Virus record (IMG/VR): IMGVR_UViG_3300022752_000015
Span: 1 to 64,000 of that record
DNA length: 64,000 nucleotides
Source: a virus
Reading direction: 5' to 3' (one strand)
Shown: positions 1 to 64,000 of the stretch, in pieces
Position numbering within the stretch: the stretch's first letter is position 1
How the letters are laid out: every line of letters begins with the position of its first letter
Translations under genes and position numbers: made by a program
Notes under the pieces: generated by a model
The model's database searches: none
What the model saw: only the letters and a program-made list of their open reading frames with translations
What the model was told of the DNA's origin: nothing

Positions 1-202
1 TGAAGATGGAACGTAGATCCTCATAACCAATCACAATGGAATTGGTTCCTCTACCACAGGAATCGGTAACACTGATGTTAAACTTGTTCCAGTGTGGGTT
101 GAAGGTGATACTGAACTGAGTTCCTTCGAGATCTTGGAATTCAGTACTGAGGTTCTGGAGTTTCTTTGGTACTGAGGTACCGAGTTTCTTCTTGGCCTTC
201 AT
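1..202 (-). CDS. hypothetical protein, 3' end outside window
   Basis: Reading frame open from an ATG at 202 to the left edge (67 codons). The N-terminus is basic (MKAKKKLGTSVPKK) and is followed by a mixed polar stretch with no family I recognise. The start is fixed by a promoter whose -10 box ends six bases before this ATG, with no Shine-Dalgarno sequence, so the message is probably leaderless. The Lys-rich start resembles that of the gene at 8796-9311, but the rest does not obviously match. Confidence 0.7.
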   Translation of the reverse strand, partial: MKAKKKLGTSVPKKLQNLSTEFQDLEGTQFSITFNPHWNKFNISVTDSCGRGTNSIVIGYEDLRSIF

Positions 203-208
203 GTTTCC

Positions 209-238
209 ATCCTATCATCCTCGGGTGGAATTTTTCAC
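209..238 (-). promoter_or_regulatory. class I promoter for gene ending at left edge
   Basis: Minus-strand GTGAAA (233-238), 18-base spacer, TAGGAT (209-214), then six bases to the ATG at 202. Same geometry as the other class I promoters in this window. Confidence 0.75.
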
Positions 239-529
239 CGGATCAACATCACTCATGAAAAGGTAGAATTCCTTAACACCTTCGTAATCCCAAACACCAA
301 CTCGAATTCCAAAACGTTTAACCGCACCGATCCAGGAACCGTGAGGAGATCTGGAACTCTGTGGAGAATCATAGGTAAATCCTCCTGCGGAAATCCAGGA
401 ACCTCCTCTTTCCACTCCACGAAATCCTCTATTCTTACCGGATTTTATTGGTGGTTGAGAGGAAATATTTCCGTGTGGATCTCGGCCGAGAACCTCAAGG
501 TTCACCCTTCCAACTTCCTCATGTTCCAT
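215..529 (-). CDS. hypothetical protein with RGGSW...FGIRV segment
   Basis: 104 residues. The middle contains ERGGSW (residues about 40-45) and, after an Arg/Ser/Pro segment, RFGIRV (about 72-77). This spacing resembles the C-terminal core of FGE-sulfatase/C-type-lectin-like folds (RGGSW...GFR), but the protein is only about a third of that domain, so I treat it as a resemblance. It overlaps the 3' end of its upstream neighbour by 28 bases. Its own 3' end lies inside the -35 region of the promoter at 209-238, so that promoter sits at the operon end. Confidence 0.65.
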   Translation of the reverse strand: MEHEEVGRVNLEVLGRDPHGNISSQPPIKSGKNRGFRGVERGGSWISAGGFTYDSPQSSRSPHGSWIGAVKRFGIRVGVWDYEGVKEFYLFMSDVDPVKNSTRG

Positions 530-1002
530 ATCTTTTCCGGGTTGTATTCCAAGGAATATCGAATAGATCCACCTTCACTCTTCTCGGGGATCTGTGATTC
601 AATCTCTCCGATGAGTTGGGAATGATACTGAGGATCCATTTCGATTTCCCATGGAACACCTTCACCATCCTTCACCACAACCTTCACACCAACCTTTGGA
701 GGTGGTTCAGGAATATTTTCATCATCATCATCCGGTTCAACACCAACGAATTCGATGAATTTCTGGAAGTATTCCTGGATTAGATCCGAATCACGTTTAG
801 GATCAACCCCAAACCAACTTCCATCCCATTCATTACACCTCCACTTCCAAAAATCGATCGCTTCAGAGTTCGATAGTGTAACTCCGAATAACCGGTGAAC
901 TTCGGATTTGATGTGATCCACATCATCCTGTTCATAGTAGATCCCAGAATTTTGGAGCCTAACATTAAAGGTTTGAGTTACCAGTTCTTGGTTGATCTTC
1001 AT
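502..1002 (-). CDS. hypothetical acidic protein
   Basis: 166 residues, no recognised domain. An acidic Asp/Glu/Pro linker (EPDDDDENIPEPPP, about residues 89-102) separates an N-terminal half rich in aromatic residues (W-x-W near 53-55) from a beta-rich C-terminal half. The start at 1002 has a weak GAAGG-type ribosome site and lies 4 bases after the stop of the next upstream gene, so the two are likely co-transcribed. Function unknown. Confidence 0.7.
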   Translation of the reverse strand: MKINQELVTQTFNVRLQNSGIYYEQDDVDHIKSEVHRLFGVTLSNSEAIDFWKWRCNEWDGSWFGVDPKRDSDLIQEYFQKFIEFVGVEPDDDDENIPEPPPKVGVKVVVKDGEGVPWEIEMDPQYHSQLIGEIESQIPEKSEGGSIRYSLEYNPEKIWNMRKLEG

Positions 1003-1006
1003 TGTT

Positions 1007-1180
1007 TCACCCTTCCTCCTTCACCTTCTCCAGTTCCTTACGAACCACGGTGTGTATCCCCAGGATTATTTCATCCTGAACCTCATAACCATAAACAAGA
1101 TCGTTTGCCTCGTTGGGATTCAAAACAATAGTGATTCCCTCCAACATACCATTCTTATCGTAGCTTCTCCTGGCTTCCAT
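1007..1180 (-). CDS. small hypothetical protein
   Basis: 57 codons starting MEARRSYDKNGML and ending KVKEEG. Its ATG overlaps the TGA of the upstream gene by one base (TGATG at 1178-1182), the usual coupled arrangement here, and the stop is 4 bases before the next start. That tight packing is the main reason to call it. No recognised domain. Confidence 0.65.
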   Translation of the reverse strand: MEARRSYDKNGMLEGITIVLNPNEANDLVYGYEVQDEIILGIHTVVRKELEKVKEEG

Positions 1181-1545
1181 CACCCCTCCTTCTTCTCCCT
1201 CAATTCCTTCATGCTTTCCACCAGGATCTTCTGTAGGTTTTCCATCTCCTCCGGGCTCAAGGAATCCAACTTTTCCATGATGGAATACTTCATTTTTCGG
1301 ATTAGAAGAGGATCCGTGATTGGAAAGGATTTGGTTCCTCTCTCCTCTCTTCCCTTCACATCCATGTAAAGGTTAGAATCACCACCGAATTCCTTGCAAG
1401 GATTAGGAATATCCACCTCACTCCACCCATTCTCACAACGGTTACACCCATAAACATGTGTGCTTGAAACCCCATCATCATTCATGAATGAGGTGTGTTG
1501 AATTGTTCCGGAATCACACTTTCCACACTTATCATTACCGCTCAT
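1180..1545 (-). CDS. zinc-ribbon-like small protein
   Basis: 121 residues from the ATG at 1545, which has GGAGAAG upstream. A start 10 codons further upstream would run deeper into the neighbour and is less likely. The N-terminal 50 residues carry two CxxC pairs (CGKC near residue 7 and CNRC near 35), a typical zinc knuckle spacing. The C-terminal half is a charged predicted helix (SPEEMENLQKIL). Such zinc-ribbon mini-proteins are common in large phages; the partner is unknown. Confidence 0.7.
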   Translation of the reverse strand: MSGNDKCGKCDSGTIQHTSFMNDDGVSSTHVYGCNRCENGWSEVDIPNPCKEFGGDSNLYMDVKGREERGTKSFPITDPLLIRKMKYSIMEKLDSLSPEEMENLQKILVESMKELREKKEG

Positions 1546-1729
1546 TGTTCTTCTCCAACTCCACCATGTTTCCATTGATATACACGAAACGATTGAAACT
1601 CAAATCGTTTGGATTATGGAAAACCTCCTTGGTGTAGGTAACGTTCCATTGTTCTCCGCTCGGATCATATTTCTTCATGATGTGGAGGAACTTCGCAACC
1701 GTTTCGAATTCTTCTTTGCTGATCTTCAT
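1535..1729 (-). CDS. small hypothetical protein
   Basis: 64 residues from the ATG at 1729 (MKISKEEFETVAKFLHIM), preceded by AAGGAGA at good spacing. Longer in-frame starts lack this site. It overlaps the next gene downstream by 11 bases. N-terminal helix, C-terminal strand-like segment; no family recognised. Confidence 0.7.
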   Translation of the reverse strand: MKISKEEFETVAKFLHIMKKYDPSGEQWNVTYTKEVFHNPNDLSFNRFVYINGNMVELEKNNER

Positions 1730-1739
1730 GGCTTCTCCT

Positions 1740-1943
1740 TCACAGGGGTGTTGCATAACCAACGATCTTGTGGTGGATTTCCGAGAGGAGAATCTTGTAC
1801 CCCTCAACCTGGCTCCTCAGATTTCCAATGCAAACCTGATGATCCGGATGGAAATGTTTTCCATTGAACTCAATGAACTCGGAATCGTTTGTGATGTTAA
1901 CCTTACAGTGAGAACAGTTTCGTACAGGGTTTTTCTTCTTCAC
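1740..1943 (-). CDS. small zinc-finger-like protein
   Basis: 67 residues with a GTG start at 1943 and a strong AAGGAGAAG ribosome site. Residues 10-40 hold C-x2-C ... H-x-H-x2-H-x3-C (CSHCKV, then KHFHPDHQVC), which looks like a LIM/treble-clef type metal site. First gene after a class I promoter, but unlike the ATG cases it has a short leader with a Shine-Dalgarno. Confidence 0.7.
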   Translation of the reverse strand: MKKKNPVRNCSHCKVNITNDSEFIEFNGKHFHPDHQVCIGNLRSQVEGYKILLSEIHHKIVGYATPL

Positions 1944-1960
1944 TTTTCTTCTCCTTGATC

Positions 1961-1990
1961 AAGGTACCACATGAGGTGGAGGAATTTCAC
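1961..1990 (-). promoter_or_regulatory. class I promoter with short leader
   Basis: GTGAAA (1985-1990), 18-base spacer, TACCTT (1961-1966). The start codon is GTG at 1943, 17 bases after the -10 box, with AGGAG between. So the promoter class also serves a leadered gene when the start is GTG. The -35 overlaps the stop codon of the upstream gene (1987-1989). Confidence 0.65.
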
Positions 1991-2313
1991 TCATCACCTT
2001 TCATTCTTTTTTCCACCATATCCAGGTAGAATGGAAGGGCACCTTGAGGAGGAGGTTCCACGGTGAATAAATTCCTTGCAACCTGATTGTAGTTAATCCT
2101 ACCTCCGGGCCTCCCCAATGTATCGAGGAAGGGATTGTAAAAATCACCCCATAAAACCTCCACCTGATTATCGGAGGTTTTTCTCACAATGGTTCCGGTG
2201 GAACTGGAGTAAAGGAACTTCACCATATCTCCAATTTTCCAATCAACCTCATCGAGTAGTTTTCCATCGAGGGTGAGGAGGGAGGAGATGAATACCGTGT
2301 TTATTTCACTCAT
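1987..2313 (-). CDS. array mini-barrel protein, longest of block 1
   Basis: 108 residues from the ATG at 2313 (MSEINTVFISSLL). The start box is displaced about 25 residues inward (DWKIGDMVKFL) behind an extra N-terminal segment, and the C-terminal tail (YLDMVEKRMKGDE) is also extra. It still has G-T-I-V and V-E-V-L-W. It overlaps its upstream neighbour by 8 bases and is the last gene of the block; its stop overlaps the -35 box of the next promoter. Confidence 0.75.
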   Translation of the reverse strand: MSEINTVFISSLLTLDGKLLDEVDWKIGDMVKFLYSSSTGTIVRKTSDNQVEVLWGDFYNPFLDTLGRPGGRINYNQVARNLFTVEPPPQGALPFYLDMVEKRMKGDE

Positions 2314-2503
2314 GATATTTTTGAATATCCTCGGGGAGGATGATCTGATCGGGGCGGAAGAACAACTGTTTTCCACACGATAAAACGGTTAGGTAGGAAA
2401 CGATCCCATAGGGGTTTCTATTCACCTCCAGGATTATCCCCGCCCGGGGAGGTTCACCGAAGAATTTGGTGAAGATTAAATCTCCAATACTACTTTGATT
2501 CAC
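2306..2503 (-). CDS. array mini-barrel protein
   Basis: 65 residues, GTG start at 2503. Begins MNQSSIGDLIF, with R-A-G-I-I-L-E in the middle. It lacks the terminal G-W motif and ends in FRPDQIILPEDIQKYHE. Overlaps the upstream gene by 14 bases; the upstream TAG falls at bases 12-14 of this gene. Confidence 0.75.
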   Translation of the reverse strand: MNQSSIGDLIFTKFFGEPPRAGIILEVNRNPYGIVSYLTVLSCGKQLFFRPDQIILPEDIQKYHE

Positions 2504-2714
2504 TTAGTATCTCCACGTTCCACCGATCCGCGATGAGATGGTGGTAGTTGATACCATCCTCACACAACAAGGTTACATTCAAACCATGGTTTCCATTGAA
2601 ACCTTCCACCGGAGGAACCTCTTCACATTCCAACAACAAACCGGTTATGGTACCGTTTTTCAGTGGAAAATCCTGGTATTTCCAGGTGAAACGAATCAGA
2701 TCACCCCGTTTCAC
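2490..2714 (-). CDS. array mini-barrel protein
   Basis: 74 residues, GTG start at 2714 (KRGDLIRFTWKY). Middle ITGLLLE, ending WNVEILSES. The 14-base overlap with the upstream gene arises because that gene's TGA is read out of frame from the GGT-GAT (Gly-Asp) codons of this start box. Confidence 0.8.
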   Translation of the reverse strand: MKRGDLIRFTWKYQDFPLKNGTITGLLLECEEVPPVEGFNGNHGLNVTLLCEDGINYHHLIADRWNVEILSESK

Positions 2715-2904
2715 TTAGTATCTCCACCGAACCTGGTGATACATAGTAACTCTTTCCCTCCTCGGGGATGATTACTTTAAGGTAACACATCTTACCGGAA
2801 ATCAATTCCTCATCCCGATATTCCTCAATGATTCCAACCGCTCCGCGGGGAGGAAGAAAACCAGGTAACTTACCTGTGAAAAGAACCAGATCACCGGGTT
2901 TCAT
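2701..2904 (-). CDS. array mini-barrel protein
   Basis: 67 residues. A canonical start box (MKPGDLVLFTGKL) and G-A-V-G-I-I-E-E are followed by YLKVII and SVEILSETG. Not overlapped by its upstream neighbour (7-base gap). Confidence 0.8.
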   Translation of the reverse strand: MKPGDLVLFTGKLPGFLPPRGAVGIIEEYRDEELISGKMCYLKVIIPEEGKSYYVSPGSVEILSETG

Positions 2905-2911
2905 TGTGGGG

Positions 2912-3097
2912 TTATACCTTCACCAGTTCGTAGTTGTAGAACCAGGTTAACCTCTCACGGAATAGAACCCGATAACGATGTGATCCACCGTGATGTTCCT
3001 GTGAATCTGGATGAACCACTATTCCAAAACCAAGGATCTCGGATGGATTATCCCAATCCTCAACCTTCACAATATCTCCATTCTCAAGGTTGCTCAC
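2912..3097 (-). CDS. array mini-barrel protein
   Basis: 61 residues, MSNLENGDIVKVEDW, with G-F-G-I-V-V and Y-R-V-L-F. It ends NYELVKV, a compressed L-E-x-V motif. Four-base overlap with the upstream gene. Confidence 0.8.
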   Translation of the reverse strand: MSNLENGDIVKVEDWDNPSEILGFGIVVHPDSQEHHGGSHRYRVLFRERLTWFYNYELVKV

Positions 3098-3309
3098 CTT
3101 ATCACCTTAACCCTTTCATACCTCACCCACCCGATGGATTCACCGGTGATTATTTTGATGTATGGAACATCGATGTTGGAATAACATGAATCTATAATGA
3201 TTCCAATGTGATCCTGTGGAAAGGTTGAGGTATACGTACCTAATGGGTTAACTGAATCAAAGATGTGTAGGTTTCCAACGGTAGGTTGAACAAGGTTTCC
3301 AGGGTTCAC
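3094..3309 (-). CDS. array mini-barrel protein
   Basis: 71 residues. MNPGNLVQPTVG, a long variable loop, D-H-I-G-I-I-I, then IKIITGESIGWVRYERVKVI, a very clear C-terminal G-x-I-G-W-V motif. Four-base overlaps on both sides. Confidence 0.85.
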   Translation of the reverse strand: MNPGNLVQPTVGNLHIFDSVNPLGTYTSTFPQDHIGIIIDSCYSNIDVPYIKIITGESIGWVRYERVKVIR

Positions 3310-3512
3310 TTCACCACCTCGATCTCATATTTCTCACCGATTCGATTGATTGGAATGTAGAAAATCTTCCCAGTTCCATTCTCAAGAACATCATAGAAAT
3401 CGGTGTTGTGTTGATGTGATTCACCTATAACAACACCACCGTTTCTCAACTCATCCCGGTGGGATTTGGAGGTGATAAAGATTCGTATCATATCTCCTGG
3501 AAACAATCTCAA
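3306..3512 (-). CDS. array mini-barrel protein
   Basis: 68 residues. MRLFPGDMIRIFITS, then N-G-G-V-V-I-G and Y-D-V-L-E-N-G-T-G. The G-W position is replaced by KIFYI. Four-base overlaps on both sides. Confidence 0.8.
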   Translation of the reverse strand: MRLFPGDMIRIFITSKSHRDELRNGGVVIGESHQHNTDFYDVLENGTGKIFYIPINRIGEKYEIEVVK

Positions 3513-3718
3513 GAGATCCTCTCGGTGAAGTTGTTCTCCATGAATTCCATCAACTCATTTCCCCATAGAACCTTATAGTAATCCCCAAATTCATCCCCGT
3601 TTCTATGAACACCAACCACCAAACCAGGCCCGGTGATCCTGAATTTTTCCTTATGGTTTCCAACCCAGGTATGAATTAGATCGGTACACATCCATAACTC
3701 ACCTGTGTTTGGTTTCAT
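3509..3718 (-). CDS. array mini-barrel protein
   Basis: 69 residues. MKPNTGELWMCTDL, then G-P-G-L-V-V-G, YYKVLWG, ending FTERIS. The terminal strand is divergent. Four-base overlaps on both sides. Confidence 0.8.
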   Translation of the reverse strand: MKPNTGELWMCTDLIHTWVGNHKEKFRITGPGLVVGVHRNGDEFGDYYKVLWGNELMEFMENNFTERIS

Positions 3719-3939
3719 GCCACCAACTCCAGTTTACCTCTTCCAATCCAACCGATTCCATGTGAGGTTAGAATCCTACACATCCCCCGGAAAAGAACCC
3801 CATTTTGGGTGGTTTGTAGAAGTATTCCAATCTCTCCAGGGGGTACAACCGGGCCATGGGAATCATGTGGAACATCGATATCCGGAACCAGTTGAAAATT
3901 GTTGAAAGAGTTAACTCGGATTAGATCACCTGGAATCAT
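3715..3939 (-). CDS. array mini-barrel protein
   Basis: 74 residues. MIPGDLIRVNSFN, P-G-E-I-G-I-L-L-Q, then CRILTSHGIGWIGRGKLELV, a textbook C-terminal motif. Four-base overlaps on both sides. Confidence 0.85.
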   Translation of the reverse strand: MIPGDLIRVNSFNNFQLVPDIDVPHDSHGPVVPPGEIGILLQTTQNGVLFRGMCRILTSHGIGWIGRGKLELVA

Positions 3940-4184
3940 TGATGATCTTCCTTATCTAACCAAGAATCATAAACCCAACCCTTACCGTAACCAGGAAAAA
4001 GAATCAAGTGCATTTTTCCAACCGTTTCCAAAAATATCCCGCTGGAGTTGGTTGGAATCTCAAAACAATCGCTCATCTTATATGAGCGATATGGTGTGTT
4101 ACTCCGGTTCTCGTGAAAAACCCTGAGGAATTCCTTGGCCCAGGAGCATCTATGATGAACCACAAATATATCACCACGAATCAT
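3936..4184 (-). CDS. array mini-barrel protein
   Basis: 82 residues from the ATG at 4184 (MIRGDIFVVHH), chosen because it begins with the start box and gives the recurring 14-base overlap through GGT-GAT. A start 16 codons upstream would run further into the neighbour. Middle S-S-G-I-F-L-E and C-terminal GYGKGWVYDSWL. Confidence 0.75.
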   Translation of the reverse strand: MIRGDIFVVHHRCSWAKEFLRVFHENRSNTPYRSYKMSDCFEIPTNSSGIFLETVGKMHLILFPGYGKGWVYDSWLDKEDHQ

Positions 4185-4380
4185 TGATTCTCTCCACCGC
4201 CCAACGGTTACTCCACAACCAAACCAACCCATTCGGGCCTAAAACATTGTATTCGGAGGGGCTCCATTCCAACCTTCTCCTTCCAATGAACAACCCAAAA
4301 AACGGTGGGGAATTCACTTCAGGGTTGTTGTGAAGTTTGAAAGGTTCACATATAACAGGATCTCCAACACACAACACCAT
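4171..4380 (-). CDS. array mini-barrel protein
   Basis: 69 residues. MVLCVGDPVICEPF, F-F-G-L-F-I-G, YNVLGPNGLVWLW and ending WAVERI. The upstream neighbour is 35 bases away. The gap holds GGAG plus a GTGTAA-18-TACATT promoter-like pair that matches class I only loosely. Confidence 0.75.
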   Translation of the reverse strand: MVLCVGDPVICEPFKLHNNPEVNSPPFFGLFIGRRRLEWSPSEYNVLGPNGLVWLWSNRWAVERINDSW

Positions 4381-4415
4381 GGTTAAACTCCAATGTAAAC
4401 CATCCCATCCCGGTT

Positions 4416-4679
4416 TTACACCGTGTGGAGTTCCAAATGGTTCTCACTCACCCACCCGAAAACCTCACCACCGAAAAACAGAACCTTACACTGATCCTCT
4501 TTGATTTCAATCACAACACCAATCGATCCGCTTGAAATTTTACCTATGAAACTCCGAGGAACTATGGATTCTCCAACCCAACGGATCTTCTCCGGGAAAT
4601 CGTAAATTCGGTGTAGATTTGTTGGGTGATTTTTAAGAGTTAAAATCCTTACAGAATCACCGGGTTTAAACCTGTTCAC
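4416..4679 (-). CDS. array mini-barrel protein
   Basis: 87 residues. MNRFKPGDSVRILTL, a 40-residue insertion before S-I-G-V-V-I-E, CKVLFFGGEVFGWVSENHLELHT. The upstream TAA is at bases 12-14 of this gene. Confidence 0.8.
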   Translation of the reverse strand: MNRFKPGDSVRILTLKNHPTNLHRIYDFPEKIRWVGESIVPRSFIGKISSGSIGVVIEIKEDQCKVLFFGGEVFGWVSENHLELHTV

Positions 4680-4857
4680 CTGGAATCACCTCACACTTCC
4701 TCTCCACCCAATCCAATCCCCACCCACGGATCTCCTGTGTTCTTGGGTTAAGAACATGAACCAGGTTGATCTCCTTGTTTATCTCCAACACGAGGCAAAC
4801 ATCACCATCGAAATAATCCTCGATTACCACCATATCCCCGATCCGAAGTTTTCTCAC
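4666..4857 (-). CDS. array mini-barrel protein
   Basis: 63 residues. MRKLRIGDMVVIEDY, D-V-C-L-V-L-E-I and RGWGLDWVERKCEVI. The Trp motif occurs twice in the C-terminal segment. Four-base overlap upstream, 14-base overlap downstream. Confidence 0.8.
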   Translation of the reverse strand: MRKLRIGDMVVIEDYFDGDVCLVLEINKEINLVHVLNPRTQEIRGWGLDWVERKCEVIPGEQV

Positions 4858-5060
4858 CCCAACACCTCAACCTCATCCTCCGGAACCAGGAGAATATCCT
4901 GAATTTCTCCATTGGTTTCCAACATCCGAATATTGAAAGATTTTTTATGGGTATCTCTGATTGGTGCCACGGGGCGAAAATGAAGTAGAACACCGGTGAT
5001 GGTGGGGAACTTCCACTTCTTGTGGAACCGAGTGATTCGAAGAAGATTTCCTATGTTCAT
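4854..5060 (-). CDS. array mini-barrel protein
   Basis: 68 residues. MNIGNLLRITRFH, T-I-T-G-V-L-L-H, ending PEDEVEVLG. No Gly-Trp motif, so a divergent member. Four-base overlaps on both sides. Confidence 0.8.
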   Translation of the reverse strand: MNIGNLLRITRFHKKWKFPTITGVLLHFRPVAPIRDTHKKSFNIRMLETNGEIQDILLVPEDEVEVLG

Positions 5061-5314
5061 CTCACCAACTCCAGGATTTTCCTATCCGCCCAACCTACTC
5101 CACCGGGGGTTAACAACTTGATGTAGAAGAAATCCTTGTTCTCTGGAAACTCCGCGGTGAGTAGAACCAAACCTACATCCTTCCCATAGAAGAGTGTTTT
5201 CGTGGTGATTAGATAACCTCTATCATCCCAACAACGGGTTTCTCCTCCGTAAAGTTCAGCGGGATGGGGATCCCATGAATCCATTCGAAGTTTTACAATT
5301 GAACCTATGTTCAT
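5057..5314 (-). CDS. array mini-barrel protein
   Basis: 85 residues. MNIGSIVKLRMDSW, long loop, K-D-V-G-L-V-L-L, YIKLLTPGGVGWADRKILELV. Clear member with an enlarged first loop, similar in layout to the two genes upstream of it. Four-base overlaps. Confidence 0.85.
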   Translation of the reverse strand: MNIGSIVKLRMDSWDPHPAELYGGETRCWDDRGYLITTKTLFYGKDVGLVLLTAEFPENKDFFYIKLLTPGGVGWADRKILELVR

Positions 5315-5580
5315 CCCACCAACTCCAGATCACATCTTTTAATCCAACCTATCCCACCGGGGCACAATACCTTCACCCAAAAACTGGTGGGTAGAGAATC
5401 ATAAACATCATTGAGAATGTATCTTTGTTCCAGAATCACTCCCACCTCGGTGTAACGGAACCTCCCGGTGTGGTTCTTCCTGTAGATTGAAGTGAAATCA
5501 GGTGGATCATCCCAGAGGATTTTGTGATCCTCGTTACCTTCCATCTCGGGAATTAAACGAACTTGTGATCCGGGTTTCAC
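5311..5580 (-). CDS. array mini-barrel protein, GTG start
   Basis: 89 residues from GTG at 5580 (VKPGSQVRLIPEM). I prefer this over an ATG 12 codons upstream because GTG gives the standard GTGA 4-base overlap, begins with the start box and has GGAG nine bases before. Middle E-V-G-V-I-L-E and C-terminal VKVLCPGGIGWIKRCDLELV. Confidence 0.8.
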   Translation of the reverse strand: MKPGSQVRLIPEMEGNEDHKILWDDPPDFTSIYRKNHTGRFRYTEVGVILEQRYILNDVYDSLPTSFWVKVLCPGGIGWIKRCDLELVG

Positions 5581-5828
5581 CTTTGAAACTCCTTCACCCA
5601 ACTCTGATGTGCCCAACCAACACCACGAGGGGTTAATAACTTCACATACTGGAGGTACCTATTCGTAATGATTCGAGTTTCAAGAACCAATCCTAGATCC
5701 GAAAAACCGAATGGAATATCGGTGGGGATGAGGTTATTGGTGATTGGATCCATTAGATCCGAATGGTATAACCAATGGGTGGTACCGGTATCTCCACCGT
5801 TCACACCAACAACATCACCGGGTTTCAC
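5577..5828 (-). CDS. array mini-barrel protein, GTG start
   Basis: 83 residues from GTG at 5828 (VKPGDVVGVNGGD), again a GTGA overlap with a GGAGAAG ribosome site. Long loop, D-L-G-L-V-L-E and VKLLTPRGVGWAHQSWVKEF. Loop length and the L-T-P-x-G-V-G-W string link it to 5057-5314, suggesting local duplication. Confidence 0.8.
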   Translation of the reverse strand: MKPGDVVGVNGGDTGTTHWLYHSDLMDPITNNLIPTDIPFGFSDLGLVLETRIITNRYLQYVKLLTPRGVGWAHQSWVKEFQR

Positions 5829-6016
5829 TGGAACTTCTCCAACCATCTAACCGGAAACATTCTTATCCTATCACCCAATCCCTTTACATATTCACCGGGA
5901 AGATTGGGGGTGGTGTACCTCTCACCGAGGATAACCACCAACATTCCATGGAGATAATCATCCCGTGGATGGGCACCCGGTGGAACTGAAACTCGATATA
6001 GATCCCCTTTTCTCAT
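5825..6016 (-). CDS. array mini-barrel protein
   Basis: 63 residues. MRKGDLYRVSVPPG, G-M-L-V-V-I-L-G, ending FPVRWLEKFQ, where the Gly-Trp motif has become V-R-W-L-E. Four-base overlaps on both sides. Confidence 0.8.
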   Translation of the reverse strand: MRKGDLYRVSVPPGAHPRDDYLHGMLVVILGERYTTPNLPGEYVKGLGDRIRMFPVRWLEKFQ

Positions 6017-6216
6017 ACGATCTTCCTGATGGTATCACTGGGATGATGAACCAGTTTATCACCTCTTAGAACCACCCACCAATCAGCGGAACCGTTTTCA
6101 CCTGAACTCCTGTATCCATCATCCCAAAGTGATTCACGGATGATTATCCCGGTTGAGTGCGGATCATCCTCATCAAGAAACTCCGGAAGGATTTCAACAA
6201 CATCTCCGGGTTTCAT
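6013..6216 (-). CDS. array mini-barrel protein
   Basis: 67 residues from the ATG at 6216 (MKPGDVVEILPEF), which gives ATGA overlap; a start 24 codons upstream would lie inside the neighbour. S-T-G-I-I-I-R and WWVVLRGDKLVHHP follow. Confidence 0.8.
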   Translation of the reverse strand: MKPGDVVEILPEFLDEDDPHSTGIIIRESLWDDGYRSSGENGSADWWVVLRGDKLVHHPSDTIRKIV

Positions 6217-6416
6217 GGTGCCTCCGAGAGGAGTGTTAGGTTTTCCCATATGAAAGGAATGAAATCTTCGTTCCAGAAAACGATACAATCACACTCACCT
6301 GCAACCTGATCTCCCCATTCATCCAGTGGAACCTTATCACTCCAGAATATCCCCACGCGGGGTTCATGTGGTTCCAGAAAATCCGCGGAGATTAAAACCA
6401 GATCTCCGGGTTTCAC
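6213..6416 (-). CDS. array mini-barrel protein
   Basis: 67 residues, GTG start. KPGDLVLISADFL, R-V-G-I-F-W, CDCIVFWNEDFIPFIW and ending LTLLSEAP. The C-terminal motif is divergent. GTGA overlap upstream. Confidence 0.8.
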   Translation of the reverse strand: MKPGDLVLISADFLEPHEPRVGIFWSDKVPLDEWGDQVAGECDCIVFWNEDFIPFIWENLTLLSEAP

Positions 6417-6598
6417 TGGAGATTCCTAAAGATATTTCTGAATCCATTCATCTCCCACCTCACGGTGGAGTTTCCGAGTAGAACCTCAACCATGTTCCAG
6501 GAAACACGGAGAACCACACCGATCTCAGGGGTGTAACGGTGGATAACCAGGGATCCAGGTACCACCTGGTTCACACTGAGGATATCATCGTTTCTCAC
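6413..6598 (-). CDS. array mini-barrel protein
   Basis: 61 residues. MRNDDILSVNQVVPGSLVIHRY: the P-G-S-L-V box sits 12 residues in from the start. P-E-I-G-V-V-L-R and VEVLLGNSTVRWEM follow. Four-base overlaps on both sides. Confidence 0.8.
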   Translation of the reverse strand: MRNDDILSVNQVVPGSLVIHRYTPEIGVVLRVSWNMVEVLLGNSTVRWEMNGFRNIFRNLQ

Positions 6599-6801
6599 CG
6601 GATCACCTCTATGTAGTATGATTCCACTGGGTAACGGGTTATCCTCCCATCGGGATCGATAACCTTTATTTTTTCGTTTTCACCACCGATCTCAAAGTTT
6701 TCGTGTTCCAGGTAGATCCCAAACTTCCAACCGGTTTCACGGTAAACCGGATCCAATAGATCGATTCGGTGGATGATTTTGAGAAGAGAACCGGGTTTCA
6801 T
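6595..6801 (-). CDS. array mini-barrel protein
   Basis: 68 residues. MKPGSLLKIIHRI, K-F-G-I-Y-L-E, IKVIDPDGRITRYPVE and ending YYIEVIR. Four-base overlaps on both sides. Confidence 0.8.
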   Translation of the reverse strand: MKPGSLLKIIHRIDLLDPVYRETGWKFGIYLEHENFEIGGENEKIKVIDPDGRITRYPVESYYIEVIR

Positions 6802-7007
6802 TTTGGAAGTGTTCCGATGGGTGGTGTGGTTGAGATGTTGTGTTCCTGATATTCCAGTTTCTCACCGGTGAGTGGATTGAGAACCACATACCATGGTGTG
6901 GAGGAGTAGGTAGGTTGGAAAATATCGGAGATGATTACCGGTGTGTGGGGGTGAATGTATAGGGAACCGATGATAAAAACCAGATCTCCGAGTTGAATAT
7001 CCTTCAT
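6798..7007 (-). CDS. array mini-barrel protein
   Basis: 69 residues from the ATG at 7007 (MKDIQLGDLVFIIG), chosen for the ATGA overlap. T-P-V-I-I-S-D, YVVLNPLTGEKLEYQ follow. The C-terminal tail is rich in Thr/Pro and lacks the Trp motif. Confidence 0.75.
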   Translation of the reverse strand: MKDIQLGDLVFIIGSLYIHPHTPVIISDIFQPTYSSTPWYVVLNPLTGEKLEYQEHNISTTPPIGTLPK

Positions 7008-7219
7008 TCCACCACCTTCACGTTTCCTACATAACACCAACCAATATTTTCTCCACTGATAACCTTAACATCGGAGCGATAAACATCAACAACCAAACCG
7101 ATTCCGGTTAGAAGCCCGTGGTATTTCCTGGTTCCAGGAGGAACCGATCCGAGTGGGGATGAGAATAACTTGGAGGAACTTCCTGGGGAATTGTTGGTTA
7201 CAATATCACCGGGCCTCAT
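7004..7219 (-). CDS. array mini-barrel protein with close paralog in block 2
   Basis: 71 residues. MRPGDIVTNNSPG, SKLFSSP, G-I-G-L-V-V-D, then VKVISGENIGWCYVGNVKVVE. It is clearly the nearest relative of the gene at 10234-10467: SKLFSSP is shared, as are the G-x-G-x-V spacing and GWC-[YF]-x-GN-[VL]-[KR]-VVE. Overlaps its upstream gene by 14 bases via GGT-GAT. Confidence 0.85.
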   Translation of the reverse strand: MRPGDIVTNNSPGSSSKLFSSPLGSVPPGTRKYHGLLTGIGLVVDVYRSDVKVISGENIGWCYVGNVKVVE

Positions 7220-7397
7220 TGATGATTTTCCAGTTGGGTGTTACCATTTCGGTTTGAACCTCACCGTTGTGAAGAATGGTACACCAGTGTTCGTGGTTGA
7301 AGATGATTGGAGTTTCCAGTACCATTCCGATGTAGGTGTGCCATGAACAGGTTCCGGAACCCCACTTTTTAAATTCCACAAGATCACCTACATTCAT
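7206..7397 (-). CDS. array mini-barrel protein
   Basis: 63 residues. MNVGDLVEFKKWG, Y-I-G-M-V-L-E, CTILHNGEVQTEM. The C-terminal motif is replaced by TPNWKIINEA. Fourteen-base overlaps on both sides, both created by the Gly-Asp codons of the start box. Confidence 0.8.
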   Translation of the reverse strand: MNVGDLVEFKKWGSGTCSWHTYIGMVLETPIIFNHEHWCTILHNGEVQTEMVTPNWKIINEAR

Positions 7398-7602
7398 TCC
7401 AGATCTCCTCCAGGTAGTTCCAGTTTACCCATCCGATCTTCCCGTTGTAGAGAACCTTGATCCAGGTACCATTCGGAGGTGAAACGATCAAGAGGGATGA
7501 TCCGATTGGAATTCCATCATCCGGTAGGTGTTTGTGAACCTTATTCACCGTGGAATAGAAGTTGGTGAAACAAAGGTTTTTGGCAAGTGAACCGGGAAGC
7601 AT
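7384..7602 (-). CDS. array mini-barrel protein, first gene of block 1
   Basis: 72 residues. MLPGSLAKNLCFT, long loop, S-L-L-I-V, WIKVLYNGKIGWVNWNYLEEIW. First gene of the block-1 operon: a class I promoter places the ATG at +1, with no Shine-Dalgarno, so it is predicted to be translated from a leaderless message. Confidence 0.85.
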   Translation of the reverse strand: MLPGSLAKNLCFTNFYSTVNKVHKHLPDDGIPIGSSLLIVSPPNGTWIKVLYNGKIGWVNWNYLEEIWNECR

Positions 7603-7608
7603 GTTTCA

Positions 7609-7638
7609 AGTATATCATCCCACGGTGGGGAATTTCAC
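7609..7638 (-). promoter_or_regulatory. class I promoter of array block 1
   Basis: GTGAAA (7633-7638), 18 bases, TATACT (7609-7614), six bases, ATG at 7602. It is likely the main promoter of the more than 5.6 kb operon of overlapping mini-genes downstream. Confidence 0.8.
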
Positions 7639-7640
7639 TG

Positions 7641-7814
7641 TTACCCCACCAGGTGTTTTTCGTTTTTGAATTGAGTGAGAACCTCCCATAGGAGTTGTGG
7701 AAGGGAATCCTGGATGTGAAGGTATGATGAGTAGGAACAACACCACACCGGGCCGGGAGAAATAACTCCAGGTTTCTCTTTCCAGATTTTTACCGAACGT
7801 AGGAACTTAAACAT
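7641..7814 (-). CDS. small hypothetical protein
   Basis: 57 codons, MFKFLRSVKIWKEKPGVISPG to NEKHLVG. Starts one base after the stop of the upstream gene and ends just before the block-1 promoter, filling what would otherwise be a 200-base gap. Contains adjacent Cys-Cys and Ser/Tyr-rich centre; no family recognised. Confidence 0.6.
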   Translation of the reverse strand: MFKFLRSVKIWKEKPGVISPGPVWCCSYSSYLHIQDSLPQLLWEVLTQFKNEKHLVG

Positions 7815-7815
7815 T

Positions 7816-8181
7816 TTAAGTGAAATCCCCCACGATTAAATCCCAGCTTCCGGATCCATGCCCAACACAGTGATCCCCAACACTTCTGTGTAGTTCCATT
7901 CCTTCCGGGCACCACCGCCCTGGGCCACGTGTGGTGATGATTTTGATCATATCCTCGGGGAGAACCTCTTCATCATATTCATTTAGGATCTTTGTGTTGG
8001 GTTTACCCCATTCGGTGATCCAATCCTCCAGGGAATTGATGCCCCTCTCGGGGATGATGTGCAGGGAGAAACACCAACCGTAGGAGGATTTTCCGATGTG
8101 AAGAACCTCCTCATCGGGATCGTGTTTACAGGTTACACATTTCGAAGGTGATTCTTTGTGTAGGTAGTAGTTTGTTCCCAT
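7816..8181 (-). CDS. MGTNYYL-family phage/bacterial protein
   Basis: 121 residues. The start MGTNYYLHKE, a CxxC pair (C15, C18), LHIGKSSYGWCFSLHI and a GI-x-SLEDW segment match a small conserved protein family I remember from phage and actinobacterial genomes. Its function is not established. GGAGG lies upstream of the ATG. It sits between the array and the 8.2 kb genes and is probably co-transcribed from the promoter at 8432-8461. Confidence 0.7.
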   Translation of the reverse strand: MGTNYYLHKESPSKCVTCKHDPDEEVLHIGKSSYGWCFSLHIIPERGINSLEDWITEWGKPNTKILNEYDEEVLPEDMIKIITTRGPGRWCPEGMELHRSVGDHCVGHGSGSWDLIVGDFT

Positions 8182-8182
8182 C

Positions 8183-8425
8183 TCACTTTCCTCCTAAAAT
8201 CTCTTCCACTCGAAGTTCAGATTCACCACTTCTTTCCATTGCTCTCCATGGTAATGATCCACGTTCCTCCCGGTGAAGTTGATCCACCGAATCGATCTTA
8301 TCAACCTTATACACCGATGAACCTCTAATCTCCTCGGATAGGTTCCGGAAACCGATACTCTCAGCCTCGTGTGGATCAACACAATCCACAAGGATATCTG
8401 TGTGAAATGTTACTCGGTACAACAT
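8183..8425 (-). CDS. YRV-type small protein, paralog of 12332-12619
   Basis: 80 residues. LYRVTFHTDILVDC near the start and HREERGSLPWR near residue 55 are shared with the gene at 12332-12619, in the same order and spacing. Both are first genes directly behind a class I promoter with the ATG at +1. The pair therefore looks like a duplicated promoter-plus-gene unit. Family function unknown; the N-terminal strand and Cys-x-D/E-x-E-A pattern recall small host-takeover proteins, but this is not evidence of role. Confidence 0.75.
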   Translation of the reverse strand: MLYRVTFHTDILVDCVDPHEAESIGFRNLSEEIRGSSVYKVDKIDSVDQLHREERGSLPWRAMERSGESELRVEEILGGK

Positions 8426-8431
8426 GATTCA

Positions 8432-8461
8432 ATCTTATCCTCCACCGGTTGGGTTTTTCAC
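8432..8461 (-). promoter_or_regulatory. class I promoter
   Basis: GTGAAA (8456-8461), 18 bases, TAAGAT (8432-8437), six bases, ATG at 8425. Confidence 0.8.
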
Positions 8462-8467
8462 CGGAGG

Positions 8468-8620
8468 TTAATCAAAAAATCCACTTCGAATGGTACGTAA
8501 ACATATTCCAACCTGCCGGGCCCTGATACCCATGAGGTTCCAGTTGGGGAAGGAGGTGAGGAACCCGGTGGAACTTCTCAACAACAAACGAAATCCACTT
8601 CGAATTCGAGGGAGGTTCAC
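8468..8620 (-). CDS. possible small ORF with GTGA overlap
   Basis: 50 codons from GTG at 8620, overlapping the upstream TGA in the usual 4-base way and ending before the next promoter. The product is basic (VNLPRIRSGFRLLL) and repeats the sequence IRSGF near both ends because the DNA carries a 15-base direct repeat. This could be a chance frame in a regulatory spacer. Confidence 0.3.
   Translation of the reverse strand: MNLPRIRSGFRLLLRSSTGFLTSFPNWNLMGIRARQVGICLRTIRSGFFD
8477..8605. repeat. 15-bp direct repeat pair
   Basis: AAATCCACTTCGAAT occurs at 8477-8491 and again at 8591-8605, 114 bases apart, in a spacer with at best a weak gene. A repeated protein-binding site or recombination relic are both possible. 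Confidence 0.6.
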
Positions 8621-8799
8621 TTCTCATCCTCCTCCACTTCATAGTAACCTACCACATCACAGATCCTCTTGATGAAATCCTGGGAGTTTAGGATGATCCG
8701 ATCCGATTGGTAGATAACCTCGGAACAACTGATACCATTCTCACGGATGAAATCCATGCAAACCTGAAGTAGTTCATCCCTCATTCCTGATTTCTTCAT
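8617..8799 (-). CDS. small hypothetical helical protein
   Basis: 60 residues, MKKSGMRDELLQVCMDFIREN, predicted helices with a very acidic end (VEEDEK). ATGA overlap with the upstream gene, so co-translated with 8796-9311. No family recognised. Confidence 0.7.
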   Translation of the reverse strand: MKKSGMRDELLQVCMDFIRENGISCSEVIYQSDRIILNSQDFIKRICDVVGYYEVEEDEK

Positions 8800-9311
8800 G
8801 ATTTACCCATCAAACCATTCAACCAACTCTCGTTATCCTCAGGAACAAAACTTCCAACCGGATCCCATAGAACCGTGAAACGATCCTCCTTCAACATATC
8901 CACCAGATCCTCCTCACTCCAGTTCTCGTGGGAGGGAATGAGGTGGTAGGTATCACCGATGAACTGGGGAACCTTGTTGATGATCTGCGGGATGTTGTTC
9001 ACATTGAGGAACACCGTGTGAAGTGAGAAGAGGTTATCCGGTTTCTCGTTCACATCGATCAACTCGGATGCGATCTTTTCCACCTTGAGAAGTTCCAGGA
9101 TGATCCCATCCGCACCGCTCTCGGAATATCGAGTTGCACTTCCGATATCGGCCACCCAACCTTGCCCGGATTCACTGTAGAACATAGGTGAACCCCAGGA
9201 GTTATTCTCCCCATCGAGGGATGAGTGGAACCTCAAAACGAAGTTCTTCTTCTCGGTGGATTTCTTGGTGGGGTTCTTCTTCGTGGAACTGGAGGATTTC
9301 TTGGTTGCCAT
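8796..9311 (-). CDS. hypothetical protein with Lys/Ser-rich N-terminus
   Basis: 171 residues. A low-complexity basic leader (residues 1-22, Lys/Ser/Thr) precedes a folded-looking region with no recognised domain (FHSSLDGENNSW, then YSESGADGIILELLK). The basic tail could bind nucleic acid or be an unstructured tether. First gene of its operon; ATG at +1 of a class I promoter and no ribosome site. Confidence 0.7.
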   Translation of the reverse strand: MATKKSSSSTKKNPTKKSTEKKNFVLRFHSSLDGENNSWGSPMFYSESGQGWVADIGSATRYSESGADGIILELLKVEKIASELIDVNEKPDNLFSLHTVFLNVNNIPQIINKVPQFIGDTYHLIPSHENWSEEDLVDMLKEDRFTVLWDPVGSFVPEDNESWLNGLMGKS

Positions 9312-9315
9312 GATG

Positions 9316-9519
9316 TTATCCTATCCTATCGAGGTGGGGATTTTCACCGGGGAGGGAGATGTAGTGATCAGAGATCATTTGTTTCCTACCGGTGTGGAGG
9401 AGAACGGTGAAGAAACGGTGATCCATTGAGATATCGTTGTGTTCCTCGATGATTATCCCGAGTGTGGGGGAGATCATCCTCTGGGGATTGGTGTAGAGGA
9501 TGAGTTGCCCGATTCTCAC
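9316..9519 (-). CDS. array mini-barrel protein, end of block 2
   Basis: 67 residues, GTG start at 9519 (RIGQLILYTNPQR). T-L-G-I-I-I-E-E, FTVLLHTGRKQMI follow; the Trp motif is absent. It resembles 10061-10237 closely (same I-I-x-E, x-D-x-[RQ]-F-[FY], V-L-L spacing). Last gene of block 2; its tail contains the next promoter. Confidence 0.8.
   Translation of the reverse strand: MRIGQLILYTNPQRMISPTLGIIIEEHNDISMDHRFFTVLLHTGRKQMISDHYISLPGENPHLDRIG
9318..9347 (-). promoter_or_regulatory. class I promoter
   Basis: GTGAAA (9342-9347), 18 bases, TAGGAT (9318-9323), six bases, ATG at 9311. The promoter lies inside the 3' end of the upstream gene. Confidence 0.8.
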
Positions 9520-9704
9520 TAGATCTCCTGGAGGTCTGATTCTCGGCAGTGAAGAATTCCACGATCTGGAAACAATACCTTCCAGTGTGGGAACGGATCA
9601 TTTCCACGGAATTCGTAGGGGATGTGTTCGAGGATGATCCCAACATCACCGGGAAGATCCATTTGGAATCGGTACCTCCATACCACCATGTTACCAACCC
9701 TCAT
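9519..9704 (-). CDS. array mini-barrel protein
   Basis: 61 residues from the ATG at 9704 (MRVGNMVVWRYRF), with AGGAGG seven bases upstream. G-D-V-G-I-I-L-E and WKVLFPDRGILHCRESDLQEI follow. TAG/GTG one-base overlap downstream, 14-base overlap upstream through GGT-AAC. Confidence 0.8.
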   Translation of the reverse strand: MRVGNMVVWRYRFQMDLPGDVGIILEHIPYEFRGNDPFPHWKVLFPDRGILHCRESDLQEI

Positions 9705-9891
9705 CCGTGATCCTCCTTGATCCATGTGGGTTTAACCACCTCATACTACCATCACCCAATAAAACTTTACATACATTGGAAATTGGATCAGGATCCTCAT
9801 GGATATCAATGATCAACCCAAGGATATAAATTATTTCCTTGGTGATGGGATTCCTTCCGTTCCTAAATTCTCTAAGTTCACCAACCTTCAT
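9691..9891 (-). CDS. array mini-barrel protein
   Basis: 66 residues. MKVGELREFRNGR, I-L-G-L-I-I-D, CKVLLGDGSMRWLNPHG. ATGA overlap with the upstream gene. Confidence 0.8.
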   Translation of the reverse strand: MKVGELREFRNGRNPITKEIIYILGLIIDIHEDPDPISNVCKVLLGDGSMRWLNPHGSRRITDEGW

Positions 9892-10064
9892 TCCAACACC
9901 TGGAATAATTCATCTTTTAAGTGGATTGAGATCCTCCTGATTTTATCTCCATCGAGAATAACCAATGAATACCTCTCAATATCAACCTGAAGTATTAGTT
10001 GAATATCGGTATTCCATCCACTTATCCTTTTACTGGATGTTTTTATTAGATCTCCACGTTTCAC
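9888..10064 (-). CDS. array mini-barrel protein, short, GTG start
   Basis: 58 residues from GTG at 10064 (VKRGDLIKTSSKRI), running to DELFQVLE. It fills the apparent gap between its neighbours exactly, with 4-base overlaps on both sides. L-I-L-Q and YSLVILDG stand for the middle strands. Below usual ORF cut-offs, but start box and coupling make it a confident member. Confidence 0.8.
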   Translation of the reverse strand: MKRGDLIKTSSKRISGWNTDIQLILQVDIERYSLVILDGDKIRRISIHLKDELFQVLE

Positions 10065-10237
10065 TGTAGAAAATCCAGGTAGTGGGTGGAGATTAGTTTA
10101 ACAATACCGTTTTCCAGTAGAACATTGTAGAATTGTTGATCCAGGGATATTCCAAGTTTTTCCTGGATGATTATCCCGATGAGGGGTTGAGGAATTCTAG
10201 TATTATTTCGGTAACGAACCAAGGAACCGGGTTTCAT
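10061..10237 (-). CDS. array mini-barrel protein, short
   Basis: 58 residues from the ATG at 10237 (MKPGSLVRYRNNT), chosen for ATGA overlap over a start 11 codons upstream. L-I-G-I-I-I-Q-E, YNVLLENGIVKLIS; close to 9316-9519 in layout. Confidence 0.8.
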   Translation of the reverse strand: MKPGSLVRYRNNTRIPQPLIGIIIQEKLGISLDQQFYNVLLENGIVKLISTHYLDFLQ

Positions 10238-10467
10238 TCCACCACTCGGAGGTTCCCCGCGAAACACCAACCAACATTTCCATCACAGGTGATCTTCACC
10301 TCGGAACCATGTTGTTCCAGAACCATACCAACCCCGGATAGATACCCGGTGGTGAAACGTGAAACATAACCATTGTTCCCAACCGTGATTGGAGAGGAAA
10401 ATAGTTTGGATCTGGAATTGGTTCCAAGGTTGGTTACCAAAGTTCCGGGGAGATATGTGGTGTTCAT
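10234..10467 (-). CDS. array mini-barrel protein, close paralog of 7004-7219
   Basis: 77 residues from the ATG at 10467 (MNTTYLPGTLVTN), giving ATGA overlap. Shares SKLFSSP, G-x-G-x-V-[VL] and the end GNVGWCFAGNLRVVE with 7004-7219. A recent copy between blocks by the standards of this divergent family. Confidence 0.85.
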   Translation of the reverse strand: MNTTYLPGTLVTNLGTNSRSKLFSSPITVGNNGYVSRFTTGYLSGVGMVLEQHGSEVKITCDGNVGWCFAGNLRVVE

Positions 10468-10673
10468 GGTGTTGTTAGTAATCGGTTTTTTATCCAACCA
10501 ACCTTACCACGGTTCGTTAGGATTTTTGAGGATGATTTTCTGGATTCAATGATGATAACAATCTCGGGGGCTCTTATCCAATCCACTGCCACGCATCCTA
10601 GTGGAATTTCATCCATACACACATCCCAAACATAGGTTTGAACTGAACAGAGGTATAGTTCATTGGGTTTCAT
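10464..10673 (-). CDS. array mini-barrel protein
   Basis: 69 residues from the ATG at 10673 (MKPNELYLCSVQT), chosen for ATGA overlap. E-I-V-I-I-I-E, KILTNRGKVGWIKNRLLT. Three Cys residues in the first half. Confidence 0.8.
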   Translation of the reverse strand: MKPNELYLCSVQTYVWDVCMDEIPLGCVAVDWIRAPEIVIIIESRKSSSKILTNRGKVGWIKNRLLTTP

Positions 10674-10885
10674 TGGTGAACCTTGTACATGTATGAAACT
10701 TGGCTCCACCCAATTTTCTCCCCAATTAACCATTGAACGAAACCGTTTTGGGAGGGGGTGATGATGATCCCGGTGGAGGGTGGAATTTCCGGTGGGAATG
10801 TTGGGCCTGAGTATAGATCAGGATGTACCGGAAAGAATTGAAGTACCACCGAGGATTTAACCAGGGTTCCAGGGGAATATTTCAT
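10670..10885 (-). CDS. array mini-barrel protein
   Basis: 71 residues from the ATG at 10885 (MKYSPGTLVKSSV). S-T-G-I-I-I-T and FVQWLIGEKIGWSQVSYM. A longer frame upstream only duplicates the neighbour and is not used; ATGA overlap supports this start. Confidence 0.8.
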   Translation of the reverse strand: MKYSPGTLVKSSVVLQFFPVHPDLYSGPTFPPEIPPSTGIIITPSQNGFVQWLIGEKIGWSQVSYMYKVHQ

Positions 10886-11055
10886 TGGAGAACCTTGAAG
10901 TTCCTTTTGAGGAAGAAGTAGGAGTAGATGGAGGTGGTTCCATTGTTCCACATGATTTCACATGCTCCGGTGGGGGATTCGGAGAGGAGAAGGGCGATAC
11001 CGGGTGGAACATGGTGGTGAGGTTCGATTGAGATGAGAAGGGAACCAGGAACCAT
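10882..11055 (-). CDS. array mini-barrel protein, leaderless
   Basis: 57 residues, MVPGSLLISIEPHHH to FLKRNFKVLQ. G-I-A-L-L-L-S and CEIMWNNGTTSIY match the short sub-type at 11238-11414 (I-M-W-x-N-G-T-T-S). An internal class I promoter puts its ATG at +1, so block 2 can be re-initiated here. Confidence 0.75.
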   Translation of the reverse strand: MVPGSLLISIEPHHHVPPGIALLLSESPTGACEIMWNNGTTSIYSYFFLKRNFKVLQ

Positions 11056-11061
11056 GGTTAT

Positions 11062-11091
11062 ATGGTATCATGTGGAATGTGGGTTTTTCAC
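11062..11091 (-). promoter_or_regulatory. class I promoter inside array block 2
   Basis: GTGAAA (11086-11091), 18 bases, TACCAT (11062-11067), six bases, ATG at 11055. It overlaps the end of the upstream array gene. Confidence 0.75.
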
Positions 11092-11241
11092 CACGGTGAA
11101 GTTTTTACTGATCCAATTGTATCCCCAACGATCCATGGTTTGGAGCCTGGGGTTGAAGAGGATAACAATGTTGAGGTGTTTGTGTACCTCGAGAACAAGG
11201 TTGGGATCTTCGTAGAAAATAACGAGATCACCGGGGCTCAA
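11068..11241 (-). CDS. array mini-barrel protein, TTG start
   Basis: 57 residues from TTG at 11241 (start box x-SPGDLVIFYEDP), with a TTGA 4-base overlap upstream. L-V-L-E-V and GYNWISKNFTVV follow. The rare start codon is supported by the start box and coupling. The C-terminal codons double as the -35 of the promoter at 11062-11091. Confidence 0.75.
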   Translation of the reverse strand: MSPGDLVIFYEDPNLVLEVHKHLNIVILFNPRLQTMDRWGYNWISKNFTVVKNPHST

Positions 11242-11414
11242 TGAACCACCTCGAACATCCGAGAGATGAAATCAACAGAGAATCGTGATGTGGTTCCGTT
11301 GTGGGCCCACATGATATCGAACCACCCGTTGGTTTCCTGGGAGATGATAACCGCGAGGGTTTCGTTGGGAAACTCACCATTGATGTGAAATCGTATCAGA
11401 TCTCCCCTCTTCAC
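11238..11414 (-). CDS. array mini-barrel protein, GTG start
   Basis: 58 residues from GTG at 11414 (VKRGDLIRFHINGEF), GTGA overlap upstream and TTGA downstream. L-A-V-I-I-S-Q and FDIMWAHNGTTSRF, ending FEVVH. Close to 10882-11055. Confidence 0.8.
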   Translation of the reverse strand: MKRGDLIRFHINGEFPNETLAVIISQETNGWFDIMWAHNGTTSRFSVDFISRMFEVVH

Positions 11415-11617
11415 AACACCACCTCGAACAAATCGCGGATAACATCATCACCAATTCTACGGGTGATTCCATTGGATAGGTGAACGAGGTAGTTAACCGT
11501 GTTCCACCTCTCATCGATGAGAACCTCGAGAATCAATCCTGATGTTGGATTTCCGTTGCGAACCTGGTAATCGTTGGGTAGGAGAAGTGTTCCGATGGGA
11601 AGTGGATCAGGTTTCAC
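11411..11617 (-). CDS. array mini-barrel protein
   Basis: 68 residues. KPDPLPIGTLLLPND: the start box is shifted by a P-D-P-L-P insertion. S-G-L-I-L-E-V, YLVHLSNGITRRI and ending LFEVVL. The 11-base overlap upstream uses the TGA inside CCT-GAT (Pro-Asp). Confidence 0.8.
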   Translation of the reverse strand: MKPDPLPIGTLLLPNDYQVRNGNPTSGLILEVLIDERWNTVNYLVHLSNGITRRIGDDVIRDLFEVVL

Positions 11618-11846
11618 TGAGAACCTCTATGTCATCCGAGATTTCACCATCCATCAACCAGGATTTTCCAATCACACCACCGTGGGAGGTGAAGAGAACC
11701 TTGAGTTGGTTGTACTTGGAACCACGGTGCTTGGGGATGAAATCGATTACGATTCCGAACCAATCACCACAAACGTTATCGAATAGTTGGTGTTGATATT
11801 CACCGGGAGAGGTGGGTTTGTTTCGAATCAAAGAACCGATTTTCAC
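11607..11846 (-). CDS. array mini-barrel protein
   Basis: 79 residues. MKIGSLIRNKPTS, F-G-I-V-I-D-F, LKVLFTSHGGVIGKSWL, ending DIEVLSET. Four-base overlap upstream. Confidence 0.8.
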   Translation of the reverse strand: MKIGSLIRNKPTSPGEYQHQLFDNVCGDWFGIVIDFIPKHRGSKYNQLKVLFTSHGGVIGKSWLMDGEISDDIEVLSET

Positions 11847-12079
11847 CTGAGAACCTCGAGAATTTCTTCCATCTCATCATTCAAGAGGAGTGCCCTCATC
11901 ACCAGGTTATCGGGTGTAACGAGGGCCTCGATGGTGGTGTAGTGAGTTGTGTAGTGGGATGGTGGAGTTACCTTGAGAACCACCGCGATCCAATCGAAGT
12001 CCTGGGAGATGATTTCCCTGAAGATAGCCACACCGGATGTTTGGTATCGATTCCTTCGAAATAGATCACCAGGTTTCAT
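11843..12079 (-). CDS. array mini-barrel protein
   Basis: 78 residues. MKPGDLFRRNRYQ, I-A-V-V-L-K-V, a Thr/Tyr/His repeat-like loop (HYTTHYTT) and ending ILEVLR. No Trp motif. Four-base overlaps on both sides. Confidence 0.8.
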   Translation of the reverse strand: MKPGDLFRRNRYQTSGVAIFREIISQDFDWIAVVLKVTPPSHYTTHYTTIEALVTPDNLVMRALLLNDEMEEILEVLR

Positions 12080-12360
12080 AGCTCCTCTTCAGGAATCACT
12101 CGAAAATCATGGGTGTGGTACCCGAATCGAACCAATCCATCGTTCCCCACGAAGATCCCATGGCCCTTCATCCCTGGGATTTCACCTAGGAAAAGTATTG
12201 GATTTCCGGGGCGAAGTGGGTACAACCTTTCATCCTGGGGAGGTGGAGTAAATACCACCAAAAATCCTGAGGTAATTCCTCTAGGGAAATTAACGGGATT
12301 TTTTAGGTGTTCATCCAGGGGTATCCATGTTTCAACCTGGTGTTTTTGGTAGATTGCCAT
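12076..12360 (-). CDS. divergent array-type protein
   Basis: 94 residues from the ATG at 12360 (MAIYQKHQVETW), with AGAGAGG upstream. The start box is internal (LRPGNPILFLGE) and is followed by G-H-G-I-F-V-G and DGLVRFGYHTHDF, so the barrel is preceded by about 50 extra residues. Overlaps the upstream YRV-type gene by 29 bases. Confidence 0.7.
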   Translation of the reverse strand: MAIYQKHQVETWIPLDEHLKNPVNFPRGITSGFLVVFTPPPQDERLYPLRPGNPILFLGEIPGMKGHGIFVGNDGLVRFGYHTHDFRVIPEEEL

Positions 12361-12619
12361 TTTGTGCCTCTCTGAGGATTTGTTCCACAGGTTTTTCACG
12401 TTCTCCGCGGAGATCTCGTTGGGTATCCCTCCATGGTAAGGAACCTCTTTCCCACCTGCGAACCTGATCCGGAGATTCTAGGAGTTTGATTGAGAAAACC
12501 TCGGATCCTCGGTTATCAACCTCATCGGTGAGGTGTTTGAACCCGATCATCTCGGCTTCTTTTTCATTTTCACATTCCACCAGGAGATCGGTGAGGAATG
12601 AGACTCGATAGATGGCCAT
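12332..12619 (-). CDS. YRV-type small protein, paralog of 8183-8425
   Basis: 95 residues. IYRVSFLTDLLVEC and RRWERGSLPWRD align with the 8183 gene, with the added similarity of A-E-x-I-G-F in both. Leaderless first gene of the operon that runs into array block 2. Unknown function. Confidence 0.75.
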   Translation of the reverse strand: MAIYRVSFLTDLLVECENEKEAEMIGFKHLTDEVDNRGSEVFSIKLLESPDQVRRWERGSLPWRDTQRDLRGEREKPVEQILREAQNGNLPKTPG

Positions 12620-12626
12620 GGTGTTG

Positions 12627-12656
12627 TATACTAATCCATTTTTAGTGGGTTTTCAC
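12627..12656 (-). promoter_or_regulatory. class I promoter of array block 2
   Basis: GTGAAA (12651-12656) and a -10 region around 12627-12633 (AGTATA at 18-base or TAGTAT at 17-base spacing), with the ATG at 12619 seven or eight bases beyond. Slightly off the six-base rule. Confidence 0.65.
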
Positions 12657-12862
12657 CGAATGATTTCAAGGAATTCGTTGGGGATCCACCCGTGGGCATT
12701 GGGGAATGCCACCTGGGAACGGTAAGAGTGTTGTTCCGTTATGATTCCGAGTGAACCATAGGGGATAATCAGGGATGAATTGATTCGATTGTTGAAGAGT
12801 TCCGTGTAGGGTATGGCACCACCGGTGTTACAAACCCTGATCAAGGTTCCTACTGGATACAT
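12653..12862 (-). CDS. array mini-barrel protein, end of block 3
   Basis: 69 residues from the ATG at 12862 (MYPVGTLIRVCNT). S-L-G-I-I-T-E, VAFPNAHGWIPNEFLEIIR. The upstream TAG is embedded at bases 11-13 of this gene. Confidence 0.8.
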   Translation of the reverse strand: MYPVGTLIRVCNTGGAIPYTELFNNRINSSLIIPYGSLGIITEQHSYRSQVAFPNAHGWIPNEFLEIIR

Positions 12863-13050
12863 GGGTGAATTTCCTGGAGATCCTTGGAATCGAAGGTGTG
12901 AACCATGGAGGTTGTTGGAACGAGACACCGGCAGAAGTACATGGTGTACTTGAATTCAACATCGATGATGAGGAGTGGTTGATCGTAGTAGGGTGAGGTG
13001 CGGTACTTCGTGAGCCTCACCATGGAACCCCTGTTGAATGGTGGGTTCAC
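12850..13050 (-). CDS. array mini-barrel protein, GTG start
   Basis: 66 residues from GTG at 13050 (VNPPFNRGSMVRLTKY), chosen for GTGA overlap. L-L-I-I-D-V, RCLVPTTSMVHTF follow; divergent C-terminus. Confidence 0.75.
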   Translation of the reverse strand: MNPPFNRGSMVRLTKYRTSPYYDQPLLIIDVEFKYTMYFCRCLVPTTSMVHTFDSKDLQEIHPCIQ

Positions 13051-13262
13051 TGTTGAACCTCCTTCATGCCAACAGTACAAATATAGCCCACTCGCTGATC
13101 GGAGAGAAGCACCTTGGCCCAGTTATCTCGATGTGGAATCTCAGACTGGAGGACGAGAATGGGTTGATTCTCCAGCACGCGGACCGAATCTCCGTAGCGA
13201 AGATCCGGATAGAAGTTCACGTATGAACGAGGAGGAACTACGATGAGAGATCCTGGTTTCAT
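13047..13262 (-). CDS. array mini-barrel protein
   Basis: 71 residues from the ATG at 13262 (MKPGSLIVVPPRS), ATGA overlap. P-I-L-V-L-Q-S, AKVLLSDQRVGYICTVGMKEV, with Gly-Tyr in place of Gly-Trp. Confidence 0.8.
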   Translation of the reverse strand: MKPGSLIVVPPRSYVNFYPDLRYGDSVRVLENQPILVLQSEIPHRDNWAKVLLSDQRVGYICTVGMKEVQQ

Positions 13263-13510
13263 GATCCTCGACGATATTGGGATGCAGGGATGAGGAAACG
13301 GGCCACACACCAACCAATGTGACCGGTGGAGGAGAGGACCTTTGCATAGGTGATCTGCTCTCGGCCGATGGCGTCGGGAGTCTCCAGGAGTTCCACGATG
13401 ATTCCGAGCTGATACCTGCTGAAGATCGTGGAGGAATAGTAGAGGGATGGATCGGTGCAGAGATCCACGTAGCTTGGTGTGGTCACCATGTTACCAACCC
13501 TGAGGTCCAT
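13259..13510 (-). CDS. array mini-barrel protein, first gene of block 3
   Basis: 83 residues. MDLRVGNMVTTPS, long loop, Q-L-G-I-I-V-E, AKVLSSTGHIGWCVARFL. The ATG is at +1 of a class I promoter. Confidence 0.85.
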   Translation of the reverse strand: MDLRVGNMVTTPSYVDLCTDPSLYYSSTIFSRYQLGIIVELLETPDAIGREQITYAKVLSSTGHIGWCVARFLIPASQYRRGS

Positions 13511-13516
13511 GGTTTC

Positions 13517-13546
13517 ATTGTATCATGGGACGTGAGGGGATTTCAC
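13517..13546 (-). promoter_or_regulatory. class I promoter of array block 3
   Basis: GTGAAA (13541-13546), 18 bases, TACAAT (13517-13522), six bases, ATG at 13510. It lies just beyond the terminator of the preceding gene, giving a clean transcription boundary. Confidence 0.85.
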
Positions 13547-13552
13547 GGGATG

Positions 13553-13584
13553 AAAAACGACCGGGAGTGTTTAGTTCCCGGTCG
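13553..13584 (-). terminator. intrinsic terminator after LamG-like gene
   Basis: Perfect 9-bp stem (CGACCGGGA, 13558-13566, with TCCCGGTCG, 13576-13584) and a 9-base loop, followed on the minus strand by five T residues (13553-13557). It terminates the gene ending at 13621. Confidence 0.85.
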
Positions 13585-13620
13585 AAAACTAGGTTAAGTT
13601 TTTAGTTGTGATCAGATCAA

Positions 13621-14472
13621 TCAGATCGATATTCCATAACGAGAAGACAAGTAAGACAAGGTAGCGGCTCTTTCTGAGCTATCGTGTTCCTTCTTGTAGT
13701 AGATTATCTCAGCGATTTTGCCATCGAAGGATCCATTTCCCATCGTTACTTTGTTAACGGGGGATGGAAGAGCTGGAACTGCTCCTGAATTAAATGAATC
13801 AGTGATTGTTTGTGACACACCATTTACTGCTTGGAAGGCACTTCCTACAGTCCCGCCTTGCGAGATTTTTAGCTCTACAATTCTGGCAGTAGAATCTATA
13901 GAATAATTGTAAAGATTAGCCGCGTAACCCGTCTCCAAACCTAAACGTTTTGTGCCCCATTGATCTGCCAAAAATAGCGAAATCATGCTTTGCTGCTGGT
14001 AAGTACCTAATGTACCGTATGTGAATATCCTTTTGGGATCGCCCACATAATTGTCGATGGAAATAACCGCGTATATAGTTAATGCAGAATCTCCAGATAG
14101 GTATGCAGCAGGTGATGTCATAGCTAGGTATGAGCCATAAAATAATCCCCCAGGTCCTGATGATACGAAACTAACTGCCGGTTGATTATTGAAAGCTGCT
14201 ACTGAGGATAGGTAAGTAGGTGGTTGCATAGGTGCTGCAAATTCGCCTGGTACTGTTAGTACATCACCAGAAGCTGAACGATCAGCCCAGCTGTTGACTG
14301 CTGCACCGTTAGAAGAGCCTGCATCATCCGCTCTAAACCACGCGCCGAGCAGTGTCATTGGAGGCGATCCACCACCTCCACCGCCACCACCACCCGATGA
14401 TGTGATGCTTATACCACCACCAATTCCTGTAAATTTGATGGATCCGCCGGATCCTTTTGATACTATGGCCAT
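13621..14472 (-). CDS. LamG/concanavalin-like adhesin or tail-fibre protein
   Basis: 283 residues. A glycine-rich leader with a run of nine Gly (about residues 27-35) is followed by a beta-sandwich-type domain: LLGAWFRADDAG near 41, NSWADRSASGD near 60, LTIYAVISIDN near 130 and IAEIIYYKKEHDSSERAATLSYLSSRYG at the end. The layout matches LamG-like jelly-roll domains found on phage fibres and host adhesins (family knowledge). Base usage differs from its surroundings: GC dinucleotides are ordinary here but scarce on both sides. Has its own terminator and a GGAG site; a 9-bp inverted repeat precedes it. Confidence 0.7.
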   Translation of the reverse strand: MAIVSKGSGGSIKFTGIGGGISITSSGGGGGGGGGSPPMTLLGAWFRADDAGSSNGAAVNSWADRSASGDVLTVPGEFAAPMQPPTYLSSVAAFNNQPAVSFVSSGPGGLFYGSYLAMTSPAAYLSGDSALTIYAVISIDNYVGDPKRIFTYGTLGTYQQQSMISLFLADQWGTKRLGLETGYAANLYNYSIDSTARIVELKISQGGTVGSAFQAVNGVSQTITDSFNSGAVPALPSPVNKVTMGNGSFDGKIAEIIYYKKEHDSSERAATLSYLSSRYGISI

Positions 14473-14483
14473 AAAATCTCCAG

Positions 14484-14508
14484 ATTGAACAACCTAAATT
14501 TGTTCAAT
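14484..14508 (-). promoter_or_regulatory. inverted repeat in leader of LamG-like gene
   Basis: ATTGAACAA (14484-14492) and TTGTTCAAT (14500-14508) form a 9-bp inverted repeat with a 7-base spacer, directly upstream of the ribosome site of the gene starting at 14472. It could be an operator or a leader hairpin. It also contains TTGAAC, the -35 word of class II promoters, but no -10 at the right distance. Confidence 0.5.
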
Positions 14509-14542
14509 CAAATATAAATATCAGCAAAATTCAATGTTGAAT

Positions 14543-14743
14543 TCAATTTGACTCAACTCTTTCCATGTAATCCTCGTAGAACTGGTGTGTTTTTCCATCG
14601 GGTGTAAGGACCTCCACGATGTTGTCGAGGAATCGATCGGAGAAGAAGGTTCGTAGCACCACGTAGACCTGAGGTTCATCAGAGAACTTTACGAGTTCGC
14701 CGAGGAGGAGAGGTTCTCTCCATGTTTTAGGGGAGCGCTTCAT
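14543..14743 (-). CDS. array-type mini-barrel protein
   Basis: 66 residues from the ATG at 14743 (MKRSPKTWREPLLLGELVKFSD), ATGA overlap with its upstream partner. Start box about 14 residues in; V-Y-V-V-L, VEVLTPDGKTHQFYEDYMERV. The end strongly resembles 17432-17677 (VLTPEGKMYQFYDYEL). Confidence 0.8.
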   Translation of the reverse strand: MKRSPKTWREPLLLGELVKFSDEPQVYVVLRTFFSDRFLDNIVEVLTPDGKTHQFYEDYMERVESN

Positions 14744-14928
14744 TTTACAAGGTCCATGTAGTTTTCGGTTTCTTCCACTATTAAACCATCCTCGCAGAGT
14801 ACATACCACCAACGGTGTTGTTGATCACCCCACCAGTTGGTACGAGGAGATTCGTATAGAATTATACCAGTGAGAGGTTTTCCTTCACGACCTTCTTGAC
14901 GTCCCATGACCAAATCACCTGGTTTCAT
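14740..14928 (-). CDS. array-type mini-barrel protein
   Basis: 62 residues. MKPGDLVMGRQEG, L-T-G-I-I-L-Y and WYVLCEDGLIVEE. First gene of a two-gene operon behind a class I promoter with a 6-base leader. Confidence 0.8.
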   Translation of the reverse strand: MKPGDLVMGRQEGREGKPLTGIILYESPRTNWWGDQQHRWWYVLCEDGLIVEETENYMDLVK

Positions 14929-14940
14929 TTCTTCGATAAT

Positions 14941-14970
14941 AAGATAATATCCTCAAGCTGTTTATTTCAC
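14941..14970 (-). promoter_or_regulatory. class I promoter variant
   Basis: GTGAAA (14965-14970), 18 bases, TATCTT (14941-14946), ATG at 14928 twelve bases beyond, so a short leader is expected. Confidence 0.6.
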
Positions 14971-15011
14971 TTTTTCGGGAACTTATTGTTTCTCCGGTTT
15001 TCTAATGCATC

Positions 15012-16301
15012 ATGGCAAAAGAAGAAATTCTCAGTTTTGTTGGCAGTACAAGATCCGTTGAATTGAGGTTGGAATGGGGTAACTCAACCTTGAAGGTTGT
15101 TGATCTAGATCCTCCTAGGAACTTCACTGTTGGAAACACGATACACTGCGATCATCACCTTCCCATCGAACCGGTGGAAATCATTCATGTTGAAGGTGAT
15201 GATGTTTTTCTATGTGGAGAAAAGCTGGGTTTTGATGTTGAGAAAACCATTGAACATGGTGGTGTTACGTTCCGTGCTCGGTTGGGGGATAGAGGTGAGA
15301 AGGTTGTTGGCGGGTTTGAATTAGGAAATGGTGGGTGGTTCAATGGATTATCAGCTGTGATTCATGCCGCGTTCCTGGGTGTCATATTCTACTACAATCC
15401 CCTGTTGAATTCCACCGAAGATGGATCGATAACCGAGGAACAGAGGATTGTTTTATCTCAGTATCTTTCCACCGCGGCCGAGAGGGAGGAGAAGAGGATG
15501 GAATCCGAGGTGGAAAATGTTCTAAGCGGTGGTGAGGTTGGTGGAAGATCCAAAGGAAGTGAAGGAAACATGGGAAGTAGTTCCTCCAAACCTTCCAACT
15601 CACGTTACACGGTTGCAGGACCGAAGGATAATGTGGATCCACATGTATCGAAACAGGTTGCTCTAAAGGATGCTGAGAACTTTGGAATGGTTGGATTGTT
15701 GAGTTCCACCGGAGGAGATCCGAATTCTCCAACATCTCCTTGGGGTAGAGATGATTCTCTTGGAAATGATGCGGTGAGTTTCAATGGTTCACTTTGGGGT
15801 GATCAACCTGGGGATAACTTTGGTTCCAATGGATTGGGGCTTTCTGGGATAGGTGAAGGAAGTGGTGGGCCTGGTGAGGGGATAGGCGTTGGACCGAACA
15901 TTGGGGGTTTGGGGAACAACATTCATCATGGGTTTGGACCACCAGGAGTGTTATCGAAGAAGTATGTGCAGAAGGATATAAAGATGAGACCGAGTTCGAC
16001 CAGTGTATCAGGAAGAATTCCGCCTGAGGTAATACAGAGGATTATTCGCCAGAATTATGGGCGGTTCAGGGCGTGTTACGAAACGGGGTTGAGGAACAAC
16101 CCATCGTTGAGCGGAAGGGTTGCGGTGAGGTTTGTTGTAGGGCGAGATGGGTCAGTGGCGAGTGTTGGGAATGGTGGATCTGATCTACCTGACGGAGGGG
16201 TTGTGAATTGTGTGGTGAATTCCTTCAGAGGTCTGTCGTTTCCTGCCCCTGATGATGGAATCGTGTCTGTAGGATACTCAATACAGTTTTCACCGGGATG
16301 A
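15012..16301 (+). CDS. AgmX/GltJ-type protein with TonB-like C-terminal domain
   Basis: 429 residues. N-terminal about 105 residues form a beta-rich cytoplasmic segment that may be FHA-like. One membrane span follows (about 113-131, LSAVIHAAFLGVIFYYN), then a long Gly/Ser-rich low-complexity linker (about 170-325), then a C-terminal domain from about 338 (IPPEVIQRIIRQNYGRFRAC ... GRVAVRFVVGRDG ... SDLPDGGVVNCVV ... LSFPAPDDG). That domain is what I remember as the AgmX/PglI C-terminal domain of myxobacterial gliding and envelope proteins. It spans the periplasm from an inner-membrane anchor. In a phage this suggests capture from the host. No ribosome site; TCTAAT lies five bases before the ATG, so it too may be leaderless. 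Confidence 0.75.
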   Translation: MAKEEILSFVGSTRSVELRLEWGNSTLKVVDLDPPRNFTVGNTIHCDHHLPIEPVEIIHVEGDDVFLCGEKLGFDVEKTIEHGGVTFRARLGDRGEKVVGGFELGNGGWFNGLSAVIHAAFLGVIFYYNPLLNSTEDGSITEEQRIVLSQYLSTAAEREEKRMESEVENVLSGGEVGGRSKGSEGNMGSSSSKPSNSRYTVAGPKDNVDPHVSKQVALKDAENFGMVGLLSSTGGDPNSPTSPWGRDDSLGNDAVSFNGSLWGDQPGDNFGSNGLGLSGIGEGSGGPGEGIGVGPNIGGLGNNIHHGFGPPGVLSKKYVQKDIKMRPSSTSVSGRIPPEVIQRIIRQNYGRFRACYETGLRNNPSLSGRVAVRFVVGRDGSVASVGNGGSDLPDGGVVNCVVNSFRGLSFPAPDDGIVSVGYSIQFSPG

Positions 16302-16310
16302 TTGTTGACT

Positions 16311-16505
16311 TCATTGTAACTTCTTTAAGTGACGGCTAAAGTAGGTCTTCACCGTTCCATCTGGGAATAACAACGTGCAAGTGGACTTCCTGAGCTTCAC
16401 AGTTCTACCCGATCCCACGACGAGCAGGATCGGGTATTTTCCCTCTTTAATCCACGCCGAAGGAATGTTGAGCGTGACGAGTTCACCGACTTTGAACGAA
16501 TCCAT
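16311..16505 (-). CDS. array-type mini-barrel protein
   Basis: 64 residues. MDSFKVGELVTLN, Y-P-I-L-L-V-V, CTLLFPDGTVKTYFSRHLKKL. Convergent with the TonB-like gene. Starts one base after the stop of its upstream partner. Confidence 0.8.
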   Translation of the reverse strand: MDSFKVGELVTLNIPSAWIKEGKYPILLVVGSGRTVKLRKSTCTLLFPDGTVKTYFSRHLKKLQ

Positions 16506-16506
16506 G

Positions 16507-16719
16507 CTAACGATTGTGGACGATTATCTTGTTGTCGTCGACTCCTTCCCACACATCATACCAGAATCTCTTCTCATTATCCTCAAGCAGTTCAAAGGAA
16601 TATAGGATTGAATGTTTGCCGTGTAAATCTGAAGTGTCTTTGACGTTGAGGACAAGCCCATGGAACGTAAGGTTTGACGCCCACTCGTAGGTCACGAGGT
16701 CTCCAACGCGAACCTTCAT
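16507..16719 (-). CDS. array-type mini-barrel protein
   Basis: 70 residues. MKVRVGDLVTYEW, H-G-L-V-L-N-V, FELLEDNEKRFWYDVWEGV. ATGA overlap upstream. Confidence 0.8.
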   Translation of the reverse strand: MKVRVGDLVTYEWASNLTFHGLVLNVKDTSDLHGKHSILYSFELLEDNEKRFWYDVWEGVDDNKIIVHNR

Positions 16720-16964
16720 GACTTCTCGTAGGAAACCATGGAGAACTTGCTCATGGTGTGGATGCCGGTGGGGGTGAGGACCTGCACGAAGGTCTCATAT
16801 TTCCCAGGGATGACAATCGCTGGAAAGATCTCTGAATCGCTGACAAAACTCATGAGATCCTCGAGATAGTAGTTGCCACCCTTACAGCTGTTTTGAGCAT
16901 CTGTGCTTGGATACATCAAAGATCCCATAGGAACATCGAAGATGTAGGCGTCACGGAAGTGCAT
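16716..16964 (-). CDS. array-type mini-barrel protein, leaderless
   Basis: 82 residues from the ATG at 16964 (MHFRDAYIFDVPMGSLM), selected because a class I promoter puts it at +1; a start 12 codons upstream would lie within that promoter. P-A-I-V-I-P-G, VQVLTPTGIHTMSKFSMV follow. Confidence 0.75.
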   Translation of the reverse strand: MHFRDAYIFDVPMGSLMYPSTDAQNSCKGGNYYLEDLMSFVSDSEIFPAIVIPGKYETFVQVLTPTGIHTMSKFSMVSYEKS

Positions 16965-16970
16965 GTCTAT

Positions 16971-17000
16971 ATTGTATCGATCGTGTTGCAAAAATTGCAC
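16971..17000 (-). promoter_or_regulatory. class I promoter, GTGCAA sub-type
   Basis: GTGCAA (16995-17000), 18 bases, TACAAT (16971-16976), six bases, ATG at 16964. Confidence 0.8.
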
Positions 17001-17013
17001 GAATAAATCAGCA

Positions 17014-17424
17014 TCACTTCATGTTGAAAAGCGTCAGGCCTGACAGCGTGAGCAAGGTGGCCACGAGGTGCTTCAATTCGAACTCTTCGTTGAGGAAAGC
17101 TATCGACAGCACGGTCGTGATGACAGGTGAGGCAGATATCATCACCGAAAGTGCTCCTGTCGTGTTCGATGATTTCAATAGCATCCCAAACATCACAGCA
17201 CCACAGATGTGCAGACACGTGGTGATCACTGCGTAGATCACGCCTTGTGAATCTATGGACGAGTGTTTGGGCGCAAAATTGTACCATGCCGGGACCAGTG
17301 CCAGATAAATGAAAGCAGAGATGATCTGCATGTGGTAAGGATGAATTTTATCGACAGATAATTTTCGAAAGAACGCAGACAATCCGAAAGACAAAATTGT
17401 TGCTGCGATCAGTATGCGGTTCAT
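17014..17424 (-). CDS. half-size EamA/DMT-family membrane transporter
   Basis: 136 residues with five predicted membrane spans (about 2-20, 34-50, 61-82, 91-111, 120-133). The fourth and fifth, SVMISASPVITTVLSIAFLN-EE and LVATLLTLSGLTLF, are typical of the EamA domain of drug/metabolite transporters. Normal EamA proteins have two such domains; this has one and would act as a dimer. Substrate cannot be read from sequence. Probably inserted in the host inner membrane. TATAAG lies six bases before the ATG, so it may be leaderless, but no matching -35 is visible. Unusual cargo for a phage. Confidence 0.75.
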   Translation of the reverse strand: MNRILIAATILSFGLSAFFRKLSVDKIHPYHMQIISAFIYLALVPAWYNFAPKHSSIDSQGVIYAVITTCLHICGAVMFGMLLKSSNTTGALSVMISASPVITTVLSIAFLNEEFELKHLVATLLTLSGLTLFNMK

Positions 17425-17431
17425 TGGATTC

Positions 17432-17677
17432 TTATATTAACACATTTTTTAGATAATTTTCGTCAGAAGCAAGAGTTAACTCATAATCATAAAATTGGTA
17501 CATCTTGCCTTCAGGTGTCAAGACGTCGCATATCATACGTTTATAGTCAGCCACACGCTGCTCTTCCTTGTAAACATTTAACACCACGAAGACAGAATCA
17601 TTCCAATGCGGGAGGATGTTGTCATATCCAAACCACATAGGATCTATTCTGACGAGGTCTCCTAACTTTAATTTCAC
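17432..17677 (-). CDS. array-type mini-barrel protein, GTG start
   Basis: 81 residues, GTG at 17677 (KLKLGDLVRIDPM). S-V-F-V-V-L-N-V, CDVLTPEGKMYQFYDYEL. Near relative of 14543-14743 at its C-terminus. Confidence 0.8.
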   Translation of the reverse strand: MKLKLGDLVRIDPMWFGYDNILPHWNDSVFVVLNVYKEEQRVADYKRMICDVLTPEGKMYQFYDYELTLASDENYLKNVLI

Positions 17678-17681
17678 TGCT

Positions 17682-17924
17682 CTATATTTTTTCTAAGATT
17701 GCTGTTTTTGTCCATCCTGTCGTTCCGTCTGACAGCATTAAAAAAATGTTGTGTTGCCTTAAGTACACCACAAGCATTATGTCACCAGGTCGTATTATGC
17801 TCGTTACATCTAGAGAAGAGTCTTCGTAGTCTGGGCCTGCCCATAGAACATATCCCATCTTGAACGATGGATTGTCATTTTTGAATATGACTAGATCGCC
17901 GATCTCGATGGGATCGTGACACAC
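17682..17924 (-). CDS. array-type mini-barrel protein with doubled start box
   Basis: 80 residues. EIGDLVIFKNDN near the start and a second box, IIRPGDIMLVVYL, near residue 43, then IFLMLSDGTTGWTKTAILEKI. The repeated Gly-Asp box suggests an internal rearrangement. ATAAATA lies just upstream on this strand. Confidence 0.75.
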   Translation of the reverse strand: MCHDPIEIGDLVIFKNDNPSFKMGYVLWAGPDYEDSSLDVTSIIRPGDIMLVVYLRQHNIFLMLSDGTTGWTKTAILEKI

Positions 17925-17966
17925 ATAAATTAAGTATTTATCGAATATCGATTTTCATCGAAAAAT

Positions 17967-18197
17967 TTAGTGTAAAGTCTCTTTAGCAAACGTATAAGGA
18001 GCAGTAGACACTAGAGGTGAAATCGTAGTTCCATCGTATACCCAGGGAACATGTGGAGCTGCATCATCATGATTTTTGTTTAAAAGTCTAACAACATCAT
18101 GGATGTAATCCAATTTGGAACTTATTTCAAAAACGTCCACGGCGGTGCCATGCTTGTCGACGACAAAGATAAAAGGAAGCGGAACGACTATTTGCAA
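17967..18197 (-). CDS. small hypothetical protein
   Basis: 76 residues. Hydrophobic start (QIVVPLPFIFVVD) too short for a confident membrane span, then a polar C-terminal half. Overlaps the upstream coiled-coil gene by 10 bases. No family recognised. Confidence 0.6.
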   Translation of the reverse strand: MQIVVPLPFIFVVDKHGTAVDVFEISSKLDYIHDVVRLLNKNHDDAAPHVPWVYDGTTISPLVSTAPYTFAKETLH

Positions 18198-18388
18198 TTT
18201 TTTACCTCTAGTTCGATTTTTTGTCGCAGTTTTTTCAATCTCTCAACAGAATCATAATCTGCGTATTCTAGTTCGACGCCGATCGCAATGTTGACTGTTT
18301 CATTCGCCTCTTTTAGGAGGCTGACTAGATTTTCGATCCTTACCTTGAGCTCATCTCTTTCAATGATGACTTTATCCAACGCCTTCAT
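18188..18388 (-). CDS. small coiled-coil protein
   Basis: 66 residues from the ATG at 18388 (MKALDKVIIERDELK). A TTG 14 codons upstream would overlap the nuclease gene and is an alternative. Heptad-like leucines through residues 5-35 and again near the end suggest a two-helix coiled coil. Position next to the nuclease hints at a partner role, unproven. Confidence 0.65.
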   Translation of the reverse strand: MKALDKVIIERDELKVRIENLVSLLKEANETVNIAIGVELEYADYDSVERLKKLRQKIELEVKNCK

Positions 18389-18410
18389 AGTATTACAACT
18401 TAATTTATCA

Positions 18411-19115
18411 TCACAAGTCGTTTTTTTCAATAATAGAAGAAAAAATTGCTTTCTTAAAGTCTCTTACGACATTCTCGTGTTGTTTAGAGAGCATCGTGGT
18501 CTCGCCCGCCTTCCCGCTGCCATACCATGTGCCGACAGGGCACAGAGAAAACCACGTTTTATGAACTCGTTTATCGTCTCTTGGAAATCCTTTCCAGGTG
18601 GTATCGGTCCCAACAAACAGCATGATCGAATTGGGATCTAGGCCTGCAGCTTTGAACTCTTCAATCCTTTTCAAGAAATCGCCTTCCCATTCCTTACGAC
18701 GGCGCCCTAAAGACGTTTTGCACTCCACGATCAATTTTAGTTTTTCGTCTTTCCAAATTCCAACGTCAGGTTTTCGATATCCTGATGGCAACTTCACGTT
18801 TTTCTCTGAAGACACTTGAAATCCAAGATGCCTCATCGTAGGTTGTCTGATAAATGAATCAACAAGCATGTTGACAGACTCAGTCACGATCTCTGATAAA
18901 GCGGGTTCTTTTGCTCTGCCAAGAGTCTCTGACAATGCGCGGACCCGAAGAGCAGAAGTATCCAGATATTTGCATAATGATGACTGTAATTGATCTTCAG
19001 ACAATCTCAAGTCTGCCGCCAAGTCGCAGGCCGTTGCATAGTTCAACAATTCCTGTGTGGGCTGGATCTGCTTGTAGCTGAAATTCCGCTTGATTCTTTC
19101 GACCAATGATTCCAT
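18411..19115 (-). CDS. PD-(D/E)XK nuclease-like protein
   Basis: 234 residues. The C-terminal half has KPDVGIWKDEKL (D117) followed by LIVECKTSLG (E131, K133), the D-x13-E-x-K signature of restriction-endonuclease-fold enzymes, plus a nearby Arg/Lys-rich patch. The N-terminal 90 residues are helical. Could be a phage restriction enzyme-like nuclease used on host DNA or in recombination. No methyltransferase is seen nearby, which argues against a classical restriction-modification pair within this window. Confidence 0.7.
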   Translation of the reverse strand: MESLVERIKRNFSYKQIQPTQELLNYATACDLAADLRLSEDQLQSSLCKYLDTSALRVRALSETLGRAKEPALSEIVTESVNMLVDSFIRQPTMRHLGFQVSSEKNVKLPSGYRKPDVGIWKDEKLKLIVECKTSLGRRRKEWEGDFLKRIEEFKAAGLDPNSIMLFVGTDTTWKGFPRDDKRVHKTWFSLCPVGTWYGSGKAGETTMLSKQHENVVRDFKKAIFSSIIEKNDL

Positions 19116-19129
19116 CTTTTCCTCTTACG

Positions 19130-19360
19130 TCAGCAAGGATTGTTTCGATAATATTGGATCAATTGGAGTATTTTTTCCATCTCTAAATCGTCACAATCCT
19201 TATAGGATCTTCCTAGCCTAGCTTTCAGGCGTTCCCAAATGTGGGCATATGAGTTGCGCTGCTTCAAAAATTTGCAAGGAGGTAAGCGACCTTTAAGATG
19301 ATCTCCTGCTTCACGAGCAGCCTTGCGAACGATTTCTTGATTCTCCTTGGACAACCCCAT
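19130..19360 (-). CDS. small hypothetical helical protein
   Basis: 76 residues from the ATG at 19360 (MGLSKENQEIVRKA). Another ATG three codons upstream lies inside the -10 box of a class I promoter and would not be on the mRNA. Basic, helical, two Cys residues, ends YYRNNPC. No family recognised. Confidence 0.65.
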   Translation of the reverse strand: MGLSKENQEIVRKAAREAGDHLKGRLPPCKFLKQRNSYAHIWERLKARLGRSYKDCDDLEMEKILQLIQYYRNNPC

Positions 19361-19367
19361 GCATTTC

Positions 19368-19397
19368 ATTGTAACACGTCAAGGTGTCAGATTTCAT
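19368..19397 (-). promoter_or_regulatory. class I promoter variant
   Basis: ATGAAA (19392-19397), 18 bases, TACAAT (19368-19373), ATG at 19360 seven bases beyond. Confidence 0.6.
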
Positions 19398-19731
19398 GAA
19401 CATGAAGCATGTTTATTTCGTAGACAAATCCGCTACCAGAGGCTGCAGTAACGTACCAGTAATTTGCTCCCATTTTTCTTGACAGAAAGACTGTCGTCAC
19501 GACGTCACCAAAAGAAAAATATCCTAAGGGGTGTTGTATGTCATTGTCTGCAACCCAGTACGGTACTAAATCATATGCGATGATTGCAAGATCTCCAGGA
19601 TTAAATTTAGATTTTTTTTCATCTATTTTTTTTTGACGTTCGTTGTAACATTTCTCTGAACAGAAATTCCCGTTCTCGCCACAGATCACGAATGTGTTCG
19701 GAATCACGTTCGAACATTTCTTCTTGCTCAT
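19387..19731 (-). CDS. zinc knuckle plus mini-barrel protein
   Basis: 114 residues. An N-terminal Cys cluster (C6, C17, C24, C28; FCSEKCYNERQKK) resembles a treble-clef zinc site. It is fused to an array-type barrel with start box KFNPGDLAIIAYD near 42, then G-D-V-V-T-T-V-F and SGFVYEINMLHV. TAGGAT lies six bases before the ATG, so it may be leaderless, but the -35 is poor. The only fusion of a zinc knuckle to this barrel in the window. Confidence 0.75.
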   Translation of the reverse strand: MSKKKCSNVIPNTFVICGENGNFCSEKCYNERQKKIDEKKSKFNPGDLAIIAYDLVPYWVADNDIQHPLGYFSFGDVVTTVFLSRKMGANYWYVTAASGSGFVYEINMLHVHEI

Positions 19732-19757
19732 AATTTGATCCTATCATATTATAAGAA

Positions 19758-19961
19758 TTACTGCGTGGCAAAAGGCATCAAAAGTTCAATCGGTACGTTT
19801 TTCACCGTACCATCAAATGTCAAAACTTTGGCGGATCTGCACGTTGCGGGTTGATTTGGATACGACAATATGATCACCATACGACGGTTCAGGTTAGCTG
19901 ACGTGCCGTCTGAATTTTCGTACGCGTCGGTGTAATCCCAGGCAAGGTCACCGAGTTCCAT
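19758..19961 (-). CDS. array-type mini-barrel protein
   Basis: 67 residues from the ATG at 19961 (MELGDLAWDYTDA). R-M-V-I-I-L-S, AKVLTFDGTVKNVPIELL. Starts in frame further upstream overlap the divergent late-type promoter and lack the box at their N-terminus. Confidence 0.75.
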   Translation of the reverse strand: MELGDLAWDYTDAYENSDGTSANLNRRMVIILSYPNQPATCRSAKVLTFDGTVKNVPIELLMPFATQ

Positions 19962-19963
19962 AT

Positions 19964-19973
19964 ACATAAATAT
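19964..19973 (+). promoter_or_regulatory. late-promoter-like motif before lysozyme
   Basis: ACATAAATAT, close to the T4 late consensus TATAAATA. It occurs again before the fibre gene and near 25240. Transcription from here would leave a leader of roughly 45 bases carrying GAGGAGG for the gene at 20027. Confidence 0.5.
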
Positions 19974-20026
19974 TGAATCAGCAAAAATTCGCAAGTGAAT
20001 TATATTTATTTTTGAGGAGGTTTGTC

Positions 20027-20794
20027 ATGAACAACCTAAAAACCTCAAAAAATGGATTGGAATTTATTTCTAGATGGGAAGGCGTCGTGTTACAACCGTA
20101 CATGGACGTTGGGGGATTGTGGACTATCGGGATTGGACATTTAATAACTCCGTACGATTCGTTTAGTACGATACCTAATGAAAAAGTTAAGGCGTTGTTA
20201 AAATCCAAAGATAGATCTCATCCTTATTCAGAACTTTTGATATCTAGAGAGGAGGCGCTGGAGTTCCTTGCAAGAGACATAGTCGACGTGGAAACAGCGC
20301 TCAATCGAGATATCAGAGTTCCTCTCAATCAGAATCAATTTGATGCGCTCGTATCGTTTGGATTTAACTGCGGTACAGGCGTTTTCAAAACTTCAGGAGC
20401 GTGTAGAGCGTTGAACGCAGGAAATTACAATGCTGTTGCAGAAAGATTATTAGATTGGAGTAAAGTAAGAATTGGTGGCGAACTGAGAACGAATAAAGGT
20501 CTTTTGGCAAGACGAACCGCTGAAGGAGAATTATTCAACAAAATTCCGTTTGTTCCTGTCGATCCGCACGAAGTACCAACAATCGTGTCGTGGACGAGAG
20601 AAACAATCATGGATACTCAAACCAGGCTGAAAATGCTTGGCTTGTATCCAGGAGTAATCGACGGGATTATGGGACCAGCCACAAGAAAAGGAATCGAAGA
20701 TTTCTCAAAAAAATACAACGTACCGACAGGCGCGGACCCAAAGATAGGAATTGCTCCTTCATGGTTAGCTGCGCTCGCAAAGGTGGTCGGATAA
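20027..20794 (+). CDS. endolysin: T4-type lysozyme with peptidoglycan-binding domain
   Basis: 255 residues from the ATG at 20027 (GAGGAGG seven bases upstream). Residues about 10-175 are a GH24 lysozyme: catalytic E18 (SRWEG), D27 and T33 (DVGGLWTIGIGHL) have the same spacing as E11/D20/T26 of T4 lysozyme. Residues about 195-255 form a PG_binding_1-like domain (TQTRLKMLGLYPGVIDGIMG). It cleaves the glycan chain of host peptidoglycan at lysis. No signal peptide, so a holin is expected to release it; a candidate is at 40113. Stands alone between a mini-barrel gene and the fibre gene, behind a late-type motif. Confidence 0.92.
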   Translation: MNNLKTSKNGLEFISRWEGVVLQPYMDVGGLWTIGIGHLITPYDSFSTIPNEKVKALLKSKDRSHPYSELLISREEALEFLARDIVDVETALNRDIRVPLNQNQFDALVSFGFNCGTGVFKTSGACRALNAGNYNAVAERLLDWSKVRIGGELRTNKGLLARRTAEGELFNKIPFVPVDPHEVPTIVSWTRETIMDTQTRLKMLGLYPGVIDGIMGPATRKGIEDFSKKYNVPTGADPKIGIAPSWLAALAKVVG

Positions 20795-20871
20795 AAAATC
20801 AAACAATATAAAATTCATGAGGAATTTTGTAAAAAAATTAAAATCAATTTTTCACAAAAATTCAGTAGCGA

Positions 20872-20881
20872 ACATAAATAT
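20872..20881 (+). promoter_or_regulatory. late-promoter-like motif before fibre gene
   Basis: ACATAAATAT, same as at 19964. The predicted start of transcription falls at or inside the hairpin at 20883-20909. Confidence 0.5.
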
Positions 20882-20882
20882 T

Positions 20883-20943
20883 CATATGGGAAGATGAGCT
20901 TCCCATATGACAAGTACGTACAACTAAGGACCCTGCTGGGTCC
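20883..20943 (+). promoter_or_regulatory. two leader hairpins of fibre mRNA
   Basis: A perfect 11-bp stem (CATATGGGAAG / CTTCCCATATG, 20883-20893 with 20899-20909, loop ATGAG) sits at the expected mRNA 5' end. A second stem (GGACCC / GGGTCC, 20928-20943) follows, then AAGGATG before the ATG at 20966. No T-run follows either, so they are not terminators. A stabilising 5' stem-loop is the likely role. Confidence 0.6.
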
Positions 20944-20965
20944 GCAACAAAGGATGATATAAGTT

Positions 20966-22972
20966 ATGGCAAGAACATTCGTTCAGCAATCACAGATCAG
21001 TGGTTCATTAACATTTAACGATGCGATGGAAGCAGGCTCCGCGCTTGCTGGCAAGCAGACACTCGTAGGCGACCTCGACGCACTCCGCTCGCAGATCAAC
21101 AAGATCGTCGGCGGTGAGCGCTGGTACGATGCACTCAGCGGTTCACAAAACCTCGCAGACATCTACGCAGCATTGCAGGTAACTGGGGCTGATGCAAGCT
21201 TCCAGGGCGCAATGGACGTCGCTGGTGTGGCAGATTTTGATTCAGCAGTCTTCATGGCTTCTGATCTCGGAGTTTCTGGTTCGCTCGTTGTAGCAGGTCT
21301 TGCAGACCTCAACGGCGCACTTGAAGTAGCCGGAGTAGCTGACTTCGCTTCTGCAGCCTACATGGCTTCGGATCTTGGCGTCAGCGGCTCGCTCACAGTT
21401 GCAGGCCTCTCTGACCTCAACGGCGCCCTCGAGGTTGCTGGTGTGGCAGACTTCGCTTCAGCAGTCTACGCGGCTTCTGACCTCGGTGTCAGCGGATCAA
21501 TCACGGTTGCAGGACCTGCAACAATGAATGATGGCCTCACCGTAACAGGCGATCGTCTCGAAGTAACAGGTTCCATGGGCATCACCGGTGCAGTCGACTT
21601 CGACAGCACGCTCAACGTCGATGGCGTTGCAGACTTCAAGGCAGACGTCTATATGGCAGCTGCTCTCGGCGTCTCAGGTTCTGCATCTGTAGCAGGAGCA
21701 CTCGACGCAGGTTCACTCGAAGTTGCAGGTCTCTCTGACCTCAACGGTGCACTTGAAGTAGCTGGTGTTGCAGACTTCACATCTGACGTCTACATGGCAG
21801 CAGCCCTCGGTGTAAGCGGTTCGCTCACAGTTGCCCAAGCAGCAACGCTCTCTAATGGCCTCACGGTCAATGGAGCAGCTGCTGACTTCAATGCTGACGT
21901 AACAGCAAACAAGATCAGCATCGATGGCGATGCTGCTATGCACCTCTACATCGTTGATGCAGATGGTTCTATCAAGGATGAAGCTGCACTTTGGTTCGAC
22001 GGAACCAAGCTCTACGTGACCGGCGCTCTTGAGATCTCAGATGACCTCAAGGTCGGTGGAAACGACATCATCGACGGTTCCGACGCAACAGTGATCACAT
22101 TCAAGTCGATCAACAGCGTCGCCTCCAGCGTCGAAGTTGCAAACAACATGGAAGTCAAGGGCGACATGTTCTATGCCGTCAGCGCTTCTTTCTCAGGAGA
22201 CGTCACAGTCCAAGGTGATCTCACGATCCAGGGCTCGATGACATACATCGACACCGAGAACCTCAAGGTGAAGGATGCACTCATCCACCTCAACACAGGC
22301 GGAAACTCTAACCTCTCTCCACGTGGCCTTGTGCTCCATGGCGACCAGGCATATGACGATCTCGCCTTCGGCGCAAAGCCTGCTTCTGGTGACTTCGTCC
22401 TCGCAAAGGAAGTCTCTGACGCAGACGTCGACGCAGGAAACAGCGACGTATTCGCTAACGCGAAGCTCGCAGCAATGTGGATGTCTGAGATCAAGCTCGG
22501 TGGCATCGAAGGATCGCTCAGCGGTTCATTCGTGGCAACAGCAGCTGGTGCAGAACTCAGCTCAACAGCAGCACTCTCAGTCGCAGCAGCAGACGACATG
22601 ACCCTCGGTGCCAACGGCGAAGAAATCGGTCTCATGTCATCCGCCGAGAAGGGCGACTTCGACACGAACTTCGATGCAACGACGATCGTCGGCGCTCTCA
22701 ACGAGCTCTTCGACATGATCGGCGGTGGTTCTGCAGCTAAGGGTGACCTCAGCGTGGCAAACGTCGCAGGTAACACACTCACCTTCAGCTCGATCGGCAC
22801 ACTCACGGCAGCAGAACACAAGTTGGTCGACGTTTACCTCAACGGCGTCCTTCTCTCTCCAAGCCGCGATCTCTCCGGTCTCACAACGACAACTGTCGAC
22901 CTCGACTCTGCAATCGCCAGCGGCCTCATGGCTGATGACGTTATCACAGTCGTGATCCGCAGCGCAGTCTGA
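20966..22972 (+). CDS. repetitive fibre/structural protein
   Basis: 668 residues. From about residue 85 there are 36-residue repeats built on V-A-G-V-A-D-F ... S-D-L-G-V-S-G-S ... D-L-N-G-A-L-E (starting near 85, 121 and 157, then degenerate copies to about 330), a pattern typical of beta-helical trimeric fibres. The centre has LKVKDALIHLNTGGNSN, seen in large-phage fibre proteins. The C-terminal 90 residues may be an adhesive or trimerisation tip (VDVYLNGVLLSPSRD). Codons are strikingly C/G-ending (CTC, GAC, GTC, AAG), unlike all neighbours. Repeats differ mainly at synonymous sites. Probably an abundant virion protein tuned to a GC-rich host. Confidence 0.8.
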   Translation: MARTFVQQSQISGSLTFNDAMEAGSALAGKQTLVGDLDALRSQINKIVGGERWYDALSGSQNLADIYAALQVTGADASFQGAMDVAGVADFDSAVFMASDLGVSGSLVVAGLADLNGALEVAGVADFASAAYMASDLGVSGSLTVAGLSDLNGALEVAGVADFASAVYAASDLGVSGSITVAGPATMNDGLTVTGDRLEVTGSMGITGAVDFDSTLNVDGVADFKADVYMAAALGVSGSASVAGALDAGSLEVAGLSDLNGALEVAGVADFTSDVYMAAALGVSGSLTVAQAATLSNGLTVNGAAADFNADVTANKISIDGDAAMHLYIVDADGSIKDEAALWFDGTKLYVTGALEISDDLKVGGNDIIDGSDATVITFKSINSVASSVEVANNMEVKGDMFYAVSASFSGDVTVQGDLTIQGSMTYIDTENLKVKDALIHLNTGGNSNLSPRGLVLHGDQAYDDLAFGAKPASGDFVLAKEVSDADVDAGNSDVFANAKLAAMWMSEIKLGGIEGSLSGSFVATAAGAELSSTAALSVAAADDMTLGANGEEIGLMSSAEKGDFDTNFDATTIVGALNELFDMIGGGSAAKGDLSVANVAGNTLTFSSIGTLTAAEHKLVDVYLNGVLLSPSRDLSGLTTTTVDLDSAIASGLMADDVITVVIRSAV

Positions 22973-23008
22973 ACCTAATACGTTCCCTTAATAAAATAAG
23001 GTGAGCTT

Positions 23009-23041
23009 CGGAGGCCTCGAAAGGGGCCTCCGATTTTTTTT
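23009..23041 (+). terminator. intrinsic terminator after fibre gene
   Basis: Stem CGGAGGCC (23009-23016) with GGCCTCCG (23025-23032), 8-base loop, then A and eight T residues. Confidence 0.92.
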
Positions 23042-23056
23042 GGTATATTTAGTTAC

Positions 23057-23665
23057 ATGAGCATAATCGAAAATTTAGCACATTCTTTAGTAATTGTCCA
23101 AGAGTTGGGCGTGAAGACAGATGACGCGCTTGAGAAAAAAAAGGAAGAAATAAAGCTTACAGCGGGTGGCGTCGCGGCCATCACAGAGCTTGTTAGGATT
23201 CATAGCGAATTTATGGAAAAGAACAAGCAAGAGCTCGAAGCAAAAGTAAAAGAAGGCAAATTAACCCAAGAATTCGTTAAAGCTGCTATGAGCATCTCTT
23301 CAAAATCGCACGACGTTGTTAAAAAATTCTTGACAGACAAAACGGCTCAATACAACATAAAACGAGGAGAATCTTTGGCTTTGGAGTCTAGCGTGAAACT
23401 GTTGAAAACGACTCACGACGTGTTAGACAATAACAAACGTTCAATAGAAGAAGCAAAGAAAGCAGAATTGGAAGCAAAGAAAGCAGAAAATGAGCTTCTT
23501 GAAAAGCAAAGAGAAGAACAAACGCAACAAGTTCGTTTTGAAGAAATTAGTGAGGTCCCAAAGAAAGCAGTGGGCAGAAAGAAAAGAAGACCTGACGAAG
23601 CAGCTCACGTTTCAGAAACTGTGAACAGGCTTAAAGAATCTCGCAGAAAAAAAGCCAATAAATAA
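23057..23665 (+). CDS. highly charged coiled-coil protein
   Basis: 202 residues, almost entirely helical and charged, with a long Lys/Glu/Ala coiled coil (about 120-170, repeats of KKAELEAKKAENELLEK type) and a basic tail (VGRKKRRPDEAAH, RRKKANK). No known domain. Sits behind the fibre terminator with its own TATATT-type -10 just before the ATG. Could be a scaffold or DNA-associated virion protein; unproven. Confidence 0.7.
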   Translation: MSIIENLAHSLVIVQELGVKTDDALEKKKEEIKLTAGGVAAITELVRIHSEFMEKNKQELEAKVKEGKLTQEFVKAAMSISSKSHDVVKKFLTDKTAQYNIKRGESLALESSVKLLKTTHDVLDNNKRSIEEAKKAELEAKKAENELLEKQREEQTQQVRFEEISEVPKKAVGRKKRRPDEAAHVSETVNRLKESRRKKANK

Positions 23666-23666
23666 G

Positions 23667-23855
23667 CTACCAAATCTCTCTACTCGTGTAGTTTCTTTTT
23701 GGAGGAATGCTCCAAAGAATCAAAATTTCTTCTGCAGATAAAAACTCAATAACCATTCCGGTCGCGTTTTCATCTGCAGAAGATTTGACAAGACATCCTA
23801 CGGATAACTCTTCATCGAGAGCAATTACTTCTTTTATAGACACAACTAACTTCAC
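23667..23855 (-). CDS. array-type mini-barrel protein, isolated copy
   Basis: 62 residues, GTG start at 23855. Start box near residue 18 (LSVGCLVKSSADE), then G-M-V-I-E-F-L and ILILWSIP. TATATA lies six bases before the GTG, so it may be leaderless. Convergent with the coiled-coil gene, two bases apart. Confidence 0.7.
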   Translation of the reverse strand: MKLVVSIKEVIALDEELSVGCLVKSSADENATGMVIEFLSAEEILILWSIPPKRNYTSREIW

Positions 23856-23867
23856 GTGATCTATATA

Positions 23868-24740
23868 TCACAAATTCTTGCAACACCTGAATCCTTGCTG
23901 GTAAAAGGTATGTCCAGGACCATGATTGCGAGTGGCAGGACGGCATCTTGTTCTAACAGTCCCCCAATACCCTCCTTTGAGAACTGAAGAGTAAGGATAC
24001 TGACTCTTTATCGTTCCGACAGTCCATTCATCTACGGACCCATTCATATCCTCAACGCCGAAAAAAGAGGCACATTGAGGTGCAGACCCGCTGCGGTGGC
24101 CCTGCCACAATCGCTTTAACTCTCGTGAACATTCTTGTGACCCACGCCGGGACAGGAATTTTTGTGAATATCTCTTCCATGGATTGTCCAAGTTACATTC
24201 TTGAGAATTACGTGTATAACCGTAAGGGAAAGGAGTGGCCTCCTCACCTTCGCAGGCAAAGGTCCATTCATCCTCGGCACATAGACGTTTACCGACGGAT
24301 TCACATAACTTTTGAGATTCGCCCCACGTGATCATGACCCATGGGTATGCACCCTTCTTGTTGGGCCATTCGTACTTATCAATGCAGAACGACATCGGTT
24401 TGCGAGGAAAGCGGTTCGATACTTCAAGCCATTTATCACGATCAAAAGACGCGCAACGTTCGGGGTACTTCCTCTCTATCCACTTCGTGCATGTGGTCTT
24501 CTGTAGAGACTCAATAGAGTTGTTGTTCCAACTTCCTAATCCACCATCATCTAACATGGTTCCTGAAACAAGAAGCATGTCTTCAGGACATCCTGAATCT
24601 GAGATGGGTAATGGATTTAAATCGTATGAAATTGCCTCATACGACCACCAGACCTTATTAAAAAAACCTGGAGAGATATGTGTCGATTGGCGGATCGACA
24701 GTATCTCTCCAGAAAGGAGATATGCTATGGCTAGTAGCAT
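23868..24740 (-). CDS. secreted FGE-sulfatase/SUMF1-fold protein
   Basis: 290 residues from the ATG at 24740, just after the upstream stop; a start 20 codons earlier would overlap that gene. The first 16 residues are hydrophobic (MLLAIAYLLSGEILSI) and may be a signal sequence. Conserved points of the FGE-sulfatase domain: MLLVSG (55-60), CIDKYEWPN (119-127), GKRLCAEDEWTFACEG (150-165), FFGVEDMNGSVDEWT and GGYWGTVRTRCRPATR near the end, then GFRC. Many Cys residues suggest disulfides in the periplasm. These domains include formylglycine-generating and sugar- or metal-binding members; I cannot assign catalysis. Common in myxobacteria. Confidence 0.8.
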   Translation of the reverse strand: MLLAIAYLLSGEILSIRQSTHISPGFFNKVWWSYEAISYDLNPLPISDSGCPEDMLLVSGTMLDDGGLGSWNNNSIESLQKTTCTKWIERKYPERCASFDRDKWLEVSNRFPRKPMSFCIDKYEWPNKKGAYPWVMITWGESQKLCESVGKRLCAEDEWTFACEGEEATPFPYGYTRNSQECNLDNPWKRYSQKFLSRRGSQECSRELKRLWQGHRSGSAPQCASFFGVEDMNGSVDEWTVGTIKSQYPYSSVLKGGYWGTVRTRCRPATRNHGPGHTFYQQGFRCCKNL

Positions 24741-24753
24741 ATTATTAAGTATA

Positions 24754-25176
24754 CTACTGCTGAGGACACATGTTAAAACATTGCGCGTAACAAACGTCAC
24801 AATTGCAAGTTTTTACTTTGCTTGGCGTAAAAAGAGTTTGAATTGATTCATCGCAGGAATTGTAGCAAATTTCCTCAGCATCGTTAATCACGCAAGATTC
24901 GGTGCAATCTTTCCACGCCTTACAACTCATTGATGATAGACAATCTTCATTCTCATCCAAACAAGCTTCTGATGCCGCTCCAAGGCACCACAGACATTCT
25001 TCAGCTGCGATTGATGTACTGTCGTCAGGGGATGCAGGTGGAGGTTCCTCTTGCGGAGAAAGACACTTGTCGTCACCACACTTGCTGTTAGATGGTGGAG
25101 AAGGTGCGACGTCGATGCAAGAGGTAACAAAGAAAACTGAAGCGATTGCTAGAGAAATTGTTTTTGAGAAACGCAT
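24754..25176 (-). CDS. Cys-rich lipoprotein
   Basis: 140 residues. Signal peptide ending in a lipobox (FFVTSC, Cys20), then a Pro/Ser-rich linker and a Cys-rich domain with about 16 Cys in residues 30-140 (CLWCLG, CNCDVCYAQCFNMC). Such Cys-rich lipoproteins are frequent in myxobacteria. It is probably anchored in the outer or inner membrane and disulfide-bonded. Leaderless by position: TAAATT ends six bases before the ATG, with TTGAAC 17 bases further up. Followed by the FGE-fold gene in the same operon. Confidence 0.8.
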   Translation of the reverse strand: MRFSKTISLAIASVFFVTSCIDVAPSPPSNSKCGDDKCLSPQEEPPPASPDDSTSIAAEECLWCLGAASEACLDENEDCLSSMSCKAWKDCTESCVINDAEEICYNSCDESIQTLFTPSKVKTCNCDVCYAQCFNMCPQQ

Positions 25177-25182
25177 AACGAT

Positions 25183-25211
25183 AATTTACTGTAAAATCTT
25201 TGCTTGTTCAA
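25183..25211 (-). promoter_or_regulatory. class II promoter, divergent pair (left)
   Basis: TTGAAC (25206-25211), 17 bases, TAAATT (25183-25188), six bases, ATG at 25176. Its -35 is the mirror image of the right-hand promoter's -35, three bases away. Confidence 0.75.
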
Positions 25212-25214
25212 CGA

Positions 25215-25244
25215 TTGAACACCTTGCAACAAGTGATGTACATA
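25215..25244 (+). promoter_or_regulatory. class II promoter, divergent pair (right)
   Basis: TTGAAC (25215-25220), 18 bases, TACATA (25239-25244), six bases, ATG at 25251. GTTCAA-CGA-TTGAAC forms a palindrome (25206-25220). A late-type ACATAAATAT (25240-25249) overlaps the -10. Confidence 0.7.
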
Positions 25245-25250
25245 AATATC

Positions 25251-25751
25251 ATGCATTTGCCGCCGAGGAGCCCATTCGGCTTAATACAAGAAGATCTGTG
25301 GCCAGATAAGTGGAAAATATTGGTTTCTTGCGTTATGTTGAACTGTACGTCTAGGAAGCAAGCAGAAAAAGTTTTACCAGAATTTTTCTCGCGTTGGCCG
25401 GATGCTGCTTCAATTGTGGCTGCAACTGAGGTAGATCTACAGTCAGTGATCTATCCTTTAGGATTTAAAAATAGAAGGTCTTCTTTGCTAAAGAAACTAG
25501 CCTCCAGTTACCTTGAAGAATGGCAAGACGTGCGAAGTCTTCCAGGCATAGGAGAATATGGGTCAAGAGCCTGGGAGATATTCTGCAAGAACGACATAGG
25601 TGACGTGGCACCAAAGGACCACGCTCTGACGAAGTATTGGCATTGGAGAATAAAACATGATCAAAAGAAAAATGATGGAACAACCAGAGAAGACAGAGAA
25701 AAGGGCTCCGAGGCAGAAGAAGGTGAAAGTCGATCTGTCAAAGCTGCCTGA
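25251..25751 (+). CDS. MBD4-like HhH-GPD DNA glycosylase
   Basis: 166 residues from the ATG at 25251, placed at +1 by the promoter. PFGLIQEDLWPDKWKILVS, the helix-hairpin-helix LPGIGEYGSRAW (98-109) and APKDHALTKYWHWR with catalytic D123 match the C-terminal glycosylase of MBD4. The Lys of bifunctional EndoIII-type enzymes is absent, so a monofunctional T:G or U:G glycosylase is likely. The natural domain end is near residue 138; the remaining 28 residues are charged and are read in a different frame from the next gene, which starts inside them (overlap about 95 bases). Confidence 0.85.
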   Translation: MHLPPRSPFGLIQEDLWPDKWKILVSCVMLNCTSRKQAEKVLPEFFSRWPDAASIVAATEVDLQSVIYPLGFKNRRSSLLKKLASSYLEEWQDVRSLPGIGEYGSRAWEIFCKNDIGDVAPKDHALTKYWHWRIKHDQKKNDGTTREDREKGSEAEEGESRSVKAA

Positions 25752-25956
25752 CGCAATCGTCGACGGCAAGTTCGTCGTCCCCGTCAAGGGAAAGGTGTTC
25801 TTTGAGAGAACCTTAAGCGGGACGACCAAAGTCCACGAAGGAACTGTGGTGAAAATTAATGAAAATGGTGTCGTCGATCTATTCGACGACACCGTAGAAC
25901 AATTTTATAGCTTTAGCCTGTATCAGAAGTTGCCAAACATCAAGGCATCTTCTTAA
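25657..25956 (+). CDS. basic leader plus mini-barrel-like protein
   Basis: 99 residues, MIKRKMMEQPEKTEKRAPRQKK and a C-terminal strand-rich part (FFERTLSGTTKVHEGTVVKINENG, VVDLFDD) that resembles the array barrel (G-T-V-V-K ... V-V-D-L-F). An ATG five codons later is an alternative start. Long overlap with the glycosylase gene; 17-base convergent overlap with the protease gene. Confidence 0.65.
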   Translation: MIKRKMMEQPEKTEKRAPRQKKVKVDLSKLPDAIVDGKFVVPVKGKVFFERTLSGTTKVHEGTVVKINENGVVDLFDDTVEQFYSFSLYQKLPNIKASS

Positions 25957-26677
25957 AAGATTCTTGACGTAAGAATGATTTTACGACATCTCTGTGTATA
26001 AAAAACGTCAATTGCGGACCGTTCTTGGAAATCCATGAGCAGATTCCGATCAATTGGCCGTTGGAATCAAAAGCTCCACCGCCGCTGTTCCCCATCCACA
26101 CCGGAGCTGATATTTGGACAACCTTAACATCGAATGCCGACGGACCGAACATGCTATCTCGTATGGCAGACACGAATCCGCTTGAATAAGTCCATGGGTA
26201 ACCAGCAGTGTGACCGACAATATGCATAGGATCACCTACCATGATCGGATCTTCACTCAGCTTGGCAACACTGTGATCAGGCAAATCTTCAGGATTCGAG
26301 ATCAGCAGAGCAAGATCAGTTTTTTTGTCGGTTGCTAACAAGAGAGCTTCTCTCAACTTTTTGTCAGCCAAGTCTCCTTGAACTATATACTGAAAATTCG
26401 GCGGTTTTTCGTCCACGCAATGATTCGCTGTCAAAATCAATGTTTTTGATATCCAAACGCCTGCGCAGTTTGGTATAACGAATGGACCGGCACTATCGAC
26501 AAGGGCCACCGTGGAATGCAGCAAGTATTCCACGGTTTTTTGCCTGTCGTTTGCTACGACATTTTTTGGCAATTCTTGAGGTGTAGGCTCTGGTTTTAAT
26601 GGTACAGACCCTCCAGCGCAACACCCGACCACGAATGATAGCAAACTAAACTGTAATAGGCTCCTGAAAGTTTTCAT
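25940..26677 (-). CDS. trypsin-like serine protease lipoprotein
   Basis: 245 residues. Lipoprotein-type signal (LLSFVVGC, Cys19). Chymotrypsin/HtrA-fold catalytic residues are all present: H86 (LTANHCVD), D121 (KKTDLALL) and S198 (GNSGGGAF). No PDZ domain. It would act in the periplasm or on the cell surface. Strong AGGAGG site before the ATG. It belongs to a run of exported proteins, which suggests modification of the host envelope or inactivation of secreted host factors. Confidence 0.88.
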   Translation of the reverse strand: MKTFRSLLQFSLLSFVVGCCAGGSVPLKPEPTPQELPKNVVANDRQKTVEYLLHSTVALVDSAGPFVIPNCAGVWISKTLILTANHCVDEKPPNFQYIVQGDLADKKLREALLLATDKKTDLALLISNPEDLPDHSVAKLSEDPIMVGDPMHIVGHTAGYPWTYSSGFVSAIRDSMFGPSAFDVKVVQISAPVWMGNSGGGAFDSNGQLIGICSWISKNGPQLTFFIHRDVVKSFLRQESFKKMP

Positions 26678-26777
26678 CAGGACCTCCTGGCCGGAGGGGC
26701 TGAGCTCCAGCCTTATTAATAGCTATTCATCTGTGATCGCTCATTTTACAAAAATCGTAAAAGAATTTTACGTTACG

Positions 26778-27320
26778 TTACTTTTTTGTAATACCTTTAA
26801 TCACTCCGTCGTACCATTCCTCTACAGATTTTTTCCAAGGCCACATCCACATATATTCAGCAGAAGTGAAGTGTTGAACTACGTCATCTTTTAACGCTTG
26901 CGTAAAAAGAGTGGTGCCATAATACTCATGAGCTGCTATTAGACTTTCTTCGTACGCTTCCTTTTCAAACTTCATTCTGAAGTATGCGAAGACAAAGGGC
27001 AGCGGAAAAAACAAGTAGAGAAAAGAAAATACTATCCTCCCCCAATCTCTAGCTTGACGCATGTGTACCCTTTCATGACGCATCGTTATAGCTTTTGATG
27101 AAGAAGATCTAGAATCCCAAGAGTCAGGAACGTACACCGTTGTTCCAATAGTCGTAATGAAAGAATCCATGAAAGTCGTCATCTTACCGAAAGACACGAA
27201 TTTCAAAAATCTGCCTATTGTCTTCATCAATGAAGACTCTGATTTTTTTAAAATCTTAAAATCTGGAAACTCTTCGCTTATCTGTTTAAGCAGTTCGTCA
27301 TATCCTTCAGTAGAAAGCAT
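26778..27320 (-). CDS. membrane-associated HExxH protein (putative metalloprotease)
   Basis: 180 residues. HERVH (near residue 92) preceded by MR and followed about 40 residues later by EKEAYEES gives a gluzincin-like H-E-x-x-H ... E arrangement. A strong hydrophobic stretch (about 104-123, IVFSFLYLFFPLPFVFAYF) lies between the two halves, like small membrane-linked minigluzincins. Good AAGGAGA site. Function unknown; proteolysis is inferred only from the motif. Confidence 0.7.
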   Translation of the reverse strand: MLSTEGYDELLKQISEEFPDFKILKKSESSLMKTIGRFLKFVSFGKMTTFMDSFITTIGTTVYVPDSWDSRSSSSKAITMRHERVHMRQARDWGRIVFSFLYLFFPLPFVFAYFRMKFEKEAYEESLIAAHEYYGTTLFTQALKDDVVQHFTSAEYMWMWPWKKSVEEWYDGVIKGITKK

Positions 27321-27355
27321 GATTCTCCTTCTGGTAATTGTCTTACATAATTAAA

Positions 27356-27384
27356 TTGAACTATAGAGAAAATAAGAATAATTT
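27356..27384 (+). promoter_or_regulatory. class II promoter
   Basis: TTGAAC (27356-27361), 17 bases, TAATTT (27379-27384), six bases, ATG at 27391. Confidence 0.75.
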
Positions 27385-27390
27385 ACTAAC

Positions 27391-27687
27391 ATGCTATCCG
27401 CAGGAGACATAGTCATTCCAAATCTTCAGGAAGAAAAGAAGCTATTGCTATGGTCGGATGGTAAGACTCCTATAACAGTCGTGGCAGAAGTAGATCCGGG
27501 TACCATTCTAATGATCATCGAAATACAAGACTTCGATGATACAAACAAGCACAAACTACAACCAGAATGGGAACATAGTTCTTGTTTGTTACTAGGTCCT
27601 CGAGGAGAGGTAGGATGGACAGGAGCTGGTTGGGTCACAAAAATTACCAACGAATTTTTGGGCCGACGACAACCCCATTTGGGATGA
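27391..27687 (+). CDS. array-type mini-barrel protein on plus strand
   Basis: 98 residues. MLSAGDIVIPNLQ, a second box-like V-D-P-G-T-I-L-M-I-I-E-I and CLLLGPRGEVGWTGAGWVTKI, a clear array end. The only obvious complete plus-strand copy, leaderless behind a class II promoter. Its 3' end overlaps the convergent lipoprotein gene by 44 bases. Confidence 0.8.
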   Translation: MLSAGDIVIPNLQEEKKLLLWSDGKTPITVVAEVDPGTILMIIEIQDFDDTNKHKLQPEWEHSSCLLLGPRGEVGWTGAGWVTKITNEFLGRRQPHLG

Positions 27688-27931
27688 TGGGCACGTCGAA
27701 TCCATCTAACTCGTTGAGTCTAACATCAAAATTCAGGTCAACTATTGACCTGAAACCACCTGTGACTTTCTTTTGCACTTTCAAAGGTACTGATATGTTC
27801 ATCGCGCTATCCTTTATTGCTGCCTTGACAGGCAAAGGATGAACGCGAGTAGGGCTGTTACCTAACTCGATCAATCCGAGAGAGTAACAGCCCTGCAAGA
27901 AAAAAGAAATAATCACAAGAGATTTTTTCAT
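27644..27931 (-). CDS. small lipoprotein
   Basis: 95 residues from the ATG at 27931 (MKKSLVIISFFLQGC), a lipobox with Cys15. The mature part is Val/Pro-rich, without known domain. A start 12 codons upstream would spoil the signal peptide. Last gene behind the exonuclease gene, overlapping nothing on its own strand. Confidence 0.7.
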   Translation of the reverse strand: MKKSLVIISFFLQGCYSLGLIELGNSPTRVHPLPVKAAIKDSAMNISVPLKVQKKVTGGFRSIVDLNFDVRLNELDGFDVPIIPNGVVVGPKIRW

Positions 27932-27947
27932 CAAAGCATAGGTATCA

Positions 27948-28772
27948 TCAACCCCACAAACTTTCAAATGGTTTCACAAACTTTTGCCAAGATCCTTCTT
28001 TGGTGATCGAATGAAATCCCATCTCAGTAAAAGCTTCCTTGACGACGTTCCAATCCTGCACAGGCGAGGTAGAAGTCATTTTTGTCGCCTCGGCCTCAGA
28101 CCACGTCTGAAAAGAGATGAGATCGTAATTACGTTGGAATGTCTCAGCCTTGGTTGGATCTAACAAAAATTCGGTCAAAAGCTCCGGATCGCAGGCTAAC
28201 TTCTCCGCCGTCTTGTCACCAACGCCTGGGATACCAGGAATGTTGTCGGATGAATCGCCTCGAAGCGCCTTCCAGGTGACATAAGGATGATCAGGAGAAT
28301 TCACGAAAATCTTTTTGACCGGATTATACAGGGAAATATGCGGGAATTCTTGTAGGGCTTGAATGAAGTCAGTGTCTGTCGACACGACGATCCATGGTAC
28401 TGCAGTGGATGAAGTACGAATGAGATTGTAGATTGTATCATCGGCCTCGGAGGTGGGATGGCGGACGAGGGAGACCGGGAAGTAGGACGAAAGTAGTTGT
28501 ACAATGCGATCCTTCTGCTTGAAGAACTTCATGAGTTCCTCGTGACGGGGATCGGTCTCCTCCACAATTCGATTGGCCTTGTATTCTGTCATCGCAGCAT
28601 GGCGATGGACCGGACGACCTTCAAGCGCCAAGTAAACTCGATTAGGTTTGAATTGATCGACGAGTGCCCTGAACTGACGAAAGAAGTTGTAAATGACAGC
28701 GTGCTCGCCAGCGGTAAATCCACTGCGAGCACGATGGGCTGCGTTCATGAAGTCGATGCAGAGGATGGTCAT
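27948..28772 (-). CDS. 5'-3' exonuclease (FEN/T4 RNase H/Pol I N-terminal type)
   Basis: 274 residues from the ATG at 28772 (MTILCIDFMNAAHRA). PIN-like acidic residues: D7, EADD near 110, STDTDF near 133, and the H3TH segment GDSSDNIPGIPGVGDKTAEKL near 177-196. It removes RNA primers and 5' flaps during phage replication, complementing the polymerase at 50909. ATGs a few codons upstream overlap the class I -10 box, hence this start. Confidence 0.9.
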   Translation of the reverse strand: MTILCIDFMNAAHRARSGFTAGEHAVIYNFFRQFRALVDQFKPNRVYLALEGRPVHRHAAMTEYKANRIVEETDPRHEELMKFFKQKDRIVQLLSSYFPVSLVRHPTSEADDTIYNLIRTSSTAVPWIVVSTDTDFIQALQEFPHISLYNPVKKIFVNSPDHPYVTWKALRGDSSDNIPGIPGVGDKTAEKLACDPELLTEFLLDPTKAETFQRNYDLISFQTWSEAEATKMTSTSPVQDWNVVKEAFTEMGFHSITKEGSWQKFVKPFESLWG

Positions 28773-28779
28773 GAGGACC

Positions 28780-28808
28780 ATCATACCACGTAAATGATGT
28801 TATTGCAC
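28780..28808 (-). promoter_or_regulatory. class I promoter, GTGCAA sub-type
   Basis: GTGCAA (28803-28808), 17 bases, TATGAT (28780-28785), ATG at 28772 seven bases beyond. One base shorter and one longer than the strict rule. Confidence 0.6.
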
Positions 28809-28813
28809 AAAGA

Positions 28814-29296
28814 TCAGGTTCCTAACCTGCCTTGATCTACTTCTTCACGTGAAACAACTTCACCTGTCATCTTGTCTACAATCACCTTTGTCGAGCTGGC
28901 GTACATCGGATCACGCTCATATTTTTCCTGAAAACGTGCTTGACCTTCTACATAAGCTGCATTGTCTTGCATCAATTGCTCGACAGCTTGCTTGACAGTT
29001 TTACTAATTCGTTTCAGGTTTTCAAAAACAGCGGATATTTGTTCAGGTGTATTGCTCTTGTACAAGTCTCCATGAAATTCGTCGTAATTTCCCATTGCAG
29101 AATTGTAAATGTCTTGTAGATCTTTGGGAGTTCCCTTGTAAAACTTGAAAAAACGCATAACGCCGCTTGGGTTATACATCGATTTCTTTAAAGCCAAAAA
29201 TTCTTTGTATGCAGCCATGGAATCGCTTGAACCCGCTGCTGCGCTCTCGACAGTTTCACGAATAATTCTCTTCAGATCTCCTAGACGTATCTTCAT
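28814..29296 (-). CDS. probable virion-interior protein with LKRIIRE-type leader
   Basis: 160 residues from the ATG at 29296 (MKIRLGDLKRIIRETVES), AGAGG upstream. The first 17 residues are the amphipathic motif shared by many proteins here. The rest is helical and polar (YKGTPKDLQDIYNSAMG) with no known domain. Expressed from a class II promoter with a leader. Confidence 0.7.
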   Translation of the reverse strand: MKIRLGDLKRIIRETVESAAAGSSDSMAAYKEFLALKKSMYNPSGVMRFFKFYKGTPKDLQDIYNSAMGNYDEFHGDLYKSNTPEQISAVFENLKRISKTVKQAVEQLMQDNAAYVEGQARFQEKYERDPMYASSTKVIVDKMTGEVVSREEVDQGRLGT

Positions 29297-29315
29297 GTTG
29301 CCTCTTAAACTTGAG

Positions 29316-29344
29316 TAAATATAATCACGCAAGCAATTGTTCAA
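29316..29344 (-). promoter_or_regulatory. class II promoter with leader
   Basis: TTGAAC (29339-29344), 17 bases, TATTTA (29316-29321), then a leader of about 13 bases with AGAGG before the ATG at 29296. Confidence 0.65.
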
Positions 29345-30068
29345 TAATTTGTGTTGTGTGTTCAGGCCCGGTGGTTTCTATGCACTGAACACCTGTGGTT
29401 TTCACCGCGTAGTCATTTCCTCCTGGGAACAATGCATCTCCAATGAATAACATATCTTCCTTGGCGAAACCTAGGTGTTTCTCGATCTGAGAAATACCGT
29501 ATGCCTTGTCGATACCTTTTCTCGTCACATCAATGGAGGTCGATCCGCCTGCTCTGATGTCGAATTCAGGTATCAGCTGTAACAATTTTTCGATGAGGAT
29601 CAATCTCTTCGAAAAAGTTGGATCCCACTTTTTCTTCTCCGCAACGGGAGCGAGCTGACCCATCGCCGAGAAAGTGACCTGCGTGCCACGGTTCTCGATT
29701 TGATCTCCCCAAAATCTCTTTGGCATGCTAACTCCTGGATCTGCCAAGACTTGTTTGAAAGCTGACATGATCTTTTTTACCTCTACGTCTGTGAGGTCTT
29801 CGCAGTAGACCTGCGACCACTTTTTTCCGTCATGATTGTTGTAGAAACTTGTACCTGATGTCGGGAATAGGTGTAAACGACATGACAGTTCAGAAGTCAA
29901 CCCAAGTTGATTAACTAGTTGCGACTCGAATTGTGGCCATGCACCTCCTGAAATGACAGCAACATCGTAAGAAGCGAGCAAACGCCGCAAGACACCAGAC
30001 ATATCTGATGTTATTCGTGACTTGCTTTCTGCCAACGTACCGTCTAAATCAAAAATGATTATTTTCAT
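29325..30068 (-). CDS. HAD-IIB phosphatase, phosphomannomutase-like
   Basis: 247 residues. FDLDGTLAESK (6-16) with nucleophile D6, VISGG (38-42), Lys in the third motif region and FIGDALFPGGNDYAV near 207. The GD-x-x-x-PGGND string is characteristic of eukaryotic-type phosphomannomutases and related HAD-IIB enzymes. Likely acts on a phosphosugar, consistent with the sugar-nucleotide genes at 45.6-50.4 kb. TTTAAT lies six bases before the ATG. Confidence 0.85.
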   Translation of the reverse strand: MKIIIFDLDGTLAESKSRITSDMSGVLRRLLASYDVAVISGGAWPQFESQLVNQLGLTSELSCRLHLFPTSGTSFYNNHDGKKWSQVYCEDLTDVEVKKIMSAFKQVLADPGVSMPKRFWGDQIENRGTQVTFSAMGQLAPVAEKKKWDPTFSKRLILIEKLLQLIPEFDIRAGGSTSIDVTRKGIDKAYGISQIEKHLGFAKEDMLFIGDALFPGGNDYAVKTTGVQCIETTGPEHTTQIIEQLLA

Positions 30069-30100
30069 GACGGAATTAAATAGGCGAGAGTTCGCTAAAA

Positions 30101-30682
30101 TCAGCTACGAATGTATTTCTTGATGACATGTCGACCAGTTCTCTCCTGTGGCGGGACAAAGTCCATCTCAAGAAGGTCAAAGAAATCCTGTTCTTCAGGA
30201 ATCCACAGCTGTTCGCCGGTTGGCATCGTCGGCATGCAGTCGGTCATGCGGCCACCACCAGAGAGCTTCTTCCATCTTGAAAAGATTCCAGGAGTGAAGC
30301 CGTTGAAGGAATTGCCGTCAGGACCCGCACCTGAGCCAGTTCGCATGAGAAAAAGTCCACCCCAGTTCTCAGGAGAAGCCATGAAGAGATCAAGGTTCAT
30401 ACCTTCAGCCAAACGAACTCGTAGGTATTTTGCGGCTGGTTTAGGAGACCATGGAACAACACCTGGCACGCCTGGTTTGATGTGTTGACCCACATCTGAT
30501 AACAAAGAAAGCAAAAGATCTCGTTGCGTAGAGACCGCCACGATCTCGATGTCGCCTACAACTTCTTTTTGGCGACGGATCGATCCTGCGATCTCGCCTC
30601 GATCAAGTGAAGGCATGACGTGATTCAGTACGGAACTTGCGATGGTGTTTGCTTCAAGCAGGTCGATCTTGCCGATACCCAT
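30101..30682 (-). CDS. PolX-type nucleotidyltransferase (polymerase beta palm)
   Basis: 193 residues. GSIRRQKEVVGDIEIV (33-48) and MNLDLFMASPENWG (near 95) are the G-S ... D-x-D/E and third acidic motif of family X polymerases. The N-terminal 8-kDa and helix-hairpin domains are missing, so this is a stripped palm domain. It may fill gaps in repair, perhaps with the glycosylase at 25251, or have a non-template role. Leaderless under a class I promoter shared in type with the main polymerase. Confidence 0.8.
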   Translation of the reverse strand: MGIGKIDLLEANTIASSVLNHVMPSLDRGEIAGSIRRQKEVVGDIEIVAVSTQRDLLLSLLSDVGQHIKPGVPGVVPWSPKPAAKYLRVRLAEGMNLDLFMASPENWGGLFLMRTGSGAGPDGNSFNGFTPGIFSRWKKLSGGGRMTDCMPTMPTGEQLWIPEEQDFFDLLEMDFVPPQERTGRHVIKKYIRS

Positions 30683-30688
30683 ACCAAC

Positions 30689-30718
30689 ATGGTATCAAAG
30701 GATCTTTACGATTTGCAC
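30689..30718 (-). promoter_or_regulatory. class I promoter, GTGCAA sub-type
   Basis: GTGCAA (30713-30718), 18 bases, TACCAT (30689-30694), six bases, ATG at 30682. Confidence 0.8.
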
Positions 30719-30886
30719 AGAAGATTCTTCTTGCGAATTTTCTGTAAGATTCTTTTTAGAATATGGACAATTACGACAGCGAGAGTTGCAACAGTAGCCA
30801 CGTTTCAAAAGAAATTCTTTCGTAAAAACCATCTTGTTGCTTTCCATGACGTAATCTACGCCTTCAACAAGACTTATCTTGGTCAA
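30695..30886 (-). CDS. DUF5522-like Cys-rich small protein
   Basis: 63 residues. LVEGVDYVMESNKMVFTKEF then KRGYCCNSRCRNCPYSK matches the DUF5522 pattern (E-G-x-D-Y-Y ... H-x-x-R-G-x-C-C-x-x-x-C-R-H-C-P-Y) from bacterial genomes. Four to five Cys probably bind a metal. Four-base overlap with the upstream gene. Unknown function. Confidence 0.75.
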   Translation of the reverse strand: MTKISLVEGVDYVMESNKMVFTKEFLLKRGYCCNSRCRNCPYSKKNLTENSQEESSVQIVKIL

Positions 30887-31143
30887 CGTTTGATCCTCTT
30901 CGTAGGAATGGTTCGATAAGCAGCAAGTGGAACCATCTTTAACGCTTTGATAGACATCTCAGCCGTTGCAAACCATTCGTCAAGAGATTCTTGATCGGAT
31001 ATTTCTCCTGAGGCGACTTTTTGAGAGATCAAATCTTGAAGAGACTGTCTCACTTCTTCCTTTTTCATATAAGAAGCCGAAGCGGCTACTCTTGATTCCA
31101 TAATAAAATCGAAAATTAACCGCTTCAGCTTATTCTTTGTCAT
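30883..31143 (-). CDS. small protein with LKRLI-type leader
   Basis: 86 residues. KNKLKRLIFDFIMESRVAAS at the N-terminus is a weaker version of the shared amphipathic motif. The rest is helical with a basic end (TIPTKRIKR). Possible virion-interior protein. Confidence 0.6.
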   Translation of the reverse strand: MTKNKLKRLIFDFIMESRVAASASYMKKEEVRQSLQDLISQKVASGEISDQESLDEWFATAEMSIKALKMVPLAAYRTIPTKRIKR

Positions 31144-31152
31144 AAGTTTTGA

Positions 31153-31386
31153 CTAATATCTATCAATCAAATTATTAGATACCTTTGCTAATATTTGAAT
31201 TAAATCTTCAACTTCTGTTATCGTGGCATTTATTTTTGTCTCAGCAGCAATAACAGAAAGAGGGACCATGCCATTTTGACCTAATCCCTTCATTCTCCAA
31301 TTAGATAAGGTGCCAGCAATAATCTCAAGGTCGCCCTTGATATTAAATAACATAACACCTAGTTCGTTCGGTGTCAGGTCGCGCAT
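31153..31386 (-). CDS. small hypothetical protein
   Basis: 77 residues from the ATG at 31386 (MRDLTPNELGVMLF), preceded by AGGAGG. Helical, no recognised domain. Between the isocitrate lyase gene and a motif-bearing gene. Confidence 0.65.
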   Translation of the reverse strand: MRDLTPNELGVMLFNIKGDLEIIAGTLSNWRMKGLGQNGMVPLSVIAAETKINATITEVEDLIQILAKVSNNLIDRY

Positions 31387-31431
31387 AACTACGCCTCCTG
31401 ACAATAAATAAAAATTTAACTGAGATTTTTT

Positions 31432-32670
31432 TTAAAATTGTTCTTCTTCGGTAGAACCATGCAACGCCAAAGTTGAAGAATTGCCGGCGGAGATAACCTG
31501 AGACACAGCATCGAAATAACCCGTCCCAACCTCTCGTTGGTGCTTCGTGGCCGTGTAGCCGATTTTTTCTGCATCAAATTCTGCCTGTTGTAGTTTTGAA
31601 TAAGCCGCCATGCCATGATCCTTATATCCATGAGCTAATTGATACATAGAATGGTTGAGGGTATGAAATCCTGCCAAGGTAACAAACTGAAACTTATAGC
31701 CCATGGCTCCTAGCTCTCTTTGAAACTTGGCGATAGTCAAGTCGTCCAGATTCTTCTTCCAGTTAAAAGAAGGTGAACAGTTGTAAGCGAGAGGTTTTCC
31801 TGGAAATTTCGCGTGGATAGCTTCGGCAAATCGTTTTGCTTGATCAAGATCAGGAGTCGATGTCTCCATCCAAAGTAAATCGGCATATGGAGCATACGCT
31901 AGTCCACGGGCGACTGACCTCTCAAGTCCTGTTCTACACAGATAATGAAAACCCTCTGGAGTTCTTTCTTTCGTCGCTTCGATATAATTGCGATCGTAAG
32001 GATCAACATCGCTGGTGATAAGATTTGCAGAATCAGCGTCTGTCCTGGCAATGATCACCGTGGGAACACCCATAACGTCTGCAGCGAGGCGGGCTGCCGT
32101 GAGAGTTCTTACGAATTGCGAAGTTGGAACAAGAACTTTGCCGCCCATGTGACCGCATTTCTTTTCAGAAGCTAACTGATCTTCAAAATGAACTCCAGCT
32201 GCACCAGCTTCAATCATGGCTTTAGTAAGTTCAAAAACGTTTAGAGGACCTCCAAATCCTGCCTCGGCGTCGGCAACAATCGGAGCAAACCAATCAGTTC
32301 CTGATTTGCCTTCGGAGTTATCAATTTGATCGGCTCTCTGCAAGGCATTATTGATTCTGCGAACAACGGTCGGGACGCTGTTGACAGGATAAAGGCTTTG
32401 GTCAGGATACATTTCTCCTGAAAGATTGGCATCAGCAGCAACTTGCCAGCCAGAAAGATAAATAGCTTTAAGTCCAGCCTTGACTTGTTGCATGGCTTGA
32501 TTACCTGTTAAAGCTCCGAGTGCAGCAACATAAGGTTCAGTATGGAGAAGCCTCCATAGTTTTTGAGAACCAACATTAGCTAGTGTGTGTTCGATTTTTA
32601 ATGAGCCTTGAAGCTTTCTAACATCTGCTTCTGAATAATTTCGAATGATTCCATCGAATCTTGCTTCCAT
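31432..32670 (-). CDS. aceA: isocitrate lyase
   Basis: 412 residues, essentially full length for the bacterial enzyme. The catalytic loop KKCGHMGGK (C172) is intact. [24 protein letters not shown] and ARTDAD hold the Mg and substrate ligands, with the C-terminal [18 protein letters not shown] also conserved. It splits isocitrate to glyoxylate and succinate, the first step of the glyoxylate bypass. No malate synthase is in this window. AAGGAA sits eight bases before the chosen ATG. As an auxiliary metabolic gene in a phage this is unusual; it may redirect carbon from fatty-acid or lipid breakdown toward biosynthesis. Confidence 0.95.
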
Positions 32671-32681
32671 TATCATTTCCT

Positions 32682-33101
32682 TTATTCTTCGTTTACGTTG
32701 TTGGATAATTTCAAATTTGCAACTTTTCCATCAGGAAGAACCACCACAGCTTTTTCTTCTCGCTGCTGCAACGGATCAATTATAGGAGAATGAACTTCAG
32801 AACGTGGATACCACTCTTCGGCCTTTAAAGCAGAAGAATCTATGATGTTATTCACGGTATTCATCACACGATGAGTGAGATCTCTACGTAAGTCTTCTAT
32901 GTCTTCATAGAGCTCTCCGTCAACATCAGATAAAGAAATTGTTCTTGCGTTTTTCCCAACCTTCGCAATATACGAAATGGATTCTCCTGAGACTGTTCTT
33001 TTTATTATCTCTTCTACAATTTGTAGAGGATAAATTTTCGTTTCTTTGTTGGTTAAGACGTAAAGAATCTGCCCAACTCTATAAGAACGTGATGTCATCA
33101 T
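32682..33101 (-). CDS. hypothetical protein with KOW-like start
   Basis: 139 residues. [20 protein letters not shown] then L-Q-I-V-E-E-I reads like an SH3/KOW strand pair and resembles small proteins I remember from T4-like marine phages. The middle is acidic and helical ([11 protein letters not shown]), and the end [21 protein letters not shown] upstream. Unknown role. Confidence 0.65.
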
Positions 33102-33111
33102 TCCCTCTTAG

Positions 33112-33468
33112 CTACTCATCATCTGCATCGTCTTCTGAATCAGGTGCTGGTTCAGAGGATTGATCGTAATCAGAAGCAACTTCAAAGACTCCTAACTCAG
33201 GAGGAGCTGTCACAGTGATTATAAAGTCTGGAGATTCTTCTTCCAGTGGAACACTGCCTTCTTTACAAAGATTCACAATTTTATTCCACAGCTTCGTTTC
33301 TACGATTTGCCTTCCTTGCCCAATCGCAAGAGATTGGCTCACTGTTGTTTTTAAATCAACAGGCAAAGAAATACTAAAAAGATCCCTTAGATGGATCAGC
33401 TCAGCAAGCGATAATTTTAAGGTAAAAGTCTTTTTTGGTTTCAGCAAAGCTTCTCTAGAGTTATCCAT
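33112..33468 (-). CDS. hypothetical protein with acidic tail
   Basis: 118 residues from the ATG at 33468 (MDNSREALLKPKK), AAGGA eight bases upstream. The frame can be extended to a TTG, which is less likely. Ends in a run of Asp/Glu (DSEDDADDE). No known domain. Confidence 0.65.
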   Translation of the reverse strand: MDNSREALLKPKKTFTLKLSLAELIHLRDLFSISLPVDLKTTVSQSLAIGQGRQIVETKLWNKIVNLCKEGSVPLEEESPDFIITVTAPPELGVFEVASDYDQSSEPAPDSEDDADDE

Positions 33469-33479
33469 TGTTTTTTCCT

Positions 33480-33776
33480 TCAAGTTGATTTTTCTACGCC
33501 CGTCAATGCCTCAAGAAATAGATCAAACGTATCTTTATGCGCAACTGCTTGTTGGATCTTGACGACCTTAAGAGCAGATTGCAAAGTTTTCATATCTAGC
33601 TTTTCAGAGTACTCTTCAATGATCTCTTTTCGATCTCCTTTTAAGAGCTCTATCTCATTATCAATAGATTCGATCTTGTGGATAAACTCTTTAACTAGAG
33701 TGCGCAGAGAGTTAATCTCATCTGGCTGCATCGTTTCTACGTTGTAATTTTTTTGAGAAGCATTTTTTTTAGACAT
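33480..33776 (-). CDS. GapR/DUF2312-like DNA-binding protein
   Basis: 98 residues from the ATG at 33776. The central LVKEFIHKIESIDNEIELL, KGDRKEIIEEYSEKLDMKTL and SALKVVKIQQAV segments match the helical GapR/DUF2312 pattern (E-x-E-x2-K-x2-I ... D-x-K-x-L-R). GapR clamps overtwisted DNA and stimulates topoisomerases during replication. A phage copy could serve the same role on its own genome. Leaderless with a perfect TATAAT. Confidence 0.75.
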   Translation of the reverse strand: MSKKNASQKNYNVETMQPDEINSLRTLVKEFIHKIESIDNEIELLKGDRKEIIEEYSEKLDMKTLQSALKVVKIQQAVAHKDTFDLFLEALTGVEKST

Positions 33777-33782
33777 ACAATG

Positions 33783-33811
33783 ATTATAATCTAAAAAAAA
33801 TCCTTGTTCAA
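33783..33811 (-). promoter_or_regulatory. class II promoter, consensus -10
   Basis: TTGAAC (33806-33811), 17 bases, TATAAT (33783-33788), six bases, ATG at 33776. Confidence 0.85.
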
Positions 33812-33815
33812 TCAA

Positions 33816-34706
33816 TTATTCTTTGGCGCTGATGCCGATCATCGCAGCAATTTTCTTTATTTCTTCAGAGTATCTGGCGGGTAATCCTTTTTTAGACATT
33901 ATATCAGAAGTTGAAATCCCTTTTTCCTTCATCTGACCAACTATCTTATCTCTTTCTTGCTTCAAAGTTTTGATTGAAGTCATGAAAATTTGATGTTTAC
34001 CAGCTTCTAAAATCTTTTCTTCCGCTTGCTTTTTCTCTGCTTCAGGTTTTTCCGACAGCTCAGCTGACATCTTGTCTATTGTCTCTTTCGGTGCATTCAG
34101 CTGTTGCAAGTTCTTTGCAGATTTAACTTTTGAAAGATCATTTTTGATCTTACCGAAATATCTATCGACGGCTGCATGAGCTTTTTCGACCAGCTCAGCA
34201 GGAACCTGCGGTAATTTTTGCTTTTTTCCTGCGTCTTCCTCACGCTCTAACAAGACAGAGTTACTTTTTCTTACATTTTCCAGCGCGGCTTTTGCCGTCA
34301 TCACGGCCGCTGGGTTATATAAAAAACCGATTGCGACTAAATCGCTAGCCAGCAAAGCTTTTATACCGGCCGATCTTGCACCTTCATACTCACTTCTTAT
34401 CTTCGATATTTCATTGTTGTACGCGTCTTTGGCGGCTTGATAATTCGGCTCCCAAGCGCCAGCTGTCAAGAGACCTAATCCTCCGCTAAGAGACACGCGC
34501 ACGAGCCTTTTTGCTCCAGAGAATAGTTCTTTTGCTCTACCTTTCAGGATCTTAAAAATGTCAGTAACAGGGTCTACAAACGCTGTCTTTATGGCCGTCC
34601 CACCAAAGGTACTGCCACCTGACATGTAGGATGACGAATAGTCACCTGACATTTCTTCTGCTAAAATTCGTCTAACGTACTCTCTTAATAATTTATTTTC
34701 TTGCAT
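33816..34706 (-). CDS. probable virion-interior protein with LLREYVRRILAE leader
   Basis: 296 residues from the ATG at 34706. Leader MQENKLLREYVRRILAEE is a strong copy of the shared motif and contains L-A-E, the kind of site cut by T4-type prohead proteases. Two mildly hydrophobic Gly/Ala stretches (about 72-86 and 112-140) precede a charged helical C-terminal half. No known domain. Confidence 0.7.
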   Translation of the reverse strand: MQENKLLREYVRRILAEEMSGDYSSSYMSGGSTFGGTAIKTAFVDPVTDIFKILKGRAKELFSGAKRLVRVSLSGGLGLLTAGAWEPNYQAAKDAYNNEISKIRSEYEGARSAGIKALLASDLVAIGFLYNPAAVMTAKAALENVRKSNSVLLEREEDAGKKQKLPQVPAELVEKAHAAVDRYFGKIKNDLSKVKSAKNLQQLNAPKETIDKMSAELSEKPEAEKKQAEEKILEAGKHQIFMTSIKTLKQERDKIVGQMKEKGISTSDIMSKKGLPARYSEEIKKIAAMIGISAKE

Positions 34707-34941
34707 CACGACTCTTAATTATCAGTTTAACGTTAGTTAATTTTTCCCATTTTTCCACAATCTTACATTCAAATTCATTTAACGTCTGTTGCTTGGTCAG
34801 CGGATCTCTAGTAGAAAAAAACTTCCTATCAGATGGAGGCAAGGATTTTAAAATTTCCTTTTTTATAGTCTGCCAATCTTTCACGTTCATAGCATAACTA
34901 CGTATTTCTAACAAAATTTGCTCTAGCTTCTTTTCATCCAT
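34693..34941 (-). CDS. small hypothetical protein
   Basis: 82 residues, MDEKKLEQILLEIRSYAMN, helical and charged. Overlaps its neighbours by 8 and 14 bases. No family recognised. Confidence 0.65.
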   Translation of the reverse strand: MDEKKLEQILLEIRSYAMNVKDWQTIKKEILKSLPPSDRKFFSTRDPLTKQQTLNEFECKIVEKWEKLTNVKLIIKSRDARK

Positions 34942-35353
34942 TTCCCATCTCCAACATCAAAAGAGCTGCATCGAAGATAGGATGCTGATACGAGCACAAC
35001 GGAGGCAACTTTTTTATATCGAACCATCTTGCTTCTACGACTTCTGAAGCTTCATGACCGCTGCTCGGCTCACGATCGCATGTTTGTATTGCTAGGAAAG
35101 GTATCACAATTTTTTTATATTTTTTTCTTGTTATGAACACGTGGGGTAATTGCGTGATTATTTTTATGTCAATTCCAGCCTCTTCGAGGGTTTCTCTAAC
35201 AGCTGTCTCTACGTATGTTTCGCCATACTCCATGTGGCCTTTCGGAATTCCCCAAGATTCATCATTTGTAGACTGCTTCACCAATAAGATTTGCGTGCAA
35301 GTAGGTTGCTTTCTATAAACTACAGCTCCGCATGAAAATCTTGTTGGTACCAT
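34934..35353 (-). CDS. Nudix hydrolase
   Basis: 139 residues. Nudix box intact: GHMEYGETYVETAVRETLEEAGI (about 40-62) fits G-x5-E-x7-R-E-U-x-E-E-x-G-U. SCGAVVYRK at the start and W-G-I-P-K-G before the box resemble Ap4A/dNTP-type members. It would hydrolyse a nucleoside diphosphate-linked substrate; which one is not visible. Divergent from the gene at 35408. Confidence 0.9.
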   Translation of the reverse strand: MVPTRFSCGAVVYRKQPTCTQILLVKQSTNDESWGIPKGHMEYGETYVETAVRETLEEAGIDIKIITQLPHVFITRKKYKKIVIPFLAIQTCDREPSSGHEASEVVEARWFDIKKLPPLCSYQHPIFDAALLMLEMGNG

Positions 35354-35407
35354 AAATTCTAAATTTATCCTGTTAAGTAGATAAATATAGGATTATTAGA
35401 TCTAGAT

Positions 35408-36421
35408 ATGCCATATAACAATAGAAAAAACAGCGTAACATTGCTTAGAGAGTACGTAAAACAATTGCTTGAAGTAAAAGTCACTATTAATGACGAAGAA
35501 TTCGAAGTTCCTAATAAAGTCGCAGAAAAAATTAAAGCTCGTATTTTAAAGGCAACAACTAAAGATCGGACATCTCCAGTAGAGCAAGGGTCAAAACCTT
35601 CCGCGAAAGAATCCCAAGATTATGAAAATTTGCTACAAAGCATAGATCGTATCGACCCAGCAGTCTCTGAAAAACTAAAAGGAATTGTAGAAAGCACAAA
35701 CGTGTTAAGAGATGAACTCAAGATTCTACTTTCAAAAAAAGATCCAGTGAAGCTAGAGGCTTCTTTATTTAAGCTGGCTGCAACGCCTGCTAATACGTCA
35801 ATAAATGTACCTGAAGTTTTGCGTGATGTAGCAAGATTGTCTACTAATCCTAAAGCCGGTGGTATGCAAATTGGAGCAGGCGAAATTGTGATTCGTCTGA
35901 TGTTTGAAAACACAAGCGCTGGTGAAAAAAGCAATTCTTTATATGATGTAACAATCAACAATGAACCGTGGCACGTTAAAGCTGGATCTAGAACCGCTGG
36001 AATCAAGATGGGTTCAGCAAAAGGAAAATTGCTTACTAGCACGCCATTCGTACTAAAACTCGTAAGAATGGGTATTTCAGACATTAGCGATTTGACAGAG
36101 TTTGGTCAAAAACAATTCGCAAATCTTCTAAAGAAATGGTCAGATGAATTCAAGAAAAACGACTTGCAAGATTACACGCCGGAAAATATCTACAAAATAA
36201 TCAATGCTGAAGCTATCAAAGCCGCAGTGGGAGATGCAGTAGGCATTGTGTGGTATGAGAATAATTCGTTGTTTTTTGCTACAAAAGATATTATCTCGAT
36301 AGTTGCGACGACGCAAGGTGGAAGAATCGTGGTTTCCGTCGCAGGAAAAGAAAAAATTCTAAGTTTAATCAACTCTCAGCAGCCTGAAAGCGGCAAGGTT
36401 AAAAGAAAGACGAAATTGTAA
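35408..36421 (+). CDS. probable virion protein with LLREYVKQLLE leader
   Basis: 337 residues. The shared motif (VTLLREYVKQLLEVK) is at residues 10-24. A helical middle is followed by a folded C-terminal region (SLYDVTINNEPWHVKAGSR near 180, SNSLFFATKDII-like end) with no family I recognise. It is the only plus-strand gene in this block and probably has its own promoter, though none fits class I or II. Confidence 0.65.
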   Translation: MPYNNRKNSVTLLREYVKQLLEVKVTINDEEFEVPNKVAEKIKARILKATTKDRTSPVEQGSKPSAKESQDYENLLQSIDRIDPAVSEKLKGIVESTNVLRDELKILLSKKDPVKLEASLFKLAATPANTSINVPEVLRDVARLSTNPKAGGMQIGAGEIVIRLMFENTSAGEKSNSLYDVTINNEPWHVKAGSRTAGIKMGSAKGKLLTSTPFVLKLVRMGISDISDLTEFGQKQFANLLKKWSDEFKKNDLQDYTPENIYKIINAEAIKAAVGDAVGIVWYENNSLFFATKDIISIVATTQGGRIVVSVAGKEKILSLINSQQPESGKVKRKTKL

Positions 36422-36438
36422 AAGACGAAAAGTAATTT

Positions 36439-36711
36439 TTATTTTTCGTCTTCAACTTTTTCTTTTTTTATAGCAGCTTTTAACTGACGTTTGATGTCAT
36501 TAACAACATTTCTATAATGGGCTCTTTTTTCAGAGCCCTTCTTTTGCTTGTCACGCCAGTACTCAGCTTCTTTCAAACGGCGCTTGAGATCTGAGATGTG
36601 CTTTCTTGATCCCCATTTGGCCTTTTGACCGTCAGATATGTCGGCTTCTCTAATCTTTTTTTCAAGTATTAAAGCAACATATTCAAGCAGAATTTTCTCT
36701 GAATCCTTCAT
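36439..36711 (-). CDS. small basic protein with LLEYVALILEK leader
   Basis: 90 residues. Shared motif at 7-19, then a Lys/Arg-rich helical body (SDLKRRLKEAEYWRDKQKKG). Small, basic and carrying the leader, it looks like an internal head protein. Overlaps the next gene upstream by 29 bases. Confidence 0.65.
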   Translation of the reverse strand: MKDSEKILLEYVALILEKKIREADISDGQKAKWGSRKHISDLKRRLKEAEYWRDKQKKGSEKRAHYRNVVNDIKRQLKAAIKKEKVEDEK

Positions 36712-36892
36712 TTTCAGCCTTGTCTATCGCAATTTTAAATACATCAAATATGTACATACGTATGTGATCATCTGTTACATTTTCAGCTTTAGCTAGCTGA
36801 AAATGTGAAGAGATTCTTTCAAGAAATCCTGGTCTCATAGAGACTTCAAGCACTTCACCATCATGTAATTGTATTCGCCTAACTTCTTCCAT
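36683..36892 (-). CDS. small hypothetical protein
   Basis: 69 residues, MEEVRRIQLHDGEVLEV, helical C-terminal half. Under a class II promoter, with a 3-base leader if transcription starts seven bases after the -10. No family recognised. Confidence 0.65.
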   Translation of the reverse strand: MEEVRRIQLHDGEVLEVSMRPGFLERISSHFQLAKAENVTDDHIRMYIFDVFKIAIDKAENEGFRENSA

Positions 36893-36901
36893 AATGATTG
36901 A

Positions 36902-36930
36902 ATTATAATACTATTTCTTCTTGGGTTCAA
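36902..36930 (-). promoter_or_regulatory. class II promoter
   Basis: TTGAAC (36925-36930), 17 bases, TATAAT (36902-36907), ATG at 36892 nine bases beyond. Confidence 0.7.
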
Positions 36931-37408
36931 TCGGGGCGGGAGGAGAAGTATCTTCTGAAGGACTAGAAGACTTTGTAGTCTCTTCAGACTCTGGCTTTTT
37001 TATCACATTCGGCGTGACAGAAACCTTTTGCTTTTCAGATGACTTCTTTTTCATCTTCACTTTAGAAGGAGTGTCTGTTGGTTCAAACGCTTTGGTTCCT
37101 GATACACCTGCAGTAACTATTTCAGATATGCCCTTTAAAAATGCAAGAAGCGCTGTTTTTTCTGGCTTGTCAAGATCTTCTAAGTATTTTTGCATATTTG
37201 CTAGAACTTCTTCATCCTTAAAAGATTTTCCTGATCGAATTACGTTCAACTTATCGACCACATCCTCGACAGAAATATCTCCTGTTGATAAAGCTTCCGC
37301 ATCTTTTTTCTCAGACAGTCTTATCTTTTCAGAATAAGATTCTTTAATAATCTCAGATAAAAAACTGCTAAGCGTTTCTCCAGATTTTATAGTAGGACGA
37401 TTAGACAT
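36911..37408 (-). CDS. probable virion-interior protein
   Basis: 165 residues from the second of two adjacent ATGs (AAGGTG six bases upstream). LSSFLSEIIKESYSEK near residue 13 is a weaker copy of the shared motif. The C-terminal third is a Lys/Ser/Pro-rich low-complexity tail ending PIEPKKK. No known domain. Confidence 0.65.
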   Translation of the reverse strand: MSNRPTIKSGETLSSFLSEIIKESYSEKIRLSEKKDAEALSTGDISVEDVVDKLNVIRSGKSFKDEEVLANMQKYLEDLDKPEKTALLAFLKGISEIVTAGVSGTKAFEPTDTPSKVKMKKKSSEKQKVSVTPNVIKKPESEETTKSSSPSEDTSPPAPIEPKKK

Positions 37409-37575
37409 CATAACACCTTAGAAAATCTAATGCGATTTGAAGCACGCTCTGTATACTTTTTTACATATTTACGCTGCGGAGTTTCTTCAACTAATTCCTG
37501 CTTTTTCTTTGACTCTTTAATGAGAATATCATCCATAAATTTGTCAAAATTTATATCTTGTTCATCTCGTTCCAT
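37408..37575 (-). CDS. small hypothetical protein
   Basis: 55 residues, MERDEQDINFDKFMDDILIKE to NRIRFSKVL, with AGGAG ten bases before the ATG. Stop and next start overlap by one base. FDKFMDDIL followed by a basic end recalls tiny T4-like virion proteins, but this is an impression only. Confidence 0.65.
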   Translation of the reverse strand: MERDEQDINFDKFMDDILIKESKKKQELVEETPQRKYVKKYTERASNRIRFSKVL

Positions 37576-37624
37576 TGTGACGTGACTCCTGGTATAACTA
37601 TATATTAGACGCTTGAATCAATCA

Positions 37625-38005
37625 TTAAACAGATTTAATGCTTAATTCTAGATTGCACTCTTGATCTTCAACGTTGATGTCTAACATTTTCACTTGTTGA
37701 ACTGCATAATGACCGTTCAATTTTATTAAGTTGTCTTTTAAAACAAAGTTGACATCATCAAACTTTAAAAAGCTTTTCAACTTCATTATATGAAAAGCTT
37801 TATCAATTTGCATTTTCATGTTGATACTAACTTCATTGGAAATAGAAAATGATGTAATGGGGCCATCTAGCTCCAATGAAGCATTAGAATCTTTAAGATA
37901 AATGCAAACAGCTGAAAACAAATAATCAGACAAAGATCCTTCTATGTCAGGTATCTGACCTTCAAGTTCTTTGCTGACTAAAATTCTAGAATCATTCTCT
38001 TTCAT
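37625..38005 (-). CDS. hypothetical protein
   Basis: 126 residues, beta-rich with alternating hydrophobic residues (ASLELDGPITSFSISNEVSINM, KLNGHYAVQQVKML, ECNLELSIKS). No known domain. Overlaps the PCD-like gene by 14 bases and is probably co-expressed with it. Confidence 0.65.
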   Translation of the reverse strand: MKENDSRILVSKELEGQIPDIEGSLSDYLFSAVCIYLKDSNASLELDGPITSFSISNEVSINMKMQIDKAFHIMKLKSFLKFDDVNFVLKDNLIKLNGHYAVQQVKMLDINVEDQECNLELSIKSV

Positions 38006-38372
38006 ACAGCGGATTATACGCTATGTCTTTACAAATTAAATCCGCATATCTGCTGTAAGCTTTGTCTAGCTCTGTCGTTTTGTTCTTTTCTAGAGTTTCT
38101 AGTTCTACAAAAACTACTTTTTTGTCTATTCTTAGTCTAGCATGATGACCAGACTCTGACTCGTAACTTAATAGAGATGTTACAAATCTGTTTCTATCTT
38201 GTAGGCTTTCAAAGAAAAACTTCTTTACATAAGAGTTTCCGTCATCAAGAAAGGACCATTTTTCAATCGCTATGATTGGTTTATCAACATTCTTTACAAC
38301 CTTAACCGGGGCATCGACGACCGATCTAAAAGAATCGCGTATAAAATTTCGGTTGATTTCTACAAGCTTCAT
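37992..38372 (-). CDS. pterin-4a-carbinolamine dehydratase-like protein
   Basis: 126 residues. The C-terminal 85 residues follow the PCD/DCoH fold: KKFFFESLQDRNRFVTSLL (helix 1), SGHHARLRIDKKVVFVELET (the HH strand pair) and TELDKAYSRYADLI (helix 2). Canonical enzymes have [E/D]-x-H-H-x3-... with a third His; here GHHARL keeps the His pair, but the third His is not obvious. It could recycle a tetrahydropterin cofactor or act as a dimerisation factor. Leaderless under a perfect class II promoter. Confidence 0.75.
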   Translation of the reverse strand: MKLVEINRNFIRDSFRSVVDAPVKVVKNVDKPIIAIEKWSFLDDGNSYVKKFFFESLQDRNRFVTSLLSYESESGHHARLRIDKKVVFVELETLEKNKTTELDKAYSRYADLICKDIAYNPLYERE

Positions 38373-39124
38373 AGTTCAATTATACCACCAACGACGGCTT
38401 CGTTCAAAAAGCTGGAACCATGTGTGTAGACTTGTTTGTTACGAGTAACTATACAAGAACCGCCTTTGAATGTCAAATCTCTTTCTTTTCCAACGCGATT
38501 AGAAACGATGATATTTGCATTCGTTTGTTCGGCAAGTTCTACCCATGTATGATCCGGATGACCTACATTCCCACCCCAGTTTGTCAATAATGCTATAGTA
38601 TCAACCGACCCTTTTCTATAGAATCTTTGATCTTCTTTGTAAAACTTGTAACTTTCTCTATAGACATTCATAGCATCTCTACAGATCAAAGCGCCAAGTC
38701 GACCAGCTCTTGTTATAACAACGGGATTAAATGCTTCTGAAGACTCTGCCCACAAATAATCGTTAGCCCAAAGATTGTGTTTTTGAAAATTAGCGCTAAC
38801 GCCATTTGGACCTACGACTACAGCTGAATTATACAGCTTTCCTTCATTCAATTCTACGTATCCGACCACGATGTGACAATTGTACTGTTTAGCTATTGGC
38901 AGAAATGCTTCAGTTTGGTAACCATCTCTAGTTTGCGCACATTGAGAAGCTTCTTGTTTATTGCGCAATACATAACCGCTGATGCACAATTCTGGTAGTA
39001 CCACTACGCTCGCTCCTTTTGCTGCGGCTTCATGAGCAAGATAACGAGCAGTAGAAAGATTCTTTTGTACGTCAAGAATCTTCGGTTCGAATTGTACTGC
39101 AGCGGCTATGGTAGCATTAAACAT
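38369..39124 (-). CDS. nitrilase-superfamily carbon-nitrogen hydrolase
   Basis: 251 residues from the ATG at 39124 (a TTG two codons upstream is possible). The catalytic triad is present: Glu45 (LPELCISGY), Lys115 (FQKHNLW) and Cys148 (LICRDAMN). Length and motifs fit amidases such as omega-amidase or N-carbamoyl-amine amidohydrolases. It would hydrolyse a small amide in the cytoplasm; substrate unknown. A rare auxiliary gene for a phage. The class II promoter for the next gene lies in its 3' end. Confidence 0.88.
   Translation of the reverse strand: MFNATIAAAVQFEPKILDVQKNLSTARYLAHEAAAKGASVVVLPELCISGYVLRNKQEASQCAQTRDGYQTEAFLPIAKQYNCHIVVGYVELNEGKLYNSAVVVGPNGVSANFQKHNLWANDYLWAESSEAFNPVVITRAGRLGALICRDAMNVYRESYKFYKEDQRFYRKGSVDTIALLTNWGGNVGHPDHTWVELAEQTNANIIVSNRVGKERDLTFKGGSCIVTRNKQVYTHGSSFLNEAVVGGIIEL
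38379..38407 (-). promoter_or_regulatory. class II promoter, consensus -10
   Basis: TTGAAC (38402-38407), 17 bases, TATAAT (38379-38384), six bases, ATG at 38372. Confidence 0.85.
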
Positions 39125-39126
39125 TT

Positions 39127-40077
39127 TCAACGTCCACGCAATCTAGATTCGTTTTTTGCTGTCTCAAGCGTCTTTTTAGCTTTTCTTAAATCTTTATCTA
39201 AAAATTCTCTAAATCCGTCGAGCGTTCTAACTATAGCTGGATTGTCTTTCAACATCTTTACTTCTTGAGGTGTAAGTTCTCCAGTCGAAGATAAAACGTC
39301 GATATAATCTGACATTGATTGTAGAACTAAAATCTCTAAAGTGTCAGGATCAAATAAATCCATCTTAGTTACAAGTTTAGCTTTTTCTAAAGCTTTCTCA
39401 ACGGCTTGTTTTGCACCAGATTCTGCAGCAAATCCTAGCTCTTTTGCAATCTCTTTAAATGAGGAACCACCAACGTCTGTCATCATGACATTCTTACGTC
39501 CTGTCGGTTCTGATTCTGCTTCATCTTCTAAGTCTGACATTTTCATAGTTGAAAATGTTTTTTGAAGCTGCGACTTATTCTTTTCAAATTTTGCTTTTTG
39601 TTCTGCTGGTGTTCCTGATTTACTAGAAACCCCTGGATCTACCTTCGTTACTTGTGGATAAGTAGAAGGATCTACTTTGGGTAGTTCACTCCACAACTTG
39701 TCGGCAGCCATTTGGCGTTTTTCTGACGCTGAAATTTCAGATAATAGTTTTCTAACCGTAGCACGAATAGTTGATTCAACTTGGGTATTCTTCATCTCTT
39801 CACCTTGCTTCTCTAGCGCATCTTTTACAGCTATATAAACAGCGGGAACTTGATCGTCTTCTACGTTGCATATTGTGCGCAAAGCAGATAACAACTCGAC
39901 TTTATTTTGAGGTGTGAAATTAGAATTAGCAGAATTGACCTCGGCAGCATCAGGAGCTACAACGGGACTTATTCTAACAGGCATATTTCCATCTAAATGA
40001 CTATTCGTCGACGGAGAATCTAACATCTCTCTCAAAAACTCTCTCAAAGCAGATTCTGTTATGACAATCGAATTCAT
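39127..40077 (-). CDS. probable virion/assembly protein with two leader-like motifs
   Basis: 316 residues. Leader SALREFLREMLDS (9-21) and a second copy IRATVRKLLSEISASE near residue 108. The rest is helical, Lys/Glu-rich, with a long central region (KAKFEKNKSQLQKTF). Could be a scaffold-type protein; no known domain. Confidence 0.65.
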   Translation of the reverse strand: MNSIVITESALREFLREMLDSPSTNSHLDGNMPVRISPVVAPDAAEVNSANSNFTPQNKVELLSALRTICNVEDDQVPAVYIAVKDALEKQGEEMKNTQVESTIRATVRKLLSEISASEKRQMAADKLWSELPKVDPSTYPQVTKVDPGVSSKSGTPAEQKAKFEKNKSQLQKTFSTMKMSDLEDEAESEPTGRKNVMMTDVGGSSFKEIAKELGFAAESGAKQAVEKALEKAKLVTKMDLFDPDTLEILVLQSMSDYIDVLSSTGELTPQEVKMLKDNPAIVRTLDGFREFLDKDLRKAKKTLETAKNESRLRGR

Positions 40078-40112
40078 AATATACTTCGATAACTATAACG
40101 TTATTTCCTAAT

Positions 40113-40460
40113 TTACTGATCAGATTTTGTTTCAGGCGTGGAAGAATACTTTGCCTCAGTTAACCTTCTACCAAAATACAAGCTTAAAGCTGGTAAGAAA
40201 TAAGCCATGCACGCCCCTACGTCAAAAGGCCTAAAGGATACCGGTCCTAATTTTTCAAAAGCTGCAACAAGATAGACTAAAGTTGTCACTAAAAACGAAA
40301 TTGACGCGAATGTCACACTCACTGATTTACGACCTTTGTCGTTCCTCATCCACCACCACGGGATAGCGGAAGATTTCTTTTCTTCATTCTCAACAATTTT
40401 TACTGGTTTTGCCATAAACGGTTCAAGAGTAGGAGGCGGGATGCTGTTATTTCTTCTCAT
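40113..40460 (-). CDS. holin-like two-span membrane protein
   Basis: 115 residues from the ATG at 40460 (GAGGAAAA upstream; the in-frame TTG is less likely). Polar, Pro-rich N-terminus (NNSIPPPTLEPF), then two predicted membrane spans (about 50-68 and 82-98) and a short charged tail. Size and topology suit a holin and it sits beside spanin-like genes, but no holin family is recognised. Confidence 0.6.
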   Translation of the reverse strand: MRRNNSIPPPTLEPFMAKPVKIVENEEKKSSAIPWWWMRNDKGRKSVSVTFASISFLVTTLVYLVAAFEKLGPVSFRPFDVGACMAYFLPALSLYFGRRLTEAKYSSTPETKSDQ

Positions 40461-40471
40461 TGTAATTTTCC

Positions 40472-41002
40472 TCAATTAGAAACGGCTGTTATTATAGAAG
40501 CTGTTGTTGTTGTTACGACAACGCCTGCAGCAAGGCCCAATAAAGACCACATGACTGGATTTGGTCTTGATTCTATTTCTGCTTTGATGGTAGAGTCTAG
40601 CAATTCAATTTGCTTTTTCTTTTCTTCTACGCTGACTTCTAACACTTTTTTATCTGCTGTACATCTATTTTCAAAGATTTGCTGTTTGTATGCAAATTCT
40701 GCCGTCGTTGTTTCTACCGCTTTCTTTACTTCAATATCAATCTTTTCTTGTTGAAACTTTATTTCAGAGATGATCGTCGCAATAGCCATCGGAGACAGCA
40801 AGACACCAGTAAAAGGAGCAAACTGAGATTTTCGCATAGGAGAAATTGCTGTCAAGTCTTTTTCAGAACTAGGCATCTCAGGAACAACGTCTTTGACAAC
40901 TTTAGACAGTTCAACATTAGGACCTTTCTTTTCATCAGAAACAGCCCAAGAAGAAATCGTGAATATAAATGCAGATAAGAACAACGGTATAATTTTTTTC
41001 AT
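40472..41002 (-). CDS. exported coiled-coil protein with C-terminal anchor
   Basis: 176 residues. Signal peptide (about 1-20, IIPLFLSAFIFTISSWAV), charged coiled coil (about 85-145) and a C-terminal hydrophobic span (about 152-174, WSLLGLAAGVVVTTTTASII). Periplasmic, tethered at the end. With the next gene it may form an envelope-spanning pair used at lysis; assignment is tentative. Confidence 0.6.
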   Translation of the reverse strand: MKKIIPLFLSAFIFTISSWAVSDEKKGPNVELSKVVKDVVPEMPSSEKDLTAISPMRKSQFAPFTGVLLSPMAIATIISEIKFQQEKIDIEVKKAVETTTAEFAYKQQIFENRCTADKKVLEVSVEEKKKQIELLDSTIKAEIESRPNPVMWSLLGLAAGVVVTTTTASIITAVSN

Positions 41003-41004
41003 AT

Positions 41005-41388
41005 TTACTCCGGAAGAATTATCTTAAATCCCGTAACTTCAGAAAGCTTCTTTGCTAGCTCTTCTGGGTCGTCTGAGTACTTTTCGACAAGATCTTTTAT
41101 TTCTTCTTTTTTCTTTTTTTCTAATTCTACTTTTGCATCGTCATACTGTTTTTGGACATCAACAAGCTTTTTCTTTAGTTGTGACAACGCTTCATCATTT
41201 TGTCTGCGTTCTTCTTTTCTTGCATTTTCAATCTGACTGATTCTTTCTTCGTACGCTGTTCGAGTAGATTGAAGTTGTTGCGTTAAAGAGATTCTATCTT
41301 TTTGCAAGAATAACAACACTAAAATAGTAAAAATCGCAATCGCAAAATATCTCCAATTTTTTTTCAAAAAAGGTAATAACTTGCTCAT
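41005..41388 (-). CDS. i-spanin-like protein
   Basis: 127 residues from the ATG at 41388. One N-terminal membrane span (about 14-30, YFAIAIFTILVLLFL), then a periplasmic coiled coil of about 70 residues. This is the Rz/i-spanin architecture, which links inner and outer membranes for the last step of lysis of Gram-negative hosts. No obvious o-spanin lipoprotein overlaps it; 27644 encodes a small lipoprotein but far away. Confidence 0.6.
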   Translation of the reverse strand: MSKLLPFLKKNWRYFAIAIFTILVLLFLQKDRISLTQQLQSTRTAYEERISQIENARKEERRQNDEALSQLKKKLVDVQKQYDDAKVELEKKKKEEIKDLVEKYSDDPEELAKKLSEVTGFKIILPE

Positions 41389-41389
41389 A

Positions 41390-41644
41390 TCAATTTGGTT
41401 TGTCTTTTCTCGCATTTTTTATTTGACCTACGTCTTCAAAATTTTCTCTAATAGAATCTTGCGTTAAGTTTTCCATCAGTTCAGAGATAGCAATTTGATG
41501 AACGTGTAACGCTTTAGTAAGAGTCGACAAAGATTCTTTGATGCTTTTTATCTCATTGGTCAACACCAACATGTTATTGACGACGGTTGACATGACTCGA
41601 GAAGACCCTATTGCGACATCGATAATCTCTTCAAGCAGACTCAT
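41390..41644 (-). CDS. small helical protein
   Basis: 84 residues from the ATG at 41644 (MSLLEEIIDVAIGSS). Heptad-like helices (TNEIKSIKESLSTLTKALHVH). Overlaps its upstream gene by 14 bases. No family recognised. Confidence 0.6.
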   Translation of the reverse strand: MSLLEEIIDVAIGSSRVMSTVVNNMLVLTNEIKSIKESLSTLTKALHVHQIAISELMENLTQDSIRENFEDVGQIKNARKDKPN

Positions 41645-41969
41645 CTTCTTTTTTTCGCTTTCCTCTTTTGTCTTCTGCATTGATCATATTATACAGCGTG
41701 TTATGATCTAGTTCATCAATACGTTCACGACTTCCTGTAAATTTCCTAATTGGTTTTTCTAATTCAGCCTGAGCTCTTTTTAACGCAAGATCTTCCAGCA
41801 TTTTTATTGCTTTTCGATCCTCTGTAACAATCAACATCGCAAATTCATCAAAAACAGATTGTATAGACAACTGGTAAGCGAATAATTTTTCTCTTAGACG
41901 TAGATGAACATCTTTCTTCAATTTAACATGAATGCATTTTCTATCATGCAAAATGTCAGTTCTGATCAA
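41631..41969 (-). CDS. ribbon-helix-helix-like protein
   Basis: 112 residues. KCIHVKLKKDVHLRLREKLFAYQLSIQSVFDEFAMLI (11-47) reads as a strand followed by two helices, like Arc/MetJ repressors. A charged C-terminal tail (RGKRKKEDES) follows. It may regulate transcription of nearby virion genes. Overlaps the next gene by 4 bases. Confidence 0.65.
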   Translation of the reverse strand: MIRTDILHDRKCIHVKLKKDVHLRLREKLFAYQLSIQSVFDEFAMLIVTEDRKAIKMLEDLALKRAQAELEKPIRKFTGSRERIDELDHNTLYNMINAEDKRGKRKKEDESA

Positions 41970-42508
41970 GCACCACCTCCAGATGGTCCCATAGCTCTAT
42001 CGGCTGGCGGTGCTGGGAATTTCGAAAATTTTTCTTCTGATTGATTTTTGCCAACTTCTATATCGTACTGTTCTTCTAATATTTCTTTAAATGATTGTAT
42101 GACGCTCGAATCATAACTCTTTGATAAGAAATTTATGGCTCTACGAACCACAGTGTCTCTTACCTCTAAAAGAGAATCGTAGTTATCAATTAAACGAACT
42201 ACACTGTTTGTAAAGGATTCTAGATCTATATCATCGATTGTGAGATCAGATGGAACTTCTTGAACTTTATCATCTTTTTCTTCTTTGTCATCTTCTGCTT
42301 CTAACAGAAAATTTCTCGTCATAATTTTGAAATCAAATCCTTCTTTTTTAACAGAAGTCGCTTCTTTTTCATATTTGGCGAAGTAAGAGTCTATTTGCGA
42401 ATCTAAAGAGTCTTCCGATTCTACTTTAGAAGATTTGCTTTTCTCCTCGAGCAAATGAGATACGCTATCTTTAATAATCTTTTTCAACTCTTTTAAATGA
42501 ATTTTCAT
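41966..42508 (-). CDS. probable virion-interior protein with LKKIIKDSV leader
   Basis: 180 residues. MKIHLKELKKIIKDSVSHLLEE is a strong leader with L-L-E at its end. Acidic helical body and a Gly-rich tail (GPSGGGA). Four-base overlap with the SOD-like gene, so the two are co-translated. Confidence 0.7.
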   Translation of the reverse strand: MKIHLKELKKIIKDSVSHLLEEKSKSSKVESEDSLDSQIDSYFAKYEKEATSVKKEGFDFKIMTRNFLLEAEDDKEEKDDKVQEVPSDLTIDDIDLESFTNSVVRLIDNYDSLLEVRDTVVRRAINFLSKSYDSSVIQSFKEILEEQYDIEVGKNQSEEKFSKFPAPPADRAMGPSGGGA

Positions 42509-43233
42509 TTTAATACCTGCGCAATTTGCTCGGCTTTCTTAACTCTCTCTTCAACAACATTCCAATTAATTTCTCTCATTTGAGAAACTATATAGCTCTG
42601 TTTGTCGTTCAAGTAATCGCGATAAGCATGTTCCCAAACGTCTAGAACGATCACTGGATATATACCCAACATAACATTAGCGTCATGACTTCCGACGAAC
42701 GTATTCACATATCGTTGCAAAAACATGTGATATCCGCAAACAGCCCAACCAACTCCGGCTGAGTTTGAACATGCTATGAAATCTCTTTGCCAGTCTTCAA
42801 ACGTGCCGAAATCTCGTTCCAATCGTAGATAAGACAAAGAATCCATTGTGATCTCAGAATGAGGATCAAAACAATTCGAGAAGTATAACTCGTGAAGCCA
42901 AATCGCGTTCAGGTTATAAACCTCATCTTTTTTCAGAGATTTATACGATGAGTGACGAGGATTAGCGTCTCCACGTTTTGAAGTGTCAAGTTCAGCAGAT
43001 ACTTTGTTGAATGATTCAACGTAGCCCTTGTAGAGATCATAATGAGCATCTTTGGTTTTTTGAGTAACAAACTCAGTTACTTGTTTAAAAACCTTGGGTT
43101 CAGCAACGTAAGATTCATTTATCTGATCTGCTTGAGGCATTAACCCAATAGATGGCGCTTTTTTAGAAATGCTGTCCTTAACAGCTTTTTTTAATAACGA
43201 GTCTATTTTTTGAGGATCTATAAGCTTGTTCAT
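42505..43233 (-). CDS. Fe/Mn superoxide dismutase-like virion protein
   Basis: 242 residues. The first 30 residues are an amphipathic leader (DPQKIDSLLKKAVKDSIS) like its neighbours. The rest aligns with iron/manganese superoxide dismutase: H64 (AHYDLYKGYV), H114 (AIWLHELYF), D198 and H202 (LDVWEHAYRDY) correspond to the four metal ligands, and WQRDFIACSNSAGVGWA to the core. The second-shell Gln near the second ligand His is Ala. Active dismutase, or an inert structural use of the fold, are both possible. Sits among probable head proteins. Confidence 0.85.
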   Translation of the reverse strand: MNKLIDPQKIDSLLKKAVKDSISKKAPSIGLMPQADQINESYVAEPKVFKQVTEFVTQKTKDAHYDLYKGYVESFNKVSAELDTSKRGDANPRHSSYKSLKKDEVYNLNAIWLHELYFSNCFDPHSEITMDSLSYLRLERDFGTFEDWQRDFIACSNSAGVGWAVCGYHMFLQRYVNTFVGSHDANVMLGIYPVIVLDVWEHAYRDYLNDKQSYIVSQMREINWNVVEERVKKAEQIAQVLK

Positions 43234-43237
43234 TTGA

Positions 43238-43582
43238 TTACTGCCTCTCGAATTCTTTTACAAATTCATCAAAAGTTACCGTTGTTTCTGCCACGCCATC
43301 TTCTTTTTGGTGAGTTAAAGTGATGGTTTTGTTGGTTGGATTCACGTTTGAAACAGTGTACAAAAGACCCTGCCCCGTTCCTTTTTTACTTTTCACCTTG
43401 AATTCAGGAGATATAACTATCTCTTTTTCTCCCTTGAGTGGAAATTCTACAGACAGATCAGTGTCAGCTTTTTTCTTGTCTTTCTTTTCTAATTTATCTT
43501 TTTCAGGGAGGAAAGACTCTATTTTTTTATTCCACTCTTCTCGTAAAAGTCTTATTACTTCTTTTTCTGTTAATTTTTTCAT
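43238..43582 (-). CDS. probable virion-interior protein with VIRLLREEW leader
   Basis: 114 residues from the ATG at 43582. KKLTEKEVIRLLREEWNKK is the shared mot​if, then a Lys-rich linker and a small beta-rich domain (LLYTVSNVNPTNKTITLTHQK). No known domain. Confidence 0.65.
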   Translation of the reverse strand: MKKLTEKEVIRLLREEWNKKIESFLPEKDKLEKKDKKKADTDLSVEFPLKGEKEIVISPEFKVKSKKGTGQGLLYTVSNVNPTNKTITLTHQKEDGVAETTVTFDEFVKEFERQ

Positions 43583-43636
43583 GAATCTACCCAAACTACA
43601 TAGTAATTATCATGCCGTTTAGTCCACGTTCGGAAT

Positions 43637-44077
43637 TTATAAAGAAATTATATCTTCATACTTTTTACAAGAAGTATTGCTATTCTTGAATATCTCATCT
43701 GTAGCAGACTCTTTATCTAAATAATCGACTTCATAGACAACATTTTGAATTCCGCTATTCACGATGCGACGGGCACACATTGAGCAAGGCTTATGAGTAC
43801 ATAACATGATTAGTCCAGATCGAAGTTCATAAGGCTTGCAAAGATGAAAAAGAGCATTTTCTTCGGCATGGAGAAATCCTGAGTTACCGTGGTCTAAAGA
43901 ACTTCTCTCGTTAGGCCCGCCTTTGTATCCTCCGTTATACCCGATAGCACAAACTTCTCTAAAGTCTGGAGTGATAATAATTGAAGCTACCTTATATTTC
44001 GGATCATATGAAAGAACAGACAGGTCCCTGCACATTTGCATGAAAACAGAAAGCTTTAATTTTTTCCTATCAATCAT
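43637..44077 (-). CDS. dCMP deaminase family protein
   Basis: 146 residues from the ATG at 44077. Zinc site HAEENAL (near 70) and CTHKPCSMCARRIVNSGI (near 94) with the catalytic Glu. It deaminates dCMP to dUMP for thymidylate synthesis, a standard phage enzyme. It heads toward thymidine kinase and the TS-family gene in one operon. Confidence 0.9.
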   Translation of the reverse strand: MIDRKKLKLSVFMQMCRDLSVLSYDPKYKVASIIITPDFREVCAIGYNGGYKGGPNERSSLDHGNSGFLHAEENALFHLCKPYELRSGLIMLCTHKPCSMCARRIVNSGIQNVVYEVDYLDKESATDEIFKNSNTSCKKYEDIISL

Positions 44078-44078
44078 T

Positions 44079-44642
44079 TCAGCTAGCCGGATCAAATATT
44101 ACTGGATGACACTTTAAACATCTTGGTTCATAAAGTTCAGCTCCGCCGACCTCTATTTCATTTCCTCCAATCTGCTTTTTGTATGTGTAATGAGCATCTT
44201 TGTTGCAGACTGTACAGACCGCCGTCCGTTTTTCCACCTGAGTTGCCCAAGGCAGCATTTTTTCAATTTCATTGAATGGTTTTCCGCTGGCTGATAGATC
44301 TAATGACGATACCACTATCGAATATCCACTTCTATAAAGCCAGACTAAAACTTTCGAAATACCTGGTATCATGAATGCTTCATCAACAGCCACGACATGA
44401 GGATTTTCATTCATCTCTGACAATTTTTCAAGTATGTCGGTTCCTTCTTTTATGCAAATGGCAGGTACTTTCCACCCGCTATGAGTACAAATATACTCTT
44501 CACTGTATCTATCATCTAAGCGTGGCTTAAACACAGCCACTCGTTTGTTTTGGTATTTAAAACGATCTATTGAAGACAGCAGTCCGGTTGTTTTGCTAGA
44601 AAACATTGGACCCGTATAGAGTATGAATTGAGGATTTGACAT
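44079..44642 (-). CDS. tdk: thymidine kinase
   Basis: 187 residues. P-loop GPMFSSKTT (11-19), VVAVDEAFMI (near 84) and a C-terminal zinc ribbon (CTVCNKDAHYTY ... EPRCLKCH), as in type II thymidine kinases. Phosphorylates salvaged thymidine. One base from the deaminase gene. Confidence 0.92.
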   Translation of the reverse strand: MSNPQFILYTGPMFSSKTTGLLSSIDRFKYQNKRVAVFKPRLDDRYSEEYICTHSGWKVPAICIKEGTDILEKLSEMNENPHVVAVDEAFMIPGISKVLVWLYRSGYSIVVSSLDLSASGKPFNEIEKMLPWATQVEKRTAVCTVCNKDAHYTYKKQIGGNEIEVGGAELYEPRCLKCHPVIFDPAS

Positions 44643-44648
44643 AACACC

Positions 44649-45647
44649 TTATTTGTTAAAAAATTTATAGCCGTTAAATTCCGTTGATTTCAAAAGGTCT
44701 AACTTAAAGTTTTCAGAATCAACACCTTTTAACTTATTTGCTCTATGCGAAATTAAAATCTTGCACCAATCATTCCAATATTCAGAACCAGCATTGAGAT
44801 TAGAAGCCAACTGTTTTAATTCATCAATAGTCTGACAATTTCTGCACTTGGATTCTTGCTCCAAAATATATTCTAAAGGTAGTTTACCCTTTGGTAGCTT
44901 CGGCATTTCTAAACTAAAAAACTCTCGTTTTTTTAGAATTTCTTCTACCATTCCAAAATGCTTTTCATAAATATGCAAAGAATTGCTTACGTGAGTATAC
45001 TCACCAACGCTTATAGACCTGTTCAACCTATCCGATAATTGATTAGCCAACAACTCTTGAAACAACGTGAATGCAGGAACATCATACGCAATTCCTAAGA
45101 TGAGATCAGATGATCTCATAGAGACTATCATGTGAACCTGATCGTTACGCAAAAAAAACTGCAAAGACAAAGTGCAAGGAACGTCCTTTGAGGCTAGGAT
45201 AGAATCCTGAGGAGATCTAATATGAATGACGGCTCGGCGAGAATCTGGATCTGCCGTCAGTTCATTCAAGATGTAATCCCATTGTGTCCAAGAAGGATCG
45301 ATTTGACCAGCAATTCTTGAATGAGGATTAAAAATCCTGGCACCGTAAGCGCTGTTAGCTGTAGTGCCATCATCAGAAATGTTCTTCCAAAAAGAAGAAT
45401 AATTCGATATCCATTCAGTGGAATCGTTTCCAGAAAGATACCACAAAGACTCTGCAACAAAATATGATAAGCTAAAGTCTCTTTGCTCTACATACGGTAA
45501 TCTATCAAGAGGATTAGAAATCCTGAATGATACGCCCAACTTTTCTCTGATCTTCTGCCCTCGAGGAGAAGAAACAAAGTCAGGATGCTTGTAGACGTCT
45601 AGAAGCAGATCATAGTAGGCTTCAGTGAAGCTAGAAAAAACTTTCAT
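44649..45647 (-). CDS. thymidylate synthase family; Asp at base-recognition site (dCMP hydroxymethylase type)
   Basis: 332 residues. Nucleophile C158 (DVPCTLSLQF), R178 and D181 (MRSSDLIL), H225 and Y227 (NSLHIYEKH) match E. coli ThyA C146, R166, D169, H207 and Y209 with constant offset. The residue at the ThyA N177 position is D189 (GIAYDVPAF). Asn there selects dUMP; Asp is found in dCMP and CMP hydroxymethylases such as T4 gp42 and MilA. So the enzyme may make 5-hydroxymethyl-dCMP rather than dTMP. Overlaps the epimerase gene by 4 bases. Confidence 0.85.
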   Translation of the reverse strand: MKVFSSFTEAYYDLLLDVYKHPDFVSSPRGQKIREKLGVSFRISNPLDRLPYVEQRDFSLSYFVAESLWYLSGNDSTEWISNYSSFWKNISDDGTTANSAYGARIFNPHSRIAGQIDPSWTQWDYILNELTADPDSRRAVIHIRSPQDSILASKDVPCTLSLQFFLRNDQVHMIVSMRSSDLILGIAYDVPAFTLFQELLANQLSDRLNRSISVGEYTHVSNSLHIYEKHFGMVEEILKKREFFSLEMPKLPKGKLPLEYILEQESKCRNCQTIDELKQLASNLNAGSEYWNDWCKILISHRANKLKGVDSENFKLDLLKSTEFNGYKFFNK

Positions 45648-46612
45648 ATATTCTCTTTATCACTCAACGTTTTAATTAGTTCCCAATTGTCCTGATACCA
45701 CTGGATTGTTTTTTCCAATCCTTCCCAAAAATACACCAGGGGAGTGTAACCTAAAACTTCTTTTGTCCTAGAAATATCAGCTTGAGTGTGCATGACATCA
45801 CCAGGTCTCCAAGGAGCATCATGGTATTTCGCATCAGGAAATTTTTTCAACAAAAATTGCAAAATTTCTCTATTTGTTGTCCTGTCGCCACAAGCCACAT
45901 TTAAAGTTTCAGACTTTAATGGGAAATTTGCCTTTGCTGCTCTTACGCATGCATCGGCAACATTATCAACATAACACATGTCGCGAGATTGCGTTCCGTC
46001 TCCGTCAGAACGCATCAAAGTCCCCTTCATAATTGCATTGACCCACGCAGAAACCGCTGTGGAATAAGGAGAATTTCCTAACTGATTTGGACCAAAGACG
46101 TTAAAGAACCTTAGGCTGACTGAATCGAACCCATAAAGATCATAATACATCTTCAAATAATCTTCAATTATAGATTTTTGCAAAGCGTAAGGTGATTTAG
46201 GGTTCTTTACAGCATTAGGAGGAGTTGGTAGCTGGTCAGCACCTCCGTAAACAGATGACGAGGATGCAAAGACAAAACGTTTAATCTTTCCTCGACAAGC
46301 ATCAATCAATTTCATTGTTGCTGTCACGTTTGCGTTGTGAGATTCAAGAGGAAAATCGACGGAATAACTCACGCGCGGGACGGCAGCCAAGTGTATAACA
46401 ACATCATACAATCCAGACCTTATCTTTGCTAAGATTGTTTCGGAGTCAAAGCTGGCAATCGTAATGTTACGATCCAGCAGCGAGGGATCAACAAACGACA
46501 TGTGACCGTTTGACAGATCGTCAACGATGTCAAATTCTATATTTTCTGCCATTAATCTTTTTGCGACGTTACTGCCTATGAAGCCCGCACCACCCGTCAA
46601 TAAAATTCTCAT
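45644..46612 (-). CDS. NAD-dependent UDP-sugar epimerase/dehydratase
   Basis: 322 residues from the ATG at 46612 (MRILLTGGAGFIGSN). Rossmann G-x2-G-x2-G at 7-13, SSSSVYGG then YALQK (catalytic Tyr-x3-Lys) and GDRTTNREI near 240, typical of extended SDR epimerases such as GalE/WbpP. Acts on a nucleotide sugar in the cytoplasm. A second member is at 48360 and a glycosyltransferase-like gene follows, so a glycan or DNA-base glycosylation pathway is possible. Confidence 0.88.
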   Translation of the reverse strand: MRILLTGGAGFIGSNVAKRLMAENIEFDIVDDLSNGHMSFVDPSLLDRNITIASFDSETILAKIRSGLYDVVIHLAAVPRVSYSVDFPLESHNANVTATMKLIDACRGKIKRFVFASSSSVYGGADQLPTPPNAVKNPKSPYALQKSIIEDYLKMYYDLYGFDSVSLRFFNVFGPNQLGNSPYSTAVSAWVNAIMKGTLMRSDGDGTQSRDMCYVDNVADACVRAAKANFPLKSETLNVACGDRTTNREILQFLLKKFPDAKYHDAPWRPGDVMHTQADISRTKEVLGYTPLVYFWEGLEKTIQWYQDNWELIKTLSDKENI

Positions 46613-46664
46613 ATGATTATACACCTTTTTTAATTATAAACAAGCTTGTTTCATATTTACAATT

Positions 46665-47393
46665 ATGAGAACGTTTAATGTCATCAATAAATCGACCAAC
46701 GTTTCCGAAGCAGATTTAACCCTCATGGTTGAAGCCTGCAAAATACAGTTAGCCCAACATGCAGCCCCACTCCTGGAAAGGGTGCCGTGGGAGATAAAGG
46801 TAGGTGGTAATGATGGATTCCCCGTTGTTCTTATTGACTCTCCAGATGTTGCTGGTGCTCTTGGATACCATACGCAAGATCCTGACGGAAGAGTTTGGTG
46901 TAGAGTTTTTACGGACCCGTTACTAAAACATGGTGGAACAACACTAAAGGGCACTCATGCAGTCTCTACCGTGTTATCACATGAAATACTTGAAACCTTC
47001 TATAATCCGTACATCAATCTGTGGTCTAACAGAGGAGATCACACATTCGTTGCGTTAGAACTATGCGACCCTGTTCAAGGAGACTCGTACGAGATTGATG
47101 TCAATGGTACACCCGTTTCTGTCTCTAACTTTGTGCTTGAAGCTTGGTTTGATAGGGAAATGAGTAAAGCGGGTAGATTCGATTATATGAACACTATAAA
47201 AAAGCCTCTAGATATGTCCAGAGGCGGGTATACTATTATTTTTAATAGTGAAACAGGTGAAGTCAAATCAGTATTTGCTAGCAAAGAAGGAGAAGACTTA
47301 CATAACCTCTTGAAACCTGGGCATCCTGCTTCTAGATCGTCTCGTAACAAAAGTGATTGTCCGCTGAGACAACACACGTTACCTACGTACTAA
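46665..47393 (+). CDS. HExxE-type metalloprotein family
   Basis: 242 residues. LSHEILETFYNPYINLW (near 107-123), ALELCDPVQGDSYEIDVNG and VSNFVLEAWFD match a conserved bacterial/phage protein family I remember with a His-Glu-x2-x-Glu core and nearby acidic residues, suggestive of a metallopeptidase-like active site. No signal peptide. Divergent from the epimerase; ATATTT lies six bases before the ATG. Confidence 0.65.
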   Translation: MRTFNVINKSTNVSEADLTLMVEACKIQLAQHAAPLLERVPWEIKVGGNDGFPVVLIDSPDVAGALGYHTQDPDGRVWCRVFTDPLLKHGGTTLKGTHAVSTVLSHEILETFYNPYINLWSNRGDHTFVALELCDPVQGDSYEIDVNGTPVSVSNFVLEAWFDREMSKAGRFDYMNTIKKPLDMSRGGYTIIFNSETGEVKSVFASKEGEDLHNLLKPGHPASRSSRNKSDCPLRQHTLPTY

Positions 47394-47578
47394 GAAGATT
47401 TTGAAGAATAGTTATCAGCAGCCCATCCAGAACCCTTCAAGACAAATGTTGATTTGCTTATAAGTCTTCGTAAAAAGTCAGTTTTACAACGAGGGCAGTT
47501 TGTCAATGGTGGATCTTTGATTGATTGTTCCGCTTCAAACTGATGATTGCAAGCTTTGCATTCATATTCATACGTCAT
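47390..47578 (-). CDS. FmdB-type zinc-ribbon protein
   Basis: 62 residues. YEYECKACNHQFE, CPRCKTDFLRRLIS and VLKGSGWAADNYSSKSS match the FmdB/CxxC_CxxC_SSSS regulatory-protein family almost end to end. Its biological role is poorly known. Four-base overlap with the upstream gene. Confidence 0.88.
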   Translation of the reverse strand: MTYEYECKACNHQFEAEQSIKDPPLTNCPRCKTDFLRRLISKSTFVLKGSGWAADNYSSKSS

Positions 47579-48357
47579 ACAATTCCTCCTTGCGAAGTAA
47601 TTTTTACAGGGAACATAACCGAAGTTCCGACAAATGGAGACGTACCAGGCTGTCTAACTAAGCTTAAAGGACCATTAGCAGTAGCAAGATCACATTTCAT
47701 TGGATCTTGCAGAACGTCAGATAAGCGATGTATGACACCGTCGATCCAACAAGCTTGAGAAACAAGCTGACAAATTTGAGAATAATCAGAGTGTTTCATA
47801 TCATGAGCAGTTGCATTCGGCTGGATCACTGATATTGTCGATCCATTTAGCTTGTTCTGCTTGGATCCAGTTGGGTGACCTTTTATACCCTTGTAGTTCG
47901 TGCCAACGAAATGCCACCCATAGTTACAAGCTCTTCTAGGATTTAAGTCTAATTTCTTATCTAAAATCCAATGCTTTCCAGGGGAGGCTACTAATCCTGT
48001 CACATTAAACCCAACTTTTCCATTTACCATTTTGCTGTGTTTGATCATAGAATCGACTGTTGAAGATATCGTCATAGGACAGGGTTCTACTCGGTGCGTA
48101 GCATTGATAAACATTAAGTCAGCGATGTGTGTTGTCAATAAAGACGCATTAAATACATCTGCTAGCTTTTGCTGAAGTTCTGCAGATACATTAACTCTTA
48201 TGCCGTCAATTTTCAATGCATCATTCATCACATTGAATTTAATGGTTCTTCCTCCTGAAGAAAATTCGAGAGGAACCCATTCTGCATCAAAATTGCCAGC
48301 TAAAACTTGATCAAAAATGTATTTTTCTCTATCAGCTAATTTTTCAGGAAAAGTCAT
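47575..48357 (-). CDS. hypothetical protein with His/Asp-rich centre
   Basis: 260 residues from the ATG at 48357 (GGAAG upstream). Central NPRRACNYGWHFVG, HPTGSKQNKLNGSTISVIQP and TAHDMKHSDYSQICQLVSQAC suggest an enzyme or metal-binding fold that I do not recognise; I have an impression of similar proteins in other large phages. Between two SDR genes, which hints at a place in the same pathway but does not prove it. Confidence 0.65.
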   Translation of the reverse strand: MTFPEKLADREKYIFDQVLAGNFDAEWVPLEFSSGGRTIKFNVMNDALKIDGIRVNVSAELQQKLADVFNASLLTTHIADLMFINATHRVEPCPMTISSTVDSMIKHSKMVNGKVGFNVTGLVASPGKHWILDKKLDLNPRRACNYGWHFVGTNYKGIKGHPTGSKQNKLNGSTISVIQPNATAHDMKHSDYSQICQLVSQACWIDGVIHRLSDVLQDPMKCDLATANGPLSLVRQPGTSPFVGTSVMFPVKITSQGGIV

Positions 48358-48359
48358 AA

Positions 48360-49358
48360 TCATTTCTTCCAAAAAGAGTACATGTTCTTTTCAATCTCAT
48401 AATCCATGTTCTTTATTTGTCTATCAGGCTGCTTCATAGCCCAGACAAACATTTCTTTAATCATATCTCTAAGATTAGTTTCATCTTTAAACCCTAACAG
48501 CTTATGAGCTTTACTGTGATCGCAGTATGCAGTGTGCACTTCATTGCGTTTTTCTAAATGAACCTTGGTCGCTTTAACTCCAAGCTCAGCTGCAACGTCC
48601 ATCACGAGATCGCAAGCTTCGTTAATTGTGAAATCTTTATCAGCTCCTATGTTGAAAGTTTCACCGTCAAAAGACGTCATAAGCTTTTCAAAAGGAGCCA
48701 TATAGAACTTGATGTCTGAAAAAGCACGTTTTTGTGTACCGTCTCCAAAGATAGTCAGCGGTTCTCCAACAAGAGCTTTACGAATCCAAATGCCTATAAC
48801 GTTTCGATACCTATCCCAAATATTTTGATAAATGCCAACAACGTTGTGCGGGCGAACAATGCTGTATCTTAGTCCAAACATTTCATGCGCAAGTTTGAGA
48901 TCCATCTCTACTGCATATTTCGCAATACCGTAAGGATCCTCTGGGGTTGGTAGCTGATCTTCTGTAAAGGGTGGATTGCCTACTCCGTATACCGCCATCG
49001 ATGAGGTAAAAACAATCTTTTTGATATCATGATTTACACAAGCATTAATTACATTAGCGGAAGCTAACACGTTGTTTGTGTAGTTGTAATTTCTAATGAA
49101 AGGACTCAATCCTTCTGCTGCGTACGCAGCAAAATGGAAAACATAATCAGGTTTTTCTTTTGCAAATACCTCTTCTGTTTTATGACGATCTACCAAGTCT
49201 ACGTCGTAGAATGTCATTTCTTTTGGAACAGAATCTAGATATCCGCCGCTTAAATCATCAATCCCAACGACATCATAACCTCTGGACAACAGATATCTAG
49301 AAAAATTTGCCCCAAGAAGTCCAGCTACGCCTGTGATTAGAACCTTATCTTTTTTCAT
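48360..49358 (-). CDS. NAD-dependent nucleotide-sugar epimerase
   Basis: 332 residues from the second of two ATGs. ITGVAGLLGANF (Rossmann), FTSSMAVYGVGNPPFTEDQ and YGIAK (catalytic Tyr-x3-Lys), FNIGADKDFTINE. Extended SDR, close to UDP-glucose 4-epimerase in layout. Four-base overlap region with the glycosyltransferase-like gene. Confidence 0.87.
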   Translation of the reverse strand: MKKDKVLITGVAGLLGANFSRYLLSRGYDVVGIDDLSGGYLDSVPKEMTFYDVDLVDRHKTEEVFAKEKPDYVFHFAAYAAEGLSPFIRNYNYTNNVLASANVINACVNHDIKKIVFTSSMAVYGVGNPPFTEDQLPTPEDPYGIAKYAVEMDLKLAHEMFGLRYSIVRPHNVVGIYQNIWDRYRNVIGIWIRKALVGEPLTIFGDGTQKRAFSDIKFYMAPFEKLMTSFDGETFNIGADKDFTINEACDLVMDVAAELGVKATKVHLEKRNEVHTAYCDHSKAHKLLGFKDETNLRDMIKEMFVWAMKQPDRQIKNMDYEIEKNMYSFWKK

Positions 49359-50383
49359 CATACGAGTGTCTCCAAGAAATCTATTACGTCGCTTACAGAA
49401 AATACATTCTTATTTTTCAAAATCGTCATTTGTTCTTTGACTAAAGAAACTCTGAATTCGTACGAAAGCTTGCTGATGTATTTGACTTGAGCGATTACTT
49501 GTTCTGACGTCGATACTGTCCACTCACTTCCTAGTAAGTTTGGGATCAAAAACTCTGATGGGACCAAAGCGGGCGTGCCCACAGCCATATTTTCTAAGTA
49601 ACGAGGAGATGCAAACCCGCGCTTAGCGTATTCTGGCTTGGTTATGTGCGTTGCGCAGATAAAAGAATTCAATCTTTTCATTGAATCATGAAAATTCAAA
49701 CGCTGCGCAAATGAGACGTAGGGATGCTCTTTTATCAAGGACGTGGGATGTTCTCTCTCAGGAGAAACTTCTAACCAGTTACCATGAACCGTCGTCTGTA
49801 TTCCTAAATTTCTAAGCTCTCTTGACGGTGAGGAATAGTATCTATAAAACGCTTCTGGTCTTTCATAATTGTTTCCTACGTAGCCGTATTCAAAAGACAC
49901 GTTGGACGGTTGCAACAAAAATTGCCAATCTGTCCAAAACATCAATCTTTCTCTTTTTCTGGTCAAATATCTTGGCTCAAATGCAGGATCTGCAATTATA
50001 GCTTTAGGCCATGCGAGCTCATCTTCTGGAGTCACCTTGTAATCACAATCCCAAATAACAACAGGAATCTTTCCATGATAATGCCGAAGAAGCTCGTTTT
50101 GTCTGAGCAGATCAGGTTCGGCAGGATTTTCTCCTGAATTTTTATACGTTGGCCAACGCCACTCAACGAACAAAACATCTATGTCAGGAAATCCCTCATC
50201 ATAATTGATGTTTTTATATGGCACAACTTCTCTACGTTTTTGTAATGCATAAATCTGGTGTCCTGACGTGACGGCTGCGTTCACAAAAATAGGACGACCA
50301 TACCGATGACCATCAGGCGTTTTTGCTTCTCCTGATGTCCCAAAAGGTTCACAAAAACCCCAATAACTAATTCCGATGCGCAT
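49358..50383 (-). CDS. glycosyltransferase-like protein (GT-B type)
   Basis: 341 residues. FASPRYLENMAVGTPALVPSEF (near 265) resembles the donor-binding Glu-containing segment of GT-B enzymes, with TVHGNWLE and YVSFAQRLNFHDSM before it. The N-terminus (RIGISYWGFCEPFG) is a plausible acceptor domain. Likely transfers a sugar made by the neighbouring epimerases to DNA, capsid or lipid; target unknown. Start chosen four bases after a GGAGG site. Confidence 0.7.
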   Translation of the reverse strand: MRIGISYWGFCEPFGTSGEAKTPDGHRYGRPIFVNAAVTSGHQIYALQKRREVVPYKNINYDEGFPDIDVLFVEWRWPTYKNSGENPAEPDLLRQNELLRHYHGKIPVVIWDCDYKVTPEDELAWPKAIIADPAFEPRYLTRKRERLMFWTDWQFLLQPSNVSFEYGYVGNNYERPEAFYRYYSSPSRELRNLGIQTTVHGNWLEVSPEREHPTSLIKEHPYVSFAQRLNFHDSMKRLNSFICATHITKPEYAKRGFASPRYLENMAVGTPALVPSEFLIPNLLGSEWTVSTSEQVIAQVKYISKLSYEFRVSLVKEQMTILKNKNVFSVSDVIDFLETLV

Positions 50384-50916
50384 CATGCCTCCTTTTTCAA
50401 GAATTTACGAATGGTCTCCATTTCCCATTCTAGGTTTTCAGAATCAATGCAAAAGCGTAATACGTCACATTTGGTCCACTTTGCAAATTCTTCATACATG
50501 TCTGACAATTTTTGTAGATGATATTCACCTATGTTATGAATATCGTCTTTTAGACCAGAATAAGAAGTCCTATACGGAATGACTATCTTAACGCCAAAAG
50601 AAGCTGCAAGAAAATCAATATGAGACAGAGCATCATGATCGGTCTTTCTATCATAAACTCTTGAATACACCCATTCGGAAGGATACGATCGATCAAGAAT
50701 AACAGACGTCTTGGTGTCTCGAAGAAAAGTGTAGAAGTAAGGGTCTCCATATCGAAGAGCCTTCACGAAATAATCTGGATCTGAGCTAAATGCTTTCCAT
50801 TCTGATTTGTTCTTGAAATATGGAATCTCCATTCGTCTCGAAAGCTCACGAGCCATTTCGGTCTTGCCAACCTTGTCACATCCTTCGAAAATTACGATAG
50901 TGTTCATGTTATTCAT
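50383..50916 (-). CDS. dNMP/thymidylate kinase-like P-loop kinase
   Basis: 177 residues. P-loop FEGCDKVGKTEMA (9-21) and DRSYPSEWVYSRVY (near 75) match thymidylate-kinase-like enzymes (E-G-x-D-G-x-G-K-S/T ... D-R-Y). It likely converts dTMP or a modified dCMP to the diphosphate. AAGG lies six bases before the first ATG. Directly downstream of the polymerase gene. Confidence 0.85.
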   Translation of the reverse strand: MNNMNTIVIFEGCDKVGKTEMARELSRRMEIPYFKNKSEWKAFSSDPDYFVKALRYGDPYFYTFLRDTKTSVILDRSYPSEWVYSRVYDRKTDHDALSHIDFLAASFGVKIVIPYRTSYSGLKDDIHNIGEYHLQKLSDMYEEFAKWTKCDVLRFCIDSENLEWEMETIRKFLKKEA

Positions 50917-53900
50917 CGATTACCTTAACCTTGCTCATAAAAGTTTTATTACCGTAATTATCGACAGTAATTTCTGCTATGCATGTGGAGTACTTCGGCA
51001 ACTCAGTTCGGCCATCCCATCCCCAACAAAAGATCCGACGGGTTTGGCCTTCGAGGCCTATTGCCGTCAGAAGCAAGTATGGCTTTCCGTTCTTCGTCTT
51101 TTTTTCTTTTACGTCAGAAATAATGAACCAATAAACGTCAGTTTGCTCGATGAGGTCGATGGATTTGACGCCTTTAGATTCTAGCTTTGCAATCAGTTCT
51201 TGAGAAACTAAAATGTTAGAGTTGAATGATCCAAGATATTTCACACTGTTGTCAACCAACTCCCCACGAGTCCACTCATCTATGTCATTTGTTTCTATCA
51301 AAAGATTTCGAAAGTTTTCCATACCGAGAGTAGGATTTTTCTTTGAAGTTTTCTTGATGTCGGCACCTTTATCAATCAAGATGTGATGCATCTGTTTGTA
51401 GCTGTTGAATGTTTTTCCTTCGCCCACGCAGTCAAGAGAGTCAAACGCTCTGATGGAGATGAGACCTTCAAAAGCTCGCTTGTTAAATTTGGAATGTTTC
51501 CATGAACCATCATCATTCCACAACATCTCTTCGACACTCTTGTAAGGTCTGTTCTCGACGATTTCATCGATAGCAGCCTCTCCAATTCCCTTGCAAGACA
51601 AGAAGCTTGGCATGAATCGTTTACCTTCCAAGATTGTCCAGCTCTTTGTCGCGTAGTTTACGTCAATTGGAACGATCTTATATCCTAGCGCTTTTACTTC
51701 TGAAAAAGCTTTGGCTCGTTTCTCGTCGTTTCCTGACATCGATTCGAGATATGCGCATAGCCATTCCTCTTCATAATAAGTCAAGAGCCAAGCGCAATAG
51801 TAAGAATCAATTGCATAAGACACGGCATGCGAGGCATTAAAGCCGTATCCAGAGAAGAATAGAATCTTATCGTATAGTTCAGATGCGACCTTCTCGTTGA
51901 CGCCATTCTTCACGGCACCTAACACGAACTCTTCTTTTGCTTTCCTCGCATCCGCTGCAGCATCGTCTTTCTTAGACGCGCTGCGCTTCATAATGTTACG
52001 ACGGATGGTGTCAGTCTCAGCCTCAGGGAATCCCGCCACCACAGAACATAACCTCATGGTCTGCTCTTGAAAGATGATACAACCGTATGTAGACTCGAGG
52101 ACTTTTTTGATCAATGGATGTTGATAGTCAATCTTGTCAGGATTATTCTTTGCATCAATATAAAGTTTATCCACGTTAGCCGCAAGAGGACCAGGACGAT
52201 AGATCGAAGTAAGAGTGGCAATGTCGATGATGCTACGTGGTTTAGCCTTCGTAAACAGCCGCTGAGCACCTGTTTGTGTTAGCTGGAAGATACCTGCGAA
52301 CCTACCTTCGTGGTAAACATATTCGTAGACCTTTTGATCGTTCAGATCAATGTTCTTCGGATCCATATGCTTATCAAACCACGCTCGAATTTGCTTAAAA
52401 TCAGGATTCTTTACACCTTCCCGGCGCTCGAGGATTAGGCCGATGCATCGTTCGATGATACGTAAGGTTTCAAGACCTAGCAGATCGAACTTGATCCACC
52501 CAAATTCTTCGAGATGTTTATAGTTCATGCCTTCGACCCAAGGTGTCTGGGCCTCACCACGAGCAAGGATTAGAGGCATTCTTTCGGCGACATCTTCTGA
52601 TACGATGACGCCACCGGCGTGGCGGCCCAAAGAACGGTTTTGCTTGAATAAAATCTCAATTGGTTCGGCCACCTCGGGATGTGCAGCAATGAAGTCTTGT
52701 AGAGACTTTGAATACTTGATGGCGTCTTCGTATGTAAGAACGAACAAGTTCTTGTCTGTTCCTGGTTTAAAGACCTCCTTCTTGACATCATCCTCGACGG
52801 GAGCAAGAGCAGCGTTGACTTCCTCAAAAGGGATGCTGTAGAATCGAGCAATATCTTTAATGAGGCTCTTTAACCTGAAGGTGTTGTAGTTGGAGATAGG
52901 AATGACGTTCCTTTCGCCAAGATTCTTTCTAAGAAGTTCGATCAATAAATCTCGATCAGAGATGTCAGAGTCAATATCAGGGGCGCCTGTTCTAGAAGGA
53001 TTCAAAAATCTTTCAAAAGAAAGATCATATTCAATTGGATCCAAATTCGTAATTCCAAGAACATAGGCTACAAGTGAACCAGCAGCTGATCCACGACCTG
53101 GTCCGATCAACATATGCTCACGAGCAATATCCATGATAGCCTTCATCGTCAAGAAGTACCTAGAGAACTTCTTACCTTTGATGATACCTAGCTCATATTT
53201 GATTCTGTCGATGTAGTCTTGTCTTGAGTCTAGACCTCTCCACTTCAATCCATTTTTACACGCAACCACGAGTGCCTTATCTTCCGTGGTTCCCTCAGGG
53301 ATCACGTAAGAAGGAAGCTTCATTGTCTTGTCAGGCTGAATGTCACCTAATTCGTTATGAACGATATCATGGGTTCTTTCAATCGCGTCCTTAACAAATT
53401 CATCGTCATAGAAATCCATGCCTTCCGTCGTAGACAAATAAGATTCCCACACCTGCTTGGCATTTTTGGGATACAATTCGCATTTTAAATCGTCCTTAGA
53501 CTTAGGCAACAAGCTTGGATCAAAGTTTTGATAGTTAAGCCAACCTAGCTTCTTATAAATCTCTCGTTCTTTCCAGTTTTCTGGTCGTGAATAGTGCGAG
53601 TCGCAAGTAACCACCACTCTATCGCGCAGGGAATTTCGTTTGGAAAACTCAATGAGAGCTCGATTAACAAGATGCTGAGCAGGGAGCTTGTTGAATTGTA
53701 GTTCAAGACACACGTTATCACGACCGACGGCATCAACTAACTTGTCGTAAGTGTTACTCATCGTAGCAATGATACGATCCAAAAGTGATCTGTCATTAAG
53801 CAATTGGTGTTTCAATTCTTCGAACGGAACCTTTTGAAGCTGTTCGAAAGCGTCGAAAGCCAAAGGACCGCCTAAACAAGCTGTGCTGATCATGAGATGA

Positions 53901-54502
53901 TCACCTTTTGCTGCTTCTTTTAGCATCGAATAATCGATTCGAGGGAATCGGTAAAATCCCTCCATGTATCCCCTGGATACCAGATGGAACAGACGTTGAA
54001 GACCTACTGAGGTTTTTGGTAGAACAACTAGATGATGACGACGTTTGACGGGATCATTGTATTTACCTGACTTCGTCTCGTCCTCGTTCTCAACAGTCAA
54101 AGCTGCTTCATCCGTGCCAACGTCTGTCGTCTCGTCATCGCCATCAACGACCGCGGTGATAGGAGTAATGATGGACTCGTCCTTTGCAGGTTTTACCTTG
54201 GACGCTTCCAGATCTTTTTTCCACTGGGTAAGATCAGGATGAACGTACATCTCGCAGCCAGGGATAAACTTAAAGTTCTTTCCTGACTTTTTCATCTTTT
54301 CGGCATGAAGAAAAGCGTGACAGAACCCATTCATGTTACCATGGTCCGTCAACGACCAGGCATCCATACCGTTCTCTAACACGTAATCGATGTGTTCTTG
54401 CGGGTAATCAAGACCATCGTACTGCGAAAATGTAGAATGCGCGTGGAGACCGACGAACCGATTTGGTCCCCCGCCACGCATTTCCTTCTTGCTGTTTGAC
54501 AT
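50909..54502 (-). CDS. dnaE: C-family DNA polymerase (DNA polymerase III alpha)
   Basis: 1197 residues. PHP domain (about 15-300; LHAHSTFSQYDG, LTDHGNMNG), with an acidic insertion at about 100-150. Palm motif GPGRGSAAGSL (467-477) and catalytic PDIDSD (508-513), then fingers, duplicated HhH and a C-terminal OB domain (near 1100-1190, GKPYLLLTAIGLEG). A replicative polymerase independent of the host is plausible. C-family enzymes occur in some large phages, while most use families A or B. No clamp, clamp loader or helicase is in the window. Leaderless behind a class I promoter. Confidence 0.95.
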   Translation of the reverse strand: MSNSKKEMRGGGPNRFVGLHAHSTFSQYDGLDYPQEHIDYVLENGMDAWSLTDHGNMNGFCHAFLHAEKMKKSGKNFKFIPGCEMYVHPDLTQWKKDLEASKVKPAKDESIITPITAVVDGDDETTDVGTDEAALTVENEDETKSGKYNDPVKRRHHLVVLPKTSVGLQRLFHLVSRGYMEGFYRFPRIDYSMLKEAAKGDHLMISTACLGGPLAFDAFEQLQKVPFEELKHQLLNDRSLLDRIIATMSNTYDKLVDAVGRDNVCLELQFNKLPAQHLVNRALIEFSKRNSLRDRVVVTCDSHYSRPENWKEREIYKKLGWLNYQNFDPSLLPKSKDDLKCELYPKNAKQVWESYLSTTEGMDFYDDEFVKDAIERTHDIVHNELGDIQPDKTMKLPSYVIPEGTTEDKALVVACKNGLKWRGLDSRQDYIDRIKYELGIIKGKKFSRYFLTMKAIMDIAREHMLIGPGRGSAAGSLVAYVLGITNLDPIEYDLSFERFLNPSRTGAPDIDSDISDRDLLIELLRKNLGERNVIPISNYNTFRLKSLIKDIARFYSIPFEEVNAALAPVEDDVKKEVFKPGTDKNLFVLTYEDAIKYSKSLQDFIAAHPEVAEPIEILFKQNRSLGRHAGGVIVSEDVAERMPLILARGEAQTPWVEGMNYKHLEEFGWIKFDLLGLETLRIIERCIGLILERREGVKNPDFKQIRAWFDKHMDPKNIDLNDQKVYEYVYHEGRFAGIFQLTQTGAQRLFTKAKPRSIIDIATLTSIYRPGPLAANVDKLYIDAKNNPDKIDYQHPLIKKVLESTYGCIIFQEQTMRLCSVVAGFPEAETDTIRRNIMKRSASKKDDAAADARKAKEEFVLGAVKNGVNEKVASELYDKILFFSGYGFNASHAVSYAIDSYYCAWLLTYYEEEWLCAYLESMSGNDEKRAKAFSEVKALGYKIVPIDVNYATKSWTILEGKRFMPSFLSCKGIGEAAIDEIVENRPYKSVEEMLWNDDGSWKHSKFNKRAFEGLISIRAFDSLDCVGEGKTFNSYKQMHHILIDKGADIKKTSKKNPTLGMENFRNLLIETNDIDEWTRGELVDNSVKYLGSFNSNILVSQELIAKLESKGVKSIDLIEQTDVYWFIISDVKEKKTKNGKPYLLLTAIGLEGQTRRIFCWGWDGRTELPKYSTCIAEITVDNYGNKTFMSKVKVIDE

Positions 54503-54508
54503 AGTAAC

Positions 54509-54538
54509 ACTATATCTTTACAGCAAACTGTTTTGCAC
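54509..54538 (-). promoter_or_regulatory. class I promoter of polymerase gene
   Basis: GTGCAA (54533-54538), 18 bases, TATAGT (54509-54514), six bases, ATG at 54502. Confidence 0.85.
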
Positions 54539-54585
54539 CACAAAGATTTGGAAAAGAAAAAGCCTGATCTTTCGTATTCATCCCA

Positions 54586-55539
54586 TCATGCAAAGGTTGT
54601 CGTTCCAATGAAGACGACCTTACCCTTTACCATATTGATGAATCTTTCTTTGAGGTTGAGGGCGTCGAGCGCAGCCTTCAGAGCGTTCATCTTGTTGTCA
54701 TTCTTAGCGTTAGGTAGCGACCCGGATGCTGAGCGTGGCTTCCATATCGCGGAACGCCTGTCAATCTCTGCTGCTCGAGTTGCTTCTGCTTCTTCGCCTT
54801 GCCCGAAGTCCACCCCCTTTGCTTCAAGCCAGTCTCTTGTGATGAACTCGACGCCGCTCGTCGTTATCAACGCTTGGGTTATCAGCTCTGCTGCTAGGTC
54901 AGAATCTGCATCGAGTATGTTGGCTTGAAATTCGCGAGGTCTCTTGTTCTTTCCCCATGGAAGTCCTCTAGCGGATCCCATCGTCATACGCCGAACGATG
55001 TCTTGTTGAGCCATTCCAGCCGCTGCAAGTTCAATCGCTGAATAAACTTGATTTATCATTGTTCCCGCATCACGAGGCGGATTAGCTGCATCGAACACAG
55101 CGTGGATCATCATCCACGGCGTCGGCCAAAGATCTTTGCCCATTTCAGCAGATCCGTTGATGAAGACGGTTCCTCCCTGGGCGAGAGCATCCTTCAACTT
55201 ATCAAATTCGTAGTCAAGTTTGAAAGACTTGAGAATGTCTAACCCTTCTTCTGCTTCATAGACGTGAGATCGGTCAGAAGAGATTGGTATCATCGAGTTT
55301 TGTCGAGCCACGACTGTCGCAGGTACCATGTAGACCGGCTGAGGCCACGTCCTAAACGCTGCTTTCGCCTTCGCTTTGAAAGCAGGAGTAGAGCTGAACT
55401 TTGCGACTGCTTTTCTATTCTTCTCAGGAGTCCCTGGCTCATGGATCGCAGGAGTGATGTCTTCTAACGGTGCCTCGATCATCACCCTCGAGATCTCTTC
55501 CTTAATGATTCTGCGTAATTGTGATACCGTGATCTTCAT
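54586..55539 (-). CDS. probable virion protein with LRRIIKEEI leader
   Basis: 317 residues. MKITVSQLRRIIKEEISRVM then I-E-A is the best copy of the shared motif. The remainder has an Ala/Lys-rich region (FKAKAKAAFRTWPQPVYMV) and no known domain. AAGG site upstream; a weak GTGATT-18-TATATA promoter-like pair lies about 30 bases further. Confidence 0.7.
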   Translation of the reverse strand: MKITVSQLRRIIKEEISRVMIEAPLEDITPAIHEPGTPEKNRKAVAKFSSTPAFKAKAKAAFRTWPQPVYMVPATVVARQNSMIPISSDRSHVYEAEEGLDILKSFKLDYEFDKLKDALAQGGTVFINGSAEMGKDLWPTPWMMIHAVFDAANPPRDAGTMINQVYSAIELAAAGMAQQDIVRRMTMGSARGLPWGKNKRPREFQANILDADSDLAAELITQALITTSGVEFITRDWLEAKGVDFGQGEEAEATRAAEIDRRSAIWKPRSASGSLPNAKNDNKMNALKAALDALNLKERFINMVKGKVVFIGTTTFA

Positions 55540-55633
55540 GCTTCGTTCTACCTTAACCTGATGTTATTATATATAACCGCATCTGGCAAAAAAAATCACA
55601 TGATTTGTGCAGCTATCAAACGCCCCATAGGCG

Positions 55634-55657
55634 ACTGCGGGAAGCAGTTCTTTTTCC
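55634..55657 (+). terminator. possible hairpin with T-rich tail
   Basis: ACTGC-GGGAA-GCAGT (55634-55648) followed by TCTTTTTCC. Short stem in the leader region before 55689; could be a weak terminator or attenuator. Confidence 0.35.
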
Positions 55658-55688
55658 AAATTTCTTATAAGGAGGTATATTTATCGAC

Positions 55689-56159
55689 ATGAGAGCAAAA
55701 GACTATCTAGCAGAAACATTTGGAGAACCCATAGGAAGTTACGCAGGTAACGCACCAACGGGTGTGATGGACACAAGAGAAGCAGGAATGCCATGCGAAG
55801 AGTGTGGCATGATGTCGCAATCAGTCGAGTCAGATTGTGGTTGCGGTGGAATGGAATCTGAAATGTGTGGAATGTGTGGAATGCCTGCCGATCAATGTTC
55901 ATGCGAACAAGCTTCAGTTTGCCCTATGTGCGGTATGATGCCTTTAGAGTTAGAAGGGCCATGCACATGTGCAATGACAGAAGCAAAAAAAGGACCTTCT
56001 AAATCAACAGCAAAAAAAATATTGAAAGGCGCAGTAACCGCAACAGAAAAAGCAAAAAAAGTTGATAGTTGGGCTACGAATCCTTGGGCCGCAGCAAATT
56101 GGATGTCAAAGCAAGCAGGCGTTCCATTTCACGGAAAAAAGAAGAAAAAGAAAAAGTGA
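55689..56159 (+). CDS. Cys/Met-rich putative metal-binding protein
   Basis: 156 residues. Between about 35 and 95 there are some 14 Cys, mostly as CGM/C-x2-C units (CEECGMMSQ, CGMCGMPADQCSCEQ, CPMCGMMP), suggesting a compact zinc or copper cluster. N-terminal RAKDYLAETFGEP may be another targeting peptide with L-A-E. The C-terminus is basic, ending in a run of eight Lys. AAGGAGG is 13 bases before the ATG. Candidates: metal store, zinc ribbon array, or DNA-packaged basic protein. Confidence 0.7.
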   Translation: MRAKDYLAETFGEPIGSYAGNAPTGVMDTREAGMPCEECGMMSQSVESDCGCGGMESEMCGMCGMPADQCSCEQASVCPMCGMMPLELEGPCTCAMTEAKKGPSKSTAKKILKGAVTATEKAKKVDSWATNPWAAANWMSKQAGVPFHGKKKKKKK

Positions 56160-56161
56160 AA

Positions 56162-57229
56162 TCACTTTCCGTGAGGACCATTTTCTTTGACAGCATTTGA
56201 AGTGATACCTAAAAATTTAGCTTTGCTTCTAAACTCTCTAATACTTTTAGCGCCTGAATATGACAGACCTGATTTAATGCCTTCAAGCAGGTCTGTCAAA
56301 GTATCTTGAAGAGAACCTCTGTAAGGGATCAACGTTGACTCTCCTTCAGCAACGGACACCTTACCTCTCCATTCCAATTGCGCTTCTCTTGAAGCCATTC
56401 CGCGAAACTTCTTGTAACGTTGGTTGTCTTTTGTAATGATTGCTCCTGGGGATTCATCATGTCCAGCAAGAACTGATCCTAGCATCACCATGTCCGCTCC
56501 AGCAGCTAGAGCTTTCACTGCATCGCCGCTGTTCCTAATTCCACCATCTGCTACAATGTAAACGTCCCTGTCGGATTTTGCACAATCGATGATTGATTGC
56601 AGCGTTGGAACTCCATGTCCTGTGCGAATTCTCGTTGTACACATGGATCCTCCTCCGACACCGGTACGTATGGAATCAGCACCCCAGTCAGCAAGATCAT
56701 TGAAGGCTTCCAAAGTTGCAACGTTGCCAGTCATTATGTGAATTTTTTTACCAAATTTTACTCTTAGCTTATTTAGAGCATTTTTAACATTCGTGTGGTG
56801 ACCATGCGCAACATCAACGCAGAAAGCCCTACAACCCACGTCATATAGTTCAACTGCTCTTTCAAGATAATCACCCGTCGCACCAACAGCCACCATCAAG
56901 TTCGGGATAAAAGCCGAAGAACTATTGTCACAATCATCAAGCAATAGTTTAGCCGTTTCAAGAAACATCTTTTTAGAATCATCGATTGAACAGTATCGAT
57001 GCAAAACTCCGAAGCCTCCAAGCTTTGCAATGACAGCCGCCGACTGAGGACTTATTACTGTGTCCATAGGAGAACCGACAATGGGACACTTTAATTCTTC
57101 GTGTTTGTCGGTTAAGCTAGCAAAAGCGGAGTCAAATCCAGGCACTGAAAGATCTACATGCGATCTAGACTCTATGTCTGAAAGTTGAGGGACGAGCAGT
57201 ACATCATCGAAGCACAATGAACGTTGCAT
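56162..57229 (-). CDS. IMP dehydrogenase / GMP reductase family
   Basis: 355 residues, TIM barrel without CBS domains. [11 protein letters not shown] (5-15), [31 protein letters not shown] with the catalytic Cys, [27 protein letters not shown] and [10 protein letters not shown]. Lack of CBS and the M-A-S-x-E/Q segment favour GMP reductase; the Arg-Ile-Arg-Thr-Gly context is closer to IMPDH. Either way it controls the IMP/GMP balance for phage nucleotide supply. Confidence 0.88.
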
Positions 57230-57270
57230 ATTATTTCATACGATATATTATGAAAACTTTTTTACTTTGT

Positions 57271-57828
57271 TCAAAAAAGCTTAACTGCTTCTAAAAAGAA
57301 ATTCTTTTGCAAATTTTCAGGAACTGCTTGTTGCAAAGAAACAGGACAAAATTCATGCCTGTCTACGGCTACATTGTAATGATTTTCTAGATTAGGATTT
57401 TTTTTATCATGTGAATGTCCATGTATTACATGAGACACTTCACCCCAATGAGAATCTTTTACTTTTCTAGAAAAAGCTTCGTGCAACGGATAATGGACAA
57501 GCAAAACGCCTGCTACGTTGATAGAATCGTATACTTTTTTAAACCCTGCATCTAAAAAAAACGAGTCACTATCTTTGTCATGGTTGCCTTTAATAAGAAT
57601 TTTCTTACCCTTTAATCTGTTTATTACATCTCTTAGTTGAATGGAGTCCACGGGACGCAACAATGAAAAATCGCCAAGATGAAAAGTTAAATCATCTTCA
57701 TCTACGAATGAATTCCACGTGTCTATCATGAATTCATTCATTTCGTCGACCGTCTTAAAGGGTCTGTCACAATATTTTATGATGTTCGCATGAAAGTAGT
57801 GAGTGTCAGAACTAAAAAAAATTCTCAT
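57271..57828 (-). CDS. calcineurin-like metallophosphoesterase
   Basis: 185 residues. All five metal motifs: D-x-H (SSDTHYFH), G-D (HLGDFSL), G-N-H-D (IKGNHDKD), His (LVHYPLHEA) and G-H-x-H (IHGHSHDK). Small stand-alone phosphoesterase, possibly acting on nucleotides or 2',3'-cyclic ends; a partner of the ligase gene immediately upstream is plausible. Confidence 0.9.
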   Translation of the reverse strand: MRIFFSSDTHYFHANIIKYCDRPFKTVDEMNEFMIDTWNSFVDEDDLTFHLGDFSLLRPVDSIQLRDVINRLKGKKILIKGNHDKDSDSFFLDAGFKKVYDSINVAGVLLVHYPLHEAFSRKVKDSHWGEVSHVIHGHSHDKKNPNLENHYNVAVDRHEFCPVSLQQAVPENLQKNFFLEAVKLF

Positions 57829-59513
57829 TATGCAAGAATTAATCTTACATATGATTTCAACAGATTTTCACTTTGCGAAACTTTACTTTTTGACAAAGAA
57901 TTCCAAATTGCTAGTTTTGAATCTTCATTCAAAAAATCAGGCAAATTTTTCATGAACTGTTCTCCTTGTCCAGTCGACAAAAATTCTCTCATTTTTGTGC
58001 CAGAAATTCCGCCGGAAGATTCTCTGGGTACCGATCCTGCCACGACTTTTCTCGTTAGATCAATCGCATTTTTTTCATTATTGATTATACCATCGACGCG
58101 ACGGGCAGCATCTTCTGGGTCTCCATAAAGAGTCACTACTGTTTCTTCTGATTGTCTGACTAGGTTGGAGATTGCAGATCTCAGTTCATACATGGGAGAA
58201 ATTCCTTTTGTAAACCTGATGGCAACTTTATCTCCATACGTCTCTTGTATGGCTGGCAAGTAGTAGTTTTTCCACAACGGGACCATGTCAGAAGAACTTA
58301 TTTCGTCTCTTCCTCCAGTAGATACGTACACTAGAATCAATTCATTTCCGTCTGCTTCTGCTGCATCCAATAACGCTTGATGACCTCTGTGGAAAGGTTT
58401 TGCAGCCATAGGAATGACAGCTATCTTTTTGAGTCTATGACCTAAAACGAACAATCTGGTTTTAGCGGTCAGCATTAAATCTTCTTGCTTATTTAAGAGA
58501 GTTTTAACAGGATGATATGCTCCTATGTCTTCTTCAGACATCTCATAAACTCTTGCCGACAAGTCTTTCAACACCTCTTCGGGTCGAGAATCACCCATGA
58601 CAATCTGCAATTCGTCCAGAATTAGATCAGTAGCAGCGTTGATGTCTTCCCAGTATGCTGCTTCTTCTTGCGGGGTACCCTTATACCTAGATTTCTTTTT
58701 CTCTCTTACTTCTTTGCTGTGTTGATCAGCTGCTAAAACTTTATATAGCTGCTTCTCAGACATATCATCACCTTTGACAGTGATGACTACCCCTTCTGAT
58801 TGTCCTCCCAACGAAGATTCCAACGCTTGAAAAGAACTAATAACTCCGCCGAGAATTTCTTGCGGATTTGAAAAATCAACTGTCTCTAGATTTTGTGCGA
58901 ATAATTCTCTAAGTCTCGGATCAAGATGTTCGCTATTTTCAAATATCTCCGCCCTAGAAGACAAATTACCTTCGTAGAGTAGTGGAAAAGAATTTAACTG
59001 TAATATTTCTCTGTACTCTTCTAGTTTAAGAGGATCATCAATAAACGTGGAAGAAGAATAGATTTGCCCCTTTGATGATGCATATACTGCCGGTCCGAAC
59101 CCGACCAAAAACATGCCGTGTTTCTTCGCGTAATCTCTAGTTACAGTAGGTTTATTTTGGACAAATTCTATAAAAAATTCTGTATTGAGAGGAATTGAAG
59201 AAGTTCCTTCATGGACTCTTTTCAAATGATCATACACAAATTTGTATTGAGACGTACCTAACCCAGACGTTTTAATGTCTTTGTCTCTCTTTTCCAATCC
59301 AGAAAATTCCGTAGAATAAATGATATTTCCCTTATACGAAATAATCCAGTTTTTTGTATAGTCACTTGGGTCAAATTGCGCATCATTGCGTATCAAGGTA
59401 AGTTTCGTTCCGTCGATTTTCTCGACAGCCTTGATATGCTTTCTGATAAAATTAGAGGCAGCCTTCGGAGTCTTGACTGCTTTTTTTAGTTCTAGAATTG
59501 AAATATCTAACAT
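57828..59513 (-). CDS. RNA ligase-like domain fused to HxGH nucleotidyltransferase
   Basis: 561 residues. N-terminal ligase-type nucleotidyl transfer motifs: EKIDGTKL (K32, motif I), EFFIEFV (near 112, motif III), EGVVI (240-244, motif IV) and a Lys of motif V near 258. C-terminal cytidylyl/NMN-adenylyltransferase domain from about 360, with VIPMAAKPFHRGHQALL (HxGH at 375-378) and SGTKMREFL near 510. The extreme C-terminus SENLLKSYVRLILA is the shared targeting-type motif. It may join or heal RNA ends and also make a nucleotide cofactor; related phage NMN adenylyltransferases are known. Confidence 0.8.
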   Translation of the reverse strand: MLDISILELKKAVKTPKAASNFIRKHIKAVEKIDGTKLTLIRNDAQFDPSDYTKNWIISYKGNIIYSTEFSGLEKRDKDIKTSGLGTSQYKFVYDHLKRVHEGTSSIPLNTEFFIEFVQNKPTVTRDYAKKHGMFLVGFGPAVYASSKGQIYSSSTFIDDPLKLEEYREILQLNSFPLLYEGNLSSRAEIFENSEHLDPRLRELFAQNLETVDFSNPQEILGGVISSFQALESSLGGQSEGVVITVKGDDMSEKQLYKVLAADQHSKEVREKKKSRYKGTPQEEAAYWEDINAATDLILDELQIVMGDSRPEEVLKDLSARVYEMSEEDIGAYHPVKTLLNKQEDLMLTAKTRLFVLGHRLKKIAVIPMAAKPFHRGHQALLDAAEADGNELILVYVSTGGRDEISSSDMVPLWKNYYLPAIQETYGDKVAIRFTKGISPMYELRSAISNLVRQSEETVVTLYGDPEDAARRVDGIINNEKNAIDLTRKVVAGSVPRESSGGISGTKMREFLSTGQGEQFMKNLPDFLNEDSKLAIWNSLSKSKVSQSENLLKSYVRLILA

Positions 59514-60767
59514 TTATCGACCGAATAAGATGCGTATATACCTGGATATAGATTCTCTTATCTTATACGAAGAATAGTAAGATTGCACCATGGTCGCATC
59601 TGGTTCTGCCAAAAACGGAAACTCTTTTCTAAATCTTCCTACGGCGGCGAGCTTCGAAGATTTATCTACTTCTGCACTTGTCAAATCTAATCCTTGAGCT
59701 TCAGGAGAAAATAGCTTTTCATTAACAAAATCTTCGTAGATATTTTCTATGTCATCGTCTGACATATACATTTTCATTAACGAAAGTATGCCAGAAAAAG
59801 ACTGCAATTTTGTCATGTCATCTGACGACGAAGGAACCTTACCAAACAACAATGTAAATATTTCGTCTATATTTTTTACGTAGCTTGATTCTGCTGTTGA
59901 TAGTTCTCTATAAACGAAAGAATCTCCTAATTTAACAGGTTGACCGATTAGTTCTTTCGGAATATTAGGATCGTCAGGGTATTTCTGCAACTCCACAGTG
60001 GTTCTCAACCCTTGCGAAACAGAAAAAGAGAGCAGCTTAATTGGATCAGATTTCTTCTTAATCTTTATTTTTTCTGGTGGGTATACTAGGCTATTCTTGG
60101 CAAGAATGACTGCATCATTTAGAGTTGATTTTGTCGTTAGAGATCTCAACAAATATTTGTGGAACACGCCTTTTACGCCCTCTTTTACGTCTTCCCAAGC
60201 CGAAGAATGTCCAAATTTCGCAAATGAATCCGGACGGCCCCCAGCATAGTCTACTGATTCAAAATCAACTTGAACGAATACTGGGTCTGCGTCTTTTGTT
60301 TGCCTGTACGCAAACAAAGCATTTATTTGATCTCCTCCGTACTTTTTTCTATTTTGTCCTACATACCAAATTTTCCCAGGTACCACTTCTTTTCCTTCAA
60401 GAGAAGCTAGTAGATCAAATATAGTTTCTATTTTTTCAGCAGGAACTGTCAAGTCAATATCGCCTACCGAAGGCTTAAATTTTGTGAATTCTTTATCCGT
60501 TATTTTATCGTTGAATAGATGTTCAGAAGATCCGTTAAACGCCTCACCGGATGAGAGTAATGAATTTCGTTGTGAACGATCCCAAATAGGAACGCCAAAT
60601 TCATTCTCGTACAACGAATCCAAATTTTTAAAAGCAGTAATGATAGATCTTTTTAGAGAAGAGCGATCTAATTTTTTAAGATCTATTTTGTCTGCATACC
60701 CAGGACGACCAAAGAAGTTTACAACTTCTCCAGTCTCACGATCTATAGCCTTAGTATTACCACCCAT
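59514..60767 (-). CDS. polymerase-beta-type nucleotidyltransferase
   Basis: 417 residues. NGSSEHLFN (near 80) then PSVGDIDLTVP (near 100) and FVQVDFE (near 170) give the G-S ... D-x-D ... D pattern of the nucleotidyltransferase superfamily. C-terminus IRESISRYIRILFGR is the shared motif. One base from the ligase/HxGH gene and surely co-expressed; together with two phosphoesterases this looks like an RNA repair or modification set. Confidence 0.75.
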   Translation of the reverse strand: MGGNTKAIDRETGEVVNFFGRPGYADKIDLKKLDRSSLKRSIITAFKNLDSLYENEFGVPIWDRSQRNSLLSSGEAFNGSSEHLFNDKITDKEFTKFKPSVGDIDLTVPAEKIETIFDLLASLEGKEVVPGKIWYVGQNRKKYGGDQINALFAYRQTKDADPVFVQVDFESVDYAGGRPDSFAKFGHSSAWEDVKEGVKGVFHKYLLRSLTTKSTLNDAVILAKNSLVYPPEKIKIKKKSDPIKLLSFSVSQGLRTTVELQKYPDDPNIPKELIGQPVKLGDSFVYRELSTAESSYVKNIDEIFTLLFGKVPSSSDDMTKLQSFSGILSLMKMYMSDDDIENIYEDFVNEKLFSPEAQGLDLTSAEVDKSSKLAAVGRFRKEFPFLAEPDATMVQSYYSSYKIRESISRYIRILFGR

Positions 60768-60784
60768 ACGTCGATTCCAGAATG

Positions 60785-61345
60785 TTAGAATGACTCTCTT
60801 TGTACAACACCATCAAGAACCACAAGGCCTGTTCCATTCATGTTAACATCCGTTGGAAGAACTCTCAATTCTAAAGCTATATCTTCAACTGTAACTTTAG
60901 AGCCATTGTACCCGCCTAGGTCTTCCCAAACTTCTCTAATTCGATCGGGGTCAACAGATTGAGATGTCTCAGAAATGAATCCCCAATTGCCTTTCGACCA
61001 TTCTTTAATTTCTCTTGTCGTAATCTTAGAAATAGACTCTGAAATATTTTTTTTCTGATTACTAGATCTAGATTCTTGCTTCAATGTTCCCATCAAATAA
61101 CCATGAACCTGTTGCAGATTTTCATGAGCAACAGAAAGATGATCTTGAACCCAACCCGGGAGTTGATCATCGTCTGCCATGACATCTTGAATATCAGAAG
61201 CCATATTCATCACGGCTGACAAACTAGATTTTACCATTGCACCTTCATCGTCAGGTCCATGTAAAAATCTTTGATTTTCGCCTGATTTTGCAAGAGTAAT
61301 TTCTTCTTTTATGATTCTTCTTAACTGTTCAAATTTAATTTTCAT
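60785..61345 (-). CDS. probable virion protein with LRRIIKEEI leader
   Basis: 186 residues from the ATG at 61345 (MKIKFEQLRRIIKEEIT). Leader nearly identical to that of 54586-55539. Acidic helical middle (DIQDVMADDDQLPGW) and an end with EVWEDLGGYNGSKVTVEDIALELR, resembling a short helix-turn-helix-like segment. No known domain. Confidence 0.7.
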   Translation of the reverse strand: MKIKFEQLRRIIKEEITLAKSGENQRFLHGPDDEGAMVKSSLSAVMNMASDIQDVMADDDQLPGWVQDHLSVAHENLQQVHGYLMGTLKQESRSSNQKKNISESISKITTREIKEWSKGNWGFISETSQSVDPDRIREVWEDLGGYNGSKVTVEDIALELRVLPTDVNMNGTGLVVLDGVVQRESF

Positions 61346-61347
61346 GT

Positions 61348-61908
61348 TTAAACGGCCTGTTTGGAACAACGTTGTTTTAAGAGATAAACATGTCCTTCAT
61401 GTTTGTCTGCAATGCCTTGTAACAAATTATCGATACCGTTTGACAACATTCCACACTCATTCAAAGAAGACATCGCGTGATCAATTACTTTCAAAAAGTT
61501 CAACTCTGCAATCATTGAGCGTTTTGCTAAATCAGTCGATTGCGGAATCGTCATACCTGATCCAACGTTAGAAATGAGTTTTAACATTTGAGAATGAATC
61601 AGCTGAATATTGACGTTGGAAGTTGATCCAAGGCCTATAGCTTTTTCAGCAACTGAATCTACTTCTGCAGAAACGCCTTCGTACAATCGTTGAAAAAGAA
61701 GATGATCGCCGTAGAATGGATCTCCCATGCAAGTCCAGTGATGATTCTGGTGTAGTTCTGCCAAAAATTTTAGATGAACTAAAACAACAGAAAGCTGGCA
61801 ATAAGGAACATTTCCCCACTCAGCCATCATATTTTCTGTAATGATGTTTAAGTTTGGTTCGATCGTCAACATCATGTGTAAAGATTCGGTAATTTTTTTC
61901 TTGCTCAT
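61348..61908 (-). CDS. Dps/ferritin-like protein
   Basis: 186 residues. H57 (NHHWTCMG), H69 (GDHLLF), D84 and E88 (EVDSVAEKAIGLG) reproduce the E. coli Dps ferroxidase residues H51, H63, D78 and E82 with identical spacing; D67 is replaced by Gln73. A four-helix bundle with a C-terminal extension containing Cys and basic residues. Dps oligomers oxidise iron and can coat DNA. Next to motif-bearing genes, and with a SOD-like gene elsewhere, it suggests oxidative protection of phage DNA or infected cell. Confidence 0.8.
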   Translation of the reverse strand: MSKKKITESLHMMLTIEPNLNIITENMMAEWGNVPYCQLSVVLVHLKFLAELHQNHHWTCMGDPFYGDHLLFQRLYEGVSAEVDSVAEKAIGLGSTSNVNIQLIHSQMLKLISNVGSGMTIPQSTDLAKRSMIAELNFLKVIDHAMSSLNECGMLSNGIDNLLQGIADKHEGHVYLLKQRCSKQAV

Positions 61909-62969
61909 TTTGACCCCAGATAAAATTTGACTTTATTTTGAATCTCTGGATGTGGCGACCAAGAAAGTCTATAGTTGCTTCCTTGAAGCGCTTGCTTATT
62001 GTTCCAATGCTTCACATACGTGTCTAAAGCAATTTCATCCGTAAATCTGGGAGAAGATTGATGAGGTAACATTCCTGACAAGGGAACAGAAATAAATTCC
62101 GCTATACCTTCATTGAGATCATCATCTTTAACCAACTTCGTAATTTTCATAGAAAAAACATCATGAGCTTTTGTGATGTATTCATTAGGTAATGAAGCTG
62201 TTTCTAACAAGCTTTCTACCTGATCATTCTGCTCATCTGATTCTTGAACGTCATATTTAAACGATTCATTAAGCTCTAATTTGTCTCTGCGTTCTTCTTC
62301 GTTGTCAGCCATTATCTCTACAACTTTTTTCATGAGCTTATAAGAGTCTATGTTGTAGCGATTGACGGATCTAGCGGCTGAACAATATTGATTTACCGCT
62401 GCAGAAACCCACCCCGTGTCCAGGGTTCTACCATAGTCTTGTATCAATTTACGGGCTTTTGAATCATACCATGCGTCGCTAAGGAAAGATTCTCCTTCAG
62501 GACTTGACGCAGCAGACTTAAGAGCAGGCTTACTCTCAGTAAGACGCTTTCGTTTTAAGATATCACGTAGGGTGTCATCTGTCGGATATTTTTTGATCGT
62601 CTCTTCAATTAACTTGACGGGAGAGTTTTGCGCGGCGGCGGCTCGAACAAAAGGAACCTTATCATTAATAAATTTGCATGCTAGATGTTCTGGCAACAAT
62701 CTAACAGCCAATCTCCTGATTTCTGGATTCTTGTGATGAGCTACTTTGAGAGCTGCGTTTGCAGAGAACTTTATGTAGTTTCTTCTACCAGTTCTTTCTA
62801 GCACATCCAAACGATCGTTGGCTTGTTCAGACAAAGCCACCACGTCATTTGCAACAATCACAGTCGGTCCAAAGACTCTTTTTATCTCTGAACAAAATTC
62901 TGCCACTGCTTTTTTCTCTTGTACCGTTTCTTCTACGATACGTTGTAAGTCAGTTATCTTCAAACGCAT
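61905..62969 (-). CDS. probable virion protein with HEAT-like region
   Basis: 354 residues from the ATG at 62969 (MRLKITDLQRIVEETVQEKK), AGGAG ten bases upstream. After the leader come repeat-like helices (VAHHKNPEIRRLAVRLLPEHL, KVPFVRAAAAQNSPVKLI) resembling HEAT units, then a helical C-terminal half. Four-base overlap with the Dps-like gene. Confidence 0.7.
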   Translation of the reverse strand: MRLKITDLQRIVEETVQEKKAVAEFCSEIKRVFGPTVIVANDVVALSEQANDRLDVLERTGRRNYIKFSANAALKVAHHKNPEIRRLAVRLLPEHLACKFINDKVPFVRAAAAQNSPVKLIEETIKKYPTDDTLRDILKRKRLTESKPALKSAASSPEGESFLSDAWYDSKARKLIQDYGRTLDTGWVSAAVNQYCSAARSVNRYNIDSYKLMKKVVEIMADNEEERRDKLELNESFKYDVQESDEQNDQVESLLETASLPNEYITKAHDVFSMKITKLVKDDDLNEGIAEFISVPLSGMLPHQSSPRFTDEIALDTYVKHWNNKQALQGSNYRLSWSPHPEIQNKVKFYLGSK

Positions 62970-63043
62970 GAATGCAAAACTCCTGTCATAACTATTATCC
63001 AACAGAAGATATTACATCATTGTTGAAAATAGAATATAAAGAT

Positions 63044-63574
63044 TTATGTGCCGACGAACAAAAACCAGTCATCATGCCATGAAGTAGACTTAGAAAGATC
63101 CCAATAATGAAGCGCGTTTGGTTCAACGGGAACTTTCAATAATTTCATGCCAGCTTCTTCAGGCGTCTTATTCCCTTTATTGTTGTTACAGTAACGACAT
63201 GCTGCAACGCAATTTTTCCACGTAGTAGCGCCACCTCGAGACGCAGGGTAGATGTGATCTACCGTTATGCCAGAATAGTTGAGCTCAATGCCGCAGTATT
63301 GACATTTCCAAGCATCACGATTGAATAAAACTTTCTTTTGAAATCTAGGTGGCTTAATATACTGCCTCTTATTCACGTAATACTTTAATCTTAAAACTGC
63401 AGGCAGTTGAATTCCTCGAGTCGGAGAGTTAACAATCTCATCCCAAAAGCAAGGCTCTCCTGTCATACCAGAAGCAACTTCAGCTCTACCTTTTAACATC
63501 AACTTAATAGCCCTAGAACCATCGATGAATTGTAAAGGTTCTCCATTAAAGTTTAAGAGAAGCGCTCTTTTCAT
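63044..63574 (-). CDS. HNH endonuclease
   Basis: 176 residues from the ATG at 63574 (AAAGGAG upstream). CQYCG (near 95), TVDHIYPASRGGATTWKNCVAACRYCNNNKGN (HNH with two CxxC zinc pairs), N-terminal RALLLNFNGEPLQF. Very similar in layout to stand-alone HNH proteins of cyanobacteria and phages. Could be a homing nuclease or a packaging-linked nuclease. Confidence 0.9.
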   Translation of the reverse strand: MKRALLLNFNGEPLQFIDGSRAIKLMLKGRAEVASGMTGEPCFWDEIVNSPTRGIQLPAVLRLKYYVNKRQYIKPPRFQKKVLFNRDAWKCQYCGIELNYSGITVDHIYPASRGGATTWKNCVAACRYCNNNKGNKTPEEAGMKLLKVPVEPNALHYWDLSKSTSWHDDWFLFVGT

Positions 63575-63593
63575 GGAGGAAACTCCTTTAACT

Positions 63594-64000
63594 TTAAATA
63601 TCGATGATCCCTGCAATTTGTGGTGAACCATATTGAGAATTTCCGACGCGAACGTTCAAGTTGTTGAGCAAATACTCATCATAATGACTGTGAGAGTGTC
63701 CCGATAAAATCGTGAACTTAACACGTGGATAAGCTCTTGCTGCAGATAGTAACGTATCACCTAAGGTTTTAGATGTATACCACGGCAAAATTGAAGCAGA
63801 ATTTGTTGGTCCGTACTTCGTACTATTGTAGGATTCTTTAAAAGGAGGAACGTGCGAGACAACGATGACGTGTTCATTTTTGTCACGAATGGCAGCCTTT
63901 ATTCCATTTGCTATATGGTTTACAGACGCGCTGCATATCGCTCTTGAAATTTTTATTATCACATCTTTGTTTATCGATTTACCTCCCAACGAAGGAAGGA
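63594..64000 (-). CDS. metallophosphoesterase, 5' end outside window
   Basis: C-terminal about 135 residues of a frame still open at the right edge. VIVVSHVPPF and ILSGHSHSHYDEYLL carry the His and G-H-x-H motifs of calcineurin-like phosphoesterases; the N-terminal D-x-H and G-N-H-D motifs must lie outside. A second such enzyme, distinct from 57271-57828. Confidence 0.8.
   Translation of the reverse strand, partial: LPSLGGKSINKDVIIKISRAICSASVNHIANGIKAAIRDKNEHVIVVSHVPPFKESYNSTKYGPTNSASILPWYTSKTLGDTLLSAARAYPRVKFTILSGHSHSHYDEYLLNNLNVRVGNSQYGSPQIAGIIDI

Follow-up and report, generated by a model that had tools for sequence, protein, structure and literature searches.

GltG (PglI), a component of the Agl-Glt gliding machinery of Myxococcota, is the closest named relative of the protein examined here, ahead of AgmX/GltJ. 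In Myxococcus xanthus it has been described as a bitopic part of the gliding machinery that has a TonB motif along with a cytosolic FHA domain and interacts in a two-hybrid assay with AglR, a TolQ-like motor subunit (PMC3169522); the corresponding genes lie in the order gltD-E-F-G (PMC3169522, Table 1). GltG and GltJ have further been portrayed as arms of the TolA/TonB kind, possibly extending to proteins of the outer membrane (PMC5349195). The window analyzed here, which comprises bases 1–64000 of a virus record totaling 212,804 bases whose other genes include those for an endolysin and a DNA polymerase of the DnaE type, contains an ORF at 15012–16301 (+) with an ATG start. Its 429-aa product is a GltG/PglI-like bitopic envelope protein with the same order of parts: an FHA-type fold, one membrane helix, a Gly-rich linker, and a TonB-like C-terminal domain. 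This is a genuine gene that purifying selection constrains strongly; derived from a host and carried by large phages, it encodes a phage-borne variant of GltG. Our searches of open-licence PMC literature yielded no report of a phage carrying a force-transducing part of the gliding or Tol/TonB type.

Domain architecture and family assignment

The original prediction had placed a membrane span, a Gly/Ser linker, and a C-terminal domain at this position, and both the position and the parts are borne out by profile NF033768 and by an AlphaFold2 model (run on 36 window and locus sequences); the FHA-like N-terminal domain is an addition to that description. Residues 338–426 (16023–16289, +) match NF033768, the ‘AgmX/PglI C-terminal domain’, with 75.6 bits against a curated cut-off of 40 (E 2.6e-21), and this cut-off is exceeded in all five virus records that carry the gene. 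A longer segment, residues 174–426, matches the GltG model NF033760 (107.9 bits, E 5.2e-31) without reaching its equivalog cut-off of 650; since none of the 57 sampled Myxococcota genomes reaches that cut-off, it evidently suits a narrower group, and the Sorangium GltG homolog also falls short of it with 323. AgmX/GltJ has the NF033768 domain family in common with the phage protein, but the GltJ model scores the latter at only 14.1 bits (E 0.018). The initial AgmX/TonB-like label is retained for the AgmX/PglI C-terminal domain and its TonB/TolA fold, and replaced for the protein as a whole, which is GltG (PglI)-like rather than AgmX (GltJ)-like. A Pfam search of the window protein gave no match at all, recognizing neither the canonical FHA domain (PF00498) nor TonB_C, and querying the PDB by sequence with the C-terminal portion likewise returned no match.

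Structural modeling resolved what these profiles miss. The C-terminal alpha/beta domain is predicted confidently (pLDDT about 90), whereas the linker appears disordered, with long stretches of pLDDT below 50 at residues 165–202 and 253–332; the overall pTM of 0.28 is low, as expected for domains sitting on a floppy linker. In fold searches with residues 335–429, TonB and TolA lead the list, with a best Z of 8.9 (rmsd 2.5 over 88 residues) to Helicobacter pylori TonB and 8.0 to Pseudomonas aeruginosa TolA, while the best Foldseek E-value of 1.7e-3 is moderate; we accordingly assign this domain a TonB/TolA-type fold, in which C355 and C400 are conserved. Upstream lies a single transmembrane helix (residues 108–128; 15333–15395, +), delineated by the AlphaFold2 model; all four distinct phage copies have Ser114 and His118 in it, at a spacing of four residues. 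A Ser/His pair with this spacing in a membrane helix is a motif of TonB and TolA. Between helix and C-terminal domain, alignments place a periplasmic helical stretch followed by the Gly/Ser-rich linker (residues 133–332; 15408–16007, +), with motifs common to host GltG. This linker and the additional FHA-like cytosolic domain set the phage protein apart from TonB/TolA, with which it has the C-terminal fold and the Ser/His membrane helix in common.

The N-terminal region (from residue 12 or 13 to about residue 94; 15048–15293, +) is modeled as a beta-sandwich expected to be cytosolic, with block-mean pLDDT values of 90–92 over residues 21–90 when modeled alone. VIA-align ranks FHA domains at the top (best Z 8.1, rmsd 2.4, 75 residues), and although Z-scores of 7–8 are, by the tool's own warning, common between unrelated folds, the run of FHA entries in the ranking makes the assignment credible. 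From the model, we regard this region as a probable degenerate FHA-like domain, distinct from a Pfam FHA. The three phage proteins checked (those of the window, L003, and L005) all lack a Pfam FHA match, whereas the host homologs L015 and L012 match FHA at 8.6e-13 and 1e-12.

As the original prediction had indicated, the protein matches myxobacterial gliding and envelope proteins: GltG homologs of Polyangia align with it over nearly its full length. Alignments with the listed host homologs run from residue 12–15 to residue 429, with 39–45% identity over residues 12–429 in most Polyangia homologs and 55% over residues 79–429 in the Sorangium homolog. At 429 aa, the phage protein is shorter than most GltG homologs with a long N-terminus (roughly 680–730 aa). 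Its gene also lies outside any glt cluster (gltD/E/F), surrounded by phage genes and small genes without assigned function, whereas the Sorangium relative L015—the top GltG match of its own genome, with an FHA domain—follows a gene for a GltE-like TPR lipoprotein, consistent with the M. xanthus order. Host chromosomes additionally carry FHA-less GltG-like paralogs outside the glt cluster, in Minicystis rosea (L040) and Polyangium sp. 15x6 (L041). Like the phage protein, these two have no Pfam FHA match, as was the case for all four host paralogs chosen for shortness (L040, L041, L044, and L045); they differ from it in being chromosomal, 574–579 aa long, and extended at the N-terminus. Immediately downstream of the FHA-less GltG-like gene of Polyangium sp. 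15x6 lies another gene with an AgmX/PglI domain (L041 6765–8057), and the C-terminal part of its product is 65.5% identical to the phage protein.

Phage copies, chromosomal relatives, and host group

Six IMG/VR queries all returned the same four further records, defining a small phage set of five virus records that correspond to four distinct phages, each with one copy. The copy in L002 (a 200 kb record) is about 95% identical to the window protein and of the same length; L003 (77 kb) and L004 (301 kb) show no difference over a shared 3352 bp and were counted as one phage; and L005 is a 338 kb record. No relative was found in PHROGs or, by tblastn, in the INPHARED phage collection. On the chromosomal side, at least 56 relatives were confirmed among the 586 pattern matches listed, all bearing myxobacterial or delta-proteobacterial titles except L027 (‘Proteobacteria bacterium’), which falls inside Polyangia in the tree. 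At E-values up to 1e-20, 127 of 282 Myxococcota genomes match, the best being Sorangium.

For phylogenetic reconstruction we retained 84 ORFs, 80 of them host proteins, with alignments starting at query residue 120 or earlier and ending at 415 or later, lengths of at most 1100, and identical rows removed; a second tree of 75 proteins left out nine long-branch rows (L119, L129, L058, L118, L138, L136, L092, L117, and L131). In both trees, the phage copies nest within Polyangia, at either one or two positions. A single clade (support 100/100) unites the copies of the window, L002, and L003/L004; next to it stands a group of Polyangia paralogs (96/88 with 84 proteins; 89/87 with 75), which includes the FHA-less L040 and L041 genes (the same genes as L081 and L090). 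The L005 copy stands apart, near L084 and the FHA-type GltG of a groundwater lineage (L071, the same gene as L012); this placement depends partly on L084 (91/79, 75 proteins), and with L092 included L005 joined that long branch instead. L005 is 62.6% identical to the host GltG L013, above its identity to any phage copy. A single capture of all four phage copies is neither supported nor rejected (AU p 0.121). Because the phage copies lie inside Polyangia, the transfer is most simply read as having run from host to phage. The original prediction had called for a phylogeny of the C-terminal domain; all four phage copies fall inside the myxobacterial family, so its myxobacterial reading is not refuted, but three of them resemble another phage copy more closely than any host sequence.

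The gene had also been taken as a pointer to the host group, and here the titles of the listed relatives and the nesting in the tree support Polyangia without proving it. Together with the similarity of an isocitrate lyase gene in the window, the nesting of the captured gene makes Polyangia the likely host group. The isocitrate lyase (31432–32676, −) shares 77% identity with its Polyangium sp. 15x6 counterpart and 66% with the one from Salmonella, and as the enzyme is widely conserved it provides weak evidence on the host. It is complete, with a KKCGH motif and an NF011645 score of 761.9 bits against a cut-off of 562, and thus constitutes a phage-borne glyoxylate-shunt enzyme; the version in G001, a related phage, is 87% identical. 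A DNA comparison of window positions 12001–32000 with 377 Myxococcota genomes returned gene-level similarity, mostly to the isocitrate lyase gene, and short partial matches (among them 25–31 bases in a Gly-rich stretch near 14359–14398), with no CRISPR-spacer-like match or prophage link, so we infer the host from gene ancestry.

Selection and genomic neighborhood

Relative to the L002 copy, dN/dS is 0.078 over the whole gene and falls along the protein from 0.25 (residues 1–108) through 0.079 (109–330) to 0.020 (331–429). The aligned block holding the gene is 91% identical to L002 at the DNA level, compared with 69–85% for the other surrounding blocks. We also compared the 74 window ORFs of at least 90 aa with the first 90 kb of G001, and 41 of these ORFs had a match covering half of their length: at 94.6% identity, the GltG-like gene tops this set, ahead of the next at 89.1% and a median of 53.8%, while the DNA polymerase is only 42% identical. 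Of 42 columns conserved in at least 78 of the 80 host rows, the four phage copies retain 39, 39, 39, and 41. Both C355 and C400 are present in every host and phage row (80/80 and 4/4), whereas S114 occurs in 72 and H118 in 52 of the 80 host rows. The gene's G+C content is 0.477 and its GC3 0.42, unlike the GltG-type host ORFs compared (GC3 0.76–0.95). Taken with dN/dS and the presence in five records, these values led us to reject both mis-binning of host DNA and an ORF arising by chance.

The small neighbors of the gene lie mostly on the opposite strand in the window, L002, and L003/L004, and the gene points away from them; a relative of one upstream gene (12076–12399, −) likewise occurs close to the copy in L003. 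A scan for consensus promoters and terminators stayed near chance level and gave no usable signal. The endolysin gene (19973–20794, +) shares the strand of the GltG-like gene and follows it at a distance of 3.7 kb; with the search confined to PF00959-type endolysins, Phage_lysozyme (PF00959) was found in one of the five phage records, so the linkage is not conserved. Adjoining the endolysin is a gene for a 668-aa protein (20966–22972, +) with weak structural and bactofilin-like matches. A phage-encoded motor of the TolQR/ExbBD type was considered and rejected: neither MotA_ExbB (PF01618) nor ExbD (PF02472) occurs in any of the five phage records, which may be fragments.

Several other window genes merit description. 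Between 2701 and 19994, 17 small minus-strand ORFs share a PGDLV-like motif near the N-terminus (17 of 124 ORFs of 55–140 aa in the first 20 kb; none of 115 in the remainder), apparently an array in which related small proteins surround the GltG-like gene. Close to that gene lies half of an EamA-type transporter (17014–17424, −; 136 aa, 80% identical in G001). Farther along, we identified an FGE-sulfatase-type domain protein (23868–24800, −; 73% identical in G001), a protein with a trypsin-like protease domain (25940–26677, −; Trypsin_2, E 2e-21) and, by eye, an apparent lipoprotein signal at its start, a thymidine kinase (44079–44642, −), and an IMP dehydrogenase (56162–57229, −).

Proposed role during infection and alternative explanations

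We propose, at what we consider an even chance, that the protein is a membrane-anchored TonB-like transducer that engages a host motor of the Agl/Tol type and an outer-membrane partner, thereby displacing or bypassing host GltG. From the anatomy, ancestry, and selection documented above, we infer the following steps. During infection, the protein would insert by its single helix, so that the linker and TonB-like domain face the periplasm and the degenerate FHA-like domain faces the cytosol. The helix, through Ser114 and His118, would dock on a TolQR-type proton motor, AglRQS or a paralog, presumably that of the host, since the phage records yielded no motor gene; the retention of H118 in only 52 of the 80 host rows tells against such docking. 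The C-terminal domain would contact an outer-membrane or periplasmic partner normally met by host GltG; that this domain is the most constrained suggests that the contact is needed, as a mere motor decoy would have no use for it. Without a regulatory FHA domain, the protein would escape cellular control and displace or bypass host GltG, a step weakened by the host paralogs that also lack FHA. Diversion of the motor complex in infected cells could then cause gliding arrest, altered surface access, or unregulated envelope activity. Since host chromosomes carry FHA-less paralogs outside a glt cluster, and the window clade groups with such paralogs at 89/87, the lack of FHA did not originate with phages, and the protein may naturally pair with a paralog system that does not serve gliding.

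Superinfection exclusion, in which the protein would occupy or disable an outer-membrane partner that serves rival phages as receptor or as power source for DNA entry, appears unlikely to us. Published exclusion factors are mostly small, whereas here the entire transducer is retained, with membrane helix and linker conserved; on the other side, the C-terminal domain is strongly constrained, and the orientation opposite to the neighbors' strand in the window, L002, and L003/L004 resembles that of a separately expressed accessory gene. There is also a precedent in PfsE, a phage inhibitor of Pseudomonas type IV pili described as binding an inner-membrane pilus protein, stopping twitching, and blocking superinfection (PMC8764522). 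PfsE is thus likewise encoded by a phage and directed at surface machinery of the host, but we claim no homology between it and the phage GltG, and it is not described there as copied from a component of such machinery (PMC8764522). Less likely still, in our assessment, is a working replacement that keeps an energized envelope process—outer-membrane stability, transport, or virion-spreading movement—running during host gene shut-off; it would fit the purifying selection on all force-transmitting parts and the occurrence of FHA-less paralogs as ordinary host genes, but it predicts the same sequence pattern as motor diversion.

A spanin-like role in lysis, linking the inner and outer membranes and destabilizing the latter late in infection, strikes us as very improbable: the protein could span the periplasm and has an endolysin gene on its strand nearby, but that linkage is confined to one record, and the TonB-like folded domain and motor-type helix are both retained, a combination to our knowledge unlike any known spanin. 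Phages do carry transient host genes, and the gene might on that ground be a recent passenger kept by chance, or a host fragment mis-binned with phage sequence; its recurrence in five records from four distinct phages, the low dN/dS, a base composition unlike that of the GltG-type host ORFs compared, and the DNA polymerase and endolysin genes on the same contig have already largely refuted this explanation, which we consider scarcely credible. Inhibition, exclusion, and replacement are not separable from sequence, and the simplest interpretation has the phage protein working with the host motor while competing with or replacing host GltG. More tentatively, large phages of Polyangia may have captured GltG, perhaps repeatedly, as a dedicated FHA-less tool that hijacks the host's proton-driven gliding or envelope motor, with selection acting strongly on its motor-coupling helix and on the domain extending to the outer membrane.

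If our proposal of a transducer engaging the host motor is correct, it would tie phage infection to the Agl-Glt/Tol motor family and supply a naturally minimal GltG that lacks the regulatory domain, useful for studying motor coupling and control. It would also point to the hosts of large phages that lack a known host.
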